Shown: one piece after another, positions 1-64,000 of the stretch | How the letters are laid out: each line of letters starts with the position of its first letter | Numbering within the stretch: the stretch's first letter is position 1 | Source: Desulfovibrio sp. | Lineage (GTDB): Bacteria > Desulfobacterota > Desulfovibrionia > Desulfovibrionales > Desulfovibrionaceae | Assembly (NCBI GenBank): GCA_016218665.1 | Contig: JACRDI010000008.1 | Coordinates: forward strand, 62,001-126,000 | DNA: 64,000 nucleotides | Direction of reading: 5' to 3' | The notes under the pieces: generated by a model | Databases searched by the model: none | Told to the model about the DNA's origin: nothing | What the model saw: only the letters and a program-made list of their open reading frames with translations | Made by a program: the position numbers and the translations under genes

Positions 1-861
1 GGAAACGCGGCACATATCGTGTATGTCGAGGTTTGTCAAAGAGACTGTGGCGGTTTTTCCCGCCTTGTCCAGCACGGGATGGTGCAGCAGGCACAGAAAC
101 AGGCTGCGCCCAAGGGCTGGCGGGCGCGGCAGTCCGCGCAAGAAATTCAGGTCGCTTCCGTCCAGCGGGGCCTCGCGCAGGAGCTCCGGCCGGCGTTCCA
201 GGGTGCGCCGGAGGGACGCCTGCCTCCGCCAGCGGGCGATGGCCGCGTGGGACCCGCCGCGCAGGGTCTCGGGCACCTCGCGCCCGGCGTACACGTCGGG
301 CCGGGTGTAGTGCGGGTACTCCAGCAGCCCTGCGGAGAAGCTTTCGTCCTCGCCGCTCTCCTCCTTGCCCATGAAGCCCGGCAGCAGGCGCGCCACGGCC
401 TCCACAAGGCACAGGGCCGCGGCCTCGCCGCCGTTGAGCACGGCCTCGCCCACGCCGATGGGCTCCAGGCCCTCGGCCTCGATGAGCCGCTCGTCGATGC
501 CCTCGTACCGGCCGCAGACGAGGGTGAGCGCCTCTTCCTGCGCCAGCTCGCGCGCAAGGGCCTGGGTGAGGGGGCGGCCGGACGGCGCGAGCACGATTTT
601 TCGCCCGGGCTTGCGGCCGGGCTTGCAATCAGGCCCCTCCACGCTGGCCAGGGCGCGGGCAAGCGGGTCGGCGCTCATGACCATGCCCGGCCCGCCGCCA
701 TAGGGGCGGTCGTCCACATGACTGTGCCGGCTGGTGGAAAAGTCGCGCGGGTTCACGAGGTCCACCTCAAGGATGCCCGCCTCGCGGGCGCGGGCCATCT
801 GCGCGCAGGTCAGCGGGCCCTGGAAGAACTCCGGAAAAAGCGTGAGGATGGTGAAGCGCAC
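1..861 (-). CDS. trmD: tRNA (guanine-N1)-methyltransferase with C-terminal extra domain, partial
   Basis: Methylates G37 at N1 in tRNAs, next to the anticodon, using S-adenosylmethionine. The frame opens with a GTG at 861 and reads VRFTILTLFPEFF, the usual TrmD N-terminus. It contains the SPOUT knot signature segments LVCGRYEGIDERL and IGVGEAVLNGGE, where the catalytic-site residues of the family lie. After the TrmD body (about 235 residues) the protein continues with SLFLCLLHHPVLDKAG and TVSLTNLDIHD, which resembles the SAM-dependent RNA methyltransferase domain (PF09936) fused to TrmD in Desulfovibrio-like bacteria. The gene runs off the window at base 1, so the C-terminus is missing. The start lies 4 bases beyond the rimM stop, which supports an operon with translational coupling. 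The identification of TrmD is firm; the extra domain is recognised by pattern only. Confidence 0.93.
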   Translation of the reverse strand, partial: MRFTILTLFPEFFQGPLTCAQMARAREAGILEVDLVNPRDFSTSRHSHVDDRPYGGGPGMVMSADPLARALASVEGPDCKPGRKPGRKIVLAPSGRPLTQALARELAQEEALTLVCGRYEGIDERLIEAEGLEPIGVGEAVLNGGEAAALCLVEAVARLLPGFMGKEESGEDESFSAGLLEYPHYTRPDVYAGREVPETLRGGSHAAIARWRRQASLRRTLERRPELLREAPLDGSDLNFLRGLPRPPALGRSLFLCLLHHPVLDKAGKTATVSLTNLDIHDMCRVS

Positions 862-865
862 GGCC

Positions 866-1762
866 CTACTCCTCGCCGCCGGAGGAACGCCGGGGCCGGG
901 GCTTCCTGCGGCCCTGGGGCCGGGGCTTGCGGGAAGGGCCGGAGGGACCCGAAGGGCGTTCCACCTTGGCGGGCTTGCCCCCCTGGCCGGCGACACGCCG
1001 CCCAGGCCGCCGGTCATCAGTCCGCCCGGAGCCAGCCCGACCAGAATCAACCCGACCGGCAACAGCTTGGCCGGCAACAGCTTGGCCGGAGGCTGTCCCG
1101 TTGGATTCCGTTTGACCGGAAGCGGACCGATCGGAGACATTCTGATCGGAAGCGGGCTCGTCCAGCCCGTCATCGCGCTGCTGGGCCTCGCCCCCGGTGT
1201 ACAGCTCCAGCAGGCCCGGCGGCGGGTCGATGTGGATGAGTCCCCGCTCGGCGTCCAGGCCCAGAAGGAACTCCGGCACGGCGGGGAAGAGGATCTCCCG
1301 CCCGCCCTGGGCCCTGGGCCCGCGGATGACGAAGGTCAGCTGGCCCGGGGTGTCCAGGATGGCCTCGAAGGTGCCCACCAGGGTCTCGTCGGCCAGGCGC
1401 ACCTCCGCGCCCAAGAGCCGGTGCAGGTACTCCTCGCCCTCGTCGGGCGGGGGCAGGTCGGCCTCGGCCACAAGAACCTCGGCCCCGCGCAGGGCCTCGG
1501 CCGCGTTGCGGTCGGCAACGCCCTCCAGGCGCAGGATGAGGCGGTCGCCGTGCCCGCGCGCGGCGGAGACGACATAGGGCCTGGCCCGCCCGGGGCCACG
1601 GCCCGAGGCGGGCGGCGCCAGGAACAGGGTGCTGCCGGGCGCAAATAGCAGCGGGGAGTCGGCATGGATGTCCATGCTGATCTCCCCGCTGATGCCATGC
1701 GCCTTGGCCACGCGGGCCACGGCGACCAGTCCGCGCCGGTCGGTACCCGCTGTGCCGCTCAT
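866..1762 (-). CDS. rimM: 16S rRNA processing protein RimM with long repeat-rich tail
   Basis: RimM binds ribosomal protein S19 and helps mature the 30S head domain. The first 175 or so residues form the family's two beta-barrel parts: LVAVARVAKAHGISGE at the N-terminus is the typical RimM opening, and LLGAEVRLADETLVGTF with GREILFPAVPEFL matches the PRC-barrel half. The protein is 298 residues, against about 170-180 for the family. The surplus is a C-terminal tail of nine five-residue repeats of the type ASGQA/DSGRA, encoded by 15-base units at 1019-1153, followed by a basic Pro/Arg/Lys stretch that looks disordered and could bind RNA. It sits 4 bases downstream of the KH gene and just upstream of trmD, the classic ribosome-maturation operon order. 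Confidence 0.93.
   Translation of the reverse strand: MSGTAGTDRRGLVAVARVAKAHGISGEISMDIHADSPLLFAPGSTLFLAPPASGRGPGRARPYVVSAARGHGDRLILRLEGVADRNAAEALRGAEVLVAEADLPPPDEGEEYLHRLLGAEVRLADETLVGTFEAILDTPGQLTFVIRGPRAQGGREILFPAVPEFLLGLDAERGLIHIDPPPGLLELYTGGEAQQRDDGLDEPASDQNVSDRSASGQTESNGTASGQAVAGQAVAGRVDSGRAGSGRTDDRRPGRRVAGQGGKPAKVERPSGPSGPSRKPRPQGRRKPRPRRSSGGEE
1019..1153. repeat. nine imperfect 15-base tandem units inside rimM
   Basis: On the plus strand the units run without a phase break, for example AGCCCGACCAGAATC, AACCCGACCGGCAAC, AGCTTGGCCGGCAAC and AGCTTGGCCGGAGGC. On the coding strand they give pentapeptides ASDQN, VSDRS, ASGQT, ESNGT, ASGQA, VAGQA, VAGRV, DSGRA and GSGRT. The two central units are nearly identical while the outer ones have diverged, as expected of an old slippage array. 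Confidence 0.85.
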
Positions 1763-1766
1763 GGCG

Positions 1767-2000
1767 CTATTCGATGATCTCGAGCACCGCGCGCCGCTTG
1801 GCCTTGGCCGAGGCCGCGCCGAGCAGGGTGCGCATGGCGCGCGCCGTGCGTCCCTGCTTGCCGATGACCTTGCCCAGGTCTTCCTTGGCGACCTTGAGTT
1901 CCAGCACGGCGGTCTGCTCGCCCTCGATCTCCGTGACCTTCACCTCGTCCGGGTTGTCCACAAGCGACTTGGCGATGTACTCGATCATGTCCCTGAGCAT
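1767..2000 (-). CDS. khpA: KH-domain RNA-binding protein (YlqC/KhpA family)
   Basis: A 77-residue single KH-domain protein. The GXXG loop is visible as [10 protein letters not shown] at about residues 46-55, preceded by [12 protein letters not shown] and followed by [20 protein letters not shown], the standard YlqC/KhpA layout. Members bind RNA non-specifically and, in Gram-positive bacteria, pair with KhpB. The ATG at 2000 was chosen because the family starts directly with this [17 protein letters not shown] segment; a GGGGG tract lies about six bases before it. A longer in-frame opening upstream has no family similarity. The gene lies between rpsP and rimM, its usual place, and ends 4 bases before the rimM start. 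Confidence 0.92.
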
Positions 2001-2077
2001 GGCGTAACCCCCATTGGAAGAGTGTGCGCGGGAGATGTGCCGGCTGCCACTGCCAGAAAACGGGTCCGGAGGGACGC

Positions 2078-2317
2078 CTAGGCGCCTTTCTTGGCCAGAA
2101 GCGAGCGGACGGTGTCGCTGGGCTTGGCGCCCTGCTTGATCCACTTGTCGTAGTTCACGGTGTCGATGACGATCTCGGCGGGATCGGTCATGGGATTGTA
2201 GTGGCCCAGGAACTCCAGCGGACGGCCGTCGCGGCGGCTGGCGCGCTCAAGCACCACCAGGCGGTAGAACGGACGCTTCTTGGAGCCCATGCGGGTCAGT
2301 CGGATAGTGAGAGCCAT
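2078..2317 (-). CDS. rpsP: 30S ribosomal protein S16
   Basis: A 79-residue S16 with the family opening [22 protein letters not shown], seen as [18 protein letters not shown], and the conserved LGHYNP motif near residue 38. S16 is a primary binding protein of the 5' domain of 16S rRNA. Its length agrees with bacterial S16. It lies downstream of ffh with a 99-base gap and upstream of the KH protein, in an operon that joins SRP, ribosome and tRNA-modification functions. A GGGGGAAAGACACC stretch precedes the ATG at 2317 and contains the likely ribosome binding site. Confidence 0.97.
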
Positions 2318-2416
2318 GGTGTCTTTCCCCCTGAATTGAGTTGTTATTCGGTTTCAAGCCAAATGGCAAGCGGACGCGCCGCCGGCCGGCCCTGGCGCAC
2401 GTGCGCGCCCTTTCGG

Positions 2417-3979
2417 TCAGCGCTTTTTGCGCTGCTTCTTGTTCAACTTCTTCTTCTTGCGTTCGGCCAAAGTCTTCTTGGAAAGCTGCTTCTTGCCCTC
2501 GGCAGGCGCGGCGGGCATCTCCGGCATGCCGGGAATGCTGCCCATGCCGGGCATGCCCTGGGCCATGGTGTTCTGCATCATGGCGGGCGAGAGCTTGGGC
2601 TGGGGCTTGGTGCCCGGCGGGGTGTAGCCTGCGGGCATGCCGGGGATCTTGGGCATCTTCGGCATTTGCGGGGTTTTGCCCCCGCCGCCCAGCATCTGCT
2701 GCATCATCTTGTTCATCTGCTCGAAATTCTTCAGCAGCGCGTTGACCTCGGCCACGGGCTTGCCGCAGCCCTTGGCGATGCGCTCGCGCCGGCTGGCGCT
2801 GATGATGGAGGGCTCGCGGCGCTCCTTCTTGGTCATGGAGTTGATGATGGCCTCGGCCTTGTCGATCTCCTTCTCCGGCACCTGCATGTCGCCCAGCTTC
2901 TTCATCATGCCGCCCATGCCGGGGATGAGCTTCAGGATGCTTTCGAGCGAGCCGATCTTGCGCATGCGGCGCATCTGGGTGAGGAAGTCCTCCAGGTCGA
3001 ACTTGGCCTGCTGCATCTTGGCGGCCAGCTTCTCGGCCTCGGCCGCCTCCATGGTGTCCTGGGCCTTCTCGATGAGCGTCATGACGTCGCCCATGCCCAG
3101 GATGCGCTGGGCCGCGCGGTCCGGGTGGAAAGGCTCCAGGTCGGAAAGCTTTTCGCCCATGCCCACGAACTTGAGCGGCTTGCCCGTGACGCTCTTGATG
3201 GACAGGGCCGCGCCGCCGCGCGCGTCGCCGTCCATCTTGGTGAGCACCACGCCGGTGATGCCCAGGCGCTTGTCGAAGGCCTCGGCCACGGTGACGGCGT
3301 CCTGGCCGGTCATGGCGTCGGCCACGAAGAGGATCTCGCCGGGCGTGCAGCGCTCCTTGATGGCCGAGAGCTCCTGCATGAGCGGCTCGTCCACGTGCAG
3401 GCGGCCCGCGGTGTCGAGCAGGATGGCGTCGCACCCGGCCTCGGCCGCCTTTTTCAGGGCGTCGGCGCAGATGTCCACGGGGTTCATGTCCGTGGTGCTG
3501 GGGTAGGCCGGCACGCCGAGCTGCTTGGCCAGCACGTGCAGCTGGTCGATGGCCGCGGGACGGTACACGTCGGCCGGGACCAGGTAGGGCTTCATCTTGT
3601 GCTTGGAGCGCAGCAGGTTGGCCAGCTTGCTGGCCGTGGTGGTCTTGCCCGAGCCCTGCAGGCCCACCATCATGATGGTCACGGGCTTGCGCTTCAGGTC
3701 CAGGCCGGTGTTGGCCCCGCCCAGAAGCTCCACCAGCTCGTCGTGGACGATCTTGACCACCTGCTGGCCGGGGGTGAGGCTCTTGAGCACGTCCGCGCCC
3801 AGGGCCTTCTCCTTCACCCGGTCGACGAAATCCTTGACGACCTTGAAGTTGACGTCGGCTTCCAGCAGCGCCATGCGCACTTCGCGCAGGCCGTCCTGGA
3901 TGTTTTTCTCATCCAGGCGGGCCTGTCCGCGCAGGTTGCGGAAGGCTTCGGAAAGGCGGTCTGTGAGGCTGTCGAACAC
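2417..3979 (-). CDS. ffh: signal recognition particle GTPase Ffh (SRP54)
   Basis: The GTPase and signal-peptide-binding subunit of SRP, which delivers nascent membrane proteins to FtsY. The N domain (residues 1-90) is followed by the G domain with P-loop GLQGSGKTTTASKLA near residue 105, DTAGRLHVDE near 190 and TKMDGDARGG near 246, and then a Met-rich M domain with the GGMMKKLG and signal-binding segments. The tail is Lys-rich (KKTLAERKKKKLNKKQRKK). I start the gene at GTG 3979, giving VFDSLTDRL, because GGAG lies six bases upstream and the family starts MFDSL. A TTG two codons earlier (3985) is also open. Length is about 520 residues, slightly longer than the usual 450-500 owing to the Gly/Pro/Met-rich and Lys-rich C-terminus. 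First gene of the operon. Confidence 0.97.
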   Translation of the reverse strand: MFDSLTDRLSEAFRNLRGQARLDEKNIQDGLREVRMALLEADVNFKVVKDFVDRVKEKALGADVLKSLTPGQQVVKIVHDELVELLGGANTGLDLKRKPVTIMMVGLQGSGKTTTASKLANLLRSKHKMKPYLVPADVYRPAAIDQLHVLAKQLGVPAYPSTTDMNPVDICADALKKAAEAGCDAILLDTAGRLHVDEPLMQELSAIKERCTPGEILFVADAMTGQDAVTVAEAFDKRLGITGVVLTKMDGDARGGAALSIKSVTGKPLKFVGMGEKLSDLEPFHPDRAAQRILGMGDVMTLIEKAQDTMEAAEAEKLAAKMQQAKFDLEDFLTQMRRMRKIGSLESILKLIPGMGGMMKKLGDMQVPEKEIDKAEAIINSMTKKERREPSIISASRRERIAKGCGKPVAEVNALLKNFEQMNKMMQQMLGGGGKTPQMPKMPKIPGMPAGYTPPGTKPQPKLSPAMMQNTMAQGMPGMGSIPGMPEMPAAPAEGKKQLSKKTLAERKKKKLNKKQRKKR

Positions 3980-4060
3980 GGGCAACTCCGGGCAAAAACA
4001 TTGCCAGCCGCGCCCTGCCGCGTGTGCGGTTCGGGGCGGCCCGGCGCAAAAAGAGACTGT

Positions 4061-4089
4061 GTGTTACATAAGCGCAAAGGGCAAGTCAA
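4061..4089 (-). promoter_or_regulatory. candidate sigma-70 promoter for the ffh operon
   Basis: On the minus strand TTGACT (4084-4089) is separated by exactly 17 bases from TAACAC (4061-4066). Transcription would begin near 4054, about 75 bases before the ffh start. It is the only good match in the gap between the GGDEF gene and ffh, and would serve ffh-rpsP-KH-rimM-trmD. Confidence 0.5.
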
Positions 4090-4142
4090 GGGTTCTGCCG
4101 CGCCCGTTTCGCGGCGGGCGCGCAGGGGGCGGCGCGGTCGGC

Positions 4143-4916
4143 TCAGGCCAGCCCGCCGGGCCCCTGCTCCTTGGCCTGGGTCAGCAGGCTCTTGAGGCGA
4201 CCCACGAAGAGCTCGGGCGAATCCTCGGCCCGGGCCTGGGCCACGCCGAAGCTGGCGGTGAGGCGCACCTCCTGGCGGAAGGCGTGCCTGGCCACCAGAT
4301 CGCGCAGCTTGGCCGCCAGCTTGCGGGCCTGCTCCTCGCCGATGCCCGAGGCCAGGATGAGGAAGCGGCCGCTGCGCCAGCGGAACACGAAGTCCGCCCG
4401 GCGCACATGCAGGCGGATGAGCTGGGCCAGCTCGAAGAGCACCTGGTCGCCCGCCTCGTAGCCCTTGGCCTCGTTCACCTGGCGGAAGTTGTCGGCGTCG
4501 AGCATGATGCCGCTTACGGCCAGGCCGTAGCGGCGCAAGGCCTCCAGCTCCCGCACGATGATCTGGTCGAAGGCGGTGCGGTTGAGCGCGCCGGTCAGCG
4601 CGTCGCGGTGGCTGTGCTGGTCCAGGGCGTGGGCCAGGTGCTCCACCCGGATGGAGGCCTCGCGGTAGGGCCGGATCAGCGCCAAAAAGACCACCACGCC
4701 CTGGGCCGCCAGCGCCAGAAGCCCGGCGACGAGCGCGGCCTGCAGCTCGCGCCCCAGCAGGGACCAGTGTTCGGGGTGGTCGCGCAGGATGGAGTAGCCC
4801 ACCAGGAATTCCGCCACCATGGCGGCGGCCACGGCTCCGGCCGTGGCGAAATAGAACAGGCTGGCGCTTCGGCCCTGGGGAATCGGGGTCGAGGCCGGGG
4901 TCTGGCCCTGCTGCAT
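4143..4916 (-). CDS. membrane GGDEF-domain protein with degenerate active-site motif
   Basis: A 257-residue protein. Two hydrophobic segments near residues 22-45 and 60-85 anchor it in the inner membrane, and the C-terminal 160 residues form a GGDEF fold: DALTGALNRTAFD, IMLDADNFRQVNEAKGYEAGDQ and the closing LTASFGVAQA are all present. Where active diguanylate cyclases have GGDEF or GGEEF, this protein reads RWRSGRFLIL, so the GTP-binding Gly-Gly and acidic residues are largely replaced. The metal-binding Asp in LDADNF remains. Enzymatic c-di-GMP synthesis is therefore unlikely, and a regulatory or GTP/c-di-GMP-sensing role is more plausible. A GGGAGG site lies about six bases before the ATG at 4916. 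It is followed by the ffh promoter region. Confidence 0.85.
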   Translation of the reverse strand: MQQGQTPASTPIPQGRSASLFYFATAGAVAAAMVAEFLVGYSILRDHPEHWSLLGRELQAALVAGLLALAAQGVVVFLALIRPYREASIRVEHLAHALDQHSHRDALTGALNRTAFDQIIVRELEALRRYGLAVSGIMLDADNFRQVNEAKGYEAGDQVLFELAQLIRLHVRRADFVFRWRSGRFLILASGIGEEQARKLAAKLRDLVARHAFRQEVRLTASFGVAQARAEDSPELFVGRLKSLLTQAKEQGPGGLA

Positions 4917-4979
4917 GGCGTTGCCTCCCTGCCGGGTGGCCGGCCTTCGCCCGCTGCGGCGCCCCCGCGGGGGCTCAGG

Positions 4980-5576
4980 CTACCGCTTTGCGGGCGGCTC
5001 GAAGGTGTAGCGCAATTCGCCCACGCCGTTCTTGAACCGCAAGTCGATGTTCACGCTCTCCCAGGTCCAGCCGTAGCGGTCGGCCACCTGGCGGCCGGGC
5101 CCGTAGAGCTCGATGAGGTGGTCCTTGATGAGGAAGAAGTTGGCCTCGCCCTCGAACATGATGCCCGCGCCGGTGAAGGAGCCCTTGGGGAAGTAGTAGG
5201 CCACGGTGCGCACCTCGGCCTGGCCCACCTTGAGCAGTTCGTCCGGGCGCTGGTAGGTGCCGGGCAGGGGCTTGGGGCTGGTGACGGGCGCAAGCTTCAG
5301 CTTGGCCTTGGCCTGGTCCAGGCTGGTTCCCCAGGGCAGGTCCCGGAACCCGGCGGGGGCGGGCCGCGTGGCGAAGGTGTTGTCCGGCCGGATGGGCTGG
5401 GGCGCGCGCTTGGGCCGCTGCATGAAGGGCGGCGGCGTGGCGTCATCTCCGGGGGCCGGGGTGGCGGCCTGCGCCTGGGGCGCGCCCGGCGCCTGTGCGG
5501 CAAGCATGGCGGGGGCGCCAAGGACGAGGACCGCGAGGGAAAAGGCGGCCAGGACCGGAGCAGTGGACAGACGCAT
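4980..5576 (-). CDS. exported protein of unknown function
   Basis: I do not recognise a family with certainty. The 198-residue product starts with a clear signal peptide: MRLST, a hydrophobic core VLAAFSLAVLVLGAPAM and an AxA-type cut near AQAPGA. A Pro/Ala-rich linker follows to about residue 65. The rest looks like a compact alpha/beta domain: FRDLPWGTSLDQAKAKL, YYFPKGSFTGAGIMFEG, NFFLIKDHLIELYGPG and WESVNIDLRFKNG. The WGTS-then-helix opening, followed by a chain asking about calcium- or ligand-dependent size, recalls periplasmic domains that share the pattern 'wG~s~~ea~~~l', but no catalytic residues stand out. GGAGG lies six bases upstream of the ATG. It stands alone between the GGDEF gene and a small gene on the same strand. 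Confidence 0.7.
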   Translation of the reverse strand: MRLSTAPVLAAFSLAVLVLGAPAMLAAQAPGAPQAQAATPAPGDDATPPPFMQRPKRAPQPIRPDNTFATRPAPAGFRDLPWGTSLDQAKAKLKLAPVTSPKPLPGTYQRPDELLKVGQAEVRTVAYYFPKGSFTGAGIMFEGEANFFLIKDHLIELYGPGRQVADRYGWTWESVNIDLRFKNGVGELRYTFEPPAKR

Positions 5577-5668
5577 TGGGCCTCCAGGGCGCGAGCGTGC
5601 GCCAATGCATAATCCACCGTCCGCGCGAGGAAATCAAGGCCCGCGCAGAACCAATCTGCATGAAGACG

Positions 5669-5905
5669 CTAGAGAAACATGGCCCGGGCCTGCGCCCGCA
5701 CCAGGGCCAGCTCCCGCGTCTCCAGCACCATGCGCCCCAGGCGCAGCAGCCTGCGGCCGGAGCTGATGTCCTCCAGAAGCCGCTTCTCTCGCGAGAGGCG
5801 CAGCCCCACGCGGTAGGGCGCGGGGTGGAAGGGGTCAGTGGCCTCGTACACGCGGTACAGGTCAAGGGGCAGCGTGTTCTCGCGGGTGTGGAATGCTTCC
5901 GACAT
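5669..5905 (-). CDS. small uncharacterised protein, 78 residues
   Basis: Function not recognised. The ATG at 5905 is preceded by GGAGG at five bases, a strong ribosome binding site, so I prefer it to longer openings upstream that would read through low-quality sequence. The protein is soluble, basic at the C-terminus and has no Cys pairs: MSEAFHTRENTLPLDLYRV at the start, then a helical, Arg/Leu-rich second half (LSREKRLLEDISSGRRLLRLG, RMVLETRELALVRAQA). Codon use matches its neighbours. It is separated from the CI-like repressor upstream by that gene's terminator and so is probably its own transcript. Confidence 0.55.
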   Translation of the reverse strand: MSEAFHTRENTLPLDLYRVYEATDPFHPAPYRVGLRLSREKRLLEDISSGRRLLRLGRMVLETRELALVRAQARAMFL

Positions 5906-6051
5906 GGCGTCCTCCGGCCGGATATCCGGCATGCAACGGCACGATGCCGGAAACATTGCACGAACCGGGCCCGGACGCGATACACATGGCAATGCGGCAT
6001 GTTGTGCGCAATGCGCCGGGGCGGAAGCGGGGCGCCTCCGGCCGGGAGGAC

Positions 6052-6085
6052 AAAAAAAGCCCCCTGCGCGGGCAACGCAGGGGGC
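6052..6085 (-). terminator. rho-independent terminator of the CI-like repressor gene
   Basis: GCCCCCTGCG (6059-6068) and CGCAGGGGGC (6076-6085) form a perfect 10-base stem with a seven-base loop. On the minus strand it is followed by seven T residues (6052-6058). It lies 25 bases after the stop at 6111. Confidence 0.88.
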
Positions 6086-6100
6086 CGGTGTGCGCAATTA

Positions 6101-6120
6101 CTAGCCTGGCCTAGCCTTGC
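6101..6120. repeat. 10-base tandem duplication across the repressor stop codon
   Basis: CTAGCCTGGC (6101-6110) is followed directly by CTAGCCTTGC (6111-6120), nine of ten bases identical. The stop codon of the repressor gene (minus strand TAG at 6113-6111) is part of the second copy. Confidence 0.55.
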
Positions 6121-6836
6121 AGGTTCAGCCCCTGCATGACCCAGATCACGCGGCCCAGGGTGCGGGCGGCCATCTCGGCGGCGGGCACGAGCAGGTCGGC
6201 GTGGGCCTTGTCCTCGGCCTTCAGCACAAACTGGCCGTCCTGGCAGTAGACCCGGCGCAGGAGCAGGCCCTGGTGGGGGAAGTGCACGGCGCAGAGGTCG
6301 CCGTCGGGGTGCTGGCGCTGGGCCATGTCCACGCCCACGAAGGCCCCGCGCATGATCAGCGGTTCCATGGCGGCGGAATCCACGCGCAGCACCTGGAGTT
6401 CCGGCCGGTGGAAGGATTCGGGGATGGAGAGGTCCTCGGCGGGCTGCGGGGTCCAGACGGCGGGGTCGGTTCCGGCACCGGCCATGCTGGAGACCTGGAC
6501 GATGCGGCCGCGGGCGTTGGTGCGGCCGTAACTGGCCGGGGCCTCGCGCAGCAGGTTCTCCGCGGCCACCGCGCCGCGGCTGGCGTTCAGGTACACGGGC
6601 TCCTGCCCGTCGGAGAGCCAGTTGGGGTTCAGTCCGTGGCTGCGGTAGAGCTTCAGGAACCAGTCGGAGGGCACGGAGCAGCGCCGCTTGGCGTCGGAAA
6701 TGCTCGACTGGCGCACCTCCAGAACATCGGCCAGCTGTACCTGCGTCCTGGCGCCCGTGGCCTTCTTGATGCGTTCCATGGCTTCCTCGAACCAGCGTTC
6801 AAGGCGCTCGTCGCACTTCTTCTTCAGCTTTGCCAC
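6111..6836 (-). CDS. CI-type repressor (HTH plus S24/LexA-like C-terminal domain)
   Basis: A 241-residue DNA-binding regulator. The N-terminal part (about residues 8-75) is a CI-type helix-turn-helix: TQVQLADVLEVRQSSISDAKRR and VPSDWFLKLYRSHGLNPNWLSDG. The C-terminal 100 residues have the S24 peptidase fold (LQVLRVDSAAMEPLIMRG, FVGVDMAQ, DLCAVHFPHQGLLLRRVY, FVLKAEDK). In cleavable repressors the Ser sits in GDSMEP; here the equivalent is SAAMEP with Ala, and the catalytic Lys is Arg in LLLRRVY. So RecA-stimulated autocleavage is unlikely, and regulation by ligand or partner is more likely. The start is GTG 6836 with GGAGGA just upstream. The gene faces a 500-base AT-rich intergenic region that may hold its operators. 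No other phage genes adjoin it. Confidence 0.85.
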   Translation of the reverse strand: MAKLKKKCDERLERWFEEAMERIKKATGARTQVQLADVLEVRQSSISDAKRRCSVPSDWFLKLYRSHGLNPNWLSDGQEPVYLNASRGAVAAENLLREAPASYGRTNARGRIVQVSSMAGAGTDPAVWTPQPAEDLSIPESFHRPELQVLRVDSAAMEPLIMRGAFVGVDMAQRQHPDGDLCAVHFPHQGLLLRRVYCQDGQFVLKAEDKAHADLLVPAAEMAARTLGRVIWVMQGLNLQG

Positions 6837-6926
6837 TGCACTCCTCCGTATCGTTCATCCTGTATCGAATAAATTCGGCTGCCGGTTACTCTATTCACCT
6901 ATCAAAGAATGCCCAAGCTCATGGAT

Positions 6927-6956
6927 ACTATAGTTGTTCCAAATTACCGCCGTCAA
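6927..6956 (-). promoter_or_regulatory. candidate sigma-70 promoter for the CI-like repressor
   Basis: On the minus strand TTGACG (6951-6956) and TATAGT (6927-6932) are separated by 18 bases. The start of transcription would be near 6919, leaving an 80-base leader before the GTG at 6836. Confidence 0.5.
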
Positions 6957-7029
6957 GCGGAAACACGGATGACATATTGTGTCGTCGCCCCACGGTTCCA
7001 TAAGTTGTATGAAATCATGCCTTGCTACA

Positions 7030-7070
7030 ATCACAACATCACAGAGGCGTTTTTTTATATCACAACGTCA
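7030..7070. repeat. direct repeat ATCACAAC(A/G)TCA spaced 29 bases
   Basis: ATCACAACATCA begins at 7030 and ATCACAACGTCA at 7059, 11 of 12 bases identical. The spacing of 29 bases is close to three helical turns, so the two copies would face nearly the same side of DNA. They are candidate operator half sites for the adjacent repressor or another regulator. Confidence 0.4.
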
Positions 7071-7335
7071 GTGTGTCAATATGGACAGACCAAAATTAAG
7101 TAAATTCCGTATGCAATACCCTCCCCCGGCACAGGGTACCTGTTCTTCAGCATACCTACTGTTCGCGTGTTGTTCGCCTTTCTTCCGCTGTACAATGTGG
7201 GGGGGGCTGCCCGGGTGGCGCTTCCCAACCGCGCCCGGCTGTGGTAGTAGGTTTCAACCCCTCAAAAGGTAAGGCGATATAACTGATCCGCCCGGCCCGG
7301 CGCCGGCATACCCCGTACCCAGAGGCCCCGCAGAC

Positions 7336-8700
7336 ATGAGCAGCACCGCCGCCCGCATCTTCCGCGCCTACGACATCCGCGGCATCGTCGGCCGCGACTA
7401 CGACGCCGCCTGGGTGGAACGCCTGGGCCGCGCCTGCGGCGCGTATTTCCTGTCCCGAGGCATCAGCCGCGCCGTGGTCGGCCACGACTGCCGCCTGACC
7501 TCCCCCGAGTTCCAGGAGCGCATGGTGCGCGGCCTGTGCGAAACCGGCGTGGACGTGCTCTTCCTGGACATGGTGCCCACGCCGGTGTGCTATTTCGCCA
7601 TCCGCCACCTGGGCTACGAAGCCGGGGTCATGATCACCGCCAGCCACAACCCGTCGGAGTACAACGGCTTCAAGGTCTGGGCCGGCAAGAGCACCATCCA
7701 CTCCGGCGAGATACAGAAGCTGGCCGCCATGATGGAGCGCGGCGAATTCCCCGTGGGCGCGGGCATCGCCACCCGGCACGACATCGTGCCCGCCTACCTG
7801 GAGACCGTGGCCCCGCTGGTCAGTCTCAAGCGGCCCGTGAAGGTGGTCCTCGACGGCGGCAACGGCGCGGCCGGGCTCATCGCCCGCGACCTGCTCAAGC
7901 GCGCCGGGGCCGAGGTCATCGATATCTTCTGCCAGCCGGACGGCCGCTTCCCCAACCACCACCCGGACCCCGTGGAGGAGAAGAACCTGGGAGCCCTCAA
8001 GGCCAAGGTGCTGGAGACCGGGGCCGAGGCCGGCATCGGCCTGGACGGCGACGGCGACCGCATCGGCGTGGTGGACGAGAAGGCCCGGGTCATCCACGGC
8101 GACAGGCTGCTGGCCGTGTTCGCCCGGCAGGTGCTGGCGGAAAAGCCCGGCGCGGCCATCATCGGCGACGTGAAGTGCTCGCACCTCTTGTTCAACGACA
8201 TCGCCAAACACGGCGGCCGGCCCATCATGAGCGCCACCGGGCACTCCCTCATCAAGGACCGCCTGCTCTCCGAAAAGGCCGCCCTGGCCGGGGAGATGAG
8301 CGGGCACATGTTCTTCGCCGACCGCTACTACGGCTTCGACGACGCGCCCTACGCCGCCCTGCGCCTGGTGGAGATCCTCTCCCGCCAGGACGCGCCGGCT
8401 TCAAAACTGCTCGACGACTGGCCGGCCACCTTTGTTACGCCGGAACTGCGGGCGGACTGCCCGGAGCACAGCAAGTTCGCCGTGGCCGAAAAGGCGCGGG
8501 AGGAATTCGCCAAGCACTACACGCTGGAAGGCGACGACGGAGCGCGCCTGGTCTTCCCGGACGGCTGGGCCCTGGTGCGCGCCTCCAACACCCAGCCGGC
8601 ACTGGTGCTGCGCTTCGAGGCCGAAAGCGCCGAGCGGCTGGCCGAGCTGCGCCGCCTGGTGGAGGAGCCCCTGGCCCGCTGGATCGCCGAACTCTCCTGA
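7336..8700 (+). CDS. phosphomannomutase/phosphoglucomutase (AlgC/ManB type)
   Basis: Interconverts hexose 1- and 6-phosphates, feeding sugar nucleotides for lipopolysaccharide and exopolysaccharide. The 454-residue protein has the four-domain layout of the alpha-D-phosphohexomutase family: FRAYDIRGIVGRDY at the N-terminus, the phosphoserine loop TASHNPSEYNGFK near residue 100, the Mg-binding GLDGDGDRIGV near residue 240, the sugar-binding GEMSGHMFF near residue 320 and the phosphate-binding RASNTQPALVLR near residue 420. All key residues are present. I take the ATG at 7336 because it reads directly into the family N-terminus; a TACAAT hexamer at 7191 may be its -10 box. A hairpin lies just after the stop, so it is probably monocistronic. 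Confidence 0.95.
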   Translation: MSSTAARIFRAYDIRGIVGRDYDAAWVERLGRACGAYFLSRGISRAVVGHDCRLTSPEFQERMVRGLCETGVDVLFLDMVPTPVCYFAIRHLGYEAGVMITASHNPSEYNGFKVWAGKSTIHSGEIQKLAAMMERGEFPVGAGIATRHDIVPAYLETVAPLVSLKRPVKVVLDGGNGAAGLIARDLLKRAGAEVIDIFCQPDGRFPNHHPDPVEEKNLGALKAKVLETGAEAGIGLDGDGDRIGVVDEKARVIHGDRLLAVFARQVLAEKPGAAIIGDVKCSHLLFNDIAKHGGRPIMSATGHSLIKDRLLSEKAALAGEMSGHMFFADRYYGFDDAPYAALRLVEILSRQDAPASKLLDDWPATFVTPELRADCPEHSKFAVAEKAREEFAKHYTLEGDDGARLVFPDGWALVRASNTQPALVLRFEAESAERLAELRRLVEEPLARWIAELS

Positions 8701-8725
8701 CGCCACGCCATCCCTCCATATTATG

Positions 8726-8759
8726 AGGGGCCCCGCGGTTTGCGCTGCGGGGCCCCTTT
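8726..8759 (+). terminator. hairpin terminator after the phosphohexomutase gene
   Basis: GGGGCCCCGC (8727-8736) pairs perfectly with GCGGGGCCCC (8747-8756) around a ten-base loop. Only three T residues follow, so the terminator would be of moderate strength. Confidence 0.65.
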
Positions 8760-8812
8760 GCGTGCGCGCACAGAAATCCCTGTGCCGAACGCGGAAATAC
8801 TATTTATTGATG

Positions 8813-8841
8813 TTGACATTCATTTTCAATTTCAGCATAAG
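8813..8841 (+). promoter_or_regulatory. promoter with overlapping Fur-like box ahead of the HD-GYP gene
   Basis: TTGACA (8813-8818) and CATAAG (8836-8841) are spaced by 17 bases. The -35 box overlaps TGACATTCATTTTCA (8814-8828), a 7-1-7 inverted repeat agreeing with the Fur pattern TGATAAT-n-ATTATCA at 11 of 14 symmetric positions. The segment is an AT-rich island in GC-rich surroundings. Iron control is inference. Confidence 0.5.
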
Positions 8842-8901
8842 GGGGCTGCGCGGCGCGGCTCGCCCTGGCGGGCCGCATCACCAGGCCGCCAGGAGACACG
8901 G

Positions 8902-9675
8902 ATGTTCACGGAAAGCGCAGGCTGCGGAAAACAACGCAACGCCGCCGGTCGGGGCAAAAGGACCGGGGGCTGCTCCGGCAAGTGCGGCGGCATGGGCGCC
9001 TGCGCCACCAACACCGCCCACGAGCTGGCCGAGAGCCTTGGACGCGCGGTGGACGCCCGTGACCGCCGGCTGTTCCAGCACTCCGCCGTGGTGGCCGACC
9101 TGTCCAGCCGGCTCTCCCAGGCCCACGGCCTCACCCCCCGCCAGGCGGAGATGGTCCACATGGCCGCCCACCTGCACGACGTGGGCAAGATCGGCGTGCC
9201 CGACGCCATTTTGCACAAGCCCGGCCCGCTCTCCGACGCGGAATGGCTGGTCATGCGCCAGCACCCCAGCCTCGGGGCGGAAATCCTCGCGCCCGTGCGC
9301 GTGTTCTGCGGCCGGCCCGGCGTGTGCGAGATCGTCATGGCCCACCACGAGCGCTGGGACGGCTCCGGCTATCCCCACGGCCTGCGCGGCAACGCCATCC
9401 CCCTTGGCGCGCGCATCGTGGCCGTGGCCGACGCCCTCTCGGCCATGACCGAGGAGCGGCCCTACCGCCGCAGCCTCACCCTGGACGAGGCCGTGGCCGA
9501 GGTGGCGCGCTGCTCCGGCACGCACTTCGATCCCTGCGTCGTGCGCGACCTGCTCTCCCTGCGGGGCGTGCTGGAGGGGCTGCTGCGCACCGCGGCGGCG
9601 GAACCCTGCACGGGCGCGGCAGAAGGCCCTTCGCCGCTGCCGCAGGTGTGCCAAGCGCTCGCGCGCGGCGCGTAG
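8902..9675 (+). CDS. HD-GYP cyclic-di-GMP phosphodiesterase with Cys-rich N-terminus
   Basis: A 257-residue cytosolic protein. The HD-GYP domain spans about residues 45-230: an HSAVVADLSSRL helix, the HD metal motif HLHDVGKIGVPD, HHERWDGSGYPHGL carrying the GYP triplet, and the closing VAVADALSAMTEERPYR. Such domains hydrolyse c-di-GMP to GMP. In front is a short segment with four Cys (C8, C24, C28 and C34, within GGCSGKCGGMGAC), unlike standard HD-GYP proteins, which may bind iron or a cluster. The ATG at 8902 is preceded by AGGAG at six bases. The upstream region carries a sigma-70 promoter overlapped by a Fur-like box, so control by iron is plausible. It is a single-gene unit facing a convergent neighbour. 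Confidence 0.88.
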   Translation: MFTESAGCGKQRNAAGRGKRTGGCSGKCGGMGACATNTAHELAESLGRAVDARDRRLFQHSAVVADLSSRLSQAHGLTPRQAEMVHMAAHLHDVGKIGVPDAILHKPGPLSDAEWLVMRQHPSLGAEILAPVRVFCGRPGVCEIVMAHHERWDGSGYPHGLRGNAIPLGARIVAVADALSAMTEERPYRRSLTLDEAVAEVARCSGTHFDPCVVRDLLSLRGVLEGLLRTAAAEPCTGAAEGPSPLPQVCQALARGA

Positions 9676-9741
9676 ATTTCACGAATCTCCGGATCCCACC
9701 TCCACTTCACCGCCCACGCTCCATTCCCCCCTCCTCACGCA

Positions 9742-9776
9742 GAGGCGGCCCGGACGACGAACATCCGGGCCGCCTC
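9742..9776. terminator. bidirectional hairpin between convergent genes
   Basis: GAGGCGGCCCGGA (9742-9754) pairs perfectly with TCCGGGCCGCCTC (9764-9776), with a nine-base loop. It lies between the HD-GYP gene (plus) and the SPOR gene (minus). There is no T tract on either side, so termination strength is uncertain. Confidence 0.55.
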
Positions 9777-9813
9777 AAGCCGTCTTGCGCGGGCGTGCGG
9801 GGGAGAGGGAGGG

Positions 9814-10533
9814 CTAGTTCGCGGGCGTCTTGGAGCGCATGACGAGCTTCTGCGCGCCGATGCCGGCGAGCTTCTCCTTGAGCGCGCGCGTGTCCGTGGG
9901 AGTGCCCTGGAAGAACACCACCACGCGGTGCCACGCCTTGCCGTTGCTCTCGCCGGATTCGATGTCGCCCTTGAGGCCCAGGCCCTTGACCTTCTTCAGG
10001 TAGGCCTTGGCGGCCTCCTGGTCCGGGAAGCTCGCGGCCTGGTAGGCGTAGTCGTAGCGCTGCGTGTCGGGATCGGGCTTCTTCTCGGCGGTCTTTTCCG
10101 CCTGCTTGCCCGCGGACTTCTTGTCCGCCTGCTTTTCGGAGGACTTCTTGTCAGCCTTGTCGGGCTTGGCCTCGGCTTTGGCCTCGGGCTTCTTCTCGGC
10201 CTTTTCCGGGGCCTTGCGCTCCACCTTGTCGATGGGCCGCGAGGGCGAGGGGCCCTCGTGCTTCTTGGCCAGCTGCTCGGGATAGCTCAGCTCCTCGGCC
10301 TTCAGCACCTCGGGCGCGGGCTTGGCCACGCTCTCCTTGGGCATTATGCCCGCCACCACGGGCACGGCGGTCTCCGGCCTGTGGCCGCGCCCCACCAGCA
10401 CCCCCAGCACGAAGAAGAGGCACAGGGCCAGGGTGAGCCCCGTGACCAGCACCGCCATGCCGCCGAAGCCGAGGGTGAAGGAGTACTGTTTGCCTGCGGT
10501 GCTCGGATCCTTGAGTCTGATGGGCGCGTTCAT
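9814..10533 (-). CDS. membrane-anchored SPOR-domain protein
   Basis: A 239-residue bitopic membrane protein. The first 20 residues are cytoplasmic; a transmembrane segment lies at about 25-48 (GMAVLVTGLTLALCLFFVLGV), followed by a long Lys/Ala/Glu/Pro-rich periplasmic linker (roughly 60-160). The C-terminal 75 residues look like a SPOR domain (YDYAYQAASFPDQEAAKAYL, HRVVVFFQGTPTDTRALKEKL), which binds denuded peptidoglycan at the division septum. No catalytic residues are expected. The linker is built of EKKPEAKAEAKPDK-like repeats. AGGAG precedes the ATG at 10533. It lies 41 bases downstream of argS on the same strand and may share its transcript. Confidence 0.85.
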   Translation of the reverse strand: MNAPIRLKDPSTAGKQYSFTLGFGGMAVLVTGLTLALCLFFVLGVLVGRGHRPETAVPVVAGIMPKESVAKPAPEVLKAEELSYPEQLAKKHEGPSPSRPIDKVERKAPEKAEKKPEAKAEAKPDKADKKSSEKQADKKSAGKQAEKTAEKKPDPDTQRYDYAYQAASFPDQEAAKAYLKKVKGLGLKGDIESGESNGKAWHRVVVFFQGTPTDTRALKEKLAGIGAQKLVMRSKTPAN

Positions 10534-10574
10534 GTGCCGGGGCTCCTTGGGATGCTCTGCTGGAGAAAGGGGCC

Positions 10575-12245
10575 TTAGGCCGCGTCCTCGCTCACCTGGT
10601 CCATGCGCTCCGGGGCGCTCACGCCCAGCAGCTCCAGCCCGGCGGCCAGGGTGGCGGCCACGCAGGAAAGGAGCAGCAGGCGGGCGGAGGCGACCTCCGG
10701 CCCGGCGGAAAGCACGTGGTGCTGCGTATAATACTTATGCAGGCCCGCGGCAAGCTCGCCTAGGTAATGGCTCACCACATGCGGGGCCAGGGTCTCGGCC
10801 GCGGCGGCCACGATGTCCGGGAAGCGCTCCATGAGCCGGCACAGCTCCAGGTCTTCCGGGGTGCCCAGGTGGGCGCAGGCGGCGGCGCCGGGCTGGGCCG
10901 GGGCGATGCCGGCCTCGCGCGCCTTGGCCAGCATGGAGTGCACGCGGGCGTGGGCGTACTGCACGTAGTACACCGGGTTGTCCATGCTCTTCCTGCGCAC
11001 CAGCTCCAGGTCGAACTCCAGGGGCGAATCGCTCTTGCGGGAGAGGAACAGGAAGCGGGCGGCGTCGGCCCCCACGTAGGCCACCACGTCGGCCAGGGTC
11101 TCGAACTTGCCGGCGCGGGTGCTCATGGCCACCTGCTCGCCGTCTTTGAGCAGGCTCACCAGCTGCACCAGGATGACCTGCAGCTGGCCCTTGTGGCCAA
11201 GGGCCTCCACCGCGGCCTGCATGCGCGGCACGTAGCCGTGGTGGTCCGCCCCCCAGATGTCGATGACGCGGTCGAAGCCGCGCTCGAACTTGTCGCGGTG
11301 GTAGGCGATGTCCGAGGCGAAGTAGGTCAGCTCGCCGGTGGACTTCTTGAGCACGCGGTCCTTGTCGTCGCCCAGGTCCGTGGTGCGGAACCACAGGGCC
11401 CCGTCCTGCTCGTAGCTCAGGCCCCGGCCGGCCAGATCGGCGAAGGCCGCGTCGATCTTGCCCGCGTCCACCAGGCTTTTTTCCGAGAACCACACGTCGT
11501 GCCCCACGCGGAAGTCGCGCAGGTCCTGCTTGATGCCCGCCAGGATCTCGTCCACGGCCTCGCGGAAGCAGATATCAATAGCCTGCGATTCCGGCAGGTT
11601 GAAAATGTCTGGATTTTCTCTGTAAATACGTGCCGCAATATCTTTAATATAATCGCCCCGGTAGAAATCCTCTAGATCGGGGATATCCTGCCCGGAGAGC
11701 TGACGCAGGCGCAACCATACGGAATCGCCCAGAATACGCATCTGGCGGCCGGCGTCGTTGATGTAGTATTCGCAGGACACGTCGTGCCCGGTCTTGCGCA
11801 GCAGGCGCGCCAGGCTGTCCCCCAGGGCGGCGCCCCGGCCGTGGCCGATGTGCAGCGGGCCCGTGGGATTGGCGGAGACGTACTCCACCTGCACCTTGCG
11901 GCCCTTGCCCAGGGCCGATGCGCCGTAGGCCGCGCCGGCGGCCTGCACGTCGTCCAGGATGGTGTGCCAGAAGCCCTGGGCGAAGGTGACGTTCAAAAAG
12001 CCCGGCCCGGCCACCTCGATGCGTTCGAAGTGGGTGGACTGGCCGCGCAGGTCCGCGGCCAGCTCCTCGGCCAGGTCGCGCGGCTTGCGCTTGGCGGGCC
12101 CGGCCAGCAGCATGGCCACGTTGGCGGAATAGTCGCCGAACTTGCGCTCGCGCGGCGGCTCGATGAGCGTCTTCTCCGGCCAGGGCAGATCCATGCGGGT
12201 GAGCGCGGCGCGCAGGGCATCCTCGAAATATTGCTTGGCTTTCAT
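10575..12245 (-). CDS. argS: arginyl-tRNA synthetase
   Basis: Charges tRNA-Arg with arginine. The 556-residue class I synthetase has the N-terminal Add1 domain, the nucleotide-binding signature [17 protein letters not shown] near residue 120 (HIGH), and the second signature region as [13 protein letters not shown] near residue 350, in the non-canonical KMSKS form common in bacterial ArgRS. The DALR anticodon-binding domain closes the protein ([13 protein letters not shown] onward). The ATG at 12245 reads [15 protein letters not shown], the family start; a longer frame has 18 unrelated residues. A segment at about 11570-11745 uses AT-rich codons (ATT, GAT, AAA, AGA, CTA, CCA) unlike the rest of the gene. 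Confidence 0.97.
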
Positions 12246-12335
12246 CTTTTCCCCTTCAAAAAAGCTGCGGCACGCTACCAGATTTCCCGCCCGGAGCAAA
12301 GCCCCGCGACATGGGCCCCCCGCGGCGGGCGGCCG

Positions 12336-13484
12336 CTACTGCGCGCGCAGCACCAGGTCCGGCCCGTCCCAGAAGCGCACGGCCAGGCCCAGGGCCGCGT
12401 ACTCCCCGGCCAGGGCGTTCTTCTGGCCCAGGGCCTCGCCCTGCAGGCGGCGGGGAATGTCCAGGACCAGGCCTGGAACCATATCCGGGAATATTCCCGG
12501 GACTATGCCCGGAACCATGTCCGGCACGCGCGCCGGCTCCGGCACGGCCGCCAGCATCCCGGCCACGTGCAGCAAAAGGGCCCGGCCCCGCGCCATCTGC
12601 CCCAGGGCCGGGTGCCTGGGCCCGGCCAGAATCTCCAGCCCCTCCTGCTCCGCCAGCCCGACGCGCGCGGCAGGCACCCCGGCCGCCCAGAGCACGAGCA
12701 GGGCGCTGGCCAGGGCGTCCACGGTCTCCGCCAGCCCCCAGGGCACATGCGCGCCTGCGCGCCACAGCTCCGCCAGCGGCGTGCCCGCCAGCACCAGGCA
12801 GGGATACAGGCGCGCCAGTTCCGGCCGCAGGGCCGCCGCCTGGGCCACGTCGGACCGGAAGGCCTCGCGCGTGTGCCCCGGCAGGCCGGGCATGAGCTGG
12901 ATGCCCAGCCCCAGCCCGGCGGCGCGCACGGTTTCGCAGGCCGCCAGCGCCGTGGCCCCGCCGTAGCCGCGCCTGCTGGCCAAGAGCGCCGCGTCGTCGA
13001 AGCTCTGCACGCCCAGCTCCACCAGCGAAAGACCAAGGGCCTTCAGACGCGCCAGCCGTTCCGCGTCCACGGCGTCGGGCCGGGTGGAGCAGCGGATGCG
13101 CGTGACCCGGCCGCTGGCCGCGTTCCCTCCAGGCTGGTGGCTCCCGGCCAGGGCCACGAAGCGCTCGGGCCAGGAGTTCGGCAGGGCGGTGAAGGTGCCG
13201 CCGTAGAAGGCCACCTCCACCGGCGGCCCCGGCTGCCCAAGCTCGGCTTGCAGACGGGCGTGCACGCTCTCCAGGGGCTCCGGGGCGCGGCCCGTCTGGG
13301 CGCTCTGGTCGCAGAAGATGCAGCGCTGCGGGCAGCCCGCAAAGGGCAGGAACACGGGCAGGATTGCGGCTGTGCGCGCGGGCCGGGGCGGCTCCGGATG
13401 GGGGAAGCGCAGAAGGATGTGCGAAAGGCTGTGCCCGTCCGGGGCTTCGGGCATGGAGGGAGGAGGGGCCGGGCGGGGGCTCAT
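12336..13484 (-). CDS. radical SAM protein (Elp3/YhcC-like)
   Basis: A 382-residue radical SAM enzyme. The iron-sulfur motif is [10 protein letters not shown] (CX3CX2C) near residue 50, followed by the GGT segment [10 protein letters not shown] and [15 protein letters not shown], typical of the Elp3-related, tRNA- or porphyrin-type radical SAM group. The substrate is unknown. Near residue 325 it contains a tetrapeptide-type insertion ([19 protein letters not shown]), encoded by 12-base tandem units at 12475-12522, in a region where the family has a plain loop. The start at 13484 overlaps the ABC ATPase stop (ATGA), which implies translational coupling to the MacA/ABC pair. No HemN-specific C-terminal domain is visible, so I do not call it HemN. 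Confidence 0.85.
12475..12522. repeat. four 12-base units inside the radical SAM gene
   Basis: Units on the plus strand are GGAACCATATCC, GGGAATATTCCC, GGGACTATGCCC and GGAACCATGTCC. They keep the frame and give the peptide repeats [12 protein letters not shown] and DMVP on the coding strand. Each unit is itself partly palindromic. Confidence 0.8.
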
Positions 13485-14464
13485 GCGCCCGCGGGCGGCG
13501 TGCCCGTCTGCGTACCAGCCTGCGTACCAACCCGCGTGCCGGGCACTTCGTCCGACACCAGCCGGCCGTCGGCGATCTTGATGATGCGCCCGGCCTGGGC
13601 GGCCACGTTCTCGTCGTGGGTCACCAGCACGATGGTGGTGCCGCTGGCGTTCACCTGGGCGAAGAGGCGCATGATCTCCGCGCTTGTGGCGCTGTCCAGC
13701 TGGCCCGTGGGCTCGTCGGCCAGGATGACCTTGGGCCGGTTCAGCAGGGCCCGGGCCATGGCCACGCGCTGCTGCTGCCCGCCGGAGAGGTTGGCCGGCT
13801 TGAAGTTCACGCGGTCGGCCAGGCCCACCTTGCCCAAAAGCTCCAGGGCGCGGGAACGCAGCTCGCCCTGGGAGAGCTCGGAGTACATGCCCGGCAGCAT
13901 GACGTTCTCCAGGGCCGTGGCGTAGGGCACCAGGTAGAAGCTCTGGAACACGAAGCCCAGCACCGTGTTGCGCAGGGCGGAGAGCTCATCGTCCGGCAGG
14001 TGGGAAACGTCGCGTCCGAGGAGGCGGTAGGTTCCAGAGGTGGGGGAGTCCAGCAGGCCCAGCAGGTGCAGCAGGGTGCTCTTGCCCGAGCCCGACGTGC
14101 CCTGCAGGGCCACGAACTCGCCCTGGCGGATGGTCAGGTCGATGCCGGAGAGCACCTCCACCCCGCCCTCTCCGTTTCCGGCCACGTCCTGGGCGGAAGC
14201 GCCATGGGGGGAGGCTCCCGCAGCGGGCGCGGAAAATGCGGGGGCCTGGCCGCCAGACTTGTCGCCGGGCTTGTCGCCGGGCTGGTCGCCGGGCTGGCTT
14301 TCTCGGCGGAACAGGCGCGCCAGCAGCCCCGGCCGGGCCTCCGGCGCGAGGACCTGACGGAAGACCTTGCGGAGGCCCGCCAGCTCGATGACCGGCCCGC
14401 CAGCCAGATCGCCAGCCAGATCGCCGGCCGACCCGGCGTTCATGTGCCGCCCCGCCCCGGACAT
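13481..14464 (-). CDS. ABC transporter ATP-binding protein, MacB/LolD type, with repeat insertions
   Basis: A 327-residue nucleotide-binding subunit of the MacB/LolD family. Walker A is [15 protein letters not shown], the Q-loop is [14 protein letters not shown], the signature [16 protein letters not shown], Walker [14 protein letters not shown] and the H-loop VTHDENVA. All catalytic residues are intact. It differs from relatives by about 70 extra residues between the first strand and Walker A, by a [10 protein letters not shown]-terminus and by a C-terminal [13 protein letters not shown] tail, each encoded by 12-base tandem units. It starts on the stop of the adaptor gene (TGATG) and overlaps the radical SAM gene by ATGA, so the three form an operon. 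No permease gene lies here. Confidence 0.92.
13498..13545. repeat. four 12-base units at the ABC ATPase C-terminus
   Basis: Units are GCGTGCCCGTCT, GCGTACCAGCCT, GCGTACCAACCC and GCGTGCCGGGCA on the plus strand, encoding the tail repeats [12 protein letters not shown] on the minus strand just before the stop. Confidence 0.75.
14257..14304. repeat. 12-base units in the ABC ATPase linker
   Basis: ACTTGTCGCCGG, GCTTGTCGCCGG and GCTGGTCGCCGG are followed by a diverged fourth unit. They encode DQPG, DKPG and DKSG on the minus strand, between the first beta strand and Walker A. A shorter pair, CCAGATCGCCAG/CCAGATCGCCGG, at 14404-14427 gives GDLA twice at the N-terminus of the same gene. Confidence 0.75.
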
Positions 14465-15633
14465 CAGCCGCCCTTCTTGCCGCCGCCCGCGCCAGCGGAA
14501 CCGGCGGGCTTCACGGCGGGCTTGTCTTCGCCCTTCTTGCCCTCGGCAGGCTTGTCCTGCCCGCCCAGCACGATCTGCGTGGCCACCTCGTCGCCCTCGG
14601 CAAGGCCTTCCAGCACCTCGCTTTTCTCCAGGCCCGGCAGGCCCAGCTTGGGCTCCACGCGGCGCACGCCGTCAGGCTGGGCCTTGTCCACCACGAACAC
14701 GGCCTGCCTGCCGCCCACCCACTTGAGGGCCTGGTTGGGCACGGCCACCACGTTCTCCCGCGTGTCCACCACGATGCGGCACTGGGTGGTCATCTCCGGC
14801 CGCAGGAACAGGGCCTCATCCGCGTTCACGGTGACAAGGGCCTTGTAATAGACGATGTTGTCGCGGATCTCCGGGTCCGGGTACACGCGGTCCACCTTGC
14901 CGGAGAAGGTCTTGTCCGGCTGGGAGTCCACGCGGAACTCCACGGGCAGGCCCTGCTTCACGCGGCCCACGTCGGTCTCGTCCACGTAGATCCACATCTC
15001 CAGGCGCGTGGGGTCGAGCACGGTGACCAGGTTGGCCACCTGCAGGCCGGCCACGATGGTCTCGCCCTCCTGGGCGGTGACCTGCGAGACCACGCCGTCG
15101 ATGGGGCTGACGATCTTGGTGTAGGAGATGCGCACGTCGAGGGTGGCCAGCACGGCCCGGGCGGCCGCGGCCTCGGCCTTGGCCACGCGGTGGTTCTGCT
15201 CGGTCTCGTCCAGCACGCTCTGGGCCTCCAGGCCCTGCTTGGCGAGCACCTCGTGCCGGGGCAGGGTGATGCCCGCGAACCTGGCCTTGGGCTCGGCCAG
15301 CCGCACGCGGGCCGCGGCCGCGTCGCGCTGGGCCATGAGCTCGCGCGCGTCGATCTCTGCCACCACCTGGCCCTTTTTGACCGCATCGCCCACGCGCACG
15401 TACACGCGGGAGATGGCGCCCGTGGCCCGCGCGCCGATCTTGACGCTGGCGCCCACCTGGGCCTTGATGATGCCCGTGGCTTCCAGCACGCGGCTGACAG
15501 TGTCCCGCTGCACCGTGGCCGTTGCCAGCACCTTGGTCTGGCCCGCGGCGCCGGTCTTCTTGAGAAAATACCAGCCCCCGCCCGCCACGAGCAGGGCGGC
15601 GATTGCAAGGATGATGAGCTTTTTCCGGGTCAT
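14464..15633 (-). CDS. MacA-like efflux adaptor (HlyD family)
   Basis: A 389-residue periplasmic adaptor of an ABC efflux system. It opens with an uncleaved anchor (KKLIILAIAALLVAGGGWYF), then a barrel-sandwich hybrid domain (VGASVKIGARATGAISRVYV, GDAVKKGQVVAEID), a helical hairpin (residues about 95-150), the returning lipoyl half (ISYTKIVSPIDGVVSQVTAQEGE) and a beta-barrel. The C-terminus (EGKKGEDKPAVKPAG) is disordered. The ATG at 15633 begins the anchor segment; a longer opening has no function-like sequence. It is followed without gap by the ATPase, as in macAB, but the MacB-type permease is absent and a matching one lies at 28550. Confidence 0.92.
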   Translation of the reverse strand: MTRKKLIILAIAALLVAGGGWYFLKKTGAAGQTKVLATATVQRDTVSRVLEATGIIKAQVGASVKIGARATGAISRVYVRVGDAVKKGQVVAEIDARELMAQRDAAAARVRLAEPKARFAGITLPRHEVLAKQGLEAQSVLDETEQNHRVAKAEAAAARAVLATLDVRISYTKIVSPIDGVVSQVTAQEGETIVAGLQVANLVTVLDPTRLEMWIYVDETDVGRVKQGLPVEFRVDSQPDKTFSGKVDRVYPDPEIRDNIVYYKALVTVNADEALFLRPEMTTQCRIVVDTRENVVAVPNQALKWVGGRQAVFVVDKAQPDGVRRVEPKLGLPGLEKSEVLEGLAEGDEVATQIVLGGQDKPAEGKKGEDKPAVKPAGSAGAGGGKKGG

Positions 15634-15834
15634 GGTGTGTGTCTTTCGCCTCGCGCGGTAACAAGGAACCGGCCGGCCGCCGAAAAAAACGGCGGGCCGC
15701 GCCGGCATCCTGCGTTCATGATATGTCCTGCGCGCTCCGTGCGCAATGCCGGCCCTGCCCGGGGGCCTGGCGCAAGGGCTTCAGAAGCCCTATCGGCACG
15801 CCCGGCCGCGGGCTGAAGACCGCCCCCGGCTGCC

Positions 15835-15865
15835 GCGCCTGCCCGTTACTGCGCCTGCCGTTACT
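15835..15865. repeat. tandem duplication across the stop of the sigma-54 regulator gene
   Basis: GCGCCTGCCCGTTACT (15835-15850) is followed by GCGCCTGCCGTTACT (15851-15865), identical apart from one missing C. The stop TAA (minus strand, 15863-15861) is contained in the second copy, and the first copy carries another TAA out of use. Confidence 0.7.
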
Positions 15866-17327
15866 GCACCTGGGTGACGACCTTGAGGCCGAACTTCTCG
15901 ATCTTGGCGATGAGCGTGGGCCGCGAGAGCCCCAGCAGCTTGGCCGCGCGGGTGCGGTTGCCGCCGGTCATCTCCAGGGCCTCGGCGATGGTGCTTTTGG
16001 CCACGGCGTCCAGCACGTGCTCGAAGGCCGCCTCGCCCGCGCGCTCCATGAGGGCCCGGCGGATGAAGGCCCGCAGGGGGTCGTCGCCCCCCTGGCCCCC
16101 TTCGTGGGCGCCCCGGCTGACGCCGCCGCAGGCGCCGCCAACACCGCCAACACCGTCAACGCCTATGGCCTGGCGCATCTCCTCCGCGCCGATGGGGATG
16201 CCACGCGAGAAGATGAGCGCCTTCTGCAGGGCGTTGCCCAGCTCGCGCACGTTGCCCGGCCAGGGGTGGGCGGAGAGCACGTCCAGGGCCTCCGGGGTCA
16301 GGCCGGGGCTCTGCATGTCCATCTCCCGCGCCAGGCGCGAGAGGAAATGGCTGGCCAGCCGGGGCACGTCGCCCTCCCGCTCGCGCAGGGGCGGCAGGGT
16401 CACGGTGACCACCTTGAGACGGTAGTAGAGGTCCTCGCGCAGGCGGCCCTCGGCCACGGCGGCCTCCAGGTCGCGGTTGGTGGCGGCGATGATGCGCACG
16501 TCCACGGGGATGGTCTCCCGCCCGCCCAGGCGCTCGATCTGCTTCTCCTGCAGCAGGCGCAGGATCTTGGCCTGCACGTTCATGGGCATGTCGCCGATCT
16601 CGTCCAGGAACACGGTGCCGCGCTGGGCCTGCTCGATCTTGCCCACCCGGCGGGAGCCCGCGCCGGTGAAGGCCCCTTTCTCGTAGCCGAAGAGCTCGCT
16701 CTCAAGGAGCGTGTCGGGAATGGCCACGCAGTTGATGACCACGAAGGGCTTGTCCGCCCGGGCGCTGTGCTGCCACAGGGCGCGGGCCACCAGCTCCTTG
16801 CCCGTGCCGGACTCGCCCCGGATGAGCACCAGCGCTTCCGTGGGCGCGGCGCGGCCGATGGCCTTGAAGACCTCCTGCATGGCGCGGCTCTGGCCCACCA
16901 GGGCGTCTGCCTGGGCGTCGCCGTGGCTGTCGTCCGGGGCGATGGCCACCCGCGCGCGGGCCAGCCGCCCGGCGTCCAGGGCCTGGCCGATGAGCCGCAG
17001 GATGTCCGGGATGTCGAAGGGCTTCAGGATGTAGTCGAAGGCCCCCAGCTTGGTGGCCTCGATGGCCGTCTCGGTGCCGCCGTAGGCGGTCATGATGATC
17101 ACCGGCAGGCCCGGACAGGCCGTGCGCATCTGCTGCATGGCCTGGATGCCGGTGATGCCGGGCATGCGCACGTCCATGACCACGAGGTCCGGCGCGTGGG
17201 CCTTGACCTCCTCCACTCCGGCCTCGCCGCTGGCCGCGGCGCGGATCTCGAAGCCCTCGCTCTCCAGGATCTTGCCGAAGCTCTGGCGCAGCTGGGCGTC
17301 GTCGTCCACGATCAGGATCTGAGCCAT
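15861..17327 (-). CDS. sigma-54-dependent response regulator (NtrC family)
   Basis: A 488-residue transcription activator. The receiver domain (1-120) has the phosphoacceptor Asp in LVVMDVRMPG near residue 52 and Lys in ILKPFD. The AAA+ domain (about 145-375) has Walker A GESGTGKE, the sigma-54-contacting loop EKGAFTGA and Walker B GTVFLDEIGDM. The C-terminal helix-turn-helix is Fis-like (GGNRTRAAKLLGLSRPTLIAKI). Between AAA+ and HTH is an unusual Gly-rich linker, VDGVGGVGGACGGV, built on nine-base units. The start overlaps the sensor kinase stop by 16 bases, so the pair is co-translated. The target promoter was not found. Confidence 0.95.
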   Translation of the reverse strand: MAQILIVDDDAQLRQSFGKILESEGFEIRAAASGEAGVEEVKAHAPDLVVMDVRMPGITGIQAMQQMRTACPGLPVIIMTAYGGTETAIEATKLGAFDYILKPFDIPDILRLIGQALDAGRLARARVAIAPDDSHGDAQADALVGQSRAMQEVFKAIGRAAPTEALVLIRGESGTGKELVARALWQHSARADKPFVVINCVAIPDTLLESELFGYEKGAFTGAGSRRVGKIEQAQRGTVFLDEIGDMPMNVQAKILRLLQEKQIERLGGRETIPVDVRIIAATNRDLEAAVAEGRLREDLYYRLKVVTVTLPPLREREGDVPRLASHFLSRLAREMDMQSPGLTPEALDVLSAHPWPGNVRELGNALQKALIFSRGIPIGAEEMRQAIGVDGVGGVGGACGGVSRGAHEGGQGGDDPLRAFIRRALMERAGEAAFEHVLDAVAKSTIAEALEMTGGNRTRAAKLLGLSRPTLIAKIEKFGLKVVTQVQ

Positions 17328-18922
17328 ACGCGCTCCCGGATTGGCAGGACCAGGAGGAAGCAGGCGCCCTGCCCCCGGTCGGATGGTTTCAGGTGGATGT
17401 AGCCGCCGTGCTCCTCCATGATGCGCTTGGCGATGGCCAGGCCCAGGCCCGTGCCTTCCTCCTTGGTGCTGAAGAAGGGCTGGAAAAGGTTTTCGGCCAC
17501 CTCCGGCGGAATGCCCGGGCCGGAGTCGGTGATCTGCAGCATGGCCACGCGGCCCAGGGGGTCCATGAAGCCGGTGTCCTCGGCGATCTCGATGCGCCCG
17601 TTCTCGCCCATGGCGTCGCAGGCGTTCAGGATGAGGTTCACCAGCACCTCCTTGATCTGCTCCGGGTCGATGTCCACGGGCGGCAGGTGCTGTTCGCGCA
17701 GCAGGCGCACATCGACCCCGTACGTCTCCAGGCGGTGCTTCAGAAGCACCAGGGTCATGTCCACCACGTCGGAGAGGCTGACGTGCTGCAGCTTGGGCTT
17801 GGGCGGGCGCGAGAACTCCAGGAAGTTGCGCACGATGGTGTCCAGGTGGCGAATCTCCTCGCTGATGACCTCGAAGTCCTCCCGCTGGCCGGGAGAGAGG
17901 TCCAGCCCGCGCTCAAGGGAGAACAGGCGCATCTTCACGCTGGTGAGGGGATTGCGCACACTGTGGGCCACGCCAGCGGCCAGCTTGCCCACCAGGGCCA
18001 GCTTCTCGGCCTGCATCAGGTGCTCGCGCGATTCCTTCAGCAGGGCCTGGGTTTCGCCCACGTCGCGCAGCAGGCCGCTGACCAGCTCGCCCACGGCGCG
18101 CACCTCGTCCGACTGATTGGAGTGCTGGCTGGGGGGCTGGCCGGCGAGTTGGCCGGGGGACTGGCCGGAGGACTGGCCGCCGGACTGATAGGCCGGCGCC
18201 TCCGCCCCGGCCGGGGTCTCGGCGTTCCCCGCGTGGGCCTGGGCCGCGCTCATGGCCGCGCCCAGGGCAAGCTTGCGGATGGGCCCCAGCACCTGCCGCA
18301 GCAGCACCCAGCCCAGCAGAATGCCCAGCACCGCCCCGGCGGGTATGACGAAAAGCGAGGCCGTGGTGGCCCTGCGCGCCAGGGCCCGCATGGTGGAAAC
18401 GCCCAGGTCGGCGTCGCGGGCGTGCAGATTGAACAGCTCGCGGGCGGCCTCCTGCGCCACCTGGCGGTGGCGCGCCGCCTGGGCGGCCAGGGCCGCGCCC
18501 TCGCCGGGCCTGCTTTCCACCAGCTCGTTCAGCACCTTGGCCTGCTGGCGGAACTCCTTGTCGATGCGGGTGAGAAGCTCGCGCCCGGCCTCCAGGGGCT
18601 CGCTGGCGCGCACCTGCAGCAGCGACAAGGCGATGGAGGACTCGTGGTCCCGGAAGTCCGCAAGGCGCGCCGGGTCCTGCCGGGCGGCCAGGGCGTCGGC
18701 CTCCAGGCCGGAGAGCTGCTCGGAAAGGGACAGGGCGCCCACCTGCTGGCCCAGGTTCACCTGGCGCAGGATGTCCGTGGCGTAGAGGTAGTGCTGGGCC
18801 AGCCAGTAGGTGGCCGTGGCCCCGGCGCACGCGCAGATGGTGAGCCCCGCCAGCAGCGCGAACACCCTTCCGCGCAGCGAGGGCTGCACGCTCATGGCCA
18901 GACGTTTGAGCGCCGTGCTCAT
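17312..18922 (-). CDS. membrane sensor histidine kinase, partner of the 15861-17327 regulator
   Basis: A 536-residue kinase. Transmembrane segments at about 20-42 and 185-210 enclose a helical periplasmic sensor of about 140 residues. A HAMP-like region follows and is interrupted by a Gln/Gly/Ser/Pro insert (SGQSPGQLAGQPPSQ), encoded by 12-base units. The HisKA box is GVAHSVRNPLTSVKMRL, with His followed by Ser rather than the common Glu. The HATPase domain has NLILNACDAMGENG, DSGPGIPPE and [12 protein letters not shown]. The gene directly precedes and overlaps its NtrC-type regulator. Signal unknown; the lack of a recognised sensor fold means I cannot name one. Confidence 0.93.
   Translation of the reverse strand: MSTALKRLAMSVQPSLRGRVFALLAGLTICACAGATATYWLAQHYLYATDILRQVNLGQQVGALSLSEQLSGLEADALAARQDPARLADFRDHESSIALSLLQVRASEPLEAGRELLTRIDKEFRQQAKVLNELVESRPGEGAALAAQAARHRQVAQEAARELFNLHARDADLGVSTMRALARRATTASLFVIPAGAVLGILLGWVLLRQVLGPIRKLALGAAMSAAQAHAGNAETPAGAEAPAYQSGGQSSGQSPGQLAGQPPSQHSNQSDEVRAVGELVSGLLRDVGETQALLKESREHLMQAEKLALVGKLAAGVAHSVRNPLTSVKMRLFSLERGLDLSPGQREDFEVISEEIRHLDTIVRNFLEFSRPPKPKLQHVSLSDVVDMTLVLLKHRLETYGVDVRLLREQHLPPVDIDPEQIKEVLVNLILNACDAMGENGRIEIAEDTGFMDPLGRVAMLQITDSGPGIPPEVAENLFQPFFSTKEEGTGLGLAIAKRIMEEHGGYIHLKPSDRGQGACFLLVLPIRERVWLRS
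18111..18194. repeat. seven imperfect 12-base units inside the sensor kinase HAMP linker
   Basis: On the plus strand the units include GGCTGGCCGGCG, AGTTGGCCGGGG, GACTGGCCGGAG and GACTGGCCGCCG, flanked by diverged units starting GACTGAT. They encode the tetrapeptides GGQS, SGQS, PGQL, AGQP, PSQH and SNQS on the minus strand. Confidence 0.8.
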
Positions 18923-19036
18923 CGCTGTCCTCCTTTCCGCGGCGGACCATAGCGTATGCGCGCGCGCTTGTCAGCCGCGCGCCGCCCGCCTCGCCAGAGG
19001 CCAGTTCATACGCCTGCCCGGCCCACGCACGCCTTC

Positions 19037-19126
19037 CGATCCTGTCGGGCCCGGTTCCTGTCGGCCCGGCTTCCTCCGGCCCGGCTCCCTCCAGCCTGGC
19101 TCCCTCTGGCCTGGCCCTTGTCAACC
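19037..19126. repeat. six 15-base imperfect tandem units in a divergent intergenic region
   Basis: Units are CGATCCTGTCGGGCC, CGGTTCCTGTCGGCC, CGGCTTCCTCCGGCC, CGGCTCCCTCCAGCC, TGGCTCCCTCTGGCC and TGGCCCTTGTCAACC, in unbroken phase. They lie in the 281-base gap between the sensor kinase and the terminase-like gene. Read on the minus strand they would encode pentapeptides, but no credible gene uses them. Confidence 0.8.
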
Positions 19127-19203
19127 CGCCAAACTCACCCTTTTCCCGGCCGGATTGCCGCCCGTTTCATCCGCCCCGGCGCGGCCGTGCTATGCTTGCA
19201 CGC

Positions 19204-20658
19204 ATGAAGCACCACCACATCCCCGTCCACACCCTGCGCTACGCCGCGCCCCCCACCATCGCCCGGTTCATGGCGTCGCGCGCGCTGTTCCGGGGCCTCA
19301 TGGGCCCGGTGGGCTCGGGCAAGTCCTCGGCCTGCTGCGTGGAGATCATGGCCAAGGCCCTGGCCCAGGCGCCGGACCAGTCCGGCCTGCGCCGCACCCG
19401 CTTCGCCATCGTGCGCAACACCTACCGCGAGCTGAAGGACACCACCCTCAAGACCTGGCTGTCCTGGTTCCCGGAGGAGGCCTGCGGCCCCTTTGGCCAC
19501 TCGGACATGGCCCACCGCCTGCGCCTGGAGCTGCCCGACGGCACCACGGCCGAGACCGAGCTGCTCTTCCGCGCCCTGGACAAGCCCCAGGACATGAAGA
19601 AGCTGCTCTCCCTCGACCTCACCGGGGCCTGGGCCAACGAGGCGCGCGAGCTGCCCCTCTCGGTCATCGAGGCCCTGGGCGACCGCGTGGAGCGCTTCCC
19701 GTCCGCGCGCGAGGGCGGCTGCACCTGGGCCGGGGTCATCATGGACACCAACCCGCCCGACGCCGACCACTGGTGGCACCATCTGGCCGAGGAGGCCCGG
19801 CCGCACGGCTGGGCCTCCTTCCGCCAGCCCGGCGGGCTCGTCGAGCGGGACGGCGTCTTTCTGCCCAACCCCGCCGCCGAGAACCTGGGCAACCTTCCGC
19901 CAGACTTCTACCTGCGGCGCATGGCGGGCAAGAGCGCCCGGCACATCCGCGTGTACTACTGCGGCCGCTACGGTTTCGCCCAGGACGGCCTGCCCGTATA
20001 CCCGGAATTCGACGAGGCCCGGCACGTCGCGCCGTGCCCGCTCCCCCCGGCCGACGGCCTGCCCCTCTATGTCGGCCTGGACTTCGGCCTGACGCCCGCC
20101 GCCGCCCTGGCCCAGCGCCTGCCCAACGGCCGCTGGCAGTACCTGGACGAACTGGTGTCCCGGAACATGGGCATGCTGCGCTTCGCCGCCCTGCTCAAGG
20201 AACTCCTCGCTTCCCGCTACGGCCACCTCACCCCGGTCATCTGGGGCGACCCCGCGGGCATGGCCCGGGCCCAGACCGACGAGCGCACGCCCTACGACAT
20301 CCTGCGCGCCAGCGGCCTGCCCGGCCGGCCCACCACCACCAACGACCCCGTGCTGCGGCGCGAGACCGTGGCCGCCGCCCTCTCCCGCGACATCGACGGC
20401 GCGCCCGGCCTCGTCCTCTCCCCCTCCTGCCGCAGCCTCATCCGCGGCATGGCCGGGGCGTGGCGCTACCGGCGGCTGCTCGTCTCCGGCGAGGACCGCT
20501 ACGCCGAGGAGCCCGAAAAGAACAGCTACTCGCACATCTGCGAGGCCGCGCAGTATCTGCTTTTGGGCGCGGGCGAGGACAGGCGACTGACCTCCCCCTC
20601 CCCTGCGGGCAGGCCCCGGCAGGCGCGGGCGCTCAACGAAAAGCACGGCGGCTGGTGA
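19204..20658 (+). CDS. phage terminase large subunit, orphan
   Basis: Terminase large subunits package phage DNA: an N-terminal ATPase drives translocation and a C-terminal RNase-H-like nuclease cuts. This protein of about 484 residues has Walker A GPVGSGKSSACCVEI near residue 30, an RTRFAIVRNTYRELKDTTLK segment typical of TerL, a Walker B-like LTGAWANEAREL region with Glu, and a nuclease core opening with YVGLDFGLTPAAALAQ and later PVIWGDPAGMAR. No portal, capsid, small terminase, integrase or lysis gene is present nearby. The start may be ATG 19204 or ATG 19192; neither has a good ribosome binding site. Base composition matches the host. It may be a prophage or gene-transfer-agent relic, or a domesticated gene. 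Confidence 0.85.
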   Translation: MKHHHIPVHTLRYAAPPTIARFMASRALFRGLMGPVGSGKSSACCVEIMAKALAQAPDQSGLRRTRFAIVRNTYRELKDTTLKTWLSWFPEEACGPFGHSDMAHRLRLELPDGTTAETELLFRALDKPQDMKKLLSLDLTGAWANEARELPLSVIEALGDRVERFPSAREGGCTWAGVIMDTNPPDADHWWHHLAEEARPHGWASFRQPGGLVERDGVFLPNPAAENLGNLPPDFYLRRMAGKSARHIRVYYCGRYGFAQDGLPVYPEFDEARHVAPCPLPPADGLPLYVGLDFGLTPAAALAQRLPNGRWQYLDELVSRNMGMLRFAALLKELLASRYGHLTPVIWGDPAGMARAQTDERTPYDILRASGLPGRPTTTNDPVLRRETVAAALSRDIDGAPGLVLSPSCRSLIRGMAGAWRYRRLLVSGEDRYAEEPEKNSYSHICEAAQYLLLGAGEDRRLTSPSPAGRPRQARALNEKHGGW

Positions 20659-20986
20659 GCAAGGGGGAGCGGGGCGTTTCTCCGGCCGGTGGCCCGGTGC
20701 AGCCGCCCACAGCCGCCGAAGTGGCGGGAAGCCGCCTGCCAACGCCAGCGCCAGGCGGCCTGGCAAAACGGCCGAGCCAGACGGCCTGGCGAAACGGCTG
20801 TCGGCCCCGGCAAGGGCAAGGGCCAGCGCCCCTTGCGGAGGAGGCCGGCGCGCGGCCGCGCTGCCATCCACCGAGCCCTGCCGACCGCCCGCCGATGCCC
20901 CCCGGCAGGGGCGCTTTACGCTGTGCGGACCTGGTGCTATGCGGCGGAAAGGATTGCCGAAGCCTTAACCCCAGGGGGATCTGCCC
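20659..20986. other. intergenic region with 13-base repeats, no gene seen
   Basis: This 328-base gap follows the terminase gene and precedes the HyuA-like gene. It has no open frame with sensible codons. It holds an 8-base inverted repeat GCCGCCTG/CAGGCGGC near 20731-20758 and a 13-base tandem array (20756-20807). The last 30 bases include AGGGGGAT before the HyuA start, the probable ribosome binding site. Confidence 0.6.
20756..20807. repeat. 13-base tandem array before the HyuA-like gene
   Basis: CGGCCTGGCAAAA, CGGCCGAGCCAGA, CGGCCTGGCGAAA and a diverged CGGCTGTCGGCCC follow one another. The first and third units closely resemble the 13-base unit GCGGCCTGGCATA at the end of the otsBA gene 37 kb away. 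Confidence 0.7.
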
Positions 20987-22729
20987 ATGTATCTCGGCAT
21001 CGACGTAGGCGGCACGCACACGGACGCCGTGGCCCTCGACGAATCGGGCATCGCCGCCCAGGCCAAGGTCAAGACCGACCACAACGACCTGCTGGCCTCG
21101 GTGAACGCCGCGCTGGAGGGCATCCTGACCACGGTGCCGCCCGGCGAGGTGACCCAGCTCAACCTGTCCACCACCCTGTCCACCAACGCCATCGTGCAGG
21201 GCACCACCGAGGACGTGGGCATGCTGGTGGTGGCGGGAACGGGCATCCACGCGGGCGACTTCATGCTCTGCAAGGACTACCACGCGCTTGCGGGGTCCAT
21301 CGACCATCGCGGCAGCGAAATAGAGCGGCTGGACACGGACGAGGTGAAGGCGGCCGTGGAGTCCTGCCGCAAGGCCGGGGTGAAGGTCTTCGGCTGCGTG
21401 GGCAAGTTCAGCACGCGCAACCCCCTGCACGAAAACACCATCCGGCAGCTGGTCGGCCCCCTGGGAGAAGGCGGCGCGGACGCCGTGACCCTGGGGCACG
21501 AACTGGGCGGGCGGCTGAATTTTCCGCGGCGCTTGGCCACGGCCTACTTCAACTGCGCCGTGTGGCGCGTGTTCAACCAGTTTGCCGATGCCGTGGAAAA
21601 AAGCCTGGGCCGCCTGGGCCTGGGCCATGTGCGCGTGAACACGCTGAAGGCCGACGGCGGCACCTTTCCCCTGGCCCAGGCGCGCAAGATGCCGGTGCAG
21701 AGCATCTTCTCCGGGCCCGCGGCCAGCGTCATGGGCATCATCGCCCTGTGCGACATAACGCATGACTCGGTGATCCTGGACATCGGCGGCACGACCACGG
21801 ACATCGCCATCTTCGTGGACGGCCAGCCCCTTGTGGAGCACGACGGCATCCACATCGGCAGCCACCCCACCCTGGTGCGCGCCCTCAAGGTGCATTCCAT
21901 CGGCATCGGGGGCGACTCGGCCATCAGCGTGCTGGGCGAGGCCGTGCGCGTGGGGCCGAACAGGCTCGGGCCCTCCCAGGCGGACTGCGTGGAGCCGGGC
22001 TGCGCCTGCGCCTCCGACGCCAGGCCCACGCTTCTGGACGCGCTCAACTGCATCGGCGCGTGCGCCCACGGCAACGTGGAGGCCTCGCGCCAGGCCGTGG
22101 CCCAGTTCGCCGCCTGCCACTCCATCGGCCCGGACGTGCTGGCCAGGCAGGCGGTGGAGGCCGCGGCCGAGGCCATCCACAAGGCCACGCGGGAGCTGGT
22201 GGACGAGATCAACGACAAGCCGGTCTACACCATCCACGAGCTGCTGGAGGGCCGCAGGGTCGCGCCCCGGCGCGTGTACATCATGGGCGGCCCGGCCTTC
22301 GCCATGAAGGAGCCCCTGCGCCAGCGCTTCGAGCTGTTCACCGTGGTGCCGGAGCACGCCGGCGTGGCCAACGCCATCGGCGCGGCGCTGACGAGAAACA
22401 CCGCCAGCCTGGAGCTTTTTGCGGACACGGAACGCGGCGTCATGTTCATCCCGGCCCTGGGCCACAGGGAGAACGTGCCGCGCAGCTACAACCTGAAGGA
22501 CGCCGAGCGCGACGCCCTGAACCACCTGCTGGCGCACCTTTCGGAAATGGGCGTGTTCGCCGATGCCGACAACGCCCAGGTGAACCACGCCACCAGCTTC
22601 AACATGGTTTCCGACGGCGCCACCACGGGCCGCAACATCCGCGTGAAGTGCCAGATAAAGCCCGGCGTGGCCTTCACGCTGAACGGCCGCCCAAACGGCC
22701 AGACTGGCCAGACCCGGACGGGGAGGTAG
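20987..22729 (+). CDS. HyuA-like hydantoinase/oxoprolinase-family protein
   Basis: A 580-residue protein of the hydantoinase A family, whose members are ASKHA-fold ATPases that open hydantoin or 5-oxoproline rings or, in acetone carboxylase, activate substrates. The family opening is MYLGIDVGGTHTDAVAL, followed by LSTTLSTNAIVQG, IFSGPAASVMGI and the second phosphate loop VILDIGGTTTDIAIF, then IGIGGDS. It is shorter than typical HyuA (about 680-720) and no HyuB partner is adjacent. AGGGGG lies about ten bases before the ATG. It is followed after 3 bases by the histone-deacetylase-like gene, suggesting a two-gene operon with a joint amide or ring hydrolysis role. Substrate unknown. Confidence 0.88.
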   Translation: MYLGIDVGGTHTDAVALDESGIAAQAKVKTDHNDLLASVNAALEGILTTVPPGEVTQLNLSTTLSTNAIVQGTTEDVGMLVVAGTGIHAGDFMLCKDYHALAGSIDHRGSEIERLDTDEVKAAVESCRKAGVKVFGCVGKFSTRNPLHENTIRQLVGPLGEGGADAVTLGHELGGRLNFPRRLATAYFNCAVWRVFNQFADAVEKSLGRLGLGHVRVNTLKADGGTFPLAQARKMPVQSIFSGPAASVMGIIALCDITHDSVILDIGGTTTDIAIFVDGQPLVEHDGIHIGSHPTLVRALKVHSIGIGGDSAISVLGEAVRVGPNRLGPSQADCVEPGCACASDARPTLLDALNCIGACAHGNVEASRQAVAQFAACHSIGPDVLARQAVEAAAEAIHKATRELVDEINDKPVYTIHELLEGRRVAPRRVYIMGGPAFAMKEPLRQRFELFTVVPEHAGVANAIGAALTRNTASLELFADTERGVMFIPALGHRENVPRSYNLKDAERDALNHLLAHLSEMGVFADADNAQVNHATSFNMVSDGATTGRNIRVKCQIKPGVAFTLNGRPNGQTGQTRTGR

Positions 22730-22732
22730 CCC

Positions 22733-24073
22733 ATGCACGAGGCCAAGCACAGCCTGGGGGTCATCCTGTTCCCCGCCTTCGACTGGAGCATCTCGCCCAC
22801 CCACCCGGAGCGCGAGGAGCGCCTGCTCTACACCCAGGACCAATTGAAGGAAGAGGGGCTCTTCGACATCGAGGGCGTGGACGAATACAAGCCCGGCGTG
22901 GCCGGGCGCGAGGACGTGGAGCGCACGCACTTCTGCTTTCCGGAGCTGGAGGCCGTGGCCACGCGCTCGCACCTGGTGGCCGCGGGCGGCTGCATAACCG
23001 CCGCCGACCTGGTGATGCAGGGCAAGGCGCAGAAGGCCTTCGCCCTGGTGCGCCCGCCGGGCCACCACGCCATGAAGGTGGTCCACGGCTCGCGCGGGTT
23101 CTGCAACATCAACATCGAGGCCGTGATGATCGAGCACCTGCGCGAGCATCACGGCAAACGGCGCATCGCCGTGGTCGACACCGACTGCCACCATGGCGAC
23201 GGCACCCAGGACATCTACTGGCACGACCCGGACGTGCTGTTCATCAGCCTGCACCAGGACGGCCGCACGCTCTACCCCGGAACGGGCTTTCCCAAGGACT
23301 GCGGCGGGCCCGGCGCCCTTGGCCGCACCATCAACGTGCCCCTGCCGCCGGGCACCGGCGACGAAGGCTACATGATGGCCATGGAGCGCGTGGTCATGCC
23401 GATCCTGAAGGACTTCGGGGCCGAGGTGGTCATCAACTCCGCCGGGCAGGACAACCACTTCACCGATCCCATCACCAACATGAACCTGACGGCCCAGGGC
23501 TATGCGCGCCTCACCGAGCTTCTGCAGGCGGACATCGCCGTGCTCGAAGGCGGCTACTCCATCCAGGGCGCGCTGCCCTACGTGAACCTGGGCATCTGCC
23601 TGTCCATGGCCGGGCTGGACTACTCCGGCGTGCGCGAGCCCGGCTTCGACGCCGTGCGCCACGGCCAGCGCCCGCAGATCGCCGAATACCTGGCCAAGCT
23701 GTGCGACACCCTGCCCGAGCTGTACTTCAACCCGCCCAGCCTGTCCGAGGCCATGCAGGACGGGAAGATCGAAAAGCAGGACGGCGGCGAGTGGTTCGTG
23801 CGCCACAAGGACATCTACTACGACACCGACGGCATCAGCGAGGCCCAGACCGAGTCGCTGCTCCTGTGCGATTCCTGCCGGGGGCTTCTGAAGGTCCTCA
23901 GCCGCTCCACCAGGAACCCGGACTGCCTGGGCGTGGAGATTCCGCTGGGCGCCTGCCCGCGCTGCCGCGAGAAAGGGCTGTCCATGTACGAGGAGGCCCA
24001 GTCCAGGGACGGCTACCGCTACACCCAGCTCATCAACCGGGCGGACAGGAAGTACGAGCGCCACGGGTTTTGA
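22733..24073 (+). CDS. histone-deacetylase-family zinc amidohydrolase with C-terminal zinc ribbon
   Basis: A 446-residue member of the HDAC/acetylpolyamine amidohydrolase superfamily, which remove acyl groups from amines. The zinc and charge-relay residues are visible: RPPGHHAMK, DTDCHHGDGTQDIYW, SAGQDNHFTDPI and the transition-state Tyr in EGGYSIQGA. The core takes up about residues 1-320. The C-terminal 100 residues carry two Cys pairs (CDSCRG and CPRCREKG) consistent with a zinc ribbon, an addition not found in standard bacterial deacetylases. The ATG lies 3 bases after the HyuA-like stop, so the two are translationally linked. Likely substrates are acylated amines or polyamines; this is inference. 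Confidence 0.9.
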   Translation: MHEAKHSLGVILFPAFDWSISPTHPEREERLLYTQDQLKEEGLFDIEGVDEYKPGVAGREDVERTHFCFPELEAVATRSHLVAAGGCITAADLVMQGKAQKAFALVRPPGHHAMKVVHGSRGFCNINIEAVMIEHLREHHGKRRIAVVDTDCHHGDGTQDIYWHDPDVLFISLHQDGRTLYPGTGFPKDCGGPGALGRTINVPLPPGTGDEGYMMAMERVVMPILKDFGAEVVINSAGQDNHFTDPITNMNLTAQGYARLTELLQADIAVLEGGYSIQGALPYVNLGICLSMAGLDYSGVREPGFDAVRHGQRPQIAEYLAKLCDTLPELYFNPPSLSEAMQDGKIEKQDGGEWFVRHKDIYYDTDGISEAQTESLLLCDSCRGLLKVLSRSTRNPDCLGVEIPLGACPRCREKGLSMYEEAQSRDGYRYTQLINRADRKYERHGF

Positions 24074-24194
24074 CTGAAGAAGCGGCCTGATCGGGAGCGG
24101 TCCGGCTAAGGATTTCCGCACATGGCCTGGCGCCGCGCGGCCGCAGCCCCCCTGCGGCGGTGCGGGGCTTCGCCGCAACAAAGAGGGGGAGGGC

Positions 24195-24680
24195 ATGAAG
24201 ACCAGGCTTTTCACCAGGGCGGCCACGGGCGCGTGCCTCGCGCTGCTGCTGGCGGGCGCGCCCGTCCAGGCGGCCAGCTCGGCGGGCATCGACGAGAACC
24301 TGAGCCGCATCGAGCGCATCCTGGACGACGTGGACAGGGCCAAGGAGATCATCACCGGCCAGCCCAGCGGCTCCGGCGACGTGGCCCGCGCCCAGGAGCG
24401 CCTGCGCGCCCGCGAGGCCGACCTGGAGCGCGCCCGCGTGGACGCCATGGCCGCCGCGGCCAGGGTCTCGCGCGATCGCGTCATCTCCATGCGCGCCCAG
24501 GGCCGCAGCTGGGGCTCCATCGCCAACGAGCTGGGCGTGAGCCTGCGGGTGGTGGGCATCGGCGGCCGCCACGGCGACGACGAGCAGGGCGGCAAGTACT
24601 GGGACAACCAGGGCAAGCACAAGGGCTGGAAGCACGGCATGCCGCCGGGCCAGGCCAAGAAGATGGGCTACGACGACTAG
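24195..24680 (+). CDS. small exported protein with coiled-coil and helix-turn-helix-like stretch
   Basis: Function not recognised. The 161-residue product has a signal peptide (MKTRLFTRAATGACLALLL, cut after VQA). Then comes a charged helical segment (NLSRIERILDDVDRAKEII; AQERLRAREADLERARVDA) that could form a coiled coil. Next is DRVISMRAQGRSWGSIANELGV, a helix-turn-helix-like pattern recurring in small exported proteins of this group, and last a Gly/His/Lys-rich tail. GGGAGGG precedes the ATG at 24195. A strong terminator follows. Confidence 0.75.
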   Translation: MKTRLFTRAATGACLALLLAGAPVQAASSAGIDENLSRIERILDDVDRAKEIITGQPSGSGDVARAQERLRAREADLERARVDAMAAAARVSRDRVISMRAQGRSWGSIANELGVSLRVVGIGGRHGDDEQGGKYWDNQGKHKGWKHGMPPGQAKKMGYDD

Positions 24681-24702
24681 CCCGCCACGGCGGAAGACAA
24701 GA

Positions 24703-24734
24703 AAAGGCCGGAACCCGCGCGGGTTCCGGCCTTT
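24703..24734. terminator. bidirectional terminator, perfect 16-base palindrome
   Basis: AAAGGCCGGAACCCGC (24703-24718) is directly followed by its reverse complement (24719-24734), ending TTT. It sits between a plus-strand gene ending at 24680 and a minus-strand gene ending at 24758. Confidence 0.85.
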
Positions 24735-24743
24735 CGCGTTGCC

Positions 24744-24775
24744 AGCCCAGCTCGAAGCTAGCCCAGCTCGAAGCT
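24744..24775. repeat. perfect 16-base tandem duplication across the GNAT gene stop
   Basis: AGCCCAGCTCGAAGCT at 24744-24759 is repeated exactly at 24760-24775. The stop TAG (24760-24758 on the minus strand) bridges the two copies, so the last five codons of the gene are duplicated downstream. Confidence 0.9.
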
Positions 24776-25624
24776 GGTGACGCCGAACTCGCGGGAGAGG
24801 TCGTATTCCGGCACGTCGCCCAGGTACATGCGCCCGGTCTGGAACACCACGCGCATGCCGTGGGCCTCGGCCAGGCGCACGGCCGCCGGGTTGCTGGCCG
24901 GCGTGTCGAAGTACACGGGCCCCTCCTGGGCCGAGGCCAGCAGGCCATGCAGCAGGCTGTGGGCGGCGGCCTCGTCGTCGGCGAACAGCGGGCCGATCTT
25001 CGAGCCCCTCACGCAGGGGCGCACCACACCAAAGCCCGCCAGCCGGCCCCCGCGCCGCAGGGCCAGGCCCACGTGGCCGGGCAGGCCCAGCCAGGCCCGC
25101 AGGAACGCCTCGCGCCGGGCCGGGAAGCAGCCCCGGTCATAGGCCAGCAGGTCCTCGAAGGGCAGCTGGCCCACGGGCAGCAGGCCCGGCGGCATCTCGC
25201 CCCCGGCATGGCCCTCGTAGCGGCTGCTGACGCGCGCAAGCTCGAAGCCGTCCTTGCGGTAGGTGTCCACCTGGGCCAGCACGGAATCCAGCCCGATGCA
25301 GGGCGTGTGCAGGGCGTTGATGGCCTCCTTCCACAGGCGCATGCCGTAGCCCAGCCCGCGCAGATCCTTCTGCACGGTGTAGAATCCGAGGAACCCGAAG
25401 GCCGGGCCCAGCTCGTCGGCCTCGTAGCGCACGGCGGAGATGGTGGCCGTGGGGTGCCCGCGCAGCAGTCCCAGGAAAAAGCCGTCCGGGTCGGCCTGCC
25501 AGAAGGCCTCGGCGTCCCCAAGGCCGGGGTTCCAGCCCTCGGCCGCGGCCTGGGCCACGGCGAAGTCCACCTCGGGCCGCTCCATGCGGCGGATGACGTA
25601 TCCCTCAAGCTCGGTGGCGATCAT
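24758..25624 (-). CDS. double-GNAT acetyltransferase
   Basis: A 288-residue protein. The N-terminal half resembles a GNAT acetyltransferase (VIRRMERPEVDFAVAQAA, FFLGLLRGHPTATISAVRY, FGFLGFYTVQKDLRGLGYG with the acetyl-CoA loop RGLGYG). The C-terminal half (from about residue 165) is a second, YitH-like GNAT unit (GLALRRGGRLAGFGVVRP, GPLFADDEAAAHSLLHGL, PVYFDTPASNPAAVRLAEAHG). The substrate is unknown. The ATG at 25624 has AAGGAG at six bases; a longer frame upstream runs through the 12-base repeat array and is rejected. It lies 77 bases downstream of thiE on the same strand. Confidence 0.85.
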   Translation of the reverse strand: MIATELEGYVIRRMERPEVDFAVAQAAAEGWNPGLGDAEAFWQADPDGFFLGLLRGHPTATISAVRYEADELGPAFGFLGFYTVQKDLRGLGYGMRLWKEAINALHTPCIGLDSVLAQVDTYRKDGFELARVSSRYEGHAGGEMPPGLLPVGQLPFEDLLAYDRGCFPARREAFLRAWLGLPGHVGLALRRGGRLAGFGVVRPCVRGSKIGPLFADDEAAAHSLLHGLLASAQEGPVYFDTPASNPAAVRLAEAHGMRVVFQTGRMYLGDVPEYDLSREFGVTSFELG

Positions 25625-25660
25625 GCCGGACTCCTTGTGTGGGGTTGTCGGTGGCGCGGG

Positions 25661-25708
25661 CGATGCCAGGCCCGATGCCAGGCCCGATGTCAGATCCGAT
25701 GTCAGGCC
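25661..25708. repeat. 12-base tandem array spanning the thiE stop
   Basis: CGATGCCAGGCC occurs twice exactly (25661-25684), then CGATGTCAGATC and CGATGTCAGGCC (25697-25708). On the minus strand the unit reads GGCCTGACATCG and the thiE stop TGA falls inside the first copy. Confidence 0.85.
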
Positions 25709-26382
25709 ATGGAGGAAAGTTCCCGGCGCACGGTCTCGCGCAGCTGGCGGCTGGCGGCCTCCGGGTCCGGGGCGGAGCATATGGCCGAGACCACTGCCAG
25801 GCCCTGGGCCCCGCAGCGCAGCACGCTGGCCGCGTTGTGCGGGCCGATGCCGCCGATGGCCACGATGGGCCGGCGGCTGCCGGCGTCCACCTCGGCCCGG
25901 GCCTGGCCCAGGCCGGAGAGGCCCCAGCCGGGGCCCGCGTCGGTTTTCGTGGGGGTCTGGAAGATGGGCGAAAGGCCGTAGTAGTCCACCATGCCCGGCG
26001 GCAGGGCCTCGGCCTCGCGCAGCTGGTCCATGGTCTCGATGGACAGGCCCAGGATGGCCCCCGGGCCCAGGAGGGCGCGGGCCTCGGCCACGGGCATGTC
26101 GCTCTGCCCCACGTGGACGCCCTGGGCGCCTATGGCCAGGGCCACGTCCAGGCGGTCGTTTATGATGAGCGGCACCCCGCGCGGGGCCAGCAGGGCCACA
26201 AGGGCCCGGCCAAGCTCCACGAACTCGCGCGTGGGGGCGTGCTTTTCGCGCAGCTGCACCACGCTTACCCCGCCGGCCACGGCCCGGGCCGCCACCTCAA
26301 GGAGCGGACGGCCCAGGCACAGGTCCCGGTCGGTGACGAGATACACGCCGTAGTCGATGGACCCTTCCACACCGAGCGCCAC
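25702..26382 (-). CDS. thiE: thiamine-phosphate synthase
   Basis: Joins HMP-pyrophosphate and hydroxyethylthiazole phosphate into thiamine phosphate. The TIM-barrel protein of about 226 residues has YGVYLVTDRDLC near the start, VSVVQLREKHAPTREF, LIINDRLDVALAIGAQGVHVGQSDMP, and the phosphate-binding IVAIGGIGPHNAASVL with AVVSAICSAPD. All are hallmark ThiE segments. I choose the GTG at 26382, two bases after the thiM stop, as in tightly coupled thiM-thiE pairs; a further GTG at 26370 is possible. The stop is embedded in a 12-base repeat array. Confidence 0.95.
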   Translation of the reverse strand: MALGVEGSIDYGVYLVTDRDLCLGRPLLEVAARAVAGGVSVVQLREKHAPTREFVELGRALVALLAPRGVPLIINDRLDVALAIGAQGVHVGQSDMPVAEARALLGPGAILGLSIETMDQLREAEALPPGMVDYYGLSPIFQTPTKTDAGPGWGLSGLGQARAEVDAGSRRPIVAIGGIGPHNAASVLRCGAQGLAVVSAICSAPDPEAASRQLRETVRRELSSMA

Positions 26383-26384
26383 GC

Positions 26385-27188
26385 CTAGCGCACCAGCTTG
26401 ATGTGGTCCACCACGTCCTGGGCGGTCATGTTGTACAGGGCGTCGTACAGGTGCAGCTGCAGGGTGCCGGGGCCGCTGGCGCGCTGCTCGGCCATTTCCC
26501 CGGCCACCTTCATGGTGATGCTGGCGTGCAGGGCCGCCTCGTAGGGGTTCTTGTTCACCGCGGCGAAGGCGGCGCAAAGGGCCGTGGCCGTGCACCCCAG
26601 GCCGGTGACGCGCGGCATGAGCGCGCTGCCGCCCAGCACGCGCACCCTGGCCCCGCCCTCGGTGACGTAGTCCGTGGCTCCGCTGACCACCACGGCGCAG
26701 CCGTGCTTCATGGCCAGGGCCCGGGCGGACTTGCCCGCGGCGTCGGTCTGGGCGGTGGAGTCCACCCCGCGCGCGGCGGAGCCGGCGTCGCCCGCCAGGG
26801 TCATTATCTCCGAGGCGTTGCCCCGGATGATGAAGGGCCGGTGGGATTCCAGCAGGGCCAGGGGGGTGACGGTGCGCAGCATGCTGGCGCCGGCGCCCAC
26901 GGGGTCCAGCACCACGGGCACGCCGGCCTGGCCGGCGGCGGTCCAGGCCGGGTCCATGGCGGCCAGGTATTCCGGGGCCACGGTGCCCAGGTTGATGACC
27001 ACCGCGCCCGAAATGGCCACCAGCTCGGCCATTTCCTCCACCGCGTGGCTCATGATGGGCGAGGCCCCCAGGGCCAGCAGGGCGTTGGCCGTGGTGTTGG
27101 TCACCACGTAGTTGGTGATGGACAGGACCACGGGATTCTTGGAGCGGATGGCCTCGATGTCGCTGAATACCTTGTCGGCGTCGGTCAT
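26385..27188 (-). CDS. thiM: hydroxyethylthiazole kinase
   Basis: Phosphorylates the thiazole alcohol in thiamine salvage. The 267-residue ribokinase-like protein shows NPVVLSITNYVVTNTTAN, AVVINLGTVAPEYL, VPVVLDPVGAGASMLRT, FIIRGNASEIMTL and the catalytic-anion-hole segment VTGLGCTATALCAAF with the conserved GxGC. Length and layout match ThiM. GGGAGGG is located about nine bases before the ATG at 27188. It is followed by thiE. I looked for a TPP riboswitch upstream on the minus strand and saw none, so control is not evident from sequence. Confidence 0.96.
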   Translation of the reverse strand: MTDADKVFSDIEAIRSKNPVVLSITNYVVTNTTANALLALGASPIMSHAVEEMAELVAISGAVVINLGTVAPEYLAAMDPAWTAAGQAGVPVVLDPVGAGASMLRTVTPLALLESHRPFIIRGNASEIMTLAGDAGSAARGVDSTAQTDAAGKSARALAMKHGCAVVVSGATDYVTEGGARVRVLGGSALMPRVTGLGCTATALCAAFAAVNKNPYEAALHASITMKVAGEMAEQRASGPGTLQLHLYDALYNMTAQDVVDHIKLVR

Positions 27189-27348
27189 TGGCTGCCCTCC
27201 CGGCGAAAAATGGTTATCTTCAATGCTTGGCCGCTCGGGCGCGCCTTGTCAAGATGGGAGGCCGGGACGGCAGGCCGAGACGGAGGGTTGAAATCGGGGG
27301 GGCGCAGGCCTACAGTCCGCGGACAACGAAAACAAAGGAGCCCCCTTC

Positions 27349-28542
27349 ATGCCCCAGTTCGCCGACCGCGTGGCCAAGGCCCAGCGTTCCTTCATCCGCG
27401 AGATCCTGAAAGTCACGGCCGATCCCTCGGTCATCTCCTTCGCCGGCGGCCTGCCCAACCCGGCCTCGTTCCCCGTGCCGGAGATCGCCGCCGCGGCCTC
27501 CAAGGTGCTGTACGAGTCCGGCCCGAGCGCCCTGCAGTACTCCACCACCGAGGGCTACAAGCCCCTGCGGGAGTGGATCGCCCGGCGCTACCAGGAAAAG
27601 AAGGGCATGGACGTGAACCCCGAGGACATCCTCATCACCACGGGCTCCCAGCAGGCGCTGGACCTTGTGGCCAAGATCCTGGTCAACGCGGGCGACACGG
27701 TGGTGATGGAGAAGCCGGGCTACCTGGGGGCCATCCAGGCCTTCACCATCTTCCGCCCCCAGTGGCGCAGCGTGCCCCTGGAGAACGACGGCCCGGACCT
27801 GGCCGCGCTGGAAAAGGCCGTGGACGGGGCCAAGCTCTTCTACGCCGTCACCAGCTTCCAGAATCCGTCGGGCCTGTCCTACTCCGAGGAGAAGCGGGCC
27901 AAGGTGGCGGAGATCCTCTCGCGCAACGAGATCTTCTTCCTGGAGGACGACCCCTACGGCGAGTTGCGCTTCAAGGGCCGGGCCCTGCCGCCGGTGTACA
28001 AACAGCGGCCGGAGCACTCCATGCTGCTGGGCACCTTCTCCAAGGTGGCGGCCCCGGGCTTCCGCCTGGGCTGGATCGTGGCGCGCGGCGAGATCATGGA
28101 GCGCTTGGTCATCGCCAAGCAGGCGGCCGACCTGCACACGGGCTCCCTGGACCAGATGATCGTGCACCAGTTCCTGGCCGACAACGACTTCGAGGCCCAC
28201 GTGGCGCGCATCAGCCAGCTCTACGGCGACCAGTGCCGGGCCATGCAGGCGGCCATCGCCAGGCACTTCCCCAAGAACGTGCACGTCACCGATCCTGACG
28301 GCGGCATGTTCCTCTGGGTCACCCTGCCCGAGGGCATGTCGGCCACGGAGCTGTTGAAGCGCTCCGTTGCGTGCAAGGTGGCCTTTGTGCCCGGCGCGGC
28401 GTTCTTTGTGGACGGCACGGGCGAGAACACCCTGCGCCTCAACTATTCCAACGCCGACGCCGCCACCATCGAGGAGGGCATCAAGCGCCTTGCCGCCTGC
28501 CTGGATGGCTGCATGCAGGGCGCAGGGGCCTGCAAGGGATAG
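27349..28542 (+). CDS. PLP-dependent aminotransferase, class I/II (2-aminoadipate type)
   Basis: A 397-residue fold-type I aminotransferase similar to LysN and the aminotransferase part of MocR regulators. Landmarks are the start VISFAGGLPNPASFP, ITTGSQQALDLVAKIL, the cofactor-Asp/Tyr region EDDPYGELRF, and the Schiff-base lysine in GTFSKVAAPGFRLGWI. The C-terminal domain contains the substrate-carboxylate Arg in NTLRLNYSNADA. The DNA-binding domain of MocR proteins is absent. AAAGGAG precedes the ATG. The exact amino acid substrate cannot be told from sequence. The stop is 7 bases before the permease gene, implying co-transcription. Confidence 0.93.
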   Translation: MPQFADRVAKAQRSFIREILKVTADPSVISFAGGLPNPASFPVPEIAAAASKVLYESGPSALQYSTTEGYKPLREWIARRYQEKKGMDVNPEDILITTGSQQALDLVAKILVNAGDTVVMEKPGYLGAIQAFTIFRPQWRSVPLENDGPDLAALEKAVDGAKLFYAVTSFQNPSGLSYSEEKRAKVAEILSRNEIFFLEDDPYGELRFKGRALPPVYKQRPEHSMLLGTFSKVAAPGFRLGWIVARGEIMERLVIAKQAADLHTGSLDQMIVHQFLADNDFEAHVARISQLYGDQCRAMQAAIARHFPKNVHVTDPDGGMFLWVTLPEGMSATELLKRSVACKVAFVPGAAFFVDGTGENTLRLNYSNADAATIEEGIKRLAACLDGCMQGAGACKG

Positions 28543-28549
28543 GGGGAAC

Positions 28550-29803
28550 ATGGGCCAGGGCGCGTCCATATTCAGGCGGCTGGCCCAGTGGGGCAGGTTG
28601 CGGGCCATGGCCCTTGCTGCGGTGTGGGCCTACAAGGCGCGCTCGCTCTTCGTCATCCTGGGCGTGGGCTTCGGCGTGGCCTCCCTCACCCTCATCGTCA
28701 CCGCCGTGGACGGGGCCGAGCGCAAGACCGTGGAGCTGGTCGAGTGGTTCGGCCCGGACGCGGCGCTGGTTTTTGGCGGCAATTTCAAGAAGCAGGCCGT
28801 GGGCATGCGCACCAACACCCTCACCGAGGACGACATGCGCGGCATCCGGCAGTCGCTGCCGGGCGTTTCCATGGTGGTGCCCATGCGCGCCAAGGCCGAC
28901 GTGCCCATGCGCTACCAGGACAACAACCTGCCCGGCAGCCTGGTGGTGGGCGCCACGGAGAACTACGCCCAGGCCTGGAACTGGCCCCTGGTGGAGGGGC
29001 GCGACCTTTCGGAGGAGGACGTGCGCATGGGCGCGCGCGTGGCCCTTCTGGGCGACAAGCCCGCCCGCGAGCTCTTCGGCGAGCAATCGCCCGTGGGCCG
29101 CACCTTCCAGGTGGGCAAGTTCCAGGTGCAGGTCATCGGCCGGCTCAAGTACCGGGGGGCCTCCGGCGGCGGCGGCGACGTGGACGACCGCATCATCATC
29201 CCCATCACCACCCTCACCAGCCGCTTCAACATGGAGCGCAAGTACTACCGGGCCATGCGCATCAAGTTCCTGGAACCCCAGCGCATGGAGAGCCACGTGG
29301 AGAACCTGCGCAGCTTCCTGCGCATGAGCCACAATCTCTCCCCCACGCAGGACGACGACTTCTCCATCATCACGGCCGACGAGATCCTGAAATTCCTCTC
29401 GGCCTTCAAGGGCGGACTCATGGCCTTCCTGGGCGTCACGGCCGCGGCGTCCATGTCCGTGGGGGGCTTCGTGCTGGCCAACCTCTTCTCCATCAGCGTC
29501 AGCGAGCGCAGCCGCGAGATCGGCCTCAAGAAGGCCCTGGGCGCCACGCAGGGCGCCATCCTGGCGCAGTTCCTCATGGAGGCGGCCATATTGACGGCCG
29601 TGGGCGGGCTGGTGGGGCTGGGGCTGGGGCTGGGCCTTGGGCAGCTGCTCACCCGGCTGGGCATGCTGCAGATCCTCTTCTCCTGGAAGGTCTTCTTCCT
29701 TTCGCTCGCCAGCGCCATGGCCATCGGCTTCATCTTCGGCATCAAGCCCGCGCGCCACGCGGCCAGGCTCGACCCCATCGCCGCCCTCAGGGGCGAGGGC
29801 TAG
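28550..29803 (+). CDS. MacB/FtsX-type ABC permease
   Basis: A 417-residue permease with the MacB topology: one transmembrane segment near residues 30-50 (LFVILGVGFGVASLTLIV), a large periplasmic domain (MacB-PCD, about 55-285, with LVEGRDLSEEDVRMGARVALLGD and RTFQVGKFQVQVIG), and three C-terminal segments including LMAFLGVTAAASMSVGGFVLAN, the cytoplasmic coupling segment SERSREIGLKKALGAT and the last pair ending near ARLDPIAALRGEG. No ATPase gene is adjacent. Its likely partners are the MacA-like adaptor and ABC ATPase at 13481-15633, which lack a permease. AGGGGG lies just upstream of the ATG. Confidence 0.92.
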   Translation: MGQGASIFRRLAQWGRLRAMALAAVWAYKARSLFVILGVGFGVASLTLIVTAVDGAERKTVELVEWFGPDAALVFGGNFKKQAVGMRTNTLTEDDMRGIRQSLPGVSMVVPMRAKADVPMRYQDNNLPGSLVVGATENYAQAWNWPLVEGRDLSEEDVRMGARVALLGDKPARELFGEQSPVGRTFQVGKFQVQVIGRLKYRGASGGGGDVDDRIIIPITTLTSRFNMERKYYRAMRIKFLEPQRMESHVENLRSFLRMSHNLSPTQDDDFSIITADEILKFLSAFKGGLMAFLGVTAAASMSVGGFVLANLFSISVSERSREIGLKKALGATQGAILAQFLMEAAILTAVGGLVGLGLGLGLGQLLTRLGMLQILFSWKVFFLSLASAMAIGFIFGIKPARHAARLDPIAALRGEG

Positions 29804-29823
29804 GCCTGCGGCAGACCGGCCGG

Positions 29824-31071
29824 CTACTCGTGCTGGAACTCCAGGCAGAGAATGAAGGGGGAGCCCTCGGCGTTGTAGAAGCGCGCCGAGATGGTGCTCA
29901 CCATGACCTTCACGAAGGGCGAGATGTGCACAGGCAGCACGTACTTGTCGAAGCCGCTTTTGAGGTGCAGCACGTCCTCGCGGATGCCGTGGTCCGCGCC
30001 GCGGCCCTTTTCCGGCCCCAGCAGCGGGCTGTCCACCCCCAGGCTGCGCTTGAAGACGCGCGGCGTGAGCTGCACGCCTTCGTCTGAAAGCACGTAGGCG
30101 CAGACGAGGCTCTCCTCGGCCGCCACGGCGCGCTCGCAGGCGCCGGAAAAGTCGTGCTCCCGCGTGTCGGCCATCTTGTAGGCCACCTTCTTGAGCACCT
30201 TGTGGAAATCCTCGTAGCGTTTGCGCTTGGCCGTCACGCTGGCCTGGGCGCTTTCGCGGTAGCGGCGGTTTATCTCCTCCACCTTCTGCTGAAAGGCGCG
30301 GATGGGGTCGCGCTCGTCGGAGTCCTTGCCCTTGGTGTAGTAGTAGCCCTGCTGGTGGTTCACGCCCCACTCCAGCAGGCGCAGGGCCTCGTCCTCGGTC
30401 TCCACGTTCTTGGCCAGCAACACGCTGCCCAGGCGGTCGGCCAGGCGGGAAAGGGACTGCACCATGTCGCGCTTGAACTCCTGGCCCTCCACGTCGGTGA
30501 ACAGCGGACGGTCGAACTTGATGAAGTCCGGCTTGAGGGCGAAGAGCTCCTCCGCCGGCACGCCCATGCCGCCGCACAGGTCGGCGCAGAGGCCGAAGCC
30601 GCGCTCGCGGTAGTGCTGGAGGAAGCGCCCCACCACCGGCAGGTTCAGGTAGGGCCGCTCGATCTCGATGACGATGCGCTTGCCGGGGATGGAAAGGGCC
30701 TGGCTCATGGCGTCCAGATGGCCGAACTGGGACGCGGCGGAAAGCGACCCGCCGTCGGTGTTCAAAAACAGCAGCATCTGCTGATGGCGGGAGAATATGG
30801 GCCGGAAGGCCTCCAGCGCCTTGCGCCGGCACAGCCGGCACAGGGCCAGGCGGGTTTCCGGATCCCAGTTCTGGCCGAAGAGGTCGTGGGCGTCCAGCCG
30901 GGGGCCCGTTTCCGCGACCGAGCGCGAGAAGGCCTCGAACCCGAGGATGCTGCGCGCCCGCACGGAAACCACGGGCTGGAAGAACACGGAGATGCTCTCG
31001 CTGGCCAGCACCTCTTTTATTTCGCTTTTGTCCAAGGCGGAGAGGGGGCGCTCGGCTGCGGCGTGCGGCAT
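29824..31071 (-). CDS. degenerate EAL-domain protein, YkuI type
   Basis: A 415-residue cytosolic protein. Residues 20-260 form an EAL fold: VFFQPVVSVRARSILGFEAFSR, LLFLNTDGG, IVIEIERPYL, LCADLCGGMGVP, FIKFDRPLF, LLAKNVETEDEALR, QQGYYYTKG. Several catalytic positions differ from active phosphodiesterases: the metal-binding DDFG is ADLCGG and the AEGVE Glu is Lys in LAKNVE. Hydrolysis of c-di-GMP is unlikely; sensing is possible. The C-terminal 150 residues (ESLVCAYVLSDEGVQLTPRV, YVLPVHISPFVKVMVSTIS) resemble the PAS-like C-terminal domain of YkuI. GGAGG precedes the ATG, and a good promoter lies upstream, divergent from the next gene. Confidence 0.87.
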   Translation of the reverse strand: MPHAAAERPLSALDKSEIKEVLASESISVFFQPVVSVRARSILGFEAFSRSVAETGPRLDAHDLFGQNWDPETRLALCRLCRRKALEAFRPIFSRHQQMLLFLNTDGGSLSAASQFGHLDAMSQALSIPGKRIVIEIERPYLNLPVVGRFLQHYRERGFGLCADLCGGMGVPAEELFALKPDFIKFDRPLFTDVEGQEFKRDMVQSLSRLADRLGSVLLAKNVETEDEALRLLEWGVNHQQGYYYTKGKDSDERDPIRAFQQKVEEINRRYRESAQASVTAKRKRYEDFHKVLKKVAYKMADTREHDFSGACERAVAAEESLVCAYVLSDEGVQLTPRVFKRSLGVDSPLLGPEKGRGADHGIREDVLHLKSGFDKYVLPVHISPFVKVMVSTISARFYNAEGSPFILCLEFQHE

Positions 31072-31125
31072 GCTGGGGTATCCTCCTTGGTCCAGCTTTT
31101 GGCAAATTGCTTACACGAAAAATTA

Positions 31126-31154
31126 AGTATAATCCAAATAATCCACCGGCACAA
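31126..31154 (-). promoter_or_regulatory. sigma-70 promoter for the degenerate EAL gene
   Basis: On the minus strand TTGTGC (31149-31154) is followed after 17 bases by TATACT (31126-31131), giving a 5' leader of about 45 bases with GGAGG before the ATG. A TATAAT at 31128-31133 on the plus strand overlaps it and may serve the divergent gene. Confidence 0.6.
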
Positions 31155-31305
31155 GGAAAATGGCCGCGAGCAAGAACTCAAGCCGGGCAAAGAAATCTGT
31201 ACATTCCTGTATTGGTCAGGTAATGTCGTTGTTTGAGTGGGAAACTGGCGCAACCGGTCATGGGACGAACCAGCTGCGCACAGGTCGGGGGAGGATCATC
31301 AGGGC

Positions 31306-33477
31306 ATGGGCCGAGCCGAACACGCGCCGGAAGTCATCGACATTCTGGCCGTTGATGACGAGCAGGTGAACCTGCTGCTGCTGACGGGACTGTTGCGCCG
31401 GGAGGGCGTCAACATCGTCGCCGCGCGCAGCGGGTACGAGGCCCTCAAGCTGCTCGACAAACACGACTTCGCCCTCATCCTGCTGGACGTCATGATGCCC
31501 GGCCTGGACGGCTTCACCACGGCCGAGCGCATCCGCGCCGACGAAAAGGCCCGGCACATCCCCATCATCTTCATCACCGCAATCAGCAAAGAGCAGCGCC
31601 ACGTGTTCAAAGGCTACGAAGCCGGCGCCGTGGACTACCTCATCAAGCCCTTCGAGCACGAGATCCTGCGGAACAAGGTCCAGGTCTTCGTGGACATGCA
31701 CCGCCAGCGCCTGGCCGTGCAGCGCGCCGGCGAGGCCCTGGCCCGCACCGTGGACGAGCTGCGCAGCTCCTCCAAGGCCCTTTCCGACAGCCGCGCCCGC
31801 TACCAGAGCCTGTTCACCTCCATGTTCAACGGCTTCGCCCTGCTGGGACAGGACGAGGCCACGGCCATGGACCTCTCCCAGGCGCGCATCCTGGAAATCA
31901 ACCCCGCCATGGAGCAGATTCTGGCCCAGCCCAGCGAACTCCTGGTGGACCGCACCATGGGCGACATCCTGCCCAACATGGAAGGCTACCTGCGCGACTT
32001 CGCCGCCGAGGTGGTCCGCTCCGGCAAGAGCGGCCTCATCGAAAGCTACCTGGCCGACATCCGCCGCTGGCTGCGCATCCAGGCCTATGTGCCGGGGCCG
32101 GGCCTCCTGGCCCTGGTGGCCGAGGACATCACCGCGCGCAGAAAGGCCGAGGAGACCATCCAGGAGCGCACCTTCCAGGACCCCCTCACCGGGCTGGCCA
32201 ACCGCGCCCTGTTCATGGACCGCCTGGAGCAGTCCATGGAGCGCTCGCGCCGCAGGCTCAACTATCTCTACGCCGTGCTCTTCCTCGACCTGGACCGCTT
32301 CAAGCCCATCAACAGCAGCCTGGGCCACGCCGCGGGCGACAAGGTCCTGCGCGCCGTGGCCGAGAAGATAAAGGGCGTTGCCCGCGGGCTGGACACCGTG
32401 GCCCGGTGCGGGGCCGACGAGTTCGCCCTCATCCTGGAGGAGCTGAAGAGCCCCGGCGAGGCCCTGCGCGTGGCCCGGCGCATCTGCGAGGAACTGGCCC
32501 GCCCCATGGAGGTGGACGGTCACGCCCTGCATTTTTCCGCCAGCGTGGGCGTGGTGCTGGGCCCGGCCGACTACGCCCAGCCCGAGGAACTGCTGCAGGA
32601 CGCCGGCATCGCCATGGAGCACGCCCGCGCCCTGGGCGGCGGCAAGGTCAAGGTCTTCAAATGGGCCATGCGCACCCGCGCCCAGTACGCCCTGAACGTG
32701 AACCAGAGCCTGCACCACGCCCTGGACCGCCAGCAGTTCCGCCTGTACTACCAGCCCATCTTCAACCTCCGGGACAACGCCCTCTCCGGGTTCGAGGCCC
32801 TCATCCGCTGGCAGGTCAACGGCCGCCTGGTGCCCCCCGGCGACTTCATCCCCCACGCGGAACAGACGGGCATCATCGTGCCCATCGGCCAGTGGGCCAT
32901 AGCCGAGGCCTGCGAAAAGGCCGCCAAGTGGGAGGGGCGCTTCAGCCTGCCCAGGAATTTCAACATGGCCGTGAACCTTTCGGCCAAGCAGTTCTCCCAG
33001 CCGGACCTGGTGCGCCAGCTGGCGCGCTCGCTGGAGGAGAACCGCCTGGACCCCAGCCGCCTCAAGATCGAGATCACCGAGACCATGGTGATGCAGAACC
33101 CGGAAAGCGTGGTGCACAAACTGCGCGGCCTGCGCGAGATGGGCGTCAAGGTCAGCATCGACGACTTCGGCACCGGCTACTCCTCGCTCTCCTACCTGCG
33201 CCGCTTCCCCATCAACACGCTCAAGGTGGACCGCAGCTTCGTCTCCGATCTGGACGCCTTCGAGAATCTGGTCATCGTGCGCACCATCGTCAGCCTGGCC
33301 CACAACCTGGGCTTCGACGTGGTCGCCGAGGGCATAGAAACCGAACGCCAGCGCGACTTCCTGGCCGAGCTCAACTGCGAGTACGGGCAGGGCTATCTCT
33401 TCTCCCGGCCACTGGCCGAGGAGAAGGCGCTGGAGCTTCTGCAGGTGTGCTGCCCCAAGAGGGAGCCGGGAGCCTAG
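31306..33477 (+). CDS. receiver-PAS-GGDEF-EAL cyclic-di-GMP protein
   Basis: A protein of about 723 residues combining an N-terminal receiver domain (DILAVDDEQVNLLLL, with phosphoacceptor Asp in ILLDVMMPGLDGF), a PAS-like region (about 165-280), a GGDEF domain and an EAL domain. GGDEF has DPLTGLANRALF, FLDLDRFKPINSSLGH and RCGADEFAL: the motif is GADEF, and the cyclase may be weak. The EAL domain is complete: GFEALIRW, NLSAKQF, KIEITETM, IDDFGTGYSSLSYL, KVDRSFV, AEGIET, GQGYLFSRP. Probable net function is phosphodiesterase under phosphorelay control. The start is uncertain; ATG 31306 fits the receiver best, with GGAGGATC some distance upstream. It is followed directly by a sensor kinase. Confidence 0.9.
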   Translation: MGRAEHAPEVIDILAVDDEQVNLLLLTGLLRREGVNIVAARSGYEALKLLDKHDFALILLDVMMPGLDGFTTAERIRADEKARHIPIIFITAISKEQRHVFKGYEAGAVDYLIKPFEHEILRNKVQVFVDMHRQRLAVQRAGEALARTVDELRSSSKALSDSRARYQSLFTSMFNGFALLGQDEATAMDLSQARILEINPAMEQILAQPSELLVDRTMGDILPNMEGYLRDFAAEVVRSGKSGLIESYLADIRRWLRIQAYVPGPGLLALVAEDITARRKAEETIQERTFQDPLTGLANRALFMDRLEQSMERSRRRLNYLYAVLFLDLDRFKPINSSLGHAAGDKVLRAVAEKIKGVARGLDTVARCGADEFALILEELKSPGEALRVARRICEELARPMEVDGHALHFSASVGVVLGPADYAQPEELLQDAGIAMEHARALGGGKVKVFKWAMRTRAQYALNVNQSLHHALDRQQFRLYYQPIFNLRDNALSGFEALIRWQVNGRLVPPGDFIPHAEQTGIIVPIGQWAIAEACEKAAKWEGRFSLPRNFNMAVNLSAKQFSQPDLVRQLARSLEENRLDPSRLKIEITETMVMQNPESVVHKLRGLREMGVKVSIDDFGTGYSSLSYLRRFPINTLKVDRSFVSDLDAFENLVIVRTIVSLAHNLGFDVVAEGIETERQRDFLAELNCEYGQGYLFSRPLAEEKALELLQVCCPKREPGA

Positions 33478-35718
33478 ATGCCGCTTCTTCCCGACAGCTG
33501 GCGCCGCTGGGCCGGCAGCCTGCATGGCATGCTCATGGCCCTGGTGGCCGTGACGCTGGGGCCCCTGCTGGTGCTGTCGCTCGCCAGCCACCTGCGCGAC
33601 CGCAGCCTTGAGCGCGAGGCCGCCGTGGCCGACGCCGCCCGGGCCGCCAGCCTGGTGGCCCGGGCCCTGGGGCAGGAGACCACCAACGCACGCACCTTCC
33701 TGGAGCTTCTGGCCGCCAATCCGCTGATCATGGCCTGCCAGCCCGCCACCTGCCAGCAGATCCTGGCGGACTTCAGCCGCGTGGCCATGCACTACAGGAA
33801 CCTCATCCTCGTCCGGCCCGACGGCACCGTGGTGGCCTCGGCACGGCCCCTGCCCGAGGGCCTGAACATGGCCGAGGACCAGGCCGTGGCCGGGGCCCTG
33901 CAGGGGCAGAGCTTCGCCGTGGGCGTAAGCGCCCCGCTCACCGACGCCCGCGACTCCCGTGATGAGGGTGCCGTGGTGAGCTACGCCTCCTCCGTGGCCG
34001 ACAAGACCGGCAGCGTCCGCATGGTGCTGGTGGCCCACCTCACCGTGTCCGAGGCCGCCAAGATCTTTGAGGAGGCGGCCCTGCCCCACGGCACCACCCT
34101 GGTGCTGGCCAGCCAGAGCGGGCGCATCCTCTACCGCCTGCCCGAGGCCCCGCGCTTCGCCGGATCGCGCCTGCCCGAAGAGCAGATCGGCCTCTTCAAT
34201 TCCGGCGACAAGGAAATGAACGGCTGGGGCATCGGCCTGGACGGCACCGAGCGCTACTACGTCATGAAGCGGCTGGACATCTGCCGCGACGAGGTCTGCT
34301 ACGTGCGCGTGGGCATCCCGCGGGAGGCAGTGTACGCGGAGAGCGCCGAGAAGCTCACCCGGCACCTGACAGGGCTCGCCGTCATCGTGCTGCTGGCGCT
34401 GGGGCTTTCCCGCGCGTGGGCCCGGCGGCGCATCCTGGAGCCCACCGCCCGGCTGATGCAGACCGTGCGCGCCCTGCAGACGGGCGACTACACAGCCCGC
34501 AGCGACCTGGCCCAGCAGCCGGGCGAACTGGGGGAGCTGGGCCGCGCCCTGGACCACATGGCCGAGGCCCTGGAGCAGCACCGGGCCATGCAGGAGGAGG
34601 CGCGCCGCGCCCTGTTCGAAAGCGAGGAGCGCCTGCGGGCCATCTTCAACGCCTCCAGCGACGGCGTGCTGCTGCTGGTGCCCGACGGCCAGGTGCTGGC
34701 CCTGAACGACAGCGCGGCCAAGCGCCGCGGCCTGAACCCGGACGACATCAAGGGCCGGAACATCATGGAGTTCATCCCCGGCCACGTGCGCAACGGCCGC
34801 CGCGCCCGCTACGAGGAAGTGGTGCAGAGCGGCCAGCCCCTGCGCTTCGAGGAGCAGCGCGAGGGCCGCACCTACGCCATCCGCCTGCACCCCGTGCGCA
34901 ACGAGGCCGGAGAGATCGTCCAGATCGCCAGCTTCTCCCGGGACATCACCGAGCGCAAGCTGGCCGAGCGCGCCCTCATGGCCGCCAAGGAGGCCGCCGA
35001 GGCCGCCAGCCAGACCAAGAGCGCGTTCCTGGCCAACATGAGCCACGAGCTGCGCACCCCCTTGAACGGCCTGCTGGGCATGCTCCAGCTGCTGCAGGAC
35101 ACGCAAGACCCCAGTGAGCGCGCGGAATACCTCTCCTGGGCCACCCAGTCGGCCCAGCACATCACCAGCCTGGTGAACGACATCCTGGATTACGCCGCCC
35201 TGGGCAGCGGGGAAACCCGCCTGGAGCTGCGCCCCTTCCGCCTGGGCGAGGTGCTCTCCCCCCTGGAGGTGGAGTTCGCGCCACTGGCCGTGGCCAAAGG
35301 CCTGGAATTCCGCCTGGAGGCCGACCCGGACGTCGCCGCCCTGTCCCTCCAGGGCGACCCCGTGCTCCTGGGCCAGCTTCTGCGCCACCTGCTGGACAAC
35401 GCCGTGAAATTCACCCTGCGCGGCTTCGTAACCCTGGCCGCCCAGGCCACCTGCCAGGACGAGGCCACCTGCACCCTGCGCATCGAGGTGCGCGACACCG
35501 GCATCGGCATCGCCCCGGAGTTCGCCGCCCGCGTGTTCGAGCCCTTCACCCAGGGCGAGGCCCCGCTGACCAAGCACTACGCGGGCACCGGCCTCGGCCT
35601 GGCCATCGCCCGGGAGCTGGCCCGGCGCATGGGCGGCACCCTGGAGCTCGCCAGCTCTCCGGGCATGGGCAGCGCCTTTGCCCTGTGCCTCAGCTTCCAG
35701 CCCAGCACGCAGGAATGA
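33478..35718 (+). CDS. membrane sensor histidine kinase with dCache-like, HAMP and PAS domains
   Basis: A 746-residue kinase starting right after the stop of the c-di-GMP gene. Transmembrane segments at about 18-40 and 298-316 enclose a large periplasmic sensor (Cache-like, with [20 protein letters not shown]). Then come HAMP, a PAS domain ([21 protein letters not shown], with PAC end [15 protein letters not shown]), the HisKA box [16 protein letters not shown] and a HATPase domain ([36 protein letters not shown]). No receiver domain is attached, so it likely phosphorylates the receiver of the preceding c-di-GMP protein. A hairpin with T-rich sequence follows (35729-35765). Confidence 0.94.
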
Positions 35719-35728
35719 CCGCTGACCG

Positions 35729-35765
35729 CCGCGGCCTTGCGTCCCGGCCGCGGTCCGTTCTTGCT
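35729..35765 (+). terminator. possible terminator after the sensor kinase
   Basis: CCGCGGCC (35729-35736) pairs with GGCCGCGG (35746-35753) around nine bases, followed by TCCGTTCTTGCTT. The T tract is broken, so this is a weak call. Confidence 0.4.
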
Positions 35766-35850
35766 TCCCGCGCGCGGATGCGGTAGGCAGGCGCATCTTT
35801 TTGCACGTGCCGGCCCGGACGCGACCCGCCCGGAGCAGGCCTGAGGTTCC

Positions 35851-38637
35851 ATGCGCTACCTGGGCATCTTCCTCGTCTGCCTCGCCTCCATCGCGTTCGA
35901 GATCTTCCTCGTGCGCCACTTCGCCATCACCAACTGGAGCGAATACGGCTACTGGGTCATCTCCATGGCCATGGCCGGCTACTCCGTCAGCGGCGTGGTG
36001 CTCTGCCTGTTCGGCAAGGCCTTCGAGCGCAGGCAGGGGGCGCTCTTCTACGCCCTGCCCACGGCCATGCTGCTTCTGTGCGCCCTGGGCTACGCGGCCC
36101 TGGGGCTCATCCCCTTCAATCCCCTGGAACTGCAGAACGAGGTGCTCTTCGCCGGGCAGTTGGTGAACATCGGCAAGTACTACCTGGCCCTGTTCCCGTT
36201 CTTCTTCGCCTCCGGCCTCTATGTGGGCCTGTCCTTCCTGGCCAGGCAGGAGGACATCCCCAAGATCTACATGGCCGACCTGGTGGGCGCGGGCCTGGGG
36301 GCGGCCGCGCTTTTGGCCTGCCTGGCCCTGGTGCCGCCGTTTCTGGCCCCGCTGCTGCTGCTGCCGCCGCTGCTGCTCGCCGCCCTCACCAGCCTGCCCG
36401 GAGGGAAGCCCGCGGCAAAGGCCGGCTTCGGCGCGCTGGCCCTGGCCGCCTGCGCCCTGGCCGCCTTCGTCGTGGCCAGGCACAACAACGCCGCCTTCAG
36501 CCAGTACAAACCGGTCTCCGTGGCCATGAACGTGGAGGACAACCGCGTGGTGGCCGAGGTGAAGAGCCCGCGCGGCTACTACATGCTGCTGGAGAACTAC
36601 ATCGAGCGGCACGACCCGGACCTTTCCAACAACTACGAGCTCCTGGGCGCGGGCGGCCCGCCCCCGGCGCTGGGCCTGTACCGCGACGGCGAACGCCTGG
36701 CCGCGCTGCCGCGCGAGCTCGCCTACGACACCGGCTACATCAAGGCCAGCCTGGACTGCCTGCCCTACCTGCTGCGCAAGCCCGAGCGCGTGCTGCTGGC
36801 CGGCGGGCGCGGCGGCTTCCGCCTGCGCGAGGCCCTGGAACTGGGCGCGCGCAAGGTGGACACGGTGGAGAGCGACCCGGTGCTGCATGCGCTGCTGCTC
36901 ACCCACGAGCCCAGCGCCCCGCCCAAGGGCTGGTCCGTGCGGCTGCCCCTTTCCGACATGCCTCCCGGCGAGGAGGGAGACGCGGGCGGCGCCCTCCTGC
37001 CGGAGCAGGGCGGCGACAACGCCAGCACCCCGGCCGAGGCCGCCGTACAGCCCGCCCCGGCGCACCACGAGGCCAACGGGACCGCGCACGGGTCCGTCAA
37101 AGCCCCAGGCAGGGCCCCAGGCAAGGCCCCCGCCAAGCAGGCGCCCCAAAAGGGCGCGCCCCAGGCCAAGAAACCCGCAGCCCCGGCCGCCAAACTGCAT
37201 CCGGCCCAGCGTCCGGCCCAGCACCCGGCCGTTCCCGCCGCCGCCTTCGCCGCCGGGCACGACGCGCCCACGGGCCACGCCTCGGCCCCGCGCCTGGGCT
37301 CGCCCCGGGTGCTGGCCGGACGCGCCGCAAAGCCTTACAGCCTCATCGACATCTCCCCGGAGTTCCTGGACCAGGGCCAGGCCAACAAGTACGTGCTCAC
37401 GGCCGAGGGCATCGCCCGGCTCATGCGCGCCCTGGACGCCGACGGCCTGCTCTCGCTGCCCATGGGCATCGGCGAACTGCCGGTGTACGCGCTGAAGGCC
37501 GCCACCACCGTGCGCGCCGGACTGCTCCTGGCCGGAATCCAGGACCCCTCGCGCAACATCATCGTCCTGCGCAGCGCCTTCACCGTGCGCATCCTGGCCT
37601 CGCGCAAGCCCTTCAGCGCGGCGGACATCACGGCCGCGCGCGCCTTCGCCGCGGAGCGCAGCTTCGACACGCCCTACTTCCCCGGCATCGACACGCAAAA
37701 GGTTGAGGTCTTCAACGATCTGCCGCCCGTGTCCTTCGAGAGCGTCACCTCCGACACCCTCGCGGGGGACGAGAGCGGCGCCGCGCGCGACGCCCTCATG
37801 GACGATCTGGTGGCCTACCTGCGCGACAACAGGACCGACTCCTCGGCCTTCCGCTTCTTCAACCTCGCGCCCAGCACCCAGGACCGCCCCTTCTTCCACG
37901 AGATCCTGCGCCTGGAGCGCATCCCCGAGGTGCTGGCGCGCATCGACCTGCTGCCCCGCCAGGAGATCGGCTATCTGGTGAACATCGCCGTGCTCGGCCA
38001 GGCCGCGGCCTTCGCCCTGGTGGTCTTCCTGCTGCCCCTGGCCAAACGCAGGGGACTGGGCGGCATCAGCACCGGGCGCATCCTCTCCGGCTTCGGCTAC
38101 TTCGTCTGCCTGGGCCTGGGCTTCCTGTTCATAGAGATCGTGCTCATCGAACGCCTGACATTCTTCCTGAACGACCCGGCCCAGGCCTTCGCCCTGGTGC
38201 TCTCGGCCATGCTCATCGCCTCCGGCCTGGGCAGCGCGTTCTCCTCGCGCTTCGTGCCCCGGCCACGCGCGGGCATCCGCCTGGCCTGCGGCTGCGCCGC
38301 CACCCTGGCCGCCGCCCTGGGCCTGCTCCTGCCCCGCCTGCTCGACCTCGCCCTGGCCTGGCCCGACCCGGCCAAGGCCGCCCTGGCCATCGCCATCGCC
38401 GCGCCCCTGGGCTTCTTCATGGGCATGCCCTTCCCGCTGGCCCTGTCCACCTACCGCGGCGCCACCAGCCCCTTCATCCCCTGGGCCTGGAGCGTCAACG
38501 GAGCCCTCTCCGTGGTGGCCACCCCGCTGGCCAACATCCTCGCGGTCAGCTTCGGCTACACCACCGTCTTCGCCGCGTCCCTGGGCCTGTACGCCCTGGC
38601 CGCGCTCCTCGCCCCGGACAGGGCGGCGCAGCAGTAG
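35851..38637 (+). CDS. spermidine-synthase-like membrane protein
   Basis: A 928-residue polytopic protein. The N-terminal 220 residues have about seven membrane segments; a cytosolic Rossmann-like domain with spermidine-synthase features spans about 230-690; six more segments end the protein. The SAM-binding-like strand is RVLLAGGRGGFRLREALELGA with acidic VESDP. Between this and the next strand lies a low-complexity insert (about residues 370-500, rich in Ala, Pro, Lys, with 12-base repeats in DNA such as CGTCCGGCCCAG). The motif where spermidine synthases have the catalytic Asp reads YSLIDISPEFL, so aminopropyl transfer is doubtful. Function unknown; membrane transport or lipid modification are possible. 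The nearest upstream signal is none obvious. Confidence 0.85.
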   Translation: MRYLGIFLVCLASIAFEIFLVRHFAITNWSEYGYWVISMAMAGYSVSGVVLCLFGKAFERRQGALFYALPTAMLLLCALGYAALGLIPFNPLELQNEVLFAGQLVNIGKYYLALFPFFFASGLYVGLSFLARQEDIPKIYMADLVGAGLGAAALLACLALVPPFLAPLLLLPPLLLAALTSLPGGKPAAKAGFGALALAACALAAFVVARHNNAAFSQYKPVSVAMNVEDNRVVAEVKSPRGYYMLLENYIERHDPDLSNNYELLGAGGPPPALGLYRDGERLAALPRELAYDTGYIKASLDCLPYLLRKPERVLLAGGRGGFRLREALELGARKVDTVESDPVLHALLLTHEPSAPPKGWSVRLPLSDMPPGEEGDAGGALLPEQGGDNASTPAEAAVQPAPAHHEANGTAHGSVKAPGRAPGKAPAKQAPQKGAPQAKKPAAPAAKLHPAQRPAQHPAVPAAAFAAGHDAPTGHASAPRLGSPRVLAGRAAKPYSLIDISPEFLDQGQANKYVLTAEGIARLMRALDADGLLSLPMGIGELPVYALKAATTVRAGLLLAGIQDPSRNIIVLRSAFTVRILASRKPFSAADITAARAFAAERSFDTPYFPGIDTQKVEVFNDLPPVSFESVTSDTLAGDESGAARDALMDDLVAYLRDNRTDSSAFRFFNLAPSTQDRPFFHEILRLERIPEVLARIDLLPRQEIGYLVNIAVLGQAAAFALVVFLLPLAKRRGLGGISTGRILSGFGYFVCLGLGFLFIEIVLIERLTFFLNDPAQAFALVLSAMLIASGLGSAFSSRFVPRPRAGIRLACGCAATLAAALGLLLPRLLDLALAWPDPAKAALAIAIAAPLGFFMGMPFPLALSTYRGATSPFIPWAWSVNGALSVVATPLANILAVSFGYTTVFAASLGLYALAALLAPDRAAQQ

Positions 38638-38699
38638 CCGCGGCGCAACGGGCGTCCGCAAGGCCGGTCCGTGGGCTGGCCGGGCGTTGCGTTGGCTTT

Positions 38700-38814
38700 T
38701 GGCAAGGGACTCCGACCCTTGGACCCCGCTGGGGCGCTGCCCCAGACCCCGCCAGAGGGCACGAGGCCCTCTGGACTCCCTTTGCCGCCGTCTGCCCTGT
38801 CGGACAGACGGCGG
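38700..38814. repeat. dispersed intergenic hairpin element, copy A
   Basis: GGGGC-GCT-GCCCC is followed by CCAGAGGGC (38752-38760) and GCCCTCTGG (38766-38774) around a five-base loop, then ACTCCCTTTG, then a 10-base hairpin CCGCCGTCTG/CAGACGGCGG (38785-38814). The stretch 38746-38787 agrees with 45218-45259 at all but three positions. Confidence 0.8.
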
Positions 38815-38877
38815 GGCAATACTTGTCGTGGGCTGGGCTGGCTTGAGCACGCGGCGGCTCCGGAACTCCCTCACTTT

Positions 38878-38919
38878 CCGCCGATGGGTTGCGGCGCACG
38901 CGCCGCAACCCATCGGCGG
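38878..38919. repeat. 20-base-arm palindrome
   Basis: The arms 38878-38897 and 38900-38919 are perfect inverted copies (starting CCGCCGATGGGTTGC) separated by AC. Such a length is far beyond chance and would form a very stable hairpin or cruciform. Confidence 0.85.
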
Positions 38920-38996
38920 GCAATGTCGAGGGAAGCGGCCGTGTTGGAGAACAGCGCCGGAGATGGCGCGGGAGACGCGCCCTTCCTGACACCTCC

Positions 38997-39047
38997 GCAC
39001 TCGAAGGGGCCTGACCGAGCGATGCTCGGGCAGGCCCCTTCGAGTGC
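38997..39047. repeat. compound inverted repeat, 17-base arms with inner 6-base stem
   Basis: GCACTCGAAGGGGCCTG (38997-39013) pairs with 39031-39047. Inside, CCGAGC (39015-39020) pairs with GCTCGG (39024-39029) around GAT. An additional hairpin, CCAGGGGG/CCCCCTGG, with loop TGCATA lies at 39057-39078, 15 bases downstream of the regulator stop, and may assist termination. Confidence 0.8.
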
Positions 39048-39093
39048 CATGCGGGTCCAGGGGGTGCATACCCCCTGGAAAAAATCTTCTCTC

Positions 39094-40494
39094 CTATTCT
39101 CCGTCTTTCCCGCCCGCGCCGCCCAAGCGTTTCAGTATCTTCTGCAGGCTCACGCGCTCTATGCCGCTGATGCGCGCGGCCTCGGAGATGTTCCCGCCGG
39201 ACATGTCGAGCACCTGTTCCACGTAGCGCTTGGTGAAGCTGTCCAGCACGTGTGCCTTGGCCTGCTTGTAGGGGGCAAGGGGCTGGGCCTGGGGGGAGCA
39301 GGTGGCGTGTCCGGGCAGGCCGCCCTCGGCCTGGCGCAGGTGCGAGAGATCCACCTGCGGGTTGGGGCAGAACACGGCCAGGCGGCGGATGAAGTTCTGC
39401 AACTCGCGCACGTTGCCGGGCCAGGGCCGCTCCGTAAGGCAGGCCACGGTCTCCGGGCCGAGCACCTTGGGCGGCAGGCGCATTTCCGCGCAGGTCTGGG
39501 CCAGGAAGTGCGCGGCGAGCAGGGGGATGTCCTCCTTGCGGTCGCGCAGGGGGGGCGTGGTGATGGTGAGCACATTAAGGCGGTAGAAGAGGTCCTGGCG
39601 GAAGCTGCCGTCGGCGATGCGGGCCTCCAGATCCTGGTTGGTGGTGGCCAGGATGCGCACGTTGACCTTGACCGTGTCGCTTGAGCCCACGGGGCGGATC
39701 TCGTGCTCCTGCAGCACGCGCAGCAGCTTGGTCTGCACGGGCATGGGGATGTCGCCGATCTCGTCCAGCAGGATGCTGCCCCCGCTGGCGGCCACGAAGA
39801 GCCCGCGCCGGGTCTTGTCCGCTCCGGTGAAGGCTCCCTTCACGTGGCCGAAGAGTTCCGATTCAAGGAGATGCTCCGGTATGGCCGGGCAGTTGACGGT
39901 GATGAAGGGCCTGCCGGCGCGGGAGCTGAGGCGATGGATGCTCGATGCAACCAATTCCTTGCCCGTGCCCGATTCGCCCCGCACCAGCACGGTGTAGTCC
40001 GAGGCGGCCACCGCGGCCATGGACTCCTTGAGCCGGCGCATGGCCGCGCCCTGGCCCACCAGGGTGCGCTCCAGCTCGGAGCGCCGCGCCAGCTCGCGCA
40101 GGGTGCGGTTTTCGCCCAGCAGGCGGTCGCGCTCCAGGCCCTTGGCGATGGCGCGGAAGAGCTCGGCCCGTTCTATGGGCTTGGTGAGGAAGTCGTAGGC
40201 CCCGGCCTTCAGGGCGGCCACGGCGGTTTCCACGCTGCCGTGCCCGGTGAGCATGATGACCGTGAGGCTGGGATCCAGCTCCACGGCCTGGCGCAGCAGC
40301 TCCTGGCCGTCCATGCCGGGCATGCGCAGGTCGGTGAGCATGAGGCCCACCCCGCCCGCGCCTATGCGTTCCAGGGCCTCGGCCCCGCTGTGCACGGTTT
40401 CGGTTTGCGCGTCGGGGAAGCCCGCGCCGATGAGCCGGGCCAGGCCCTGGGCGAAGTCGCTTTCGTCGTCCACAAGCAGGATGCGCTGGGGCAT
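39094..40494 (-). CDS. sigma-54-dependent response regulator controlling the YeiH-type module
   Basis: A 466-residue NtrC-family activator. The receiver has Asp in LMLTDLRMPGMDG and Lys in LTKPIERAE. The AAA+ domain has GESGTGKELVA, the sigma-54 loop VKGAFTGADK and ILLDEIGDIP. The DNA-binding helix-turn-helix is GGNISEAARISGIERVSLQKIL. It lies 8 bases downstream of its sensor kinase gene, divergent from the transporter operon whose promoter carries a -24/-12 sigma-54 site and an upstream 20-base palindrome. The simplest reading is that the phosphorylated regulator binds the palindrome and activates that promoter. Confidence 0.95.
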   Translation of the reverse strand: MPQRILLVDDESDFAQGLARLIGAGFPDAQTETVHSGAEALERIGAGGVGLMLTDLRMPGMDGQELLRQAVELDPSLTVIMLTGHGSVETAVAALKAGAYDFLTKPIERAELFRAIAKGLERDRLLGENRTLRELARRSELERTLVGQGAAMRRLKESMAAVAASDYTVLVRGESGTGKELVASSIHRLSSRAGRPFITVNCPAIPEHLLESELFGHVKGAFTGADKTRRGLFVAASGGSILLDEIGDIPMPVQTKLLRVLQEHEIRPVGSSDTVKVNVRILATTNQDLEARIADGSFRQDLFYRLNVLTITTPPLRDRKEDIPLLAAHFLAQTCAEMRLPPKVLGPETVACLTERPWPGNVRELQNFIRRLAVFCPNPQVDLSHLRQAEGGLPGHATCSPQAQPLAPYKQAKAHVLDSFTKRYVEQVLDMSGGNISEAARISGIERVSLQKILKRLGGAGGKDGE

Positions 40495-40502
40495 GGCCTC
40501 TC

Positions 40503-42932
40503 CTATGCGTTCCGGGGAGCCGGCGAGGGCTCCTGCGCGGGCAGCAGCACGCGGAACAGCGCGCCGCCGCCGGGCTTGTTCTCCACCTCGATTGAGCCGC
40601 CAAGGTCGCGCACGATGCCGTAGACCACGGCCAGGCCCAGGCCGGTGCCCTTGCCCACGTCCTTGGTGGTGAAGAAGGGATCGAACACGCGGTCCAGGTG
40701 CTCCGGCGCGATGCCGGGGCCGTTGTCCGCAACGGTGAGCTCCACCATGTCCGGCTGGGACGGGCTGGCCCGCAGCGACACGGCGACGGCCGCGCCCTCC
40801 CCGGCCTTGGCGGCCACCGCGTCCAGGGCGTTCATGGCCAGGTTGGTGAGGATGTGCTCCAGGGCCTCGCTGCCTGCGGCCACAAGGGGCAGGTCCGGCG
40901 CGGCCTCCAGGGAGAGGGCCGCCGCGGCGTTCTTGCCGCGCGGGCGCAGCACCTCCAGGGTGCTGGCGGCCACGGCGGCCAGGTCGCTGGGGCCGGGCTT
41001 GGCGGGCCTGGGCCGGGCGAAGTCCAGCAGGTCGCGCACCACGCGCCGGGCCTGGTCCGTGTGGCGCATGATGACCTCGATGTCGGCCTGGGCCTGCGGC
41101 TCCTGCTGGGAGGCCTGGAGCAGCTCCGCGTAGCAGCGGATGACGCCCAGGGGGTTGTTGATCTCATGCGCGAGTCCCGCGGCCAGCTGGCCCACGGCCA
41201 CGATGCGCTCGTTGCGGCGCATTTGGCCTTCCATGCGGCGTTCGGCCGTCACCTCCCGCAGGGAGGCCACGTGCCGCAGGCCGCCGCCCGCCTGGGGGAT
41301 GGGATAGAGGCTGGCCTCGAAGATGCGCGGCCCGCCGGGCAGGGGCAGCTCGAACTCGCCCTGGCCGGTGCCGCGGGTGGCCAGCTCAAGCCTCTCGCGC
41401 AGGCCGTCGAAGCCGTGTCCGCCGGGCACCGCGCCCTCTGCGCCCAGCTGGGCGGCCAGCTCGCGGGCGCGGCTGTTGGCCAAAAGCACCGCGCCGCCGG
41501 TATCCAGCAGCAGCAGCGGGTCGTCGATGCCCTCGAAGATGGACGAGAGCAGGTCGTTCTGGCGCAGCAGGCCGTCCAGGGCGTCCAGGTTCTCCATGGC
41601 GATTCCCAGCTGCTGCCCGATGGCCCGGGCCAGGTCCGCCAGACGGGCGCTCTTCTCCTGGCGGGTGTCCCAGTGCAGGCACAACAGGCCCCGGCTGGTG
41701 CCGGAGGTCTGCACCGGGATGTACCAGGCGCGGGGGGTCAGGCGCGGCTCGCCCGCGGCCACCAGGTCGTGCCAGTCGTCGGGCAGGTCCGGCGCGGCGC
41801 CGGGCTCCGGCCAGGAGGCGTAGTCCGACGCGCCGAGCACACAGACGTAACCGGCCCGGCTGGCGCCGAAGCGACGCGCCGTAAGGGCCAGGGCCGCCGC
41901 GAGCATCTGCTGCTTGTTCTGGCTTTCGTTCAGGCTGTTCAGCAGGGCCACGAAGAGCGCCACGTCCGCCCGCCGGTCCTCGGCCAGGCGGGTGATGGCC
42001 GAGGTGCGCGCGGCCACGGTGTCCTCCAGGGTGGCGGCGTAGTCGCTCAGGTCCTGCCGGGCCTGCCGCAGGTGCTGGGCAAAGGCCTCGAAGCCGTGCA
42101 GGATGTCCTCGATCTCGTCGTCGGCCGCGGGCAGGGTCTGGGCCTCCTTGGCCTCCTCCGGGAACAGGCGGCGCATGACCCCCGTGACCCGGCGCAGGCT
42201 TTGCACCACCAGCCTGTGGAAGAAGCCCTGGATGACCAGAAAGAGCACCAGGATGCCCACGGCGAAGAGCGCCGCGAAGGAGAAGGTGGCCTCGCGGATG
42301 CCGCCCACGTCGCGCTGGACCTTGAGCCGCACGAGGTCGATGCCGGCCAGGTCGCCCACGGAGCGGCCGAAGCCGCGCGTGTCGCCGTAGCGGGCGATGA
42401 GCTCGCGCGGGGCCTCGGCCGGGTCGCCGTGGCAGCGCAGGCAGGCTTCCTCGAAGCGCTGGGGCCGGGCGGTGATGAACTGCTGCTCCCCGTCGATCTT
42501 GTCGAACTGCTCCACGCGCACGAGCTTGGGCTCGGCCTGGAAGCGGGCGATGAAGGCGCGCTCGCGCTCGTCGGCCTCGTAGTCCGGGTTGCGCGCGCCA
42601 ATGCCCACCCGGCGGTAGGTGAAGGCCTCCCTGGTGAGGGTCTGGTCGCTCATCACCGCGCGGGTGATGTAGGAGGTGCTCATGGCCTCCAGCACGAACT
42701 GGTCGCCGGGCAGCAGGCGGTACATGGCGGGCCTGAGGGTGGCGCGCACGTAGGCCTGCACGGCCTCCACCTGGGAGAGGATGAGGGCGGCCTTCTCGCG
42801 CGCCTCGCCCTCCATCAGGCGCTCCAGGTGCATGTTCAGCGCCAGGGCGAAGAAGCCCACCATGAGGGCCATGAGCAGGGCCTGGCCGGCCAGGAACTTG
42901 GCCTGCAGCGTGTGCGGCATCATGCGGCGCAT
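40503..42932 (-). CDS. sensor histidine kinase with heme-c-type DUF3365 sensor domain
   Basis: An 809-residue kinase. A first membrane segment (about 12-32) and a second (about 220-245) enclose a Tll0287-like DUF3365 domain: [13 protein letters not shown] carries a CXXCH heme-c attachment motif (CLRCH), followed by [19 protein letters not shown], a family hallmark. So the sensor may read redox state or a small ligand in the periplasm. Next come HAMP-like coil, a GAF-like region (about 330-460), a PAS-like part, HisKA ([16 protein letters not shown]) and HATPase ([37 protein letters not shown]). ATG 42932 has GGGAGG upstream. It is paired with the sigma-54 regulator 8 bases downstream. Confidence 0.94.
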
Positions 42933-43022
42933 GGCGGGGCCTCCCGTGTTTTCCCCTCCTGTACGCGGGGCGCGGGCGCATGGCAACAACGGGCTGCACC
43001 CCTGTAGCCGCACGGCAGCCCA

Positions 43023-43042
43023 CTGCTAACACGAGTTAGCAG
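43023..43042. promoter_or_regulatory. palindromic upstream activating site for the sigma-54 regulator
   Basis: CTGCTAAC (43023-43030) and GTTAGCAG (43035-43042) form a perfect inverted repeat with a four-base centre. It lies about 100 bases before the predicted transcription start, where enhancer-binding proteins bind. That it is bound by the neighbouring regulator is inference. Confidence 0.7.
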
Positions 43043-43105
43043 GAAGGCCGGGGCCCAGGCACACAAAAACCTGTGAAAATAGCCGCTTGAAGCGCCACTT
43101 TCGGG

Positions 43106-43121
43106 TGGCACCATCCTTGCT
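43106..43121 (+). promoter_or_regulatory. sigma-54 (-24/-12) promoter of the YeiH-type operon
   Basis: TGGCACCATCCTTGCT matches the consensus TGGCAC-N5-TTGCT, with the invariant GG and GC ten bases apart. Transcription would begin near 43133. The operon start ATG is at 43201. Confidence 0.85.
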
Positions 43122-43200
43122 CATCCAGTGCAACCAAACGGGAAACGGCGGCCGGACTTCCGGGCCGCTTCGACCTGCCACCATGTCAACGGAGGAGACA

Positions 43201-44310
43201 ATGGAAGAAAAACAAGGTGTTGCCAAAGTCGTCAGCATCATCCCCGGACTCGCGGTGATGGTGCTCACCCTCTACGTGCTGCGCATCTTCGTGGAGCCCT
43301 GGATGACCGACGCGGTCGTGTTCGGCCAGAAGGGCTGGTTCGTGAAGGTGCTGCACCTGAACTACATCCTGCTGGCCATCATCACCGGCATGCTGTACCG
43401 CAACGTGCTCTTTGGCGGCAAAATCCCCGAGTGGGCCGAGGAAGGCTTCCGCACCACGCGCCTGTTCATCAAGTCGGGCGTCATCATGCTGGGCAGCCTG
43501 TACACCATCCAGAGCCTGGCCAAGGTCGGCGGCATCGCCATCGGCCTCATCATGACCTTCGTCTTCGGCACCATCCTTTTCGTCATGTGGTTCGGCAAGC
43601 GCGTGGGCATGGAGCGCTCCATGATCGGCGTCATGGGCGCGGCCGCCGGCGTGTGCGGCGTCTCCGCCTGCATCGCCACCAGCCCGGCCGTGCGCGCCAA
43701 GCCCGCCGACGTCGCCCTGGCCATCGCCACGGTGCTCGGCTTCGGCATCATGACCATGTTCATCAGCCCCTTCATCGGCCACGCCCTGCAGCTCACCGAC
43801 TACCAGTTCGGCGCCTGGGTGGGCACCGGCATCCTGAACTCCGGCCAGGTGCTGGCCACCTGCCTGGCGTACAACCCCACCATCGCCCCGGGCACCGCCG
43901 TGGCCTACGGCGAGATCTGGAACGTGGTGCGCGTCATCTCCATCCCCTTCGTGGTGTTCTTCATCACCATGTGGTACTGGCGCGCCGAGGCCGAGGCCGA
44001 GTGCATCACCCTCGGCGGCATCATCAAGGACAAGTTCCCCGTCTTCGTCATCGGCTTCTTCGGCATGACCGCCCTGTCCTCGCTCGGCATGCTCGGCGCG
44101 GAGGGCTCCTCCACGCTGAAGCTCATGCGCGAGGTCATGAGCTGGATCTTCGGCCTGGGCCTCATCGGCCAGGGCGCGTACATCGACATCCGCGAGATCA
44201 AGGCCGCGGGCGGCAAGCCCCTGCAGGTGGGCCTGGCCGCGGGCGTGCTCAAGTACGTCATCGCCCTCATCGTCATCATGCTCTTCGTTTCCAAGGAAGC
44301 CAGCTTCTAG
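43201..44310 (+). CDS. YeiH-family membrane transporter (putative anion/sulfate exporter)
   Basis: A 369-residue polytopic membrane protein with about ten hydrophobic segments (for example IIPGLAVMVLTLYVLRIFV and LLAIITGMLYRNVLFGG). The centre has MGAAAGVCGVSACIATSPAVRAKPADVALAIATVLGFG, closely recalling the conserved CGxSA/AtePaVkA core of YeiH proteins, followed by YQFGAWVGTGILNSGQVLA. YeiH-type proteins are annotated as sulfate exporters without direct proof. The ATG at 43201 follows GGAGG at five bases. It heads an operon with the barrel-sandwich protein and a universal stress protein, downstream of a sigma-54 promoter. The transported anion is unknown. Confidence 0.83.
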   Translation: MEEKQGVAKVVSIIPGLAVMVLTLYVLRIFVEPWMTDAVVFGQKGWFVKVLHLNYILLAIITGMLYRNVLFGGKIPEWAEEGFRTTRLFIKSGVIMLGSLYTIQSLAKVGGIAIGLIMTFVFGTILFVMWFGKRVGMERSMIGVMGAAAGVCGVSACIATSPAVRAKPADVALAIATVLGFGIMTMFISPFIGHALQLTDYQFGAWVGTGILNSGQVLATCLAYNPTIAPGTAVAYGEIWNVVRVISIPFVVFFITMWYWRAEAEAECITLGGIIKDKFPVFVIGFFGMTALSSLGMLGAEGSSTLKLMREVMSWIFGLGLIGQGAYIDIREIKAAGGKPLQVGLAAGVLKYVIALIVIMLFVSKEASF

Positions 44311-44320
44311 GAGGTCCGTC

Positions 44321-44728
44321 ATGGCTCAATCCGATCCGAAAAAATGCGGCAAGATGACCGTGTTCCGGTCTGACCGGCACGAAGACGTCGCCGCCATGGT
44401 CTTCGTCACCCTCGTGGTGGTCACCGTGCTCGTGTACATGGCCTACATCGTGCCCACCATCACCCTGAAGGCGCCGAGCGACGGCAAGATCGTCTCCGTG
44501 GCCGCCGTGGCCGACACCGAGGTGAAAAAGGGCGACCTGCTCTACACCATCGAGGTGAAGGAGAAGAAGTACAAGGACGGCAAGCTCGAAGAAAAGCTCG
44601 TCGTGAAGGAGATCCACGCCAAGACCAACGGCAAGGTGCTCTCCGTCTCCGCCAAGGAAGGCGACGAGGTGAAGAAGGACAAGCAGGCCCTCCTCGTGCT
44701 CGACCACGAAAAGGGCACCCTGCCGTAA
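44321..44728 (+). CDS. membrane-anchored barrel-sandwich (biotinyl/lipoyl-like) protein
   Basis: A 135-residue protein with one transmembrane segment at about 24-46 (VAAMVFVTLVVVTVLVYMAYI). The rest reads as a lipoyl-like hammerhead: ITLKAPSDGKIVSVAAVADTEVKKGDLL and KTNGKVLSVSAKEGDEVKKDKQALL are two barrel-sandwich halves, connected by a Lys/Glu-rich hairpin (EVKEKKYKDGKLEEKLVVKEI). No MKM-type biotin-acceptor lysine is present, so biotinylation is not expected. The domain likely faces the periplasm. It follows the transporter by 10 bases and overlaps the USP gene (TAATG). It resembles adaptor-like domains of efflux systems; a role as accessory subunit of the transporter is inference. Confidence 0.78.
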   Translation: MAQSDPKKCGKMTVFRSDRHEDVAAMVFVTLVVVTVLVYMAYIVPTITLKAPSDGKIVSVAAVADTEVKKGDLLYTIEVKEKKYKDGKLEEKLVVKEIHAKTNGKVLSVSAKEGDEVKKDKQALLVLDHEKGTLP

Positions 44729-45165
44729 TGAGGATCCTCCTCGCCCTCGACGACTCCACCCGGTCCATGGACGAGGCCCTGCGCCTCGCCCATGACCGGG
44801 GCGCGGAACTCTCCGCGCTCTTCGTCCTCGACACCGGGTGGAGCGTCTACACCGGCCACGACTTCCTCCTGGGAAGCCACGCGCGCGGCACCTTCCTGGA
44901 CTACGCCCGCGACGACGAACTGGCCCAGGAAAAGGCCACCGCGGCCGAACTCCAGAACCGCGCCCAGGCAGCCGGCGTGGACTGCCAGCTCAAGACCGCC
45001 GCAGCCGGCCGCGTGCCCGAGGCCATCCTGGCCGAGCTCAAGACCGGCGGCTACGACCTGCTCGTCATGAGCCACCCCTTCCGGCGCGGGCTCGAAGTCA
45101 TGCGCGACGCCGCCACCCAGGTGCTGAAGGGCGCGGACTGCGACGTGCTGCTGGTAAAGAGATAA
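44728..45165 (+). CDS. universal stress protein (UspA family)
   Basis: A 145-residue cytosolic alpha/beta protein. The N-terminal MRILLALDDSTRSMDEALRLA gives the Asp of the ATP site in the UspA fold, and the C-terminal DLLVMSHPFRRGLEV and TQVLKGADCDVLLVK match the family's phosphate-binding part. The usual G-2X-G-9X-G-S/T motif is degenerate (MSHPFRRG...), so ATP binding is unsure. Its ATG overlaps the stop of the barrel-sandwich gene, so it is co-translated. In this operon it may modulate the transporter or be a stress partner. A dispersed GC-rich hairpin element lies just downstream. Confidence 0.88.
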   Translation: MRILLALDDSTRSMDEALRLAHDRGAELSALFVLDTGWSVYTGHDFLLGSHARGTFLDYARDDELAQEKATAAELQNRAQAAGVDCQLKTAAAGRVPEAILAELKTGGYDLLVMSHPFRRGLEVMRDAATQVLKGADCDVLLVKR

Positions 45166-45170
45166 GAAGA

Positions 45171-45303
45171 GACGCAGGGGCTCCGCCCTTTGACGCTGGC
45201 AGGGGCTCCGCCCCTGCACCCCGCCAGAGGGCGCAAGGCCCTCTGGACTCCCTTTGGCGAGGGCCGCCGCCCCGGCGCAAGGCCGCCAGGACGGCGACCC
45301 TCG
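45171..45303. repeat. dispersed intergenic hairpin element, copy B
   Basis: CCAGAGGGC (45224-45232) and GCCCTCTGG (45238-45246) with a five-base loop are followed by ACTCCCTTTG and a 7-base outer stem GCGAGGG/CCCTCGC (45257-45263, 45297-45303). CAGGGGCTCCGCCC appears twice directly before (about 45175 and 45200). It lies right after the UspA stop and may act as a terminator. Confidence 0.8.
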
Positions 45304-45959
45304 CGAAGGGCTGGCAGGACCGGACACCGTCGCCCTCCGCTCCGACCGATCCCCTGCCGAGCAAATCCCGCCTGGCTTCGGCCCCTTCGACTCCATAAAA
45401 ATGAGCTCCACGGGAAGGGCAACGCCAGTGCGCCCGCCGTGGCGCTTGCGCCTGCTGCGCTTCCGTTACGCGGGATTCATGGGGGGGCTGGCGAAAGGCG
45501 CGGGGGGCGGCTCATCGGTGCAAAACGCGCCACAGGGACCGGGAGCTGGAACCGCAGCGTCCACATGCGCCTCTACAAAAAGTGAAGAGGCCGCGAAAAC
45601 GCCCGTGAAGCGGATGCCACCCGCATCCAGAGTTAAACAATTATTTCGGTAAGATGTTTTGAGAGGACCGAGACCGCCTGCCAACGCGGCGAGTCTTCCG
45701 CCAGCCCCCTTGCACCTGTTTTCCTGGGAAATGAGTCCTGCAATTGTGGAGAGGCTCCCGCTTCGGGTTTTGCGCTCTTTTTAAGTCGTTATATGTCGGC
45801 GCGTTAGCGGGAAGCCCGCCCGGCATGGTTCTTGTTTACAGGGTTCCAGCCGCGCACGCCGGTCACTGGAGCACTCAGGGCGCGCGAGCGTCCCGGCGCA
45901 GAGATTTTCGCATGTGCATCCGGGGTGTGGCGGCATCCGGTGCTCCTGGGAGGTGGACG
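45304..45959. other. intergenic region, no gene identified
   Basis: The 650 bases have several open frames but none with a ribosome binding site or credible codon pattern. The stretch at about 45625-45700 is AT-rich (TTAAACAATTATTTCGG) and another AT-rich patch lies at 45770-45800; either could hold a promoter for the Hpt-like gene. I saw no stable terminator or RNA. Confidence 0.5.
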
Positions 45960-46307
45960 ATGAGCGACCCTGTCCCCATGCCGACCGAGTGTGGCGGGCT
46001 GGATATCCCGGAAGTGCTGGGGCGGCTTCCGGGCGGGGTGGCGGAGCTTCTGCAGACCGCTGCCGGGCAGCGTCTGGCCGAGCTTGACCGTGCCGTGGCC
46101 ACGGGGCAGGCTTTGGAGGCCATGGAGGCCGCCCAGTCCCTCGCGAGCCTGGTGGGGGTGCTGCCCATACCGGCCCTCGGCGTCCATATCCGGAACGTGT
46201 ACTCCGCCGCCTCCAAGGGGGACCTGGCCGCCATGGCCCAGGCCCACGAGCATCTGGCCGCGGTGCTGCGGTGGGTGCTGGGCGCGCTCGGCAAGGGGAA
46301 GGCCTGA
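45960..46307 (+). CDS. Hpt-like protein lacking the phosphorylatable histidine
   Basis: A 115-residue all-helical protein with the pattern of histidine phosphotransfer domains: QRLAELDRAVATGQALEAMEAAQSLASLVGVLPIPALGVHIR and AASKGDLAAMAQAHEHLAAVL. In working Hpt domains the second helix has AHxLKGxxxxxG; here the place reads AAQSLASLVGVLPIPALG, with Gln for His and Ala for Lys. So phosphate transfer is not expected. Such pseudo-Hpt proteins can inhibit or tether kinases or receivers. GGGAGG lies ahead of the ATG at 45960. It stands 93 bases before the sigma-54 regulator and may act on the same pathway. Confidence 0.7.
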   Translation: MSDPVPMPTECGGLDIPEVLGRLPGGVAELLQTAAGQRLAELDRAVATGQALEAMEAAQSLASLVGVLPIPALGVHIRNVYSAASKGDLAAMAQAHEHLAAVLRWVLGALGKGKA

Positions 46308-46323
46308 ACGGATTTGTGGCTGT

Positions 46324-46352
46324 TTGCCAGTGGCGTGGGGCTTGGGTAGTGT
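46324..46352 (+). promoter_or_regulatory. candidate sigma-70 promoter for the sigma-54 regulator/kinase operon
   Basis: TTGCCA (46324-46329) is 17 bases from TAGTGT (46347-46352), about 49 bases before the GTG at 46401. Moderate match only. Confidence 0.4.
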
Positions 46353-46400
46353 CGCGCTATTCCCCGCGGAGGGGTACTCAAGAGCAAAGCGAGGCAAAGC

Positions 46401-47873
46401 GTGACCAGAGTATGCGTCATAGACGATGATGAATTCTTCGCCCGGCTTCTGGCGACCCTTGTCGCCGGGGAGGACGTGGAGGCCGTCATTGCCGGAGACC
46501 TGGCCGAGGCGACGCGCTGTCTTGAGGACGCCGACTTCGACGTGGTGTTCCTCGATGTCAGGCTGCCCGACGGCAACGGACTGGACCTCATTCCCCGCAT
46601 CAGGGAGCTGCCCGGCTCCCCGGAAGTTATCATCATGACCGGGCTGGGCGACCCGGACGGCGCCGAGCTGGCCATCCGCAACGGCGCCTGGGACTACATC
46701 CAGAAGACCGGCGCCCCGGAGGGCCTGCAGCTGTCCTTCAAGCGCGCGCTGGAGTTCCGCCGCAGCAAGCAGAGCGCGCAGCCCGTGGAGCGGCGCGGCA
46801 TAGTGGGCGAAAGCCCCCTGCTGATGGAAGCGCTGCGCCAGATGTCCACCGCCGCGCGCAGCAGCGCCAATGTCCTCATCATGGGGGAGACCGGCACGGG
46901 GAAGGAGGTCTTCGCCCGGGCCGTGCACGCAAACAGCGCCAGGCGCGGCAAGAGTTTCGTGGTCGTGGACTGCGCGTCGCTGCACGAGGCGCTGGTCGGC
47001 AGCGACCTCTTCGGCCACCGCAAGGGCGCCTTCACCGGCGCCATGGTCGACAAGGACGGCTTTCTCCAGCGCGCCGACGGCGGCACCCTCTTCCTTGATG
47101 AGATAAGCGAGCTGACCCTGGAGGTGCAGAAGAGCTTCCTGCGCCTGCTGGAGTCGCGCACCATCCGCCCCCTGGGCGACACGCGCGAGGTGCGCCTGGA
47201 CTTCCGGCTGGTGTGCGCCAGCAACCGCGACCTCGCCGAGATGGTGGAGGCCGGAACCTTCCGCGAGGATCTGTTCTACCGCATCCGCGCCTCCGTGCTG
47301 CGCCTGCCCTCCCTACGCGAACTGGGCGAGGACGTCCTGGGCATCGCCCAGCACCACCTGGACCGCATCTGCAACGGCAGCAGGCTCGGCCACAAGGCCC
47401 TGTCCTCGGACCTGCGCGCCTTCTTCCTGGAGTATCCCTGGCCCGGCAACGTGCGCGAGCTCATCCACATTCTGGAGGCCATGGTGGCCTGCGCCCCGGA
47501 ACAGGAGATGCTGCTGCCCGCGCACCTTCCCCAGGAGCTGCGCATCCAGATGCTGCGCTCCCGCGTGGGGCGCGCCGCGACAAAGGGACAGGCCCCGCGC
47601 GAGCACACGCCCGAACCCCTGGTGAGCTGGGGCGAATACAAGAAGCGCGAGCAGGACCGCATCGAGCAGGCCTACGTGGACGGGCTTATCGAGGCCAGCG
47701 GCGGCGACATCCGCCTGGCCATTCAGATTTCGCAGATCAGCCCCTCGCGGCTGTACGGTCTGTTGAGCAAGCACGGCCGTTCGCTGGGCCAGCGCGCGGG
47801 CGGCCAGGCCCGTGCCGTCCGCCCGGAGGGGGCGGCCCCCAGGGAAACGGCGGCAGCGGACGGAGAGCAGTGA
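46401..47873 (+). CDS. sigma-54-dependent response regulator upstream of the osmotic stress genes
   Basis: A 490-residue NtrC-type activator beginning with GTG. The receiver has CVIDDDEFFARLL and the phosphoacceptor Asp in VVFLDVRLPDGNG. AAA+ motifs are GETGTGKEVFA, RKGAFTGAMVD and TLFLDEISELT; the arginine-finger region REDLFYRIRASVLRLP is intact. The helix-turn-helix is GGDIRLAIQISQISPSRLYGLLSK, more diverged than Fis. The C-terminal 40 residues are Ala/Gly/Arg-rich and look disordered. It pairs with the sensor kinase that follows after 214 bases. A candidate -24/-12 promoter before mscS is its likely target. Confidence 0.94.
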   Translation: MTRVCVIDDDEFFARLLATLVAGEDVEAVIAGDLAEATRCLEDADFDVVFLDVRLPDGNGLDLIPRIRELPGSPEVIIMTGLGDPDGAELAIRNGAWDYIQKTGAPEGLQLSFKRALEFRRSKQSAQPVERRGIVGESPLLMEALRQMSTAARSSANVLIMGETGTGKEVFARAVHANSARRGKSFVVVDCASLHEALVGSDLFGHRKGAFTGAMVDKDGFLQRADGGTLFLDEISELTLEVQKSFLRLLESRTIRPLGDTREVRLDFRLVCASNRDLAEMVEAGTFREDLFYRIRASVLRLPSLRELGEDVLGIAQHHLDRICNGSRLGHKALSSDLRAFFLEYPWPGNVRELIHILEAMVACAPEQEMLLPAHLPQELRIQMLRSRVGRAATKGQAPREHTPEPLVSWGEYKKREQDRIEQAYVDGLIEASGGDIRLAIQISQISPSRLYGLLSKHGRSLGQRAGGQARAVRPEGAAPRETAAADGEQ

Positions 47874-48087
47874 CGATCCGTCCGGACGCGTCCCCCTGCC
47901 CCCCGGGCGGCGGCGCCATCCCTCGTGAAGTCCCGGCGGCCCGGCATGGCGCATCCAGCGGCCTTTCCGGGCGTCCTCAAGACATGGGCCACGTTTCCTC
48001 TCTTCGTCGGCCCCTGTTCCACTGCCCCCGGCGCCCCAGGTGGAGGGGAGCCGGGGGCCTCTGGAGCCCGGCGGGAGGCGGCGGCAA
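47874..48087. other. gap between regulator and kinase, no gene seen
   Basis: GC-rich sequence without a promoter or terminator that I can support. GGGAGG at 48073-48078 is the ribosome binding site of the kinase gene. Confidence 0.5.
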
Positions 48088-50322
48088 ATGAAAAACTACT
48101 TTTTCTGCTCCCTGCGCAACAGCCTCATCACCCTCGTCCTGCTGGCGGTCCTCCCGGCCCTTGGGATCATTCTGCACAGCAGCCTGGAGAGCCGTTCGCT
48201 CGCCATCCGCGAGGCCGAGGCCGAGACCCTGCGCACCGTCCAGCTGCTTGCGCGCGAGCAGCAGCTCATCACCATGCGCGCGGAGCAGCTGCTCTCCCTT
48301 CTGGCGCAGATGCCCCAGGTGCGCACCCTGGACGGTCCGGCCACCACGTCACTTCTGCGCAGGCTCAAGGCCCGGGGCTCGGTGTTCGACAACATCGTCG
48401 CCGCGGACGCGCACGGCCGCGTGTTCGCCGCGGCCCAGCCCTACAGGAAAATGCCCGTCCTCAAGGGGGGCAGGTACTTCGAGCAGGCCCTCACCACCGG
48501 GAGTTTCGCTGTCGGCCAGCATGCCCTGGGCCAGCAGAACGGGGCCAAGGCGCCGCTCATCCACTTCGCCGCCCCCATCCCCGGAACCGACGGCCAGCCC
48601 ATCGGCGTGCTCGTCGTCACCCTGCGTCCAGACCGCTACGAGCGCTTTTTCGATGTGGCCTCCCTGCCCAAGGGCTCGGTCCTCACCATCGCCGACACCC
48701 AGGGCACGCGCATCTACCGCTATCCCCCGGAGGAAGGCACGAGCCCTGTGGGCAAGCCCCTCAGCGCCGACCTCTGGGAGACCATGCAGGGACCAGACAC
48801 CACCGGCACCGCCACCGTGAATCAGGACGACGGGGTGCGCCGCATCGTGGGCTTTGCCCAGCTCTGGCTGGAGCAGGCCCGCGAGCCGTATCTCTACATC
48901 TCGGTGGGCATTCCGGAGCGCCAGGCCCTGGCCAAGGCCAGCTCGGCCCTGCGGTGGGACCTGACCCTGCTCGTCACCGCCGCGGCCCTGGCCATCCTGG
49001 TGGCCTGGGGCGTCGGCGGCATCGTCATCGGCCGCCCGGTGGAGCGCCTGACCCGGGTGGCCCGGCGCATGGCCGGGGGCGAGCTGTCCGCGCGGAGCGC
49101 CCCGCACGAGGATTTCGGCGAGCTGTCCATCCTCGCCAAAACGCTGGACGACCTTGCCGAGGCCCTGTCCAACGATATCGACGCGCGCGAGGTGGTGGAG
49201 ACGGAGCTGCGCAAGAGCGAGGCCCTGTTGCGCATGATCCTGGACGCCCTTCCCGTGGGCGTGTGGATGGTCGACCCGCAGGGCGAGACGCGCTACGCCA
49301 ACGGGGTGAGCCGCCGCCTTCTGGGAAGCGCCGCGGACATCGGGTCCCGCCCCTGCGAGGCGTTGTCGGCCTGGGTTCCCGGCACCAGCGAAAACCTGCC
49401 CAAGGACGAGTTCGTGCTTGCAAAGGCCCTGGCCGGCGACTCCATGCCCCAGCCCCAGGTGCTGGAGGTCGAGGACAGGAACTCGCCCGGCCGCCTCATC
49501 GTCCGCTGCGCGGCCATTCCCATCCACCACGAGGAAGGCCGGCTGCGCGCTGTCATCATGGTCATGGAGGACATCACCGAGCGCACCCAGCGCGAGCAGG
49601 CGCGGGAAAGCATCGAGCACATGATGCGCCACGACCTGCGCAGCCCGCTGGCGGGATTTGTGAGCCTCTCCCAACTGCTGCTGTGCCAAAGCAACCTGAC
49701 GGCGGAACAGCGGGAATGGGCCGCCAAGCTCGGGGCCTCGGCCTCGGCCATGCTGCGCGCCATCGACGCCTATCTCAAGCTCTCGCAGATCGAGCGGGGC
49801 ACGCTGGCGTTGGAGCTTGCCAGCGTGGACATGCTTGAGCTGACGCGCGGGACGCTGAAGGGGCTCGACCATCTTCCCCAGTTCCGGAGCAGGCATGTGG
49901 TGGTGACCATGGAAGGCGAGCCGCCGCCAGAGGGGGCAGCCCTGCCGCTCCACTGCGAGCAGAGCCTGTGCGCCACCATGTTGTCGAATCTCTTGAAGAA
50001 TGCCCTGGAAGCCTCGCCGGAGGGCGGCATCGTCGAGGTGGACCTGAAGGATTTGGGCACAACGGTGCAGATCACCGTGAGCAATGCGGGAGAGGTGCCG
50101 CAGGCCATCCGCCAGCGATTCTTCGAGAAGTACGTCACCGCGGGCAAGAAGCACGGCACCGGGCTTGGCACCTATTCCGCGCGGTGCATCGCCGAGTTCC
50201 ACGGCGGCAGCATCCAACTGGACAGCGCAACGCCCGGCCGGACACGGGTGACCGTGCTGCTTCCACGGCGCCTGCCCGGCGCGGCGGCCCCCTCCCCGGA
50301 ACCGGAGGGCCGGCCCGCCTGA
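48088..50322 (+). CDS. membrane sensor histidine kinase with dCache-type and PAS domains
   Basis: A 744-residue kinase. The first membrane segment (about 8-32: LITLVLLAVLPALGIILHSS) and a second at about 298-320 flank a dCache-like periplasmic sensor (FDNIVAADAHGRVFAA; FEQALTTGSFAVGQ; GSVLTIADTQGTRIY). HAMP (RPVERLTRVARRMAGGEL), PAS (ILDALPVGVWMVDPQGETRYA) and a kinase core follow: HisKA MMRHDLRSPLAGFVSL, N box LSNLLKNALEASPEGG and GTGLGTYSARCIAEFHGG. The DNA downstream leads to the mscS/trehalose genes. ATG 48088 was chosen as the first codon of the anchor, with GGGAGG upstream. The signal is unknown; osmotic or solute sensing is inference. Confidence 0.93.
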   Translation: MKNYFFCSLRNSLITLVLLAVLPALGIILHSSLESRSLAIREAEAETLRTVQLLAREQQLITMRAEQLLSLLAQMPQVRTLDGPATTSLLRRLKARGSVFDNIVAADAHGRVFAAAQPYRKMPVLKGGRYFEQALTTGSFAVGQHALGQQNGAKAPLIHFAAPIPGTDGQPIGVLVVTLRPDRYERFFDVASLPKGSVLTIADTQGTRIYRYPPEEGTSPVGKPLSADLWETMQGPDTTGTATVNQDDGVRRIVGFAQLWLEQAREPYLYISVGIPERQALAKASSALRWDLTLLVTAAALAILVAWGVGGIVIGRPVERLTRVARRMAGGELSARSAPHEDFGELSILAKTLDDLAEALSNDIDAREVVETELRKSEALLRMILDALPVGVWMVDPQGETRYANGVSRRLLGSAADIGSRPCEALSAWVPGTSENLPKDEFVLAKALAGDSMPQPQVLEVEDRNSPGRLIVRCAAIPIHHEEGRLRAVIMVMEDITERTQREQARESIEHMMRHDLRSPLAGFVSLSQLLLCQSNLTAEQREWAAKLGASASAMLRAIDAYLKLSQIERGTLALELASVDMLELTRGTLKGLDHLPQFRSRHVVVTMEGEPPPEGAALPLHCEQSLCATMLSNLLKNALEASPEGGIVEVDLKDLGTTVQITVSNAGEVPQAIRQRFFEKYVTAGKKHGTGLGTYSARCIAEFHGGSIQLDSATPGRTRVTVLLPRRLPGAAAPSPEPEGRPA

Positions 50323-50428
50323 AGTTCGTTCGTCCCGCCTGAGTCTCGGCCCTGTCCTGCCGAGGAGACGCCCTGCCCGCCCTGCGCGCGGCGGACAGCC
50401 GGGCCGCCGCGCCGATCAGGGGTTCTCT

Positions 50429-50444
50429 TGGCCCGATCTTCGCA
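50429..50444 (+). promoter_or_regulatory. candidate sigma-54 promoter of the mscS-treS-otsBA operon
   Basis: TGGCCCGATCTTCGCA fits TGGCACG-N4-TTGCA at ten of twelve defined positions, with GG and GC invariant and ten bases apart. The start would be near 50456, giving a leader of about 275 bases before mscS. A 9-base inverted repeat GCGCGGCGG/CCGCCGCGC at 50386-50412 lies just upstream. Confidence 0.55.
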
Positions 50445-50559
50445 GAAGAGTCCATAGGGCTCCGGCTGGTGCGCGACCCAATCCTTCCGCAAGTCCCCTT
50501 CGCCGGAAGCCTCCCCCCCCGGCCGGAAGGCCCAGCCTGCGCTGGACCCCGGCTGTCCA

Positions 50560-50606
50560 GGGCCGCTGGCACGAGACCGAAAAAGCTGTCCGCGTGCCAG
50601 CGGCCC
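50560..50606 (+). other. 14-base-arm hairpin in the mscS leader
   Basis: GGGCCGCTGGCACG (50560-50573) pairs perfectly with CGTGCCAGCGGCCC (50593-50606). The 19-base loop contains a run of five A. No T tract follows. It could shape the leader RNA or end a transcript from upstream. Confidence 0.6.
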
Positions 50607-50730
50607 GCCTCAAAACCAAAGGCATTTGCCGGCCCGTTTCCTAAATTGGGAGAGCCGCGTTCCCGGAAAACAGGACCGGTATCCCGAGAAATCTCCGCAT
50701 GCCGCATGCGGAGAATTTCGCAGGACTGCC

Positions 50731-51805
50731 ATGACCCCGCTGCAAAACGACGCTCTCGCCCCCCTTGGCGCGCTGGCCGCAACGATGCTCTGCGGGCTTC
50801 TGGCCCATGTGCTGGCACATCCCCTGGCGCTTCGGGCGGTGCGGCGCGTGGCCGGCCCGGGAAGCTTCCCGGAGCTCGCGCTGTCTCGCCTGGGAAGCCC
50901 CGGCGGATGTGCGGCCACGCTTCTGCTGATGCAGATAGTCCGCGCGGCCTGGCCCCTGCCCGAAGCCCTGCGACCCCTTGCCGACAAGGTCTTCGCCCTG
51001 GCCTGGACCGGCGTCCTGGCCTGGCTGGTCATCTCCTTCATCGGCGTGCTGGGCCTGTGGATGCAGCGCTCCTACGACTTGGGGGCCCAGGACAACCTCC
51101 ATGCCCGCAGGATGCTCACCAAGGCCAAGCTGTTCCAGCGCCTGCTGAACGTGCTGGTGGCGCTGCTGGCCCTGGCCTCGGCCCTGATGGTCTTTGAGGC
51201 CACGCGCGGCATCGGCGCAAGCCTGCTGGCTTCGGCAGGCATCGCGGGGGCGGTGGCCGGCTTCTCGGCCCAGCGTCTGCTCGGGGCCATCATCGCCGGA
51301 GTGCAGATCGCCGTCACCCAGCCCATCCGCCTGGACGACGTGGTGGTGGTGGAAGGGGAATGGGGCCGCATAGAGGAGATCGACATCACCTTTGTGGTGG
51401 TGCGCCTGTGGGACGAACGCAGGCTGGTGCTGCCGACCACGTACTTCCTGGAGCGTCCCATCCAGAACTGGACGCGCAGCTCCGCGGAGATACTGGGCAC
51501 GGCCTTCCTGCATGTGGACCACCGCGCCGATGTGGGACGCATCCGCGCCGAGCTGGAACGCTTCTGCCGCGAGGAGGCCGGAGACCTCTGGGACGGCCGG
51601 GTCTGCGTGCTGCAGGTCACCGGCTGCACCCCGGAAACTCTGGAACTGCGCGCCCTGGTCAGCGCCGCGGACGCCGCTGCCTGCTGGGACCTGCGCTGCC
51701 AGGTGCGCGAGGCCCTGGCCGCCTTCCTGCGCGACGAGTTGCCGGAGGCCCTGCCAAGGCTGCGGGTGGCCCAGGCGAGAGGGGAAAGCCAAAGGGAGGT
51801 GGGAG

Positions 51806-51825
<20 letters not shown>
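50731..51825 (+). CDS. MscS-type mechanosensitive channel
   Basis: A 364-residue channel that releases solutes at hypo-osmotic shock. Membrane segments lie near residues 12-32, 48-68 and 80-105; the pore helix and beta domain hinge are in LLASAGIAGAVAGFSAQRLLGAIIAG, with the Ala/Gly-rich MscS pore pattern, then TQPIRLDDVVVVEGEWGRIEEI, the family's signature beta strand. The C-terminal cytoplasmic cage follows. The ATG at 50731 has AGGA upstream; an earlier in-frame start would add 35 residues with no family match. It overlaps the next gene by 20 bases and heads the osmo-protection operon. Confidence 0.93.
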
Positions 51826-57490
<5,665 letters not shown>

Positions 57491-57504
<14 letters not shown>

Positions 57505-57542
57505 CGGCCTGACATAGCGGCCTGGCATAGAGGTCTGACATG
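57491..57542. repeat. four 13-base tandem units across the otsBA stop
   Basis: GCGGCCTGGCCTA, GCGGCCTGACATA, GCGGCCTGGCATA and GAGGTCTGACATG follow one another. The stop TAG at 57502-57504 spans the end of the first unit and the start of the second, so the gene's last codons are the founder of the array. Confidence 0.85.
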
Positions 57543-57699
57543 GGGGCCAAGCCCCGGCTGCCGCGGGCTCCGCACACGTCGCGGCGGCGATGCCCAGGGC
57601 GCCCGTGCCGCCCTGAGACGCGCCGCCCGAATACGTGCCGTCTGGAGACGCGCCGCGCCAGCACCGGGCGCCGCCCCTGTCCCCTTCGCGGATGCGGCC

Positions 57700-58296
57700 C
57701 TAGGGCCTGACCGCAACCTGCTTGCGGTAGCGGTCGTGGGCGGAGAGCAGGCAGCCGCAGTAGGGCTGTCGGTAGATGTCCCATTCCCTGGACAGGCGGA
57801 TGCCCTCGTCCCAGCCGGGGCGGAAGTCCTCGGGCAGGAAGGCGAGCGCGGGCGAGGCGTGGCGCTGGCCCGCGTCGATGATGGCCTGGTGGTTCTGGTA
57901 CTTGCTGTAGAGCAGGGTGGAGCTATAGCGCGCGAAGCCCAGGGCCAGGGCGGCCGTGGCGGCACGGGAGAGGCGCAGGTCGTAGCAGGCCGGGCAGCGC
58001 CGGGCCATGTCGGCCAAGTTCGGGCCCAGGGGCGCGATGGCCGCGAGCCAGGCGTCGGGCGCGGCGTCGCAGGGGTCCTGCTGGTCGGGCAGGATGACGG
58101 GCACGTCCAGCCGGGCGGCCACGGCGAGGAGCCCTTCGCGGCGGCGCAGGTACTCGGGCAGGGGGTGAATGTTGGGGTTGTAGAAGTAGAGCGTGGGCGC
58201 AAGGCCCATGTCGCGCAGGCGCAGAATGGGCGTGATGCTGCAGGGGCCACAGCAGGCGTGCAGCAGGATGGCGTTTTCGGTCGGCGGAATGTTCAC
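57700..58296 (-). CDS. queH: epoxyqueuosine reductase QueH
   Basis: Converts epoxyqueuosine to queuosine in tRNA anticodon loops, as the B12-independent alternative to QueG. The 198-residue protein has the iron-sulfur and redox cysteine pattern of QueH/DUF208: LLHACCGPCSITPIL at the N-terminus, MARRCPACYDLRL in the middle and RQPYCGCLLSAHDRY at the C-terminus, plus NPNIHPLPEY. The start is GTG 58296, which overlaps the stop of the preceding small gene (GTGA). The stop codon lies in a 12-base palindrome GGCCCTAGGGCC. Confidence 0.95.
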   Translation of the reverse strand: MNIPPTENAILLHACCGPCSITPILRLRDMGLAPTLYFYNPNIHPLPEYLRRREGLLAVAARLDVPVILPDQQDPCDAAPDAWLAAIAPLGPNLADMARRCPACYDLRLSRAATAALALGFARYSSTLLYSKYQNHQAIIDAGQRHASPALAFLPEDFRPGWDEGIRLSREWDIYRQPYCGCLLSAHDRYRKQVAVRP

Positions 58297-58523
58297 GGCT
58301 TTGTCGTTGTGCTTGGTTGGACTTCCGGGGAGGGCGGGGCCCCCGCCTGGGGCTGATCAGGGGCCGGTGGCTGCGGCTCCCCGCCGGCCCCGGCGCCTGC
58401 CTCCCCGCCGGTCAGGGCGTCGGAGAGCCTGCGCAGCTCCGGCGAGCGCGGCCCAAGGAGCTTGAGCCCCCGTGCCAGGCCCCACAGGGCCACGAAAAAC
58501 AGCAGGGTGACCAGGGCCTCCAT
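58293..58523 (-). CDS. small membrane protein upstream of queH
   Basis: A 76-residue protein with one N-terminal membrane segment (ALVTLLFFVALWGLARGL) and a disordered, Gly/Pro/Gln-rich tail (EAGAGAGGEPQPPAPDQPQ). No family recognised. GGGGGAG lies before the ATG and the stop overlaps the queH GTG by GTGA, so translation of queH is probably coupled to it. It lies 42 bases downstream of the RNase E gene on the same strand. It could be a membrane anchor for a partner, but nothing in the sequence proves this. Confidence 0.7.
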   Translation of the reverse strand: MEALVTLLFFVALWGLARGLKLLGPRSPELRRLSDALTGGEAGAGAGGEPQPPAPDQPQAGAPPSPEVQPSTTTKP

Positions 58524-58565
58524 GCGTCTCCCCCACCCGGGCGGGTCCTTGTCGCGAGCCGCCCG

Positions 58566-60587
58566 CTACGGCAGCTTGGGATCGACGACGATCTCCACGC
58601 GCACGTCCACGCGGGAGCCCATCTCCACCAGCAGCTCGCGCTTGTTGTTCAGCATGTAGATGGCCAGCTCCTGCCCCACGGGCACCTGCAGGGGACTGGG
58701 GCAGCCGGGCTTGCGCAGCAGCCGGTGGATGGTCTTCATGGCCTGCATGGCCTGCCATTCCAGGTTGCGGCGAATGCCCGTGCCGCCGCAGCAGGGGCAG
58801 GGCTCGGTGGAGACGCTGATGGCCGAGGAGCCCAGGCGCTGGCGCACCAGCTCCATGAGGCCGAAGGGCGAGATGCCGGACACGTCGGTGCGGGCGCGGT
58901 CGCTCTTGAGCGCCTGGCGCATGACCTTCTCCACCTCGCGCAGGTGCTTGGAATCCTTCATCTCGATGAAGTCGATGATGATCTGGCCGCCGATGTCGCG
59001 CAGCTTGAGCTGGCGGGCGATCTCCTGGGCGGCCTCGGTGTTGGTCTTCAGCGCCATCTTGGCGAAGCTCTGCTCGCCGCCGATCTTGCCGGAGTTGATG
59101 TCCACGCTGGTGAGCGCCTCGGTGTGGTCGAAGACCAGGCGCCCGCCGGAGGGCAGGACGACCTCGCGGGAGTAGATCTGCTCCACCTGCTTGGTGAGGC
59201 CGAAGCGCTCCCACAGGGTCTTGTCGTGGTCGGCATGCACCTTGACCATGTTGGGGCTCTTGGGGAAGGCGAGGGCCACGTACTCGCGGATCTGCGTGGC
59301 GGTGTCCGGGTCGTCCACCCAGATCTCGCTGACCTCCTGGGTCAGGTAGTCGCGCGCGGCGCGCACGGAAAGCTCCATCTCCTTGTAGACGAGCGCCGGG
59401 GCCTTCTCGGTCTGGGCGCGCTTCTTGATGTCGCCCCAGAGGCGGTGGAGGTACTTGTAGTCGCGCACGAGCTCGGTCTTGGCGCGGCCGATGCCCGCCG
59501 TGCGCACGATGAGGCCGACGCCTTCGGGCGGGGAAATCTGGTCGATGCAGCCCTTGAGGCGCTCGCGCTCCTTCTCGTCCTCGATCTTGCGGCTCACGCC
59601 CTGCTGGTCGCGCCCCAGGGTATAGACGAAGTAGCGGCCCGGCAGGGAAAGATAGCTGGTGACGAATGCGCCCTTCTTGCCCGTGGGCTCCTTCACCACC
59701 TGGACGAGGACCTCCTGGCCGGCCTTGAGCACCTTCTGGATGAGGGGGAAGCGCTGGCCCTTCTTGAGCGGATAGGAGCCCTGGTAGTATTCCGGGTGCA
59801 CCTCGTCGATCTGCAAAAAGCCGTTGCGCTCGGCCCCGTAGTTGATGAAGGCGGCCTGCAGGGCGGAGTCGATGTTGTGGATGTAGCCCTTGTAGATGTT
59901 GCCCTTGGTCTTGGCTTGGTGCAGCATCTCCACGTAGTATTCCTGCACGGCCCCGTCCTCGGTGAGGACGACCTCCACCAGCTCGCCGGGCAGCACGCCG
60001 ATGAACATCTTCTTGCGCTTCTTCTTGCACTCGGCCGTCTTGCCCTGGGCCTCGGCCTCCTCGGCCTCGCCCTCCTCGCAATAGTTGTCCTGGGCCGGGG
60101 CGGCTTCGCCCGCAGCGGCGGCCGCAGCGGCGGCGGCTTCCGCGGACTTCTTGCCGCGCCCGCGCCCGCGGCGGGAACGCTTGGCCTTGGGCTCCCCGCC
60201 TTCAGCGGAGCTGGATTGGGAGGGCGTGGCGGCGGCGGGAGCCTCGGCCTGGCCCGCCTCGCCGATGCCGTAGGCGGCGTCGATGGCCTGGGCCTCTGAA
60301 AGGGAAGCGGCGGAGCGGGTCTGCCCGGCCTGCGGATTGGCCTGCGGATTGGCCTGCTGACTGGCCTGCGGATTGGCCTGCGGATTGGCCTCGCCAGCGG
60401 GCTTGCGCTTGCGGCCGCGCCCGCCGCGGCGCCCGCGCGAGCGCTTCTTGGGCTCCTGGCCGGGCTGCGCCTCGGCGGAAGAGCCGTCGGCCTGGCTGCC
60501 GGAATGACTGTCGGAACGGGATGTGGCGGACTCTGCCTGCGGGGATTCTGCCGGCCGCTCGGGCCGCTCGTCGTGGGAATCGGTCAT
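58566..60587 (-). CDS. rng: ribonuclease E/G
   Basis: A 673-residue endoribonuclease that matures rRNA and decays mRNA. The catalytic domain begins near residue 185: GNIYKGYIHNIDSALQAAF is the S1 part, then the 5'-sensor, DNase-I-like catalytic core with FDHTEALTSVDINSGK (the metal-binding Asp), IIIDFIEMKDSKH and the zinc-link region PCPCCGGTG. It lacks the RNase E C-terminal scaffold; instead, a basic disordered N-terminal extension of about 180 residues holds RGRRGGRGRKRKP and a tetrapeptide array (ANPQANPQASQQ). I choose ATG 60587, preceded by GAGG. It resembles RNase G in length of the core. Confidence 0.93.
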   Translation of the reverse strand: MTDSHDERPERPAESPQAESATSRSDSHSGSQADGSSAEAQPGQEPKKRSRGRRGGRGRKRKPAGEANPQANPQASQQANPQANPQAGQTRSAASLSEAQAIDAAYGIGEAGQAEAPAAATPSQSSSAEGGEPKAKRSRRGRGRGKKSAEAAAAAAAAAGEAAPAQDNYCEEGEAEEAEAQGKTAECKKKRKKMFIGVLPGELVEVVLTEDGAVQEYYVEMLHQAKTKGNIYKGYIHNIDSALQAAFINYGAERNGFLQIDEVHPEYYQGSYPLKKGQRFPLIQKVLKAGQEVLVQVVKEPTGKKGAFVTSYLSLPGRYFVYTLGRDQQGVSRKIEDEKERERLKGCIDQISPPEGVGLIVRTAGIGRAKTELVRDYKYLHRLWGDIKKRAQTEKAPALVYKEMELSVRAARDYLTQEVSEIWVDDPDTATQIREYVALAFPKSPNMVKVHADHDKTLWERFGLTKQVEQIYSREVVLPSGGRLVFDHTEALTSVDINSGKIGGEQSFAKMALKTNTEAAQEIARQLKLRDIGGQIIIDFIEMKDSKHLREVEKVMRQALKSDRARTDVSGISPFGLMELVRQRLGSSAISVSTEPCPCCGGTGIRRNLEWQAMQAMKTIHRLLRKPGCPSPLQVPVGQELAIYMLNNKRELLVEMGSRVDVRVEIVVDPKLP
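60327..60386. repeat. five 12-base tandem units in the RNase E/G N-terminal extension
   Basis: GGCCTGCGGATT occurs four times and GGCCTGCTGACT once (third unit), in exact 12-base phase. They encode ANPQ, ANPQ, ASQQ, ANPQ, ANPQ on the minus strand. Confidence 0.9.
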
Positions 60588-60685
60588 GAAAGAACCTCGG
60601 TCCAGTGAAAATTGAAGAAATTCGGCCTGCGCGCACACTGCGGCAGCAGGTCCTGCCTCGGGGGGCGGTACGCCTGGCGGTTTTC

Positions 60686-61747
60686 TCAGCCGCGCGCCTG
60701 GTAGTAGGCGTCCGCGCCGGCCGGGTCATCCGCTTCGGCTGGGTCGTCCGGCCCGCCCCGGCGGATCTCCTCCGCCAGGCCCTGGGCCACAAGCTCGGCC
60801 AGGGCGCGCTCCACGTCGCGCCGGTCGGCGAGCAACGCGCCGGCGAGCTGCCCGGCGGTCTGCGGCCTGCGCGCCACCGATGCCAGGATGGCTGTCTGGA
60901 TGCGCGCGCGGACTTCGGCCGGGGCTGTGCCCCCCGCACGTACTTGCCTCTTTTCCGGCCGCTGTGCAAGTGCCGGGCCGGAATCCTCCGCGCCCGCCAT
61001 TTCCGCCTCCCTGCCGGCCGTGCCCAGGCGCTGCCGCCAGAGGGCCAACGTTTCCTTGCCCACCGGTTTCGCCCAGGCCTCTGTGCCCGGCCGGGAAAGG
61101 GTGGTCACGTCCACGCGGTCCGGTTGCAGATCGTTGCAGAAGGCCTCCAGAAGCTCCAGGTTCCGCGCCGAGTCGTTGACGCCCAGAACCAGCAGCACCT
61201 CCAGGTACAGCCTCGTTTTTCCGCCTGCCGTCTCCCGGCGGAAGGCCAGGATTCCGTCCGCAACGTCGTTGGGGTTCAGGCCCGGATGCCCCCGGTTCAC
61301 GCGGGCGAACTCCTCGGCCACCAGGGAGTCCAGGCTGGGCAGCACCATGTCGGCTTGCGCCAGTTCCTCGCGCACCTGCGGGTCGGTCATCAGGCTCGCG
61401 TTGGTCAGCACGGCCACGGGAACGCCGGGCAGAATGCGCCGCACGCCGCGGATGATCTCGGGCAGGTCGCTGTTCAGGGTGGGCTCGCCCATGCCGCCCA
61501 GGGTGACCACGTCGGGCGCGGGCTCGCCGCGCGCCGCCCGGTCCCGCTCCCAGGCCGCGAGTTCCGCCAGAATTCCGTCGGCCGGGACGTAGGCCTTGCG
61601 CCCAAGCGTCAAGGTGGTGAGCGCGCCGGACTCGCAGTACACGCAGTTCATGGAGCACACCCGCGCGCCAAGCAGATCCAGCCCCAGGGACCGGCCCAGA
61701 CGCCCGGACAGCACCGGGCCGAAAACGTATTGCAGCGCCTCGCTCAT
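60686..61747 (-). CDS. radical SAM protein with C-terminal winged-helix-like region
   Basis: A 353-residue radical SAM enzyme. The cluster motif is CSMNCVYCES (CX3CX2C) near residue 32, followed by VVTLGGMGEPTLN, with the GGE-like segment, and VAVLTNASLMTDPQVREEL. The set CVYCE...GGMGEPTLN resembles the family around MoaA-like and wyosine-like enzymes, found beside uncharacterised genes in Desulfovibrio-like bacteria. The C-terminal 90 residues carry a winged-helix-like LASVARRPQTAGQLAGALLAD and end with an acidic tail. Substrate unknown. Start ATG 61747 with AAGG upstream, divergent from trmI, so the two share a control region. Confidence 0.85.
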   Translation of the reverse strand: MSEALQYVFGPVLSGRLGRSLGLDLLGARVCSMNCVYCESGALTTLTLGRKAYVPADGILAELAAWERDRAARGEPAPDVVTLGGMGEPTLNSDLPEIIRGVRRILPGVPVAVLTNASLMTDPQVREELAQADMVLPSLDSLVAEEFARVNRGHPGLNPNDVADGILAFRRETAGGKTRLYLEVLLVLGVNDSARNLELLEAFCNDLQPDRVDVTTLSRPGTEAWAKPVGKETLALWRQRLGTAGREAEMAGAEDSGPALAQRPEKRQVRAGGTAPAEVRARIQTAILASVARRPQTAGQLAGALLADRRDVERALAELVAQGLAEEIRRGGPDDPAEADDPAGADAYYQARG

Positions 61748-61767
61748 GCCTTGCCAAATCTCCCGGC

Positions 61768-61796
61768 TTGACGCGGACCCATGCGCCCTGTAGGGC
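61768..61796 (+). promoter_or_regulatory. candidate promoter for trmI
   Basis: TTGACG (61768-61773) is 17 bases from TAGGGC (61791-61796). The -10 box is poor. Start would be near 61804, 58 bases before the ATG. Confidence 0.35.
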
Positions 61797-61861
61797 CCAG
61801 GGCAACCCGAACGACGAATATCGTGGCCATTCCCACTTCCCGGTGGCCGCGCGGAGGACCA

Positions 61862-62737
61862 ATGATCGAACCCGGACAGCTCGTGCTGGTCATCAGCCCC
61901 AAGGGCAAGCGCTTCATGCAGGTGATGGACCCGGCCAAGGAGATCCACACCCACGACGGCCGCATCCTCATGACGGACATCGCCGAGGCGGGCTTCGGCG
62001 GCATCGTGCGCTCGCACCTGGGCTTTCCCTACCGCGTGCTGAAGCCCACGGTGTACGAACTCATCAAGGGCGTCAAGCGCCAGACCCAGATCATGTACCC
62101 CAAGGAGATCGGCTACCTGCTGCTGAAGCTGGGCATCCAGCCCGGCTGCCGCGTCATCGAGACCGGCACCGGCTCCGGCGGGCTCACCACCGCGCTGGCC
62201 ACCTACGTGGGCGATACGGGCATGGTCTACACCTACGAGCGCCGCGAGGAATTCTACAAGAACGCCGCCAAGAACCTGGAGCGCGTGGGCCTGTCCCACC
62301 GCGTCACCCAGCACCTGGCGGACATCGAGGAGACCGGGTTCCAGCAGACGGACGCCGACGCCCTGTTCCTGGACGTGCGCGTGCCCCAGGACGTGCTGCA
62401 GCACATCCCCCCCGCGGTGCGGCCCGGCGCCATGTGCGGCTTTCTGCTGCCCACCTGCAACCAGGTGAGCGACCTGCTGCGCGGCCTGGACGAAGGCCCC
62501 TTCACCGAAATCGAGGTGCTGGAGATCCTGGTGCGGCGCTACAAGACCGTGGCCGACCGCCTGCGCCCGGAAGACCGCATGGTGGCCCACACGGGCTTTC
62601 TGGTCTTCGCCCGGTGCATGGAAAAGCCCGAGCCCTTCACCCGCCCGGCCAAGGTCGAGGCCACGGACTCCGAGTTGCTCCCCGAGACCGAGAACATCGT
62701 GGAGGACGCCCCCGAGGACACGGAAGCCTCGGAATAG
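61862..62737 (+). CDS. trmI: tRNA (adenine-N1)-methyltransferase TrmI
   Basis: Methylates A58 in the T loop of tRNA. The 291-residue protein has the N-terminal beta-rich part (IEPGQLVLVISPKGKRF), then IMYPKEIGYLLLKLGIQPG just before the SAM-binding motif VIETGTGSGGLTTALATYVG, MVYTYERREEFYKNAAKNL and the catalytic-site ALFLDVRVPQD with the Asp typical of the family. Length agrees with bacterial TrmI plus a disordered acidic C-terminal tail (ENIVEDAPEDTEASE). ATG 61862 has GGAGG upstream. It is the last gene before a strong bidirectional hairpin. Confidence 0.93.
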   Translation: MIEPGQLVLVISPKGKRFMQVMDPAKEIHTHDGRILMTDIAEAGFGGIVRSHLGFPYRVLKPTVYELIKGVKRQTQIMYPKEIGYLLLKLGIQPGCRVIETGTGSGGLTTALATYVGDTGMVYTYERREEFYKNAAKNLERVGLSHRVTQHLADIEETGFQQTDADALFLDVRVPQDVLQHIPPAVRPGAMCGFLLPTCNQVSDLLRGLDEGPFTEIEVLEILVRRYKTVADRLRPEDRMVAHTGFLVFARCMEKPEPFTRPAKVEATDSELLPETENIVEDAPEDTEASE

Positions 62738-62765
62738 GACCGTTCCTCAAGCACACGCCGCATGC

Positions 62766-62801
62766 AAAGGGCCGGGCAGGAGCGTTCCTGTCCGGCCCTT
62801 T
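62766..62801. terminator. bidirectional terminator between trmI and the MFS gene
   Basis: AAAGGGCCGGGCAGGA (62766-62781) pairs with TCCTGTCCGGCCCTTT (62786-62801), with one G-T pair and a four-base loop. A-runs and T-runs flank it on both sides, giving termination in either direction. Confidence 0.85.
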
Positions 62802-62850
62802 CGGCGCTGGCGGCTGCGGCACATGTTCCGCCCGGGACACGCTCCGCGGG

Positions 62851-62940
62851 CCAAGGGCCTTGGCCCCTTGGAACCCCGTTTTTGCCTTTGCTGTCCAAAC
62901 CTGTGCAGGGTCCGGGGGCGCGCCCCAGCTGACCCCAGCC
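62851..62940. repeat. possible copy C of the dispersed intergenic hairpin element
   Basis: CCAAGGGCC (62851-62859) and GGCCCCTTGG (62862-62871) form a hairpin with one unpaired base, followed by AACCCC as in the other copies. Then GGGTCCGGGGGCGCGCCCC near 62912 adds a GC-rich stem. Similarity to copies A and B is in layout more than in sequence. Confidence 0.45.
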
Positions 62941-64000
62941 CTACCTCGCCACCAGGCTTTCGCGCCGGCGCAGGGCGGGGAACAGGCGCATCCACAGCAG
63001 CACCACCAGGATGGTGCACACCCCGCCCAGCACCACTGCGGCCTCGGCCCCAAACCAGGCGGCGGTGAGGCCGGACTCGAACTCGCCCAGCTGGTTGGAG
63101 GTGCCGATGAACACAGAGTTCACCGCGCTCACGCGGCCGCGCATGTCGTCGGGCGTTTCCAGCTGCACCAGGGAGGAGCGCACCACCACGCTGACCATGT
63201 CCGACGCGCCGAGGACGCAAAGCGCGGCCAGGGACAGGCCGAAGCTGGTGGAGAGCCCGAAGACGATGGTGGCGGTGCCGAACAGGCCCACGGCGGCGAA
63301 CATCTTCAGGCCCACGCGGCGGGTCATGGGCGTGCGCGCCAGGTAGAGCGACATGCAAAGCGCGCCCACGGCCGGGGCCGCGCGCAGGAGGCCCAGGCCC
63401 AGGGGCCCGGCGTGGAGGATGTCCCTGGCGAAGATGGGCAGCAGGGCCGTGGCCCCGCCCAGCAGCACGGAGAAAAGGTCCAGGGAGATGGCCCCCAGCA
63501 CCTCGGGCTTGCTTTTGATGTAGGTGATGCCGCCCATGAGGTAGGCCAGGGAGAGCGGCTCGCGGGGCCTGGCCGGCCGGCTGGCGCGGATGCCGGAGAG
63601 CGCGGCGATGGACAGGCAGAAGGCCAGGGCGCACGCGGCGTAGACCACGGGCGCGCCGGTGGCGTAGAGCGCGCCCCCCAGGGCCGGGCCGATGATGATG
63701 CCGCTTTGCCGGGCCGAGGCCGAGAGCGCCAGGGCGCGGGGCAGCTGCCTGGGCTCGATCAGGCTGGGCAGGTAGGCGGACATGGTGGGGTGCACGAAGG
63801 AGCGCGCCGCGCCCATGAGGCAGGCGCAGGCCAACATCATGGATTCCGTGAGGGCGCCGGCGTGGCTGCCGAAGGCCAGCAGCCCGGCCACGGCCAAGAG
63901 TGCGGCCTGGCAGGCCATGACCACGCGGCGGCGCTCGAAGCGGTCGGCCACGTGGCCCACCACAAGGGTGAGCAGCACCTGGGGCAGGAACTGGGCCAGG
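62941..64000 (-). CDS. MFS transporter (EntS-like exporter), partial
   Basis: A twelve-helix major facilitator of which about 353 residues are in the window; the N-terminal segments lie beyond base 64000. Visible are GHVADRFERRRVVMACQAAL (the A-motif-like loop between helices 2 and 3), MMLACACLMGAARSFVHPTMSAYLPSLI, SARQSGIIIGPALGGALYATG and the conserved second-half loop GVGAL...MTRRVGLKMF. The pattern, including the SSLVQLETPDDMRGRVSAVN segment, resembles EntS-type exporters of siderophores or drugs. Its actual substrate is not known. It faces trmI, separated by a bidirectional terminator. Confidence 0.88.
   Translation of the reverse strand, partial: LAQFLPQVLLTLVVGHVADRFERRRVVMACQAALLAVAGLLAFGSHAGALTESMMLACACLMGAARSFVHPTMSAYLPSLIEPRQLPRALALSASARQSGIIIGPALGGALYATGAPVVYAACALAFCLSIAALSGIRASRPARPREPLSLAYLMGGITYIKSKPEVLGAISLDLFSVLLGGATALLPIFARDILHAGPLGLGLLRAAPAVGALCMSLYLARTPMTRRVGLKMFAAVGLFGTATIVFGLSTSFGLSLAALCVLGASDMVSVVVRSSLVQLETPDDMRGRVSAVNSVFIGTSNQLGEFESGLTAAWFGAEAAVVLGGVCTILVVLLWMRLFPALRRRESLVAR

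Follow-up and report, generated by a model that had tools for sequence, protein, structure and literature searches.

The locus described here is probably a sulfate-reducer circuit of the DVU0540:DVU0539 / DVU0542:DVU0545 type, in which NO or redox sensing would drive sigma-54-dependent expression of an oxyanion transporter. It lies in a 64,000-nt stretch (the window) of contig JACRDI010000008.1, assembly GCA_016218665.1, a Desulfovibrio sp. MAG of 2.85 Mb that is 84% complete. The genes for a kinase and an NtrC-type regulator on the minus strand, separated by an 8-base spacer, are divergent from a plus-strand transporter operon, i.e. the DVU0539-DVU0545 arrangement, and the order within the operon (PF03601/PSE transporter, small single-helix protein, Usp) is also that of the DVU0539-DVU0545 type circuit. 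With the transporter ATG at 43201, the divergent gap (42933-43200) has the 268 bases given in the original prediction, whose parts, the 8-base spacing of kinase and regulator among them, are all present as stated, barring the perfection of the palindrome. Its reading of the locus, in which a sensor with a heme-c motif acts through sigma-54 on a PF03601 transporter operon, is well supported; its view that these parts had not been reported together is mistaken, as D. vulgaris DVU0539-DVU0545 has already been described (PMC3333781, PMC4641369, PMC10102598; these papers are cited here and below from excerpts). The circuit itself is thus known from D. vulgaris, with binding, reporter and molybdate-fitness data; what is added here is the sensor's membership of the heme-c Cache family, the operators, and the family-wide pairing of regulator and transporter.

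Table 1. Genes, domains and candidate regulatory sites of the circuit, in window coordinates.
Feature	Coordinates	Strand	Basis
NtrC-type response regulator: receiver, AAA+ (Sigma54_activat) with GAFTGA, Fis-type HTH (HTH_8)	39094..40494	(-)	Pfam and motif
Sensor histidine kinase: Tll0287/sCache_heme sensor, HisKA, HATPase_c	40503..42932	(-)	Pfam; HisKA and HATPase_c over cut-off
Tll0287-like/DUF3365 (PF11845) sensor domain, kinase residues 40-202	42327..42815	(-)	E 1.4e-35; 123.3 bits vs cut-off 24.1
CLRCH heme-c attachment motif, kinase residues 164-168	42429..42443	(-)	sequence motif
Probable distal operator TGGCAACAACGGGCTGCA, 43 bp upstream of proximal	42981..42998	(+)	conservation; absent from original prediction
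Proximal operator CTGCTAAC-ACGA-GTTAGCAG, 8+4+8 inverted repeat	43023..43042	(+)	sequence, conservation
-24/-12 promoter TGGCACCATCCTTGCT; GG 43107-43108, GC 43119-43120	43106..43121	(+)	exact match, conservation
PF03601 (PSE/YeiH-related) transporter, 369 aa	43201..44310	(+)	167.2 bits vs cut-off 24.5
Small barrel-sandwich protein, one hydrophobic segment, 135 aa	44321..44728	(+)	Pfam; segment judged by eye
Universal stress protein (Usp), one-base overlap with preceding stop codon	44728..45165	(+)	Pfam Usp

The regulator has everything expected of a sigma-54 enhancer-binding protein of the NtrC type, namely a receiver, an AAA+ domain with GAFTGA and a Fis HTH, and its predicted identity is confirmed by the Sigma54_activat and HTH_8 matches. 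Among 125 places in Desulfovibrionaceae that encode this regulator family, 107 have a PF03601 transporter within 6 kb (rough chance 0.6%), the layout being co-directional in 50 of the 107, and the PF03601 subtype paired with the regulator changes along the regulator tree. Control of the transporter operon by the divergent regulator via sigma-54 is very likely. The proximal operator, which had been taken for a perfect 20-base palindrome, is in fact a pair of 8-base arms separated by ACGA, which is not itself palindromic, and the -24/-12 sequence is exactly as predicted. The operator pattern TGCYAACNNNNGTTRGCA, searched with up to 2 mismatches, matches once in the window, with 0 mismatches (0.43 expected at ≤2); in the 2.85 Mb genome it has one site at 0 mismatches, none at 1 and eight at 2, and a reversed control pattern gave 5. 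The promoter pattern TGGCACNNNNNTTGCW, at ≤1 mismatch, also matches once in the window, exactly; as 2.36 matches are expected at ≤1, the match by itself is weak evidence, and the case for this candidate promoter is carried by conservation and by phasing relative to the operator. Scans of the window with Rfam (gathering threshold) and for tRNAs returned no matches; between 42900 and 45800 no sigma-70 site was seen, and the one terminator-like site (minus strand, inside the Usp gene) falls short of the shuffle mean of 2.4.

Conservation of the palindrome and of the -24/-12 site had been named beforehand as one half of the refuting test of the original prediction, and both are conserved. A joint site, TGCYAAC-N4-GTTRGCA (≤2 mismatches) with a -24/-12 promoter (≤1 mismatch) 55-115 bp away, precedes the transporter in 32 of 50 loci, the window among them, vs 1 of 1678 control tiles, where the 50 loci are mutually related and some of them contributed to the operator consensus; it is missing from the other 18. 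The operator-promoter offsets are phased (70, 79-83 and 102-104). Loci encoding both transporter and small partner have the joint site in 23 of 34 cases, and those without the small partner in 9 of 16. Within the 34, it is found in 23 of the 25 loci where a kinase or regulator of the family adjoins (the misses being L047 and L066), in none of the three where the regulator is just 49-50% identical (L004, L005, L008), and in none of the six where the stretch holds no regulator or kinase or only matches of ≤38% identity. Of these 34 loci, 26, the window among them, have all five genes within the fetched stretch; eight do not, and for two of these, L047 and L056, the contig breaks off within the kinase. 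Both operators and the promoter are kept in an alignment of seven genus members, with the proximal operator degraded in L047. The close form of the transporter is narrow in distribution, being found at E ≤ 1e-80, a threshold that misses distant forms, in 4 of 395 genomes of a phylum-wide sample, the window's own included.

The predicted DUF3365-like sensor domain with its CLRCH motif is borne out by the PF11845 match, and the CXXCH is kept in all 43 kinases scoring >300 bits, none of which has any further cysteine in the sensor region; Met84 is present in 43/43 of these kinases and Met70 in 40/43. A covalent heme c on the sensor is highly likely. A PAS_4 match in the kinase is weak (20.7 bits, below the cut-off of 23.1). 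The excerpts of the D. vulgaris papers (PMC3333781, PMC4641369, PMC10102598) say nothing of a heme-c sensor in the DVU0540 kinase, and no paper linking a heme sensor with the transporter operon was recognised among the matches listed in the open-licence literature.

The transporter had been called YeiH-like, and this stands insofar as PF03601 is matched well over its cut-off; the YeiH model TIGR00698 (NCBIfam), however, gives 101.7 bits, below the cut-off of 232.6, so that the protein is not filed as YeiH proper and the link to sulfite may not apply to it. Putative anion export remains plausible. A phmmer search of the PDB at 0.01 returned no relative of the transporter, and its AlphaFold2 model (9 sequences; mean pLDDT 37.7) is unusable, as is that of the small protein (8 sequences; 53.2). 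An inserted barrel-sandwich domain was considered for the L073 transporter (gap between query residues 297 and 301) and dropped, the insert being dissimilar by eye. The small protein itself agrees with the single-pass barrel-sandwich protein predicted, with Biotin_lipoyl_2 (PF13533) matched at 44.5 bits (cut-off 29.8) in two stretches that correspond to half-motifs; it falls below the cut-offs of the HlyD-type membrane fusion families (HlyD_3, 19.9 vs 22.2 bits; HlyD_D23, 20.2 vs 30 bits). Invariant in all 23 aligned sequences, window included, are TVF-x-x-DRHED before the hydrophobic segment and a C-terminal G-x-LP. The third gene encodes a Usp protein, in line with the UspA protein proposed. 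The window lacks an extra Usp as first operon gene; a Usp-like ORF in the upstream position is present in 9 of 11 loci examined (L042, L044, L052, L059, L060, L064, L066, L077, L008; confirmed by Pfam for L042, L052 and L077), and this gene, being variable among relatives, is not taken as defining.

In the mechanism we propose, a heme c bound covalently in a periplasmic Cache-type domain would respond either to a small ligand, nitric oxide being the likeliest, or to a change in redox state, and the kinase, as its domains suggest, would then alter phosphorylation of the NtrC-type regulator. The regulator would bind the two inverted-repeat operators, which lie ~100 and ~143 bp ahead of the predicted start near 43133, and would remodel sigma-54 polymerase at the -24/-12 promoter, steps that are argued for here by conservation and phasing and, for binding and activation, by the D. 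vulgaris data of others. The operon would then supply the PF03601 transporter, its single-helix barrel-sandwich partner and the Usp protein, and the transporter would most likely export sulfite or a similar oxyanion from the cell. The naming of NO as the signal is tentative, and that of a sulfite-type oxyanion as the substrate equally so. Dissimilatory sulfite reductase is blocked by NO or nitrite, so that sulfite would accumulate when the sensor fires, which would be a physiological fit. Neither 'sulfate exporter' nor 'universal stress' appears as a term in the main text of a D. desulfuricans NO/nitrite transcriptome paper (PMC5701242), which counts against this reading.

It is a realistic possibility that what the sensor detects is redox state or a heme ligand other than NO (sulfide, sulfite, CO), with the operon serving as a feedback response to sulfur intermediates. 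Sulfide and sulfite are the everyday environment of sulfate reducers, and Met84 and Met70 could be sixth ligands. In the heme-Cache family, the stand-alone members appear to be redox-related (preprint PMC12889525); the sole measured signalling-fused homologue, however, a heme-c Cache member without an axial Cys, binds NO tightly (same preprint), and the axial Cys is likewise missing here. That the palindrome and the -24/-12 match arose by chance and that the operon is constitutive is scarcely credible, for although ~2.4 matches to the promoter pattern by itself would be expected per window at one mismatch, position, spacing and pairing are conserved across genera.

The remaining alternatives concern the substrate, and for these the excerpted D. 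vulgaris data are the main evidence. Molybdate or other toxic oxyanions are unlikely to be the main substrate: DVU0539:DVU0545 is among two clusters highlighted within the strongest molybdate responses, but transporter loss is beneficial under molybdate, contrary to a molybdate exporter, and the transporter may act as an importer or reduce the sulfate level inside the cell (PMC10102598). In the same fitness data the small protein is detrimental as well, the kinase and one Usp are needed, and the DVU0539 regulator has no phenotype in lactate-sulfate medium; in the authors' inference the kinase counteracts the regulator, a misfit with a simple picture of a kinase that activates. Still less probable is a lactate/pyruvate operon, in which the transporter would move an organic anion and the circuit would tune carbon flux, as proposed for DVU0539/DVU0946. 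D. vulgaris DVU0539 does also target the DVU3025-3033 lactate operon and a lactate permease (PMC3333781, Rajeev et al.; PMC4641369), but the background activity of pDVU3025 is lowered by DVU0539 (PMC3333781), and the single 0-mismatch operator of the present genome assembly (84% complete), with none at 1 mismatch, leaves no lactate target at ≤1 mismatch.

A broader generalization, which we consider rather unlikely as a whole, is that the cassette of heme-c sensor and sigma-54 regulator would be a standard Desulfovibrionaceae input for several PF03601 subtypes, swapped at a fixed regulatory site with operators and promoter kept, and that the barrel-sandwich protein would be a new obligate accessory subunit for one subtype; if true, the cassette would give Desulfovibrionaceae a periplasmic NO-triggered oxyanion (sulfite) relief valve. 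The gene yeiH is called poorly characterized (PMC12880088), no substrate data are reported for Desulfovibrio PSE and TSUP transporters in the excerpt of PMC4641369, and the conditions activating DVU0539 are stated as unknown in that of PMC6456213. With the circuit assigned to a heme-c Cache sensor family for which NO binding has been measured, both the signal and the substrate become directly testable in a model sulfate reducer; reading of the regulon across the family is aided by the conserved operators.

The sensor resembles the Tll0287/DUF3365 (sCache_heme) sensors in its PF11845 domain, CXXCH, fusion to a signalling module and lack of an axial Cys; the NO test there, however, covers only one signalling member, from P. 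azotoformans (preprint PMC12889525). Salmonella YeiE-YeiH, in which yeiH confers sulfite resistance (PMC12880088), likewise pairs a regulator gene with a divergently oriented PF03601-type transporter gene and has a stress output, but YeiE is LysR-type, binds sulfite and works without a two-component system, and the transporter here is below the YeiH model cut-off. The small protein shares with the HlyD/CusB barrel-sandwich adaptors one hydrophobic segment followed by two half-motifs, and differs from them in its short length, the short linker between the half-motifs and its scores under the HlyD_3 and HlyD_D23 cut-offs. DVU0946, a paralogue of DVU0539, binds a common site with it, shares targets with it and, like it, activates pDVU0542 in E. 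coli (excerpt of PMC3333781); the DVU0943-DVU0946 layout recalls the 50 co-directional places above, but the regulator gene lies inside its own target operon instead of being divergent, and the kinase is reported as non-paralogous to DVU0540. The closest counterpart is DVU0540:DVU0539 / DVU0542:DVU0545, where, as far as the excerpted description extends, the divergent kinase-regulator operon, the sigma-54-dependent operon with its PSE transporter, the single-helix protein (133 aa there, 135 here), Usp and GAFTGA all match. It differs in having two Usp, the extra one as first gene, and in the several targets of DVU0539, compared with the one 0-mismatch operator seen here. What is clearer here than in this described relative is the heme sensor, the DNA sites and the pairing with the transporter family.

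Five genes in a divergent arrangement occupy 39094-45165 in a 2.85 Mb MAG that is 84% complete. The kinase and regulator genes are separated by 8 bases, and the divergent kinase and transporter genes by 268 bases. When genes, gap and domains were rechecked, the list of parts in the original prediction proved correct, apart from a "perfect palindrome" that actually consists of two 8-base arms flanking ACGA. Upstream of the module, at 35851-38637, is an ORF of 928 aa that by eye contains many hydrophobic stretches; just downstream, a 187-aa ORF (45744-46307) precedes a second NtrC-type response regulator on the plus strand (46401-47873). Neither ORF has a Pfam match at 0.01.

Features of the sigma-54 circuit in the window
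Feature	Position	Strand and arrangement
NtrC-type regulator	39094-40494	minus
Sensor kinase	40503-42932	minus
Probable distal operator	42981-42998	
Proximal operator	43023-43042	
-24/-12 promoter	43106-43121	
PF03601 transporter	43201-44310	plus, divergent from kinase and regulator
135-aa small partner; one hydrophobic segment (by eye), two barrel-sandwich half-motifs	44321-44728	plus
Universal stress protein (Usp)	44728-45165	plus

For comparison, loci containing relatives of the transporter (L numbers below) were fetched from related genomes: nine from named MAGs, plus others from a family sample in which 53 of 199 genomes gave a transporter match at 1e-20, the closest being fetched together with a selection of the weaker ones. 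The order transporter, small partner, Usp is found in 34 loci (window included), and in 26 of these the fetched stretch also holds kinase and regulator matches; among the 34, the contigs of L047 and L056 end inside the kinase, which in L057 is in pieces. All five genes are present in L007, from a MAG titled Humidesulfovibrio, with match values equal to those of L048, from a genome of the window's genus. The apparent splitting of the L057 kinase gene (4006-7146), beside open transporter, small-protein and Usp genes, is possibly a sequencing error.

The proposed operator and promoter also held up on comparison. Scanning 700 bases upstream of 50 transporters (the 34 small-partner loci, the window among them, 15 loci of a second transporter subtype, and L102) gave the operator consensus TGCYAAC-N4-GTTRGCA; a joint site was defined as this operator with at most two mismatches, followed by the promoter with at most one, 55-115 bases apart. 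Joint sites occur in 32 of the 50 regions (23/34 small-partner loci and 9/16 others) versus 1 of 1678 control tiles from elsewhere in the same loci. The loci include related species, so the counts are not independent, and some of these loci also contributed to the consensus. The operator-promoter offsets are 70 bases (3 loci), 79-83 (25) and 102-104 (4), differing by roughly one or two turns of the helix. Within the 34, the joint site is present at 23 of the 25 loci whose adjacent kinase or regulator belongs to the window's family; it is absent from all three with a regulator only 49-50% identical, and from all six with no regulator or kinase match or only matches of at most 38% identity (one of these, L010, starts only 767 bases upstream).

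Alignment of seven upstream regions from the window's genus shows its clearest blocks at the kinase gene 5' end, a distal operator, the proximal operator (43 bases downstream of the distal one; degraded in L047), the promoter and the ribosome binding site. The distal element, new relative to the parts originally listed, retains GGCAAC and TGCA in 7/7 genus members; it is graded only a probable operator because in the window it is half-conserved, with 4 mismatches to the consensus. The window's own genome contains one exact operator site and eight further sites with 2 mismatches each, versus a control count of 5; the regulator may therefore serve a single operon there, unlike DVU0539 in D. vulgaris. 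Where the kinase-regulator pair has no PF03601 neighbour, in L112 and L111, an operator still immediately precedes the kinase gene (L112:2703-2720, 0 mismatches; L111:2588-2605, 1 mismatch), a placement that suggests autoregulation. No operator was found in the operons of L004, L005 and L008, which have more distant kinases and regulators, and the L004 and L005 regulators do not match a GAFTGA-type pattern. L004 carries a different inverted repeat, GGCAAC-act-GTTGCC (3477-3491), 234 bases upstream of its transporter.

A regulator search of 288 Desulfovibrionaceae genomes at a cut-off of 1e-130 found at least 125 places in 104 genomes, which contain 171 PF03601 places (in 101 genomes). A PF03601 gene lies within 6 kb of 107 of the 125, against a rough chance estimate of 0.6%, being upstream and divergent at 54, upstream and co-directional at 50 and downstream at 3; for 15 of the 18 others there is no PF03601 on the same contig. 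The transporters were sorted here by length and score into four groups: type A proteins are 369 aa long and accompanied by the small partner, type B proteins (~546-590 aa) contain an insert, and the other two groups are more divergent. Of the non-A proteins, 13/13 submitted to Pfam exceed the PF03601 cut-off. In a quick regulator tree of 60 rows, with some long branches, transporter labels change 12 times (minimum 4, shuffled mean 31.1) when "no transporter", which may partly reflect contig ends, is counted as a label, and 7 times among the four types alone. L105, from a genome of the window's genus, combines a close regulator with a divergent transporter; it keeps two operator-like sites, with 2 and 3 mismatches and 43 bp between them, and a 16-base promoter identical to the window's, 82 bases from the second site. 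Among 18 upstream regions, 7 have an operator with no more than 2 mismatches and, 78-125 bases further on, a promoter with no more than 1. The control region thus tends to persist when transporters are swapped, but there are exceptions.

The second transporter subtype (L073; L088-L101) adjoins the same kinase-regulator pair, and a small barrel-sandwich partner was not detected in its neighbourhood. The type B transporter of L073 (6497-8251) has an additional N-terminal stretch and, in place of a short loop in the window protein, an insert of roughly 110 aa with no assigned fold. ORFs of ~100-145 aa recur near the divergent subtype (L105:11264-11704, L108:11088-11384, L115:6725-7054, L120:6620-6964), those of L105, L108 and L120 having no Pfam match at 0.01; they could be its own partner. 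In genus g10 (L121:3820-11297; L113:6881-8470) the pair stands beside a phytase-like gene (PF13449) in place of the transporter, and a gene of L121 whose weak GAF match falls below the cut-off is preceded by an operator with 2 mismatches and a -24/-12 site, separated by 103 bases.

The kinase sensor is a Tll0287-like domain (PF11845). CXXCH is present in 43/43 kinases scoring above 300 bits, a set that leaves out weaker or broken ones (e.g. L057, L102) and in which L008 and L009 seem to represent a single locus, and in 17/17 further kinases above 500 bits; it was not seen in the 103-bit kinase of L116 or in the L106 kinase cut by a contig end. Across the 43 sensor regions there is no cysteine besides the CXXCH pair, Met84 is invariant, and Met70 is kept in 40. 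As described in a 2026 preprint (PMC12889525, in the portions used here), CXXCH occurs in 99% of PF11845 members, reclassified there as a heme-c Cache domain, and a signalling-fused member without an axial Cys binds NO tightly, with none bound by a stand-alone member. That finding makes NO the leading candidate signal, although it concerns a single homologue, the one with demonstrated heme c and NO binding.

The window transporter matches PF03601 and not the YeiH-specific model; sulfite resistance is conferred by Salmonella yeiH, according to passages of PMC12880088. In the small protein, aligned for 23 of the 34 loci, TVF-x-x-DRHED before the hydrophobic segment and a C-terminal G-x-LP are invariant (23/23). 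This conservation points to a binding partner, for which the transporter is the simplest candidate; predicted structures of the two proteins were too poor to inform this question. In the mechanism envisaged, the sensor would perceive NO or redox state and the transporter, with the small protein as its subunit, would export a sulfite-type oxyanion. As physiological background, NO or nitrite blocks sulfite reductase, so that sulfite would accumulate.

Two papers on the corresponding regulators, PMC3333781 and PMC4641369, are Rajeev et al. 2011 and Kazakov et al. 2015, respectively. In the sections of PMC3333781 drawn on here, DAP-chip and EMSA map DVU0539 and its paralogue DVU0946 to one shared binding site, pDVU0542 is activated by each of them in E. 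coli, and their sites are stated to be conserved in the environmental Desulfovibrio; excerpts of PMC4641369 place both among the sigma-54 regulators whose targets include transport and lactate genes, and state that no data exist on TSUP and PSE transporter substrates. A transposon study of D. vulgaris (PMC10102598, in part) describes DVU0540:DVU0539 as divergent from DVU0542:DVU0545, a cluster with the gene content of the window plus one extra Usp; under molybdate the kinase and first Usp are needed and the other operon genes detrimental, and for the regulator its passages report no phenotype in lactate-sulfate medium.

At the level of sequence, the present comparison directly supports the gene set, the conserved operators, the promoter and its phasing, the heme motif and the pairing with PF03601. 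Its value lies in joining separate published lines into a testable hypothesis of signal and substrate, and further in the family-wide pairing of sensor with transporter, of which no prior description appeared among the papers listed in literature searches. The circuit is real, well conserved and coherent, and, judged by gene order, sizes and families, the window locus is another member of the described DVU0540:DVU0539/DVU0542:DVU0545 kind.
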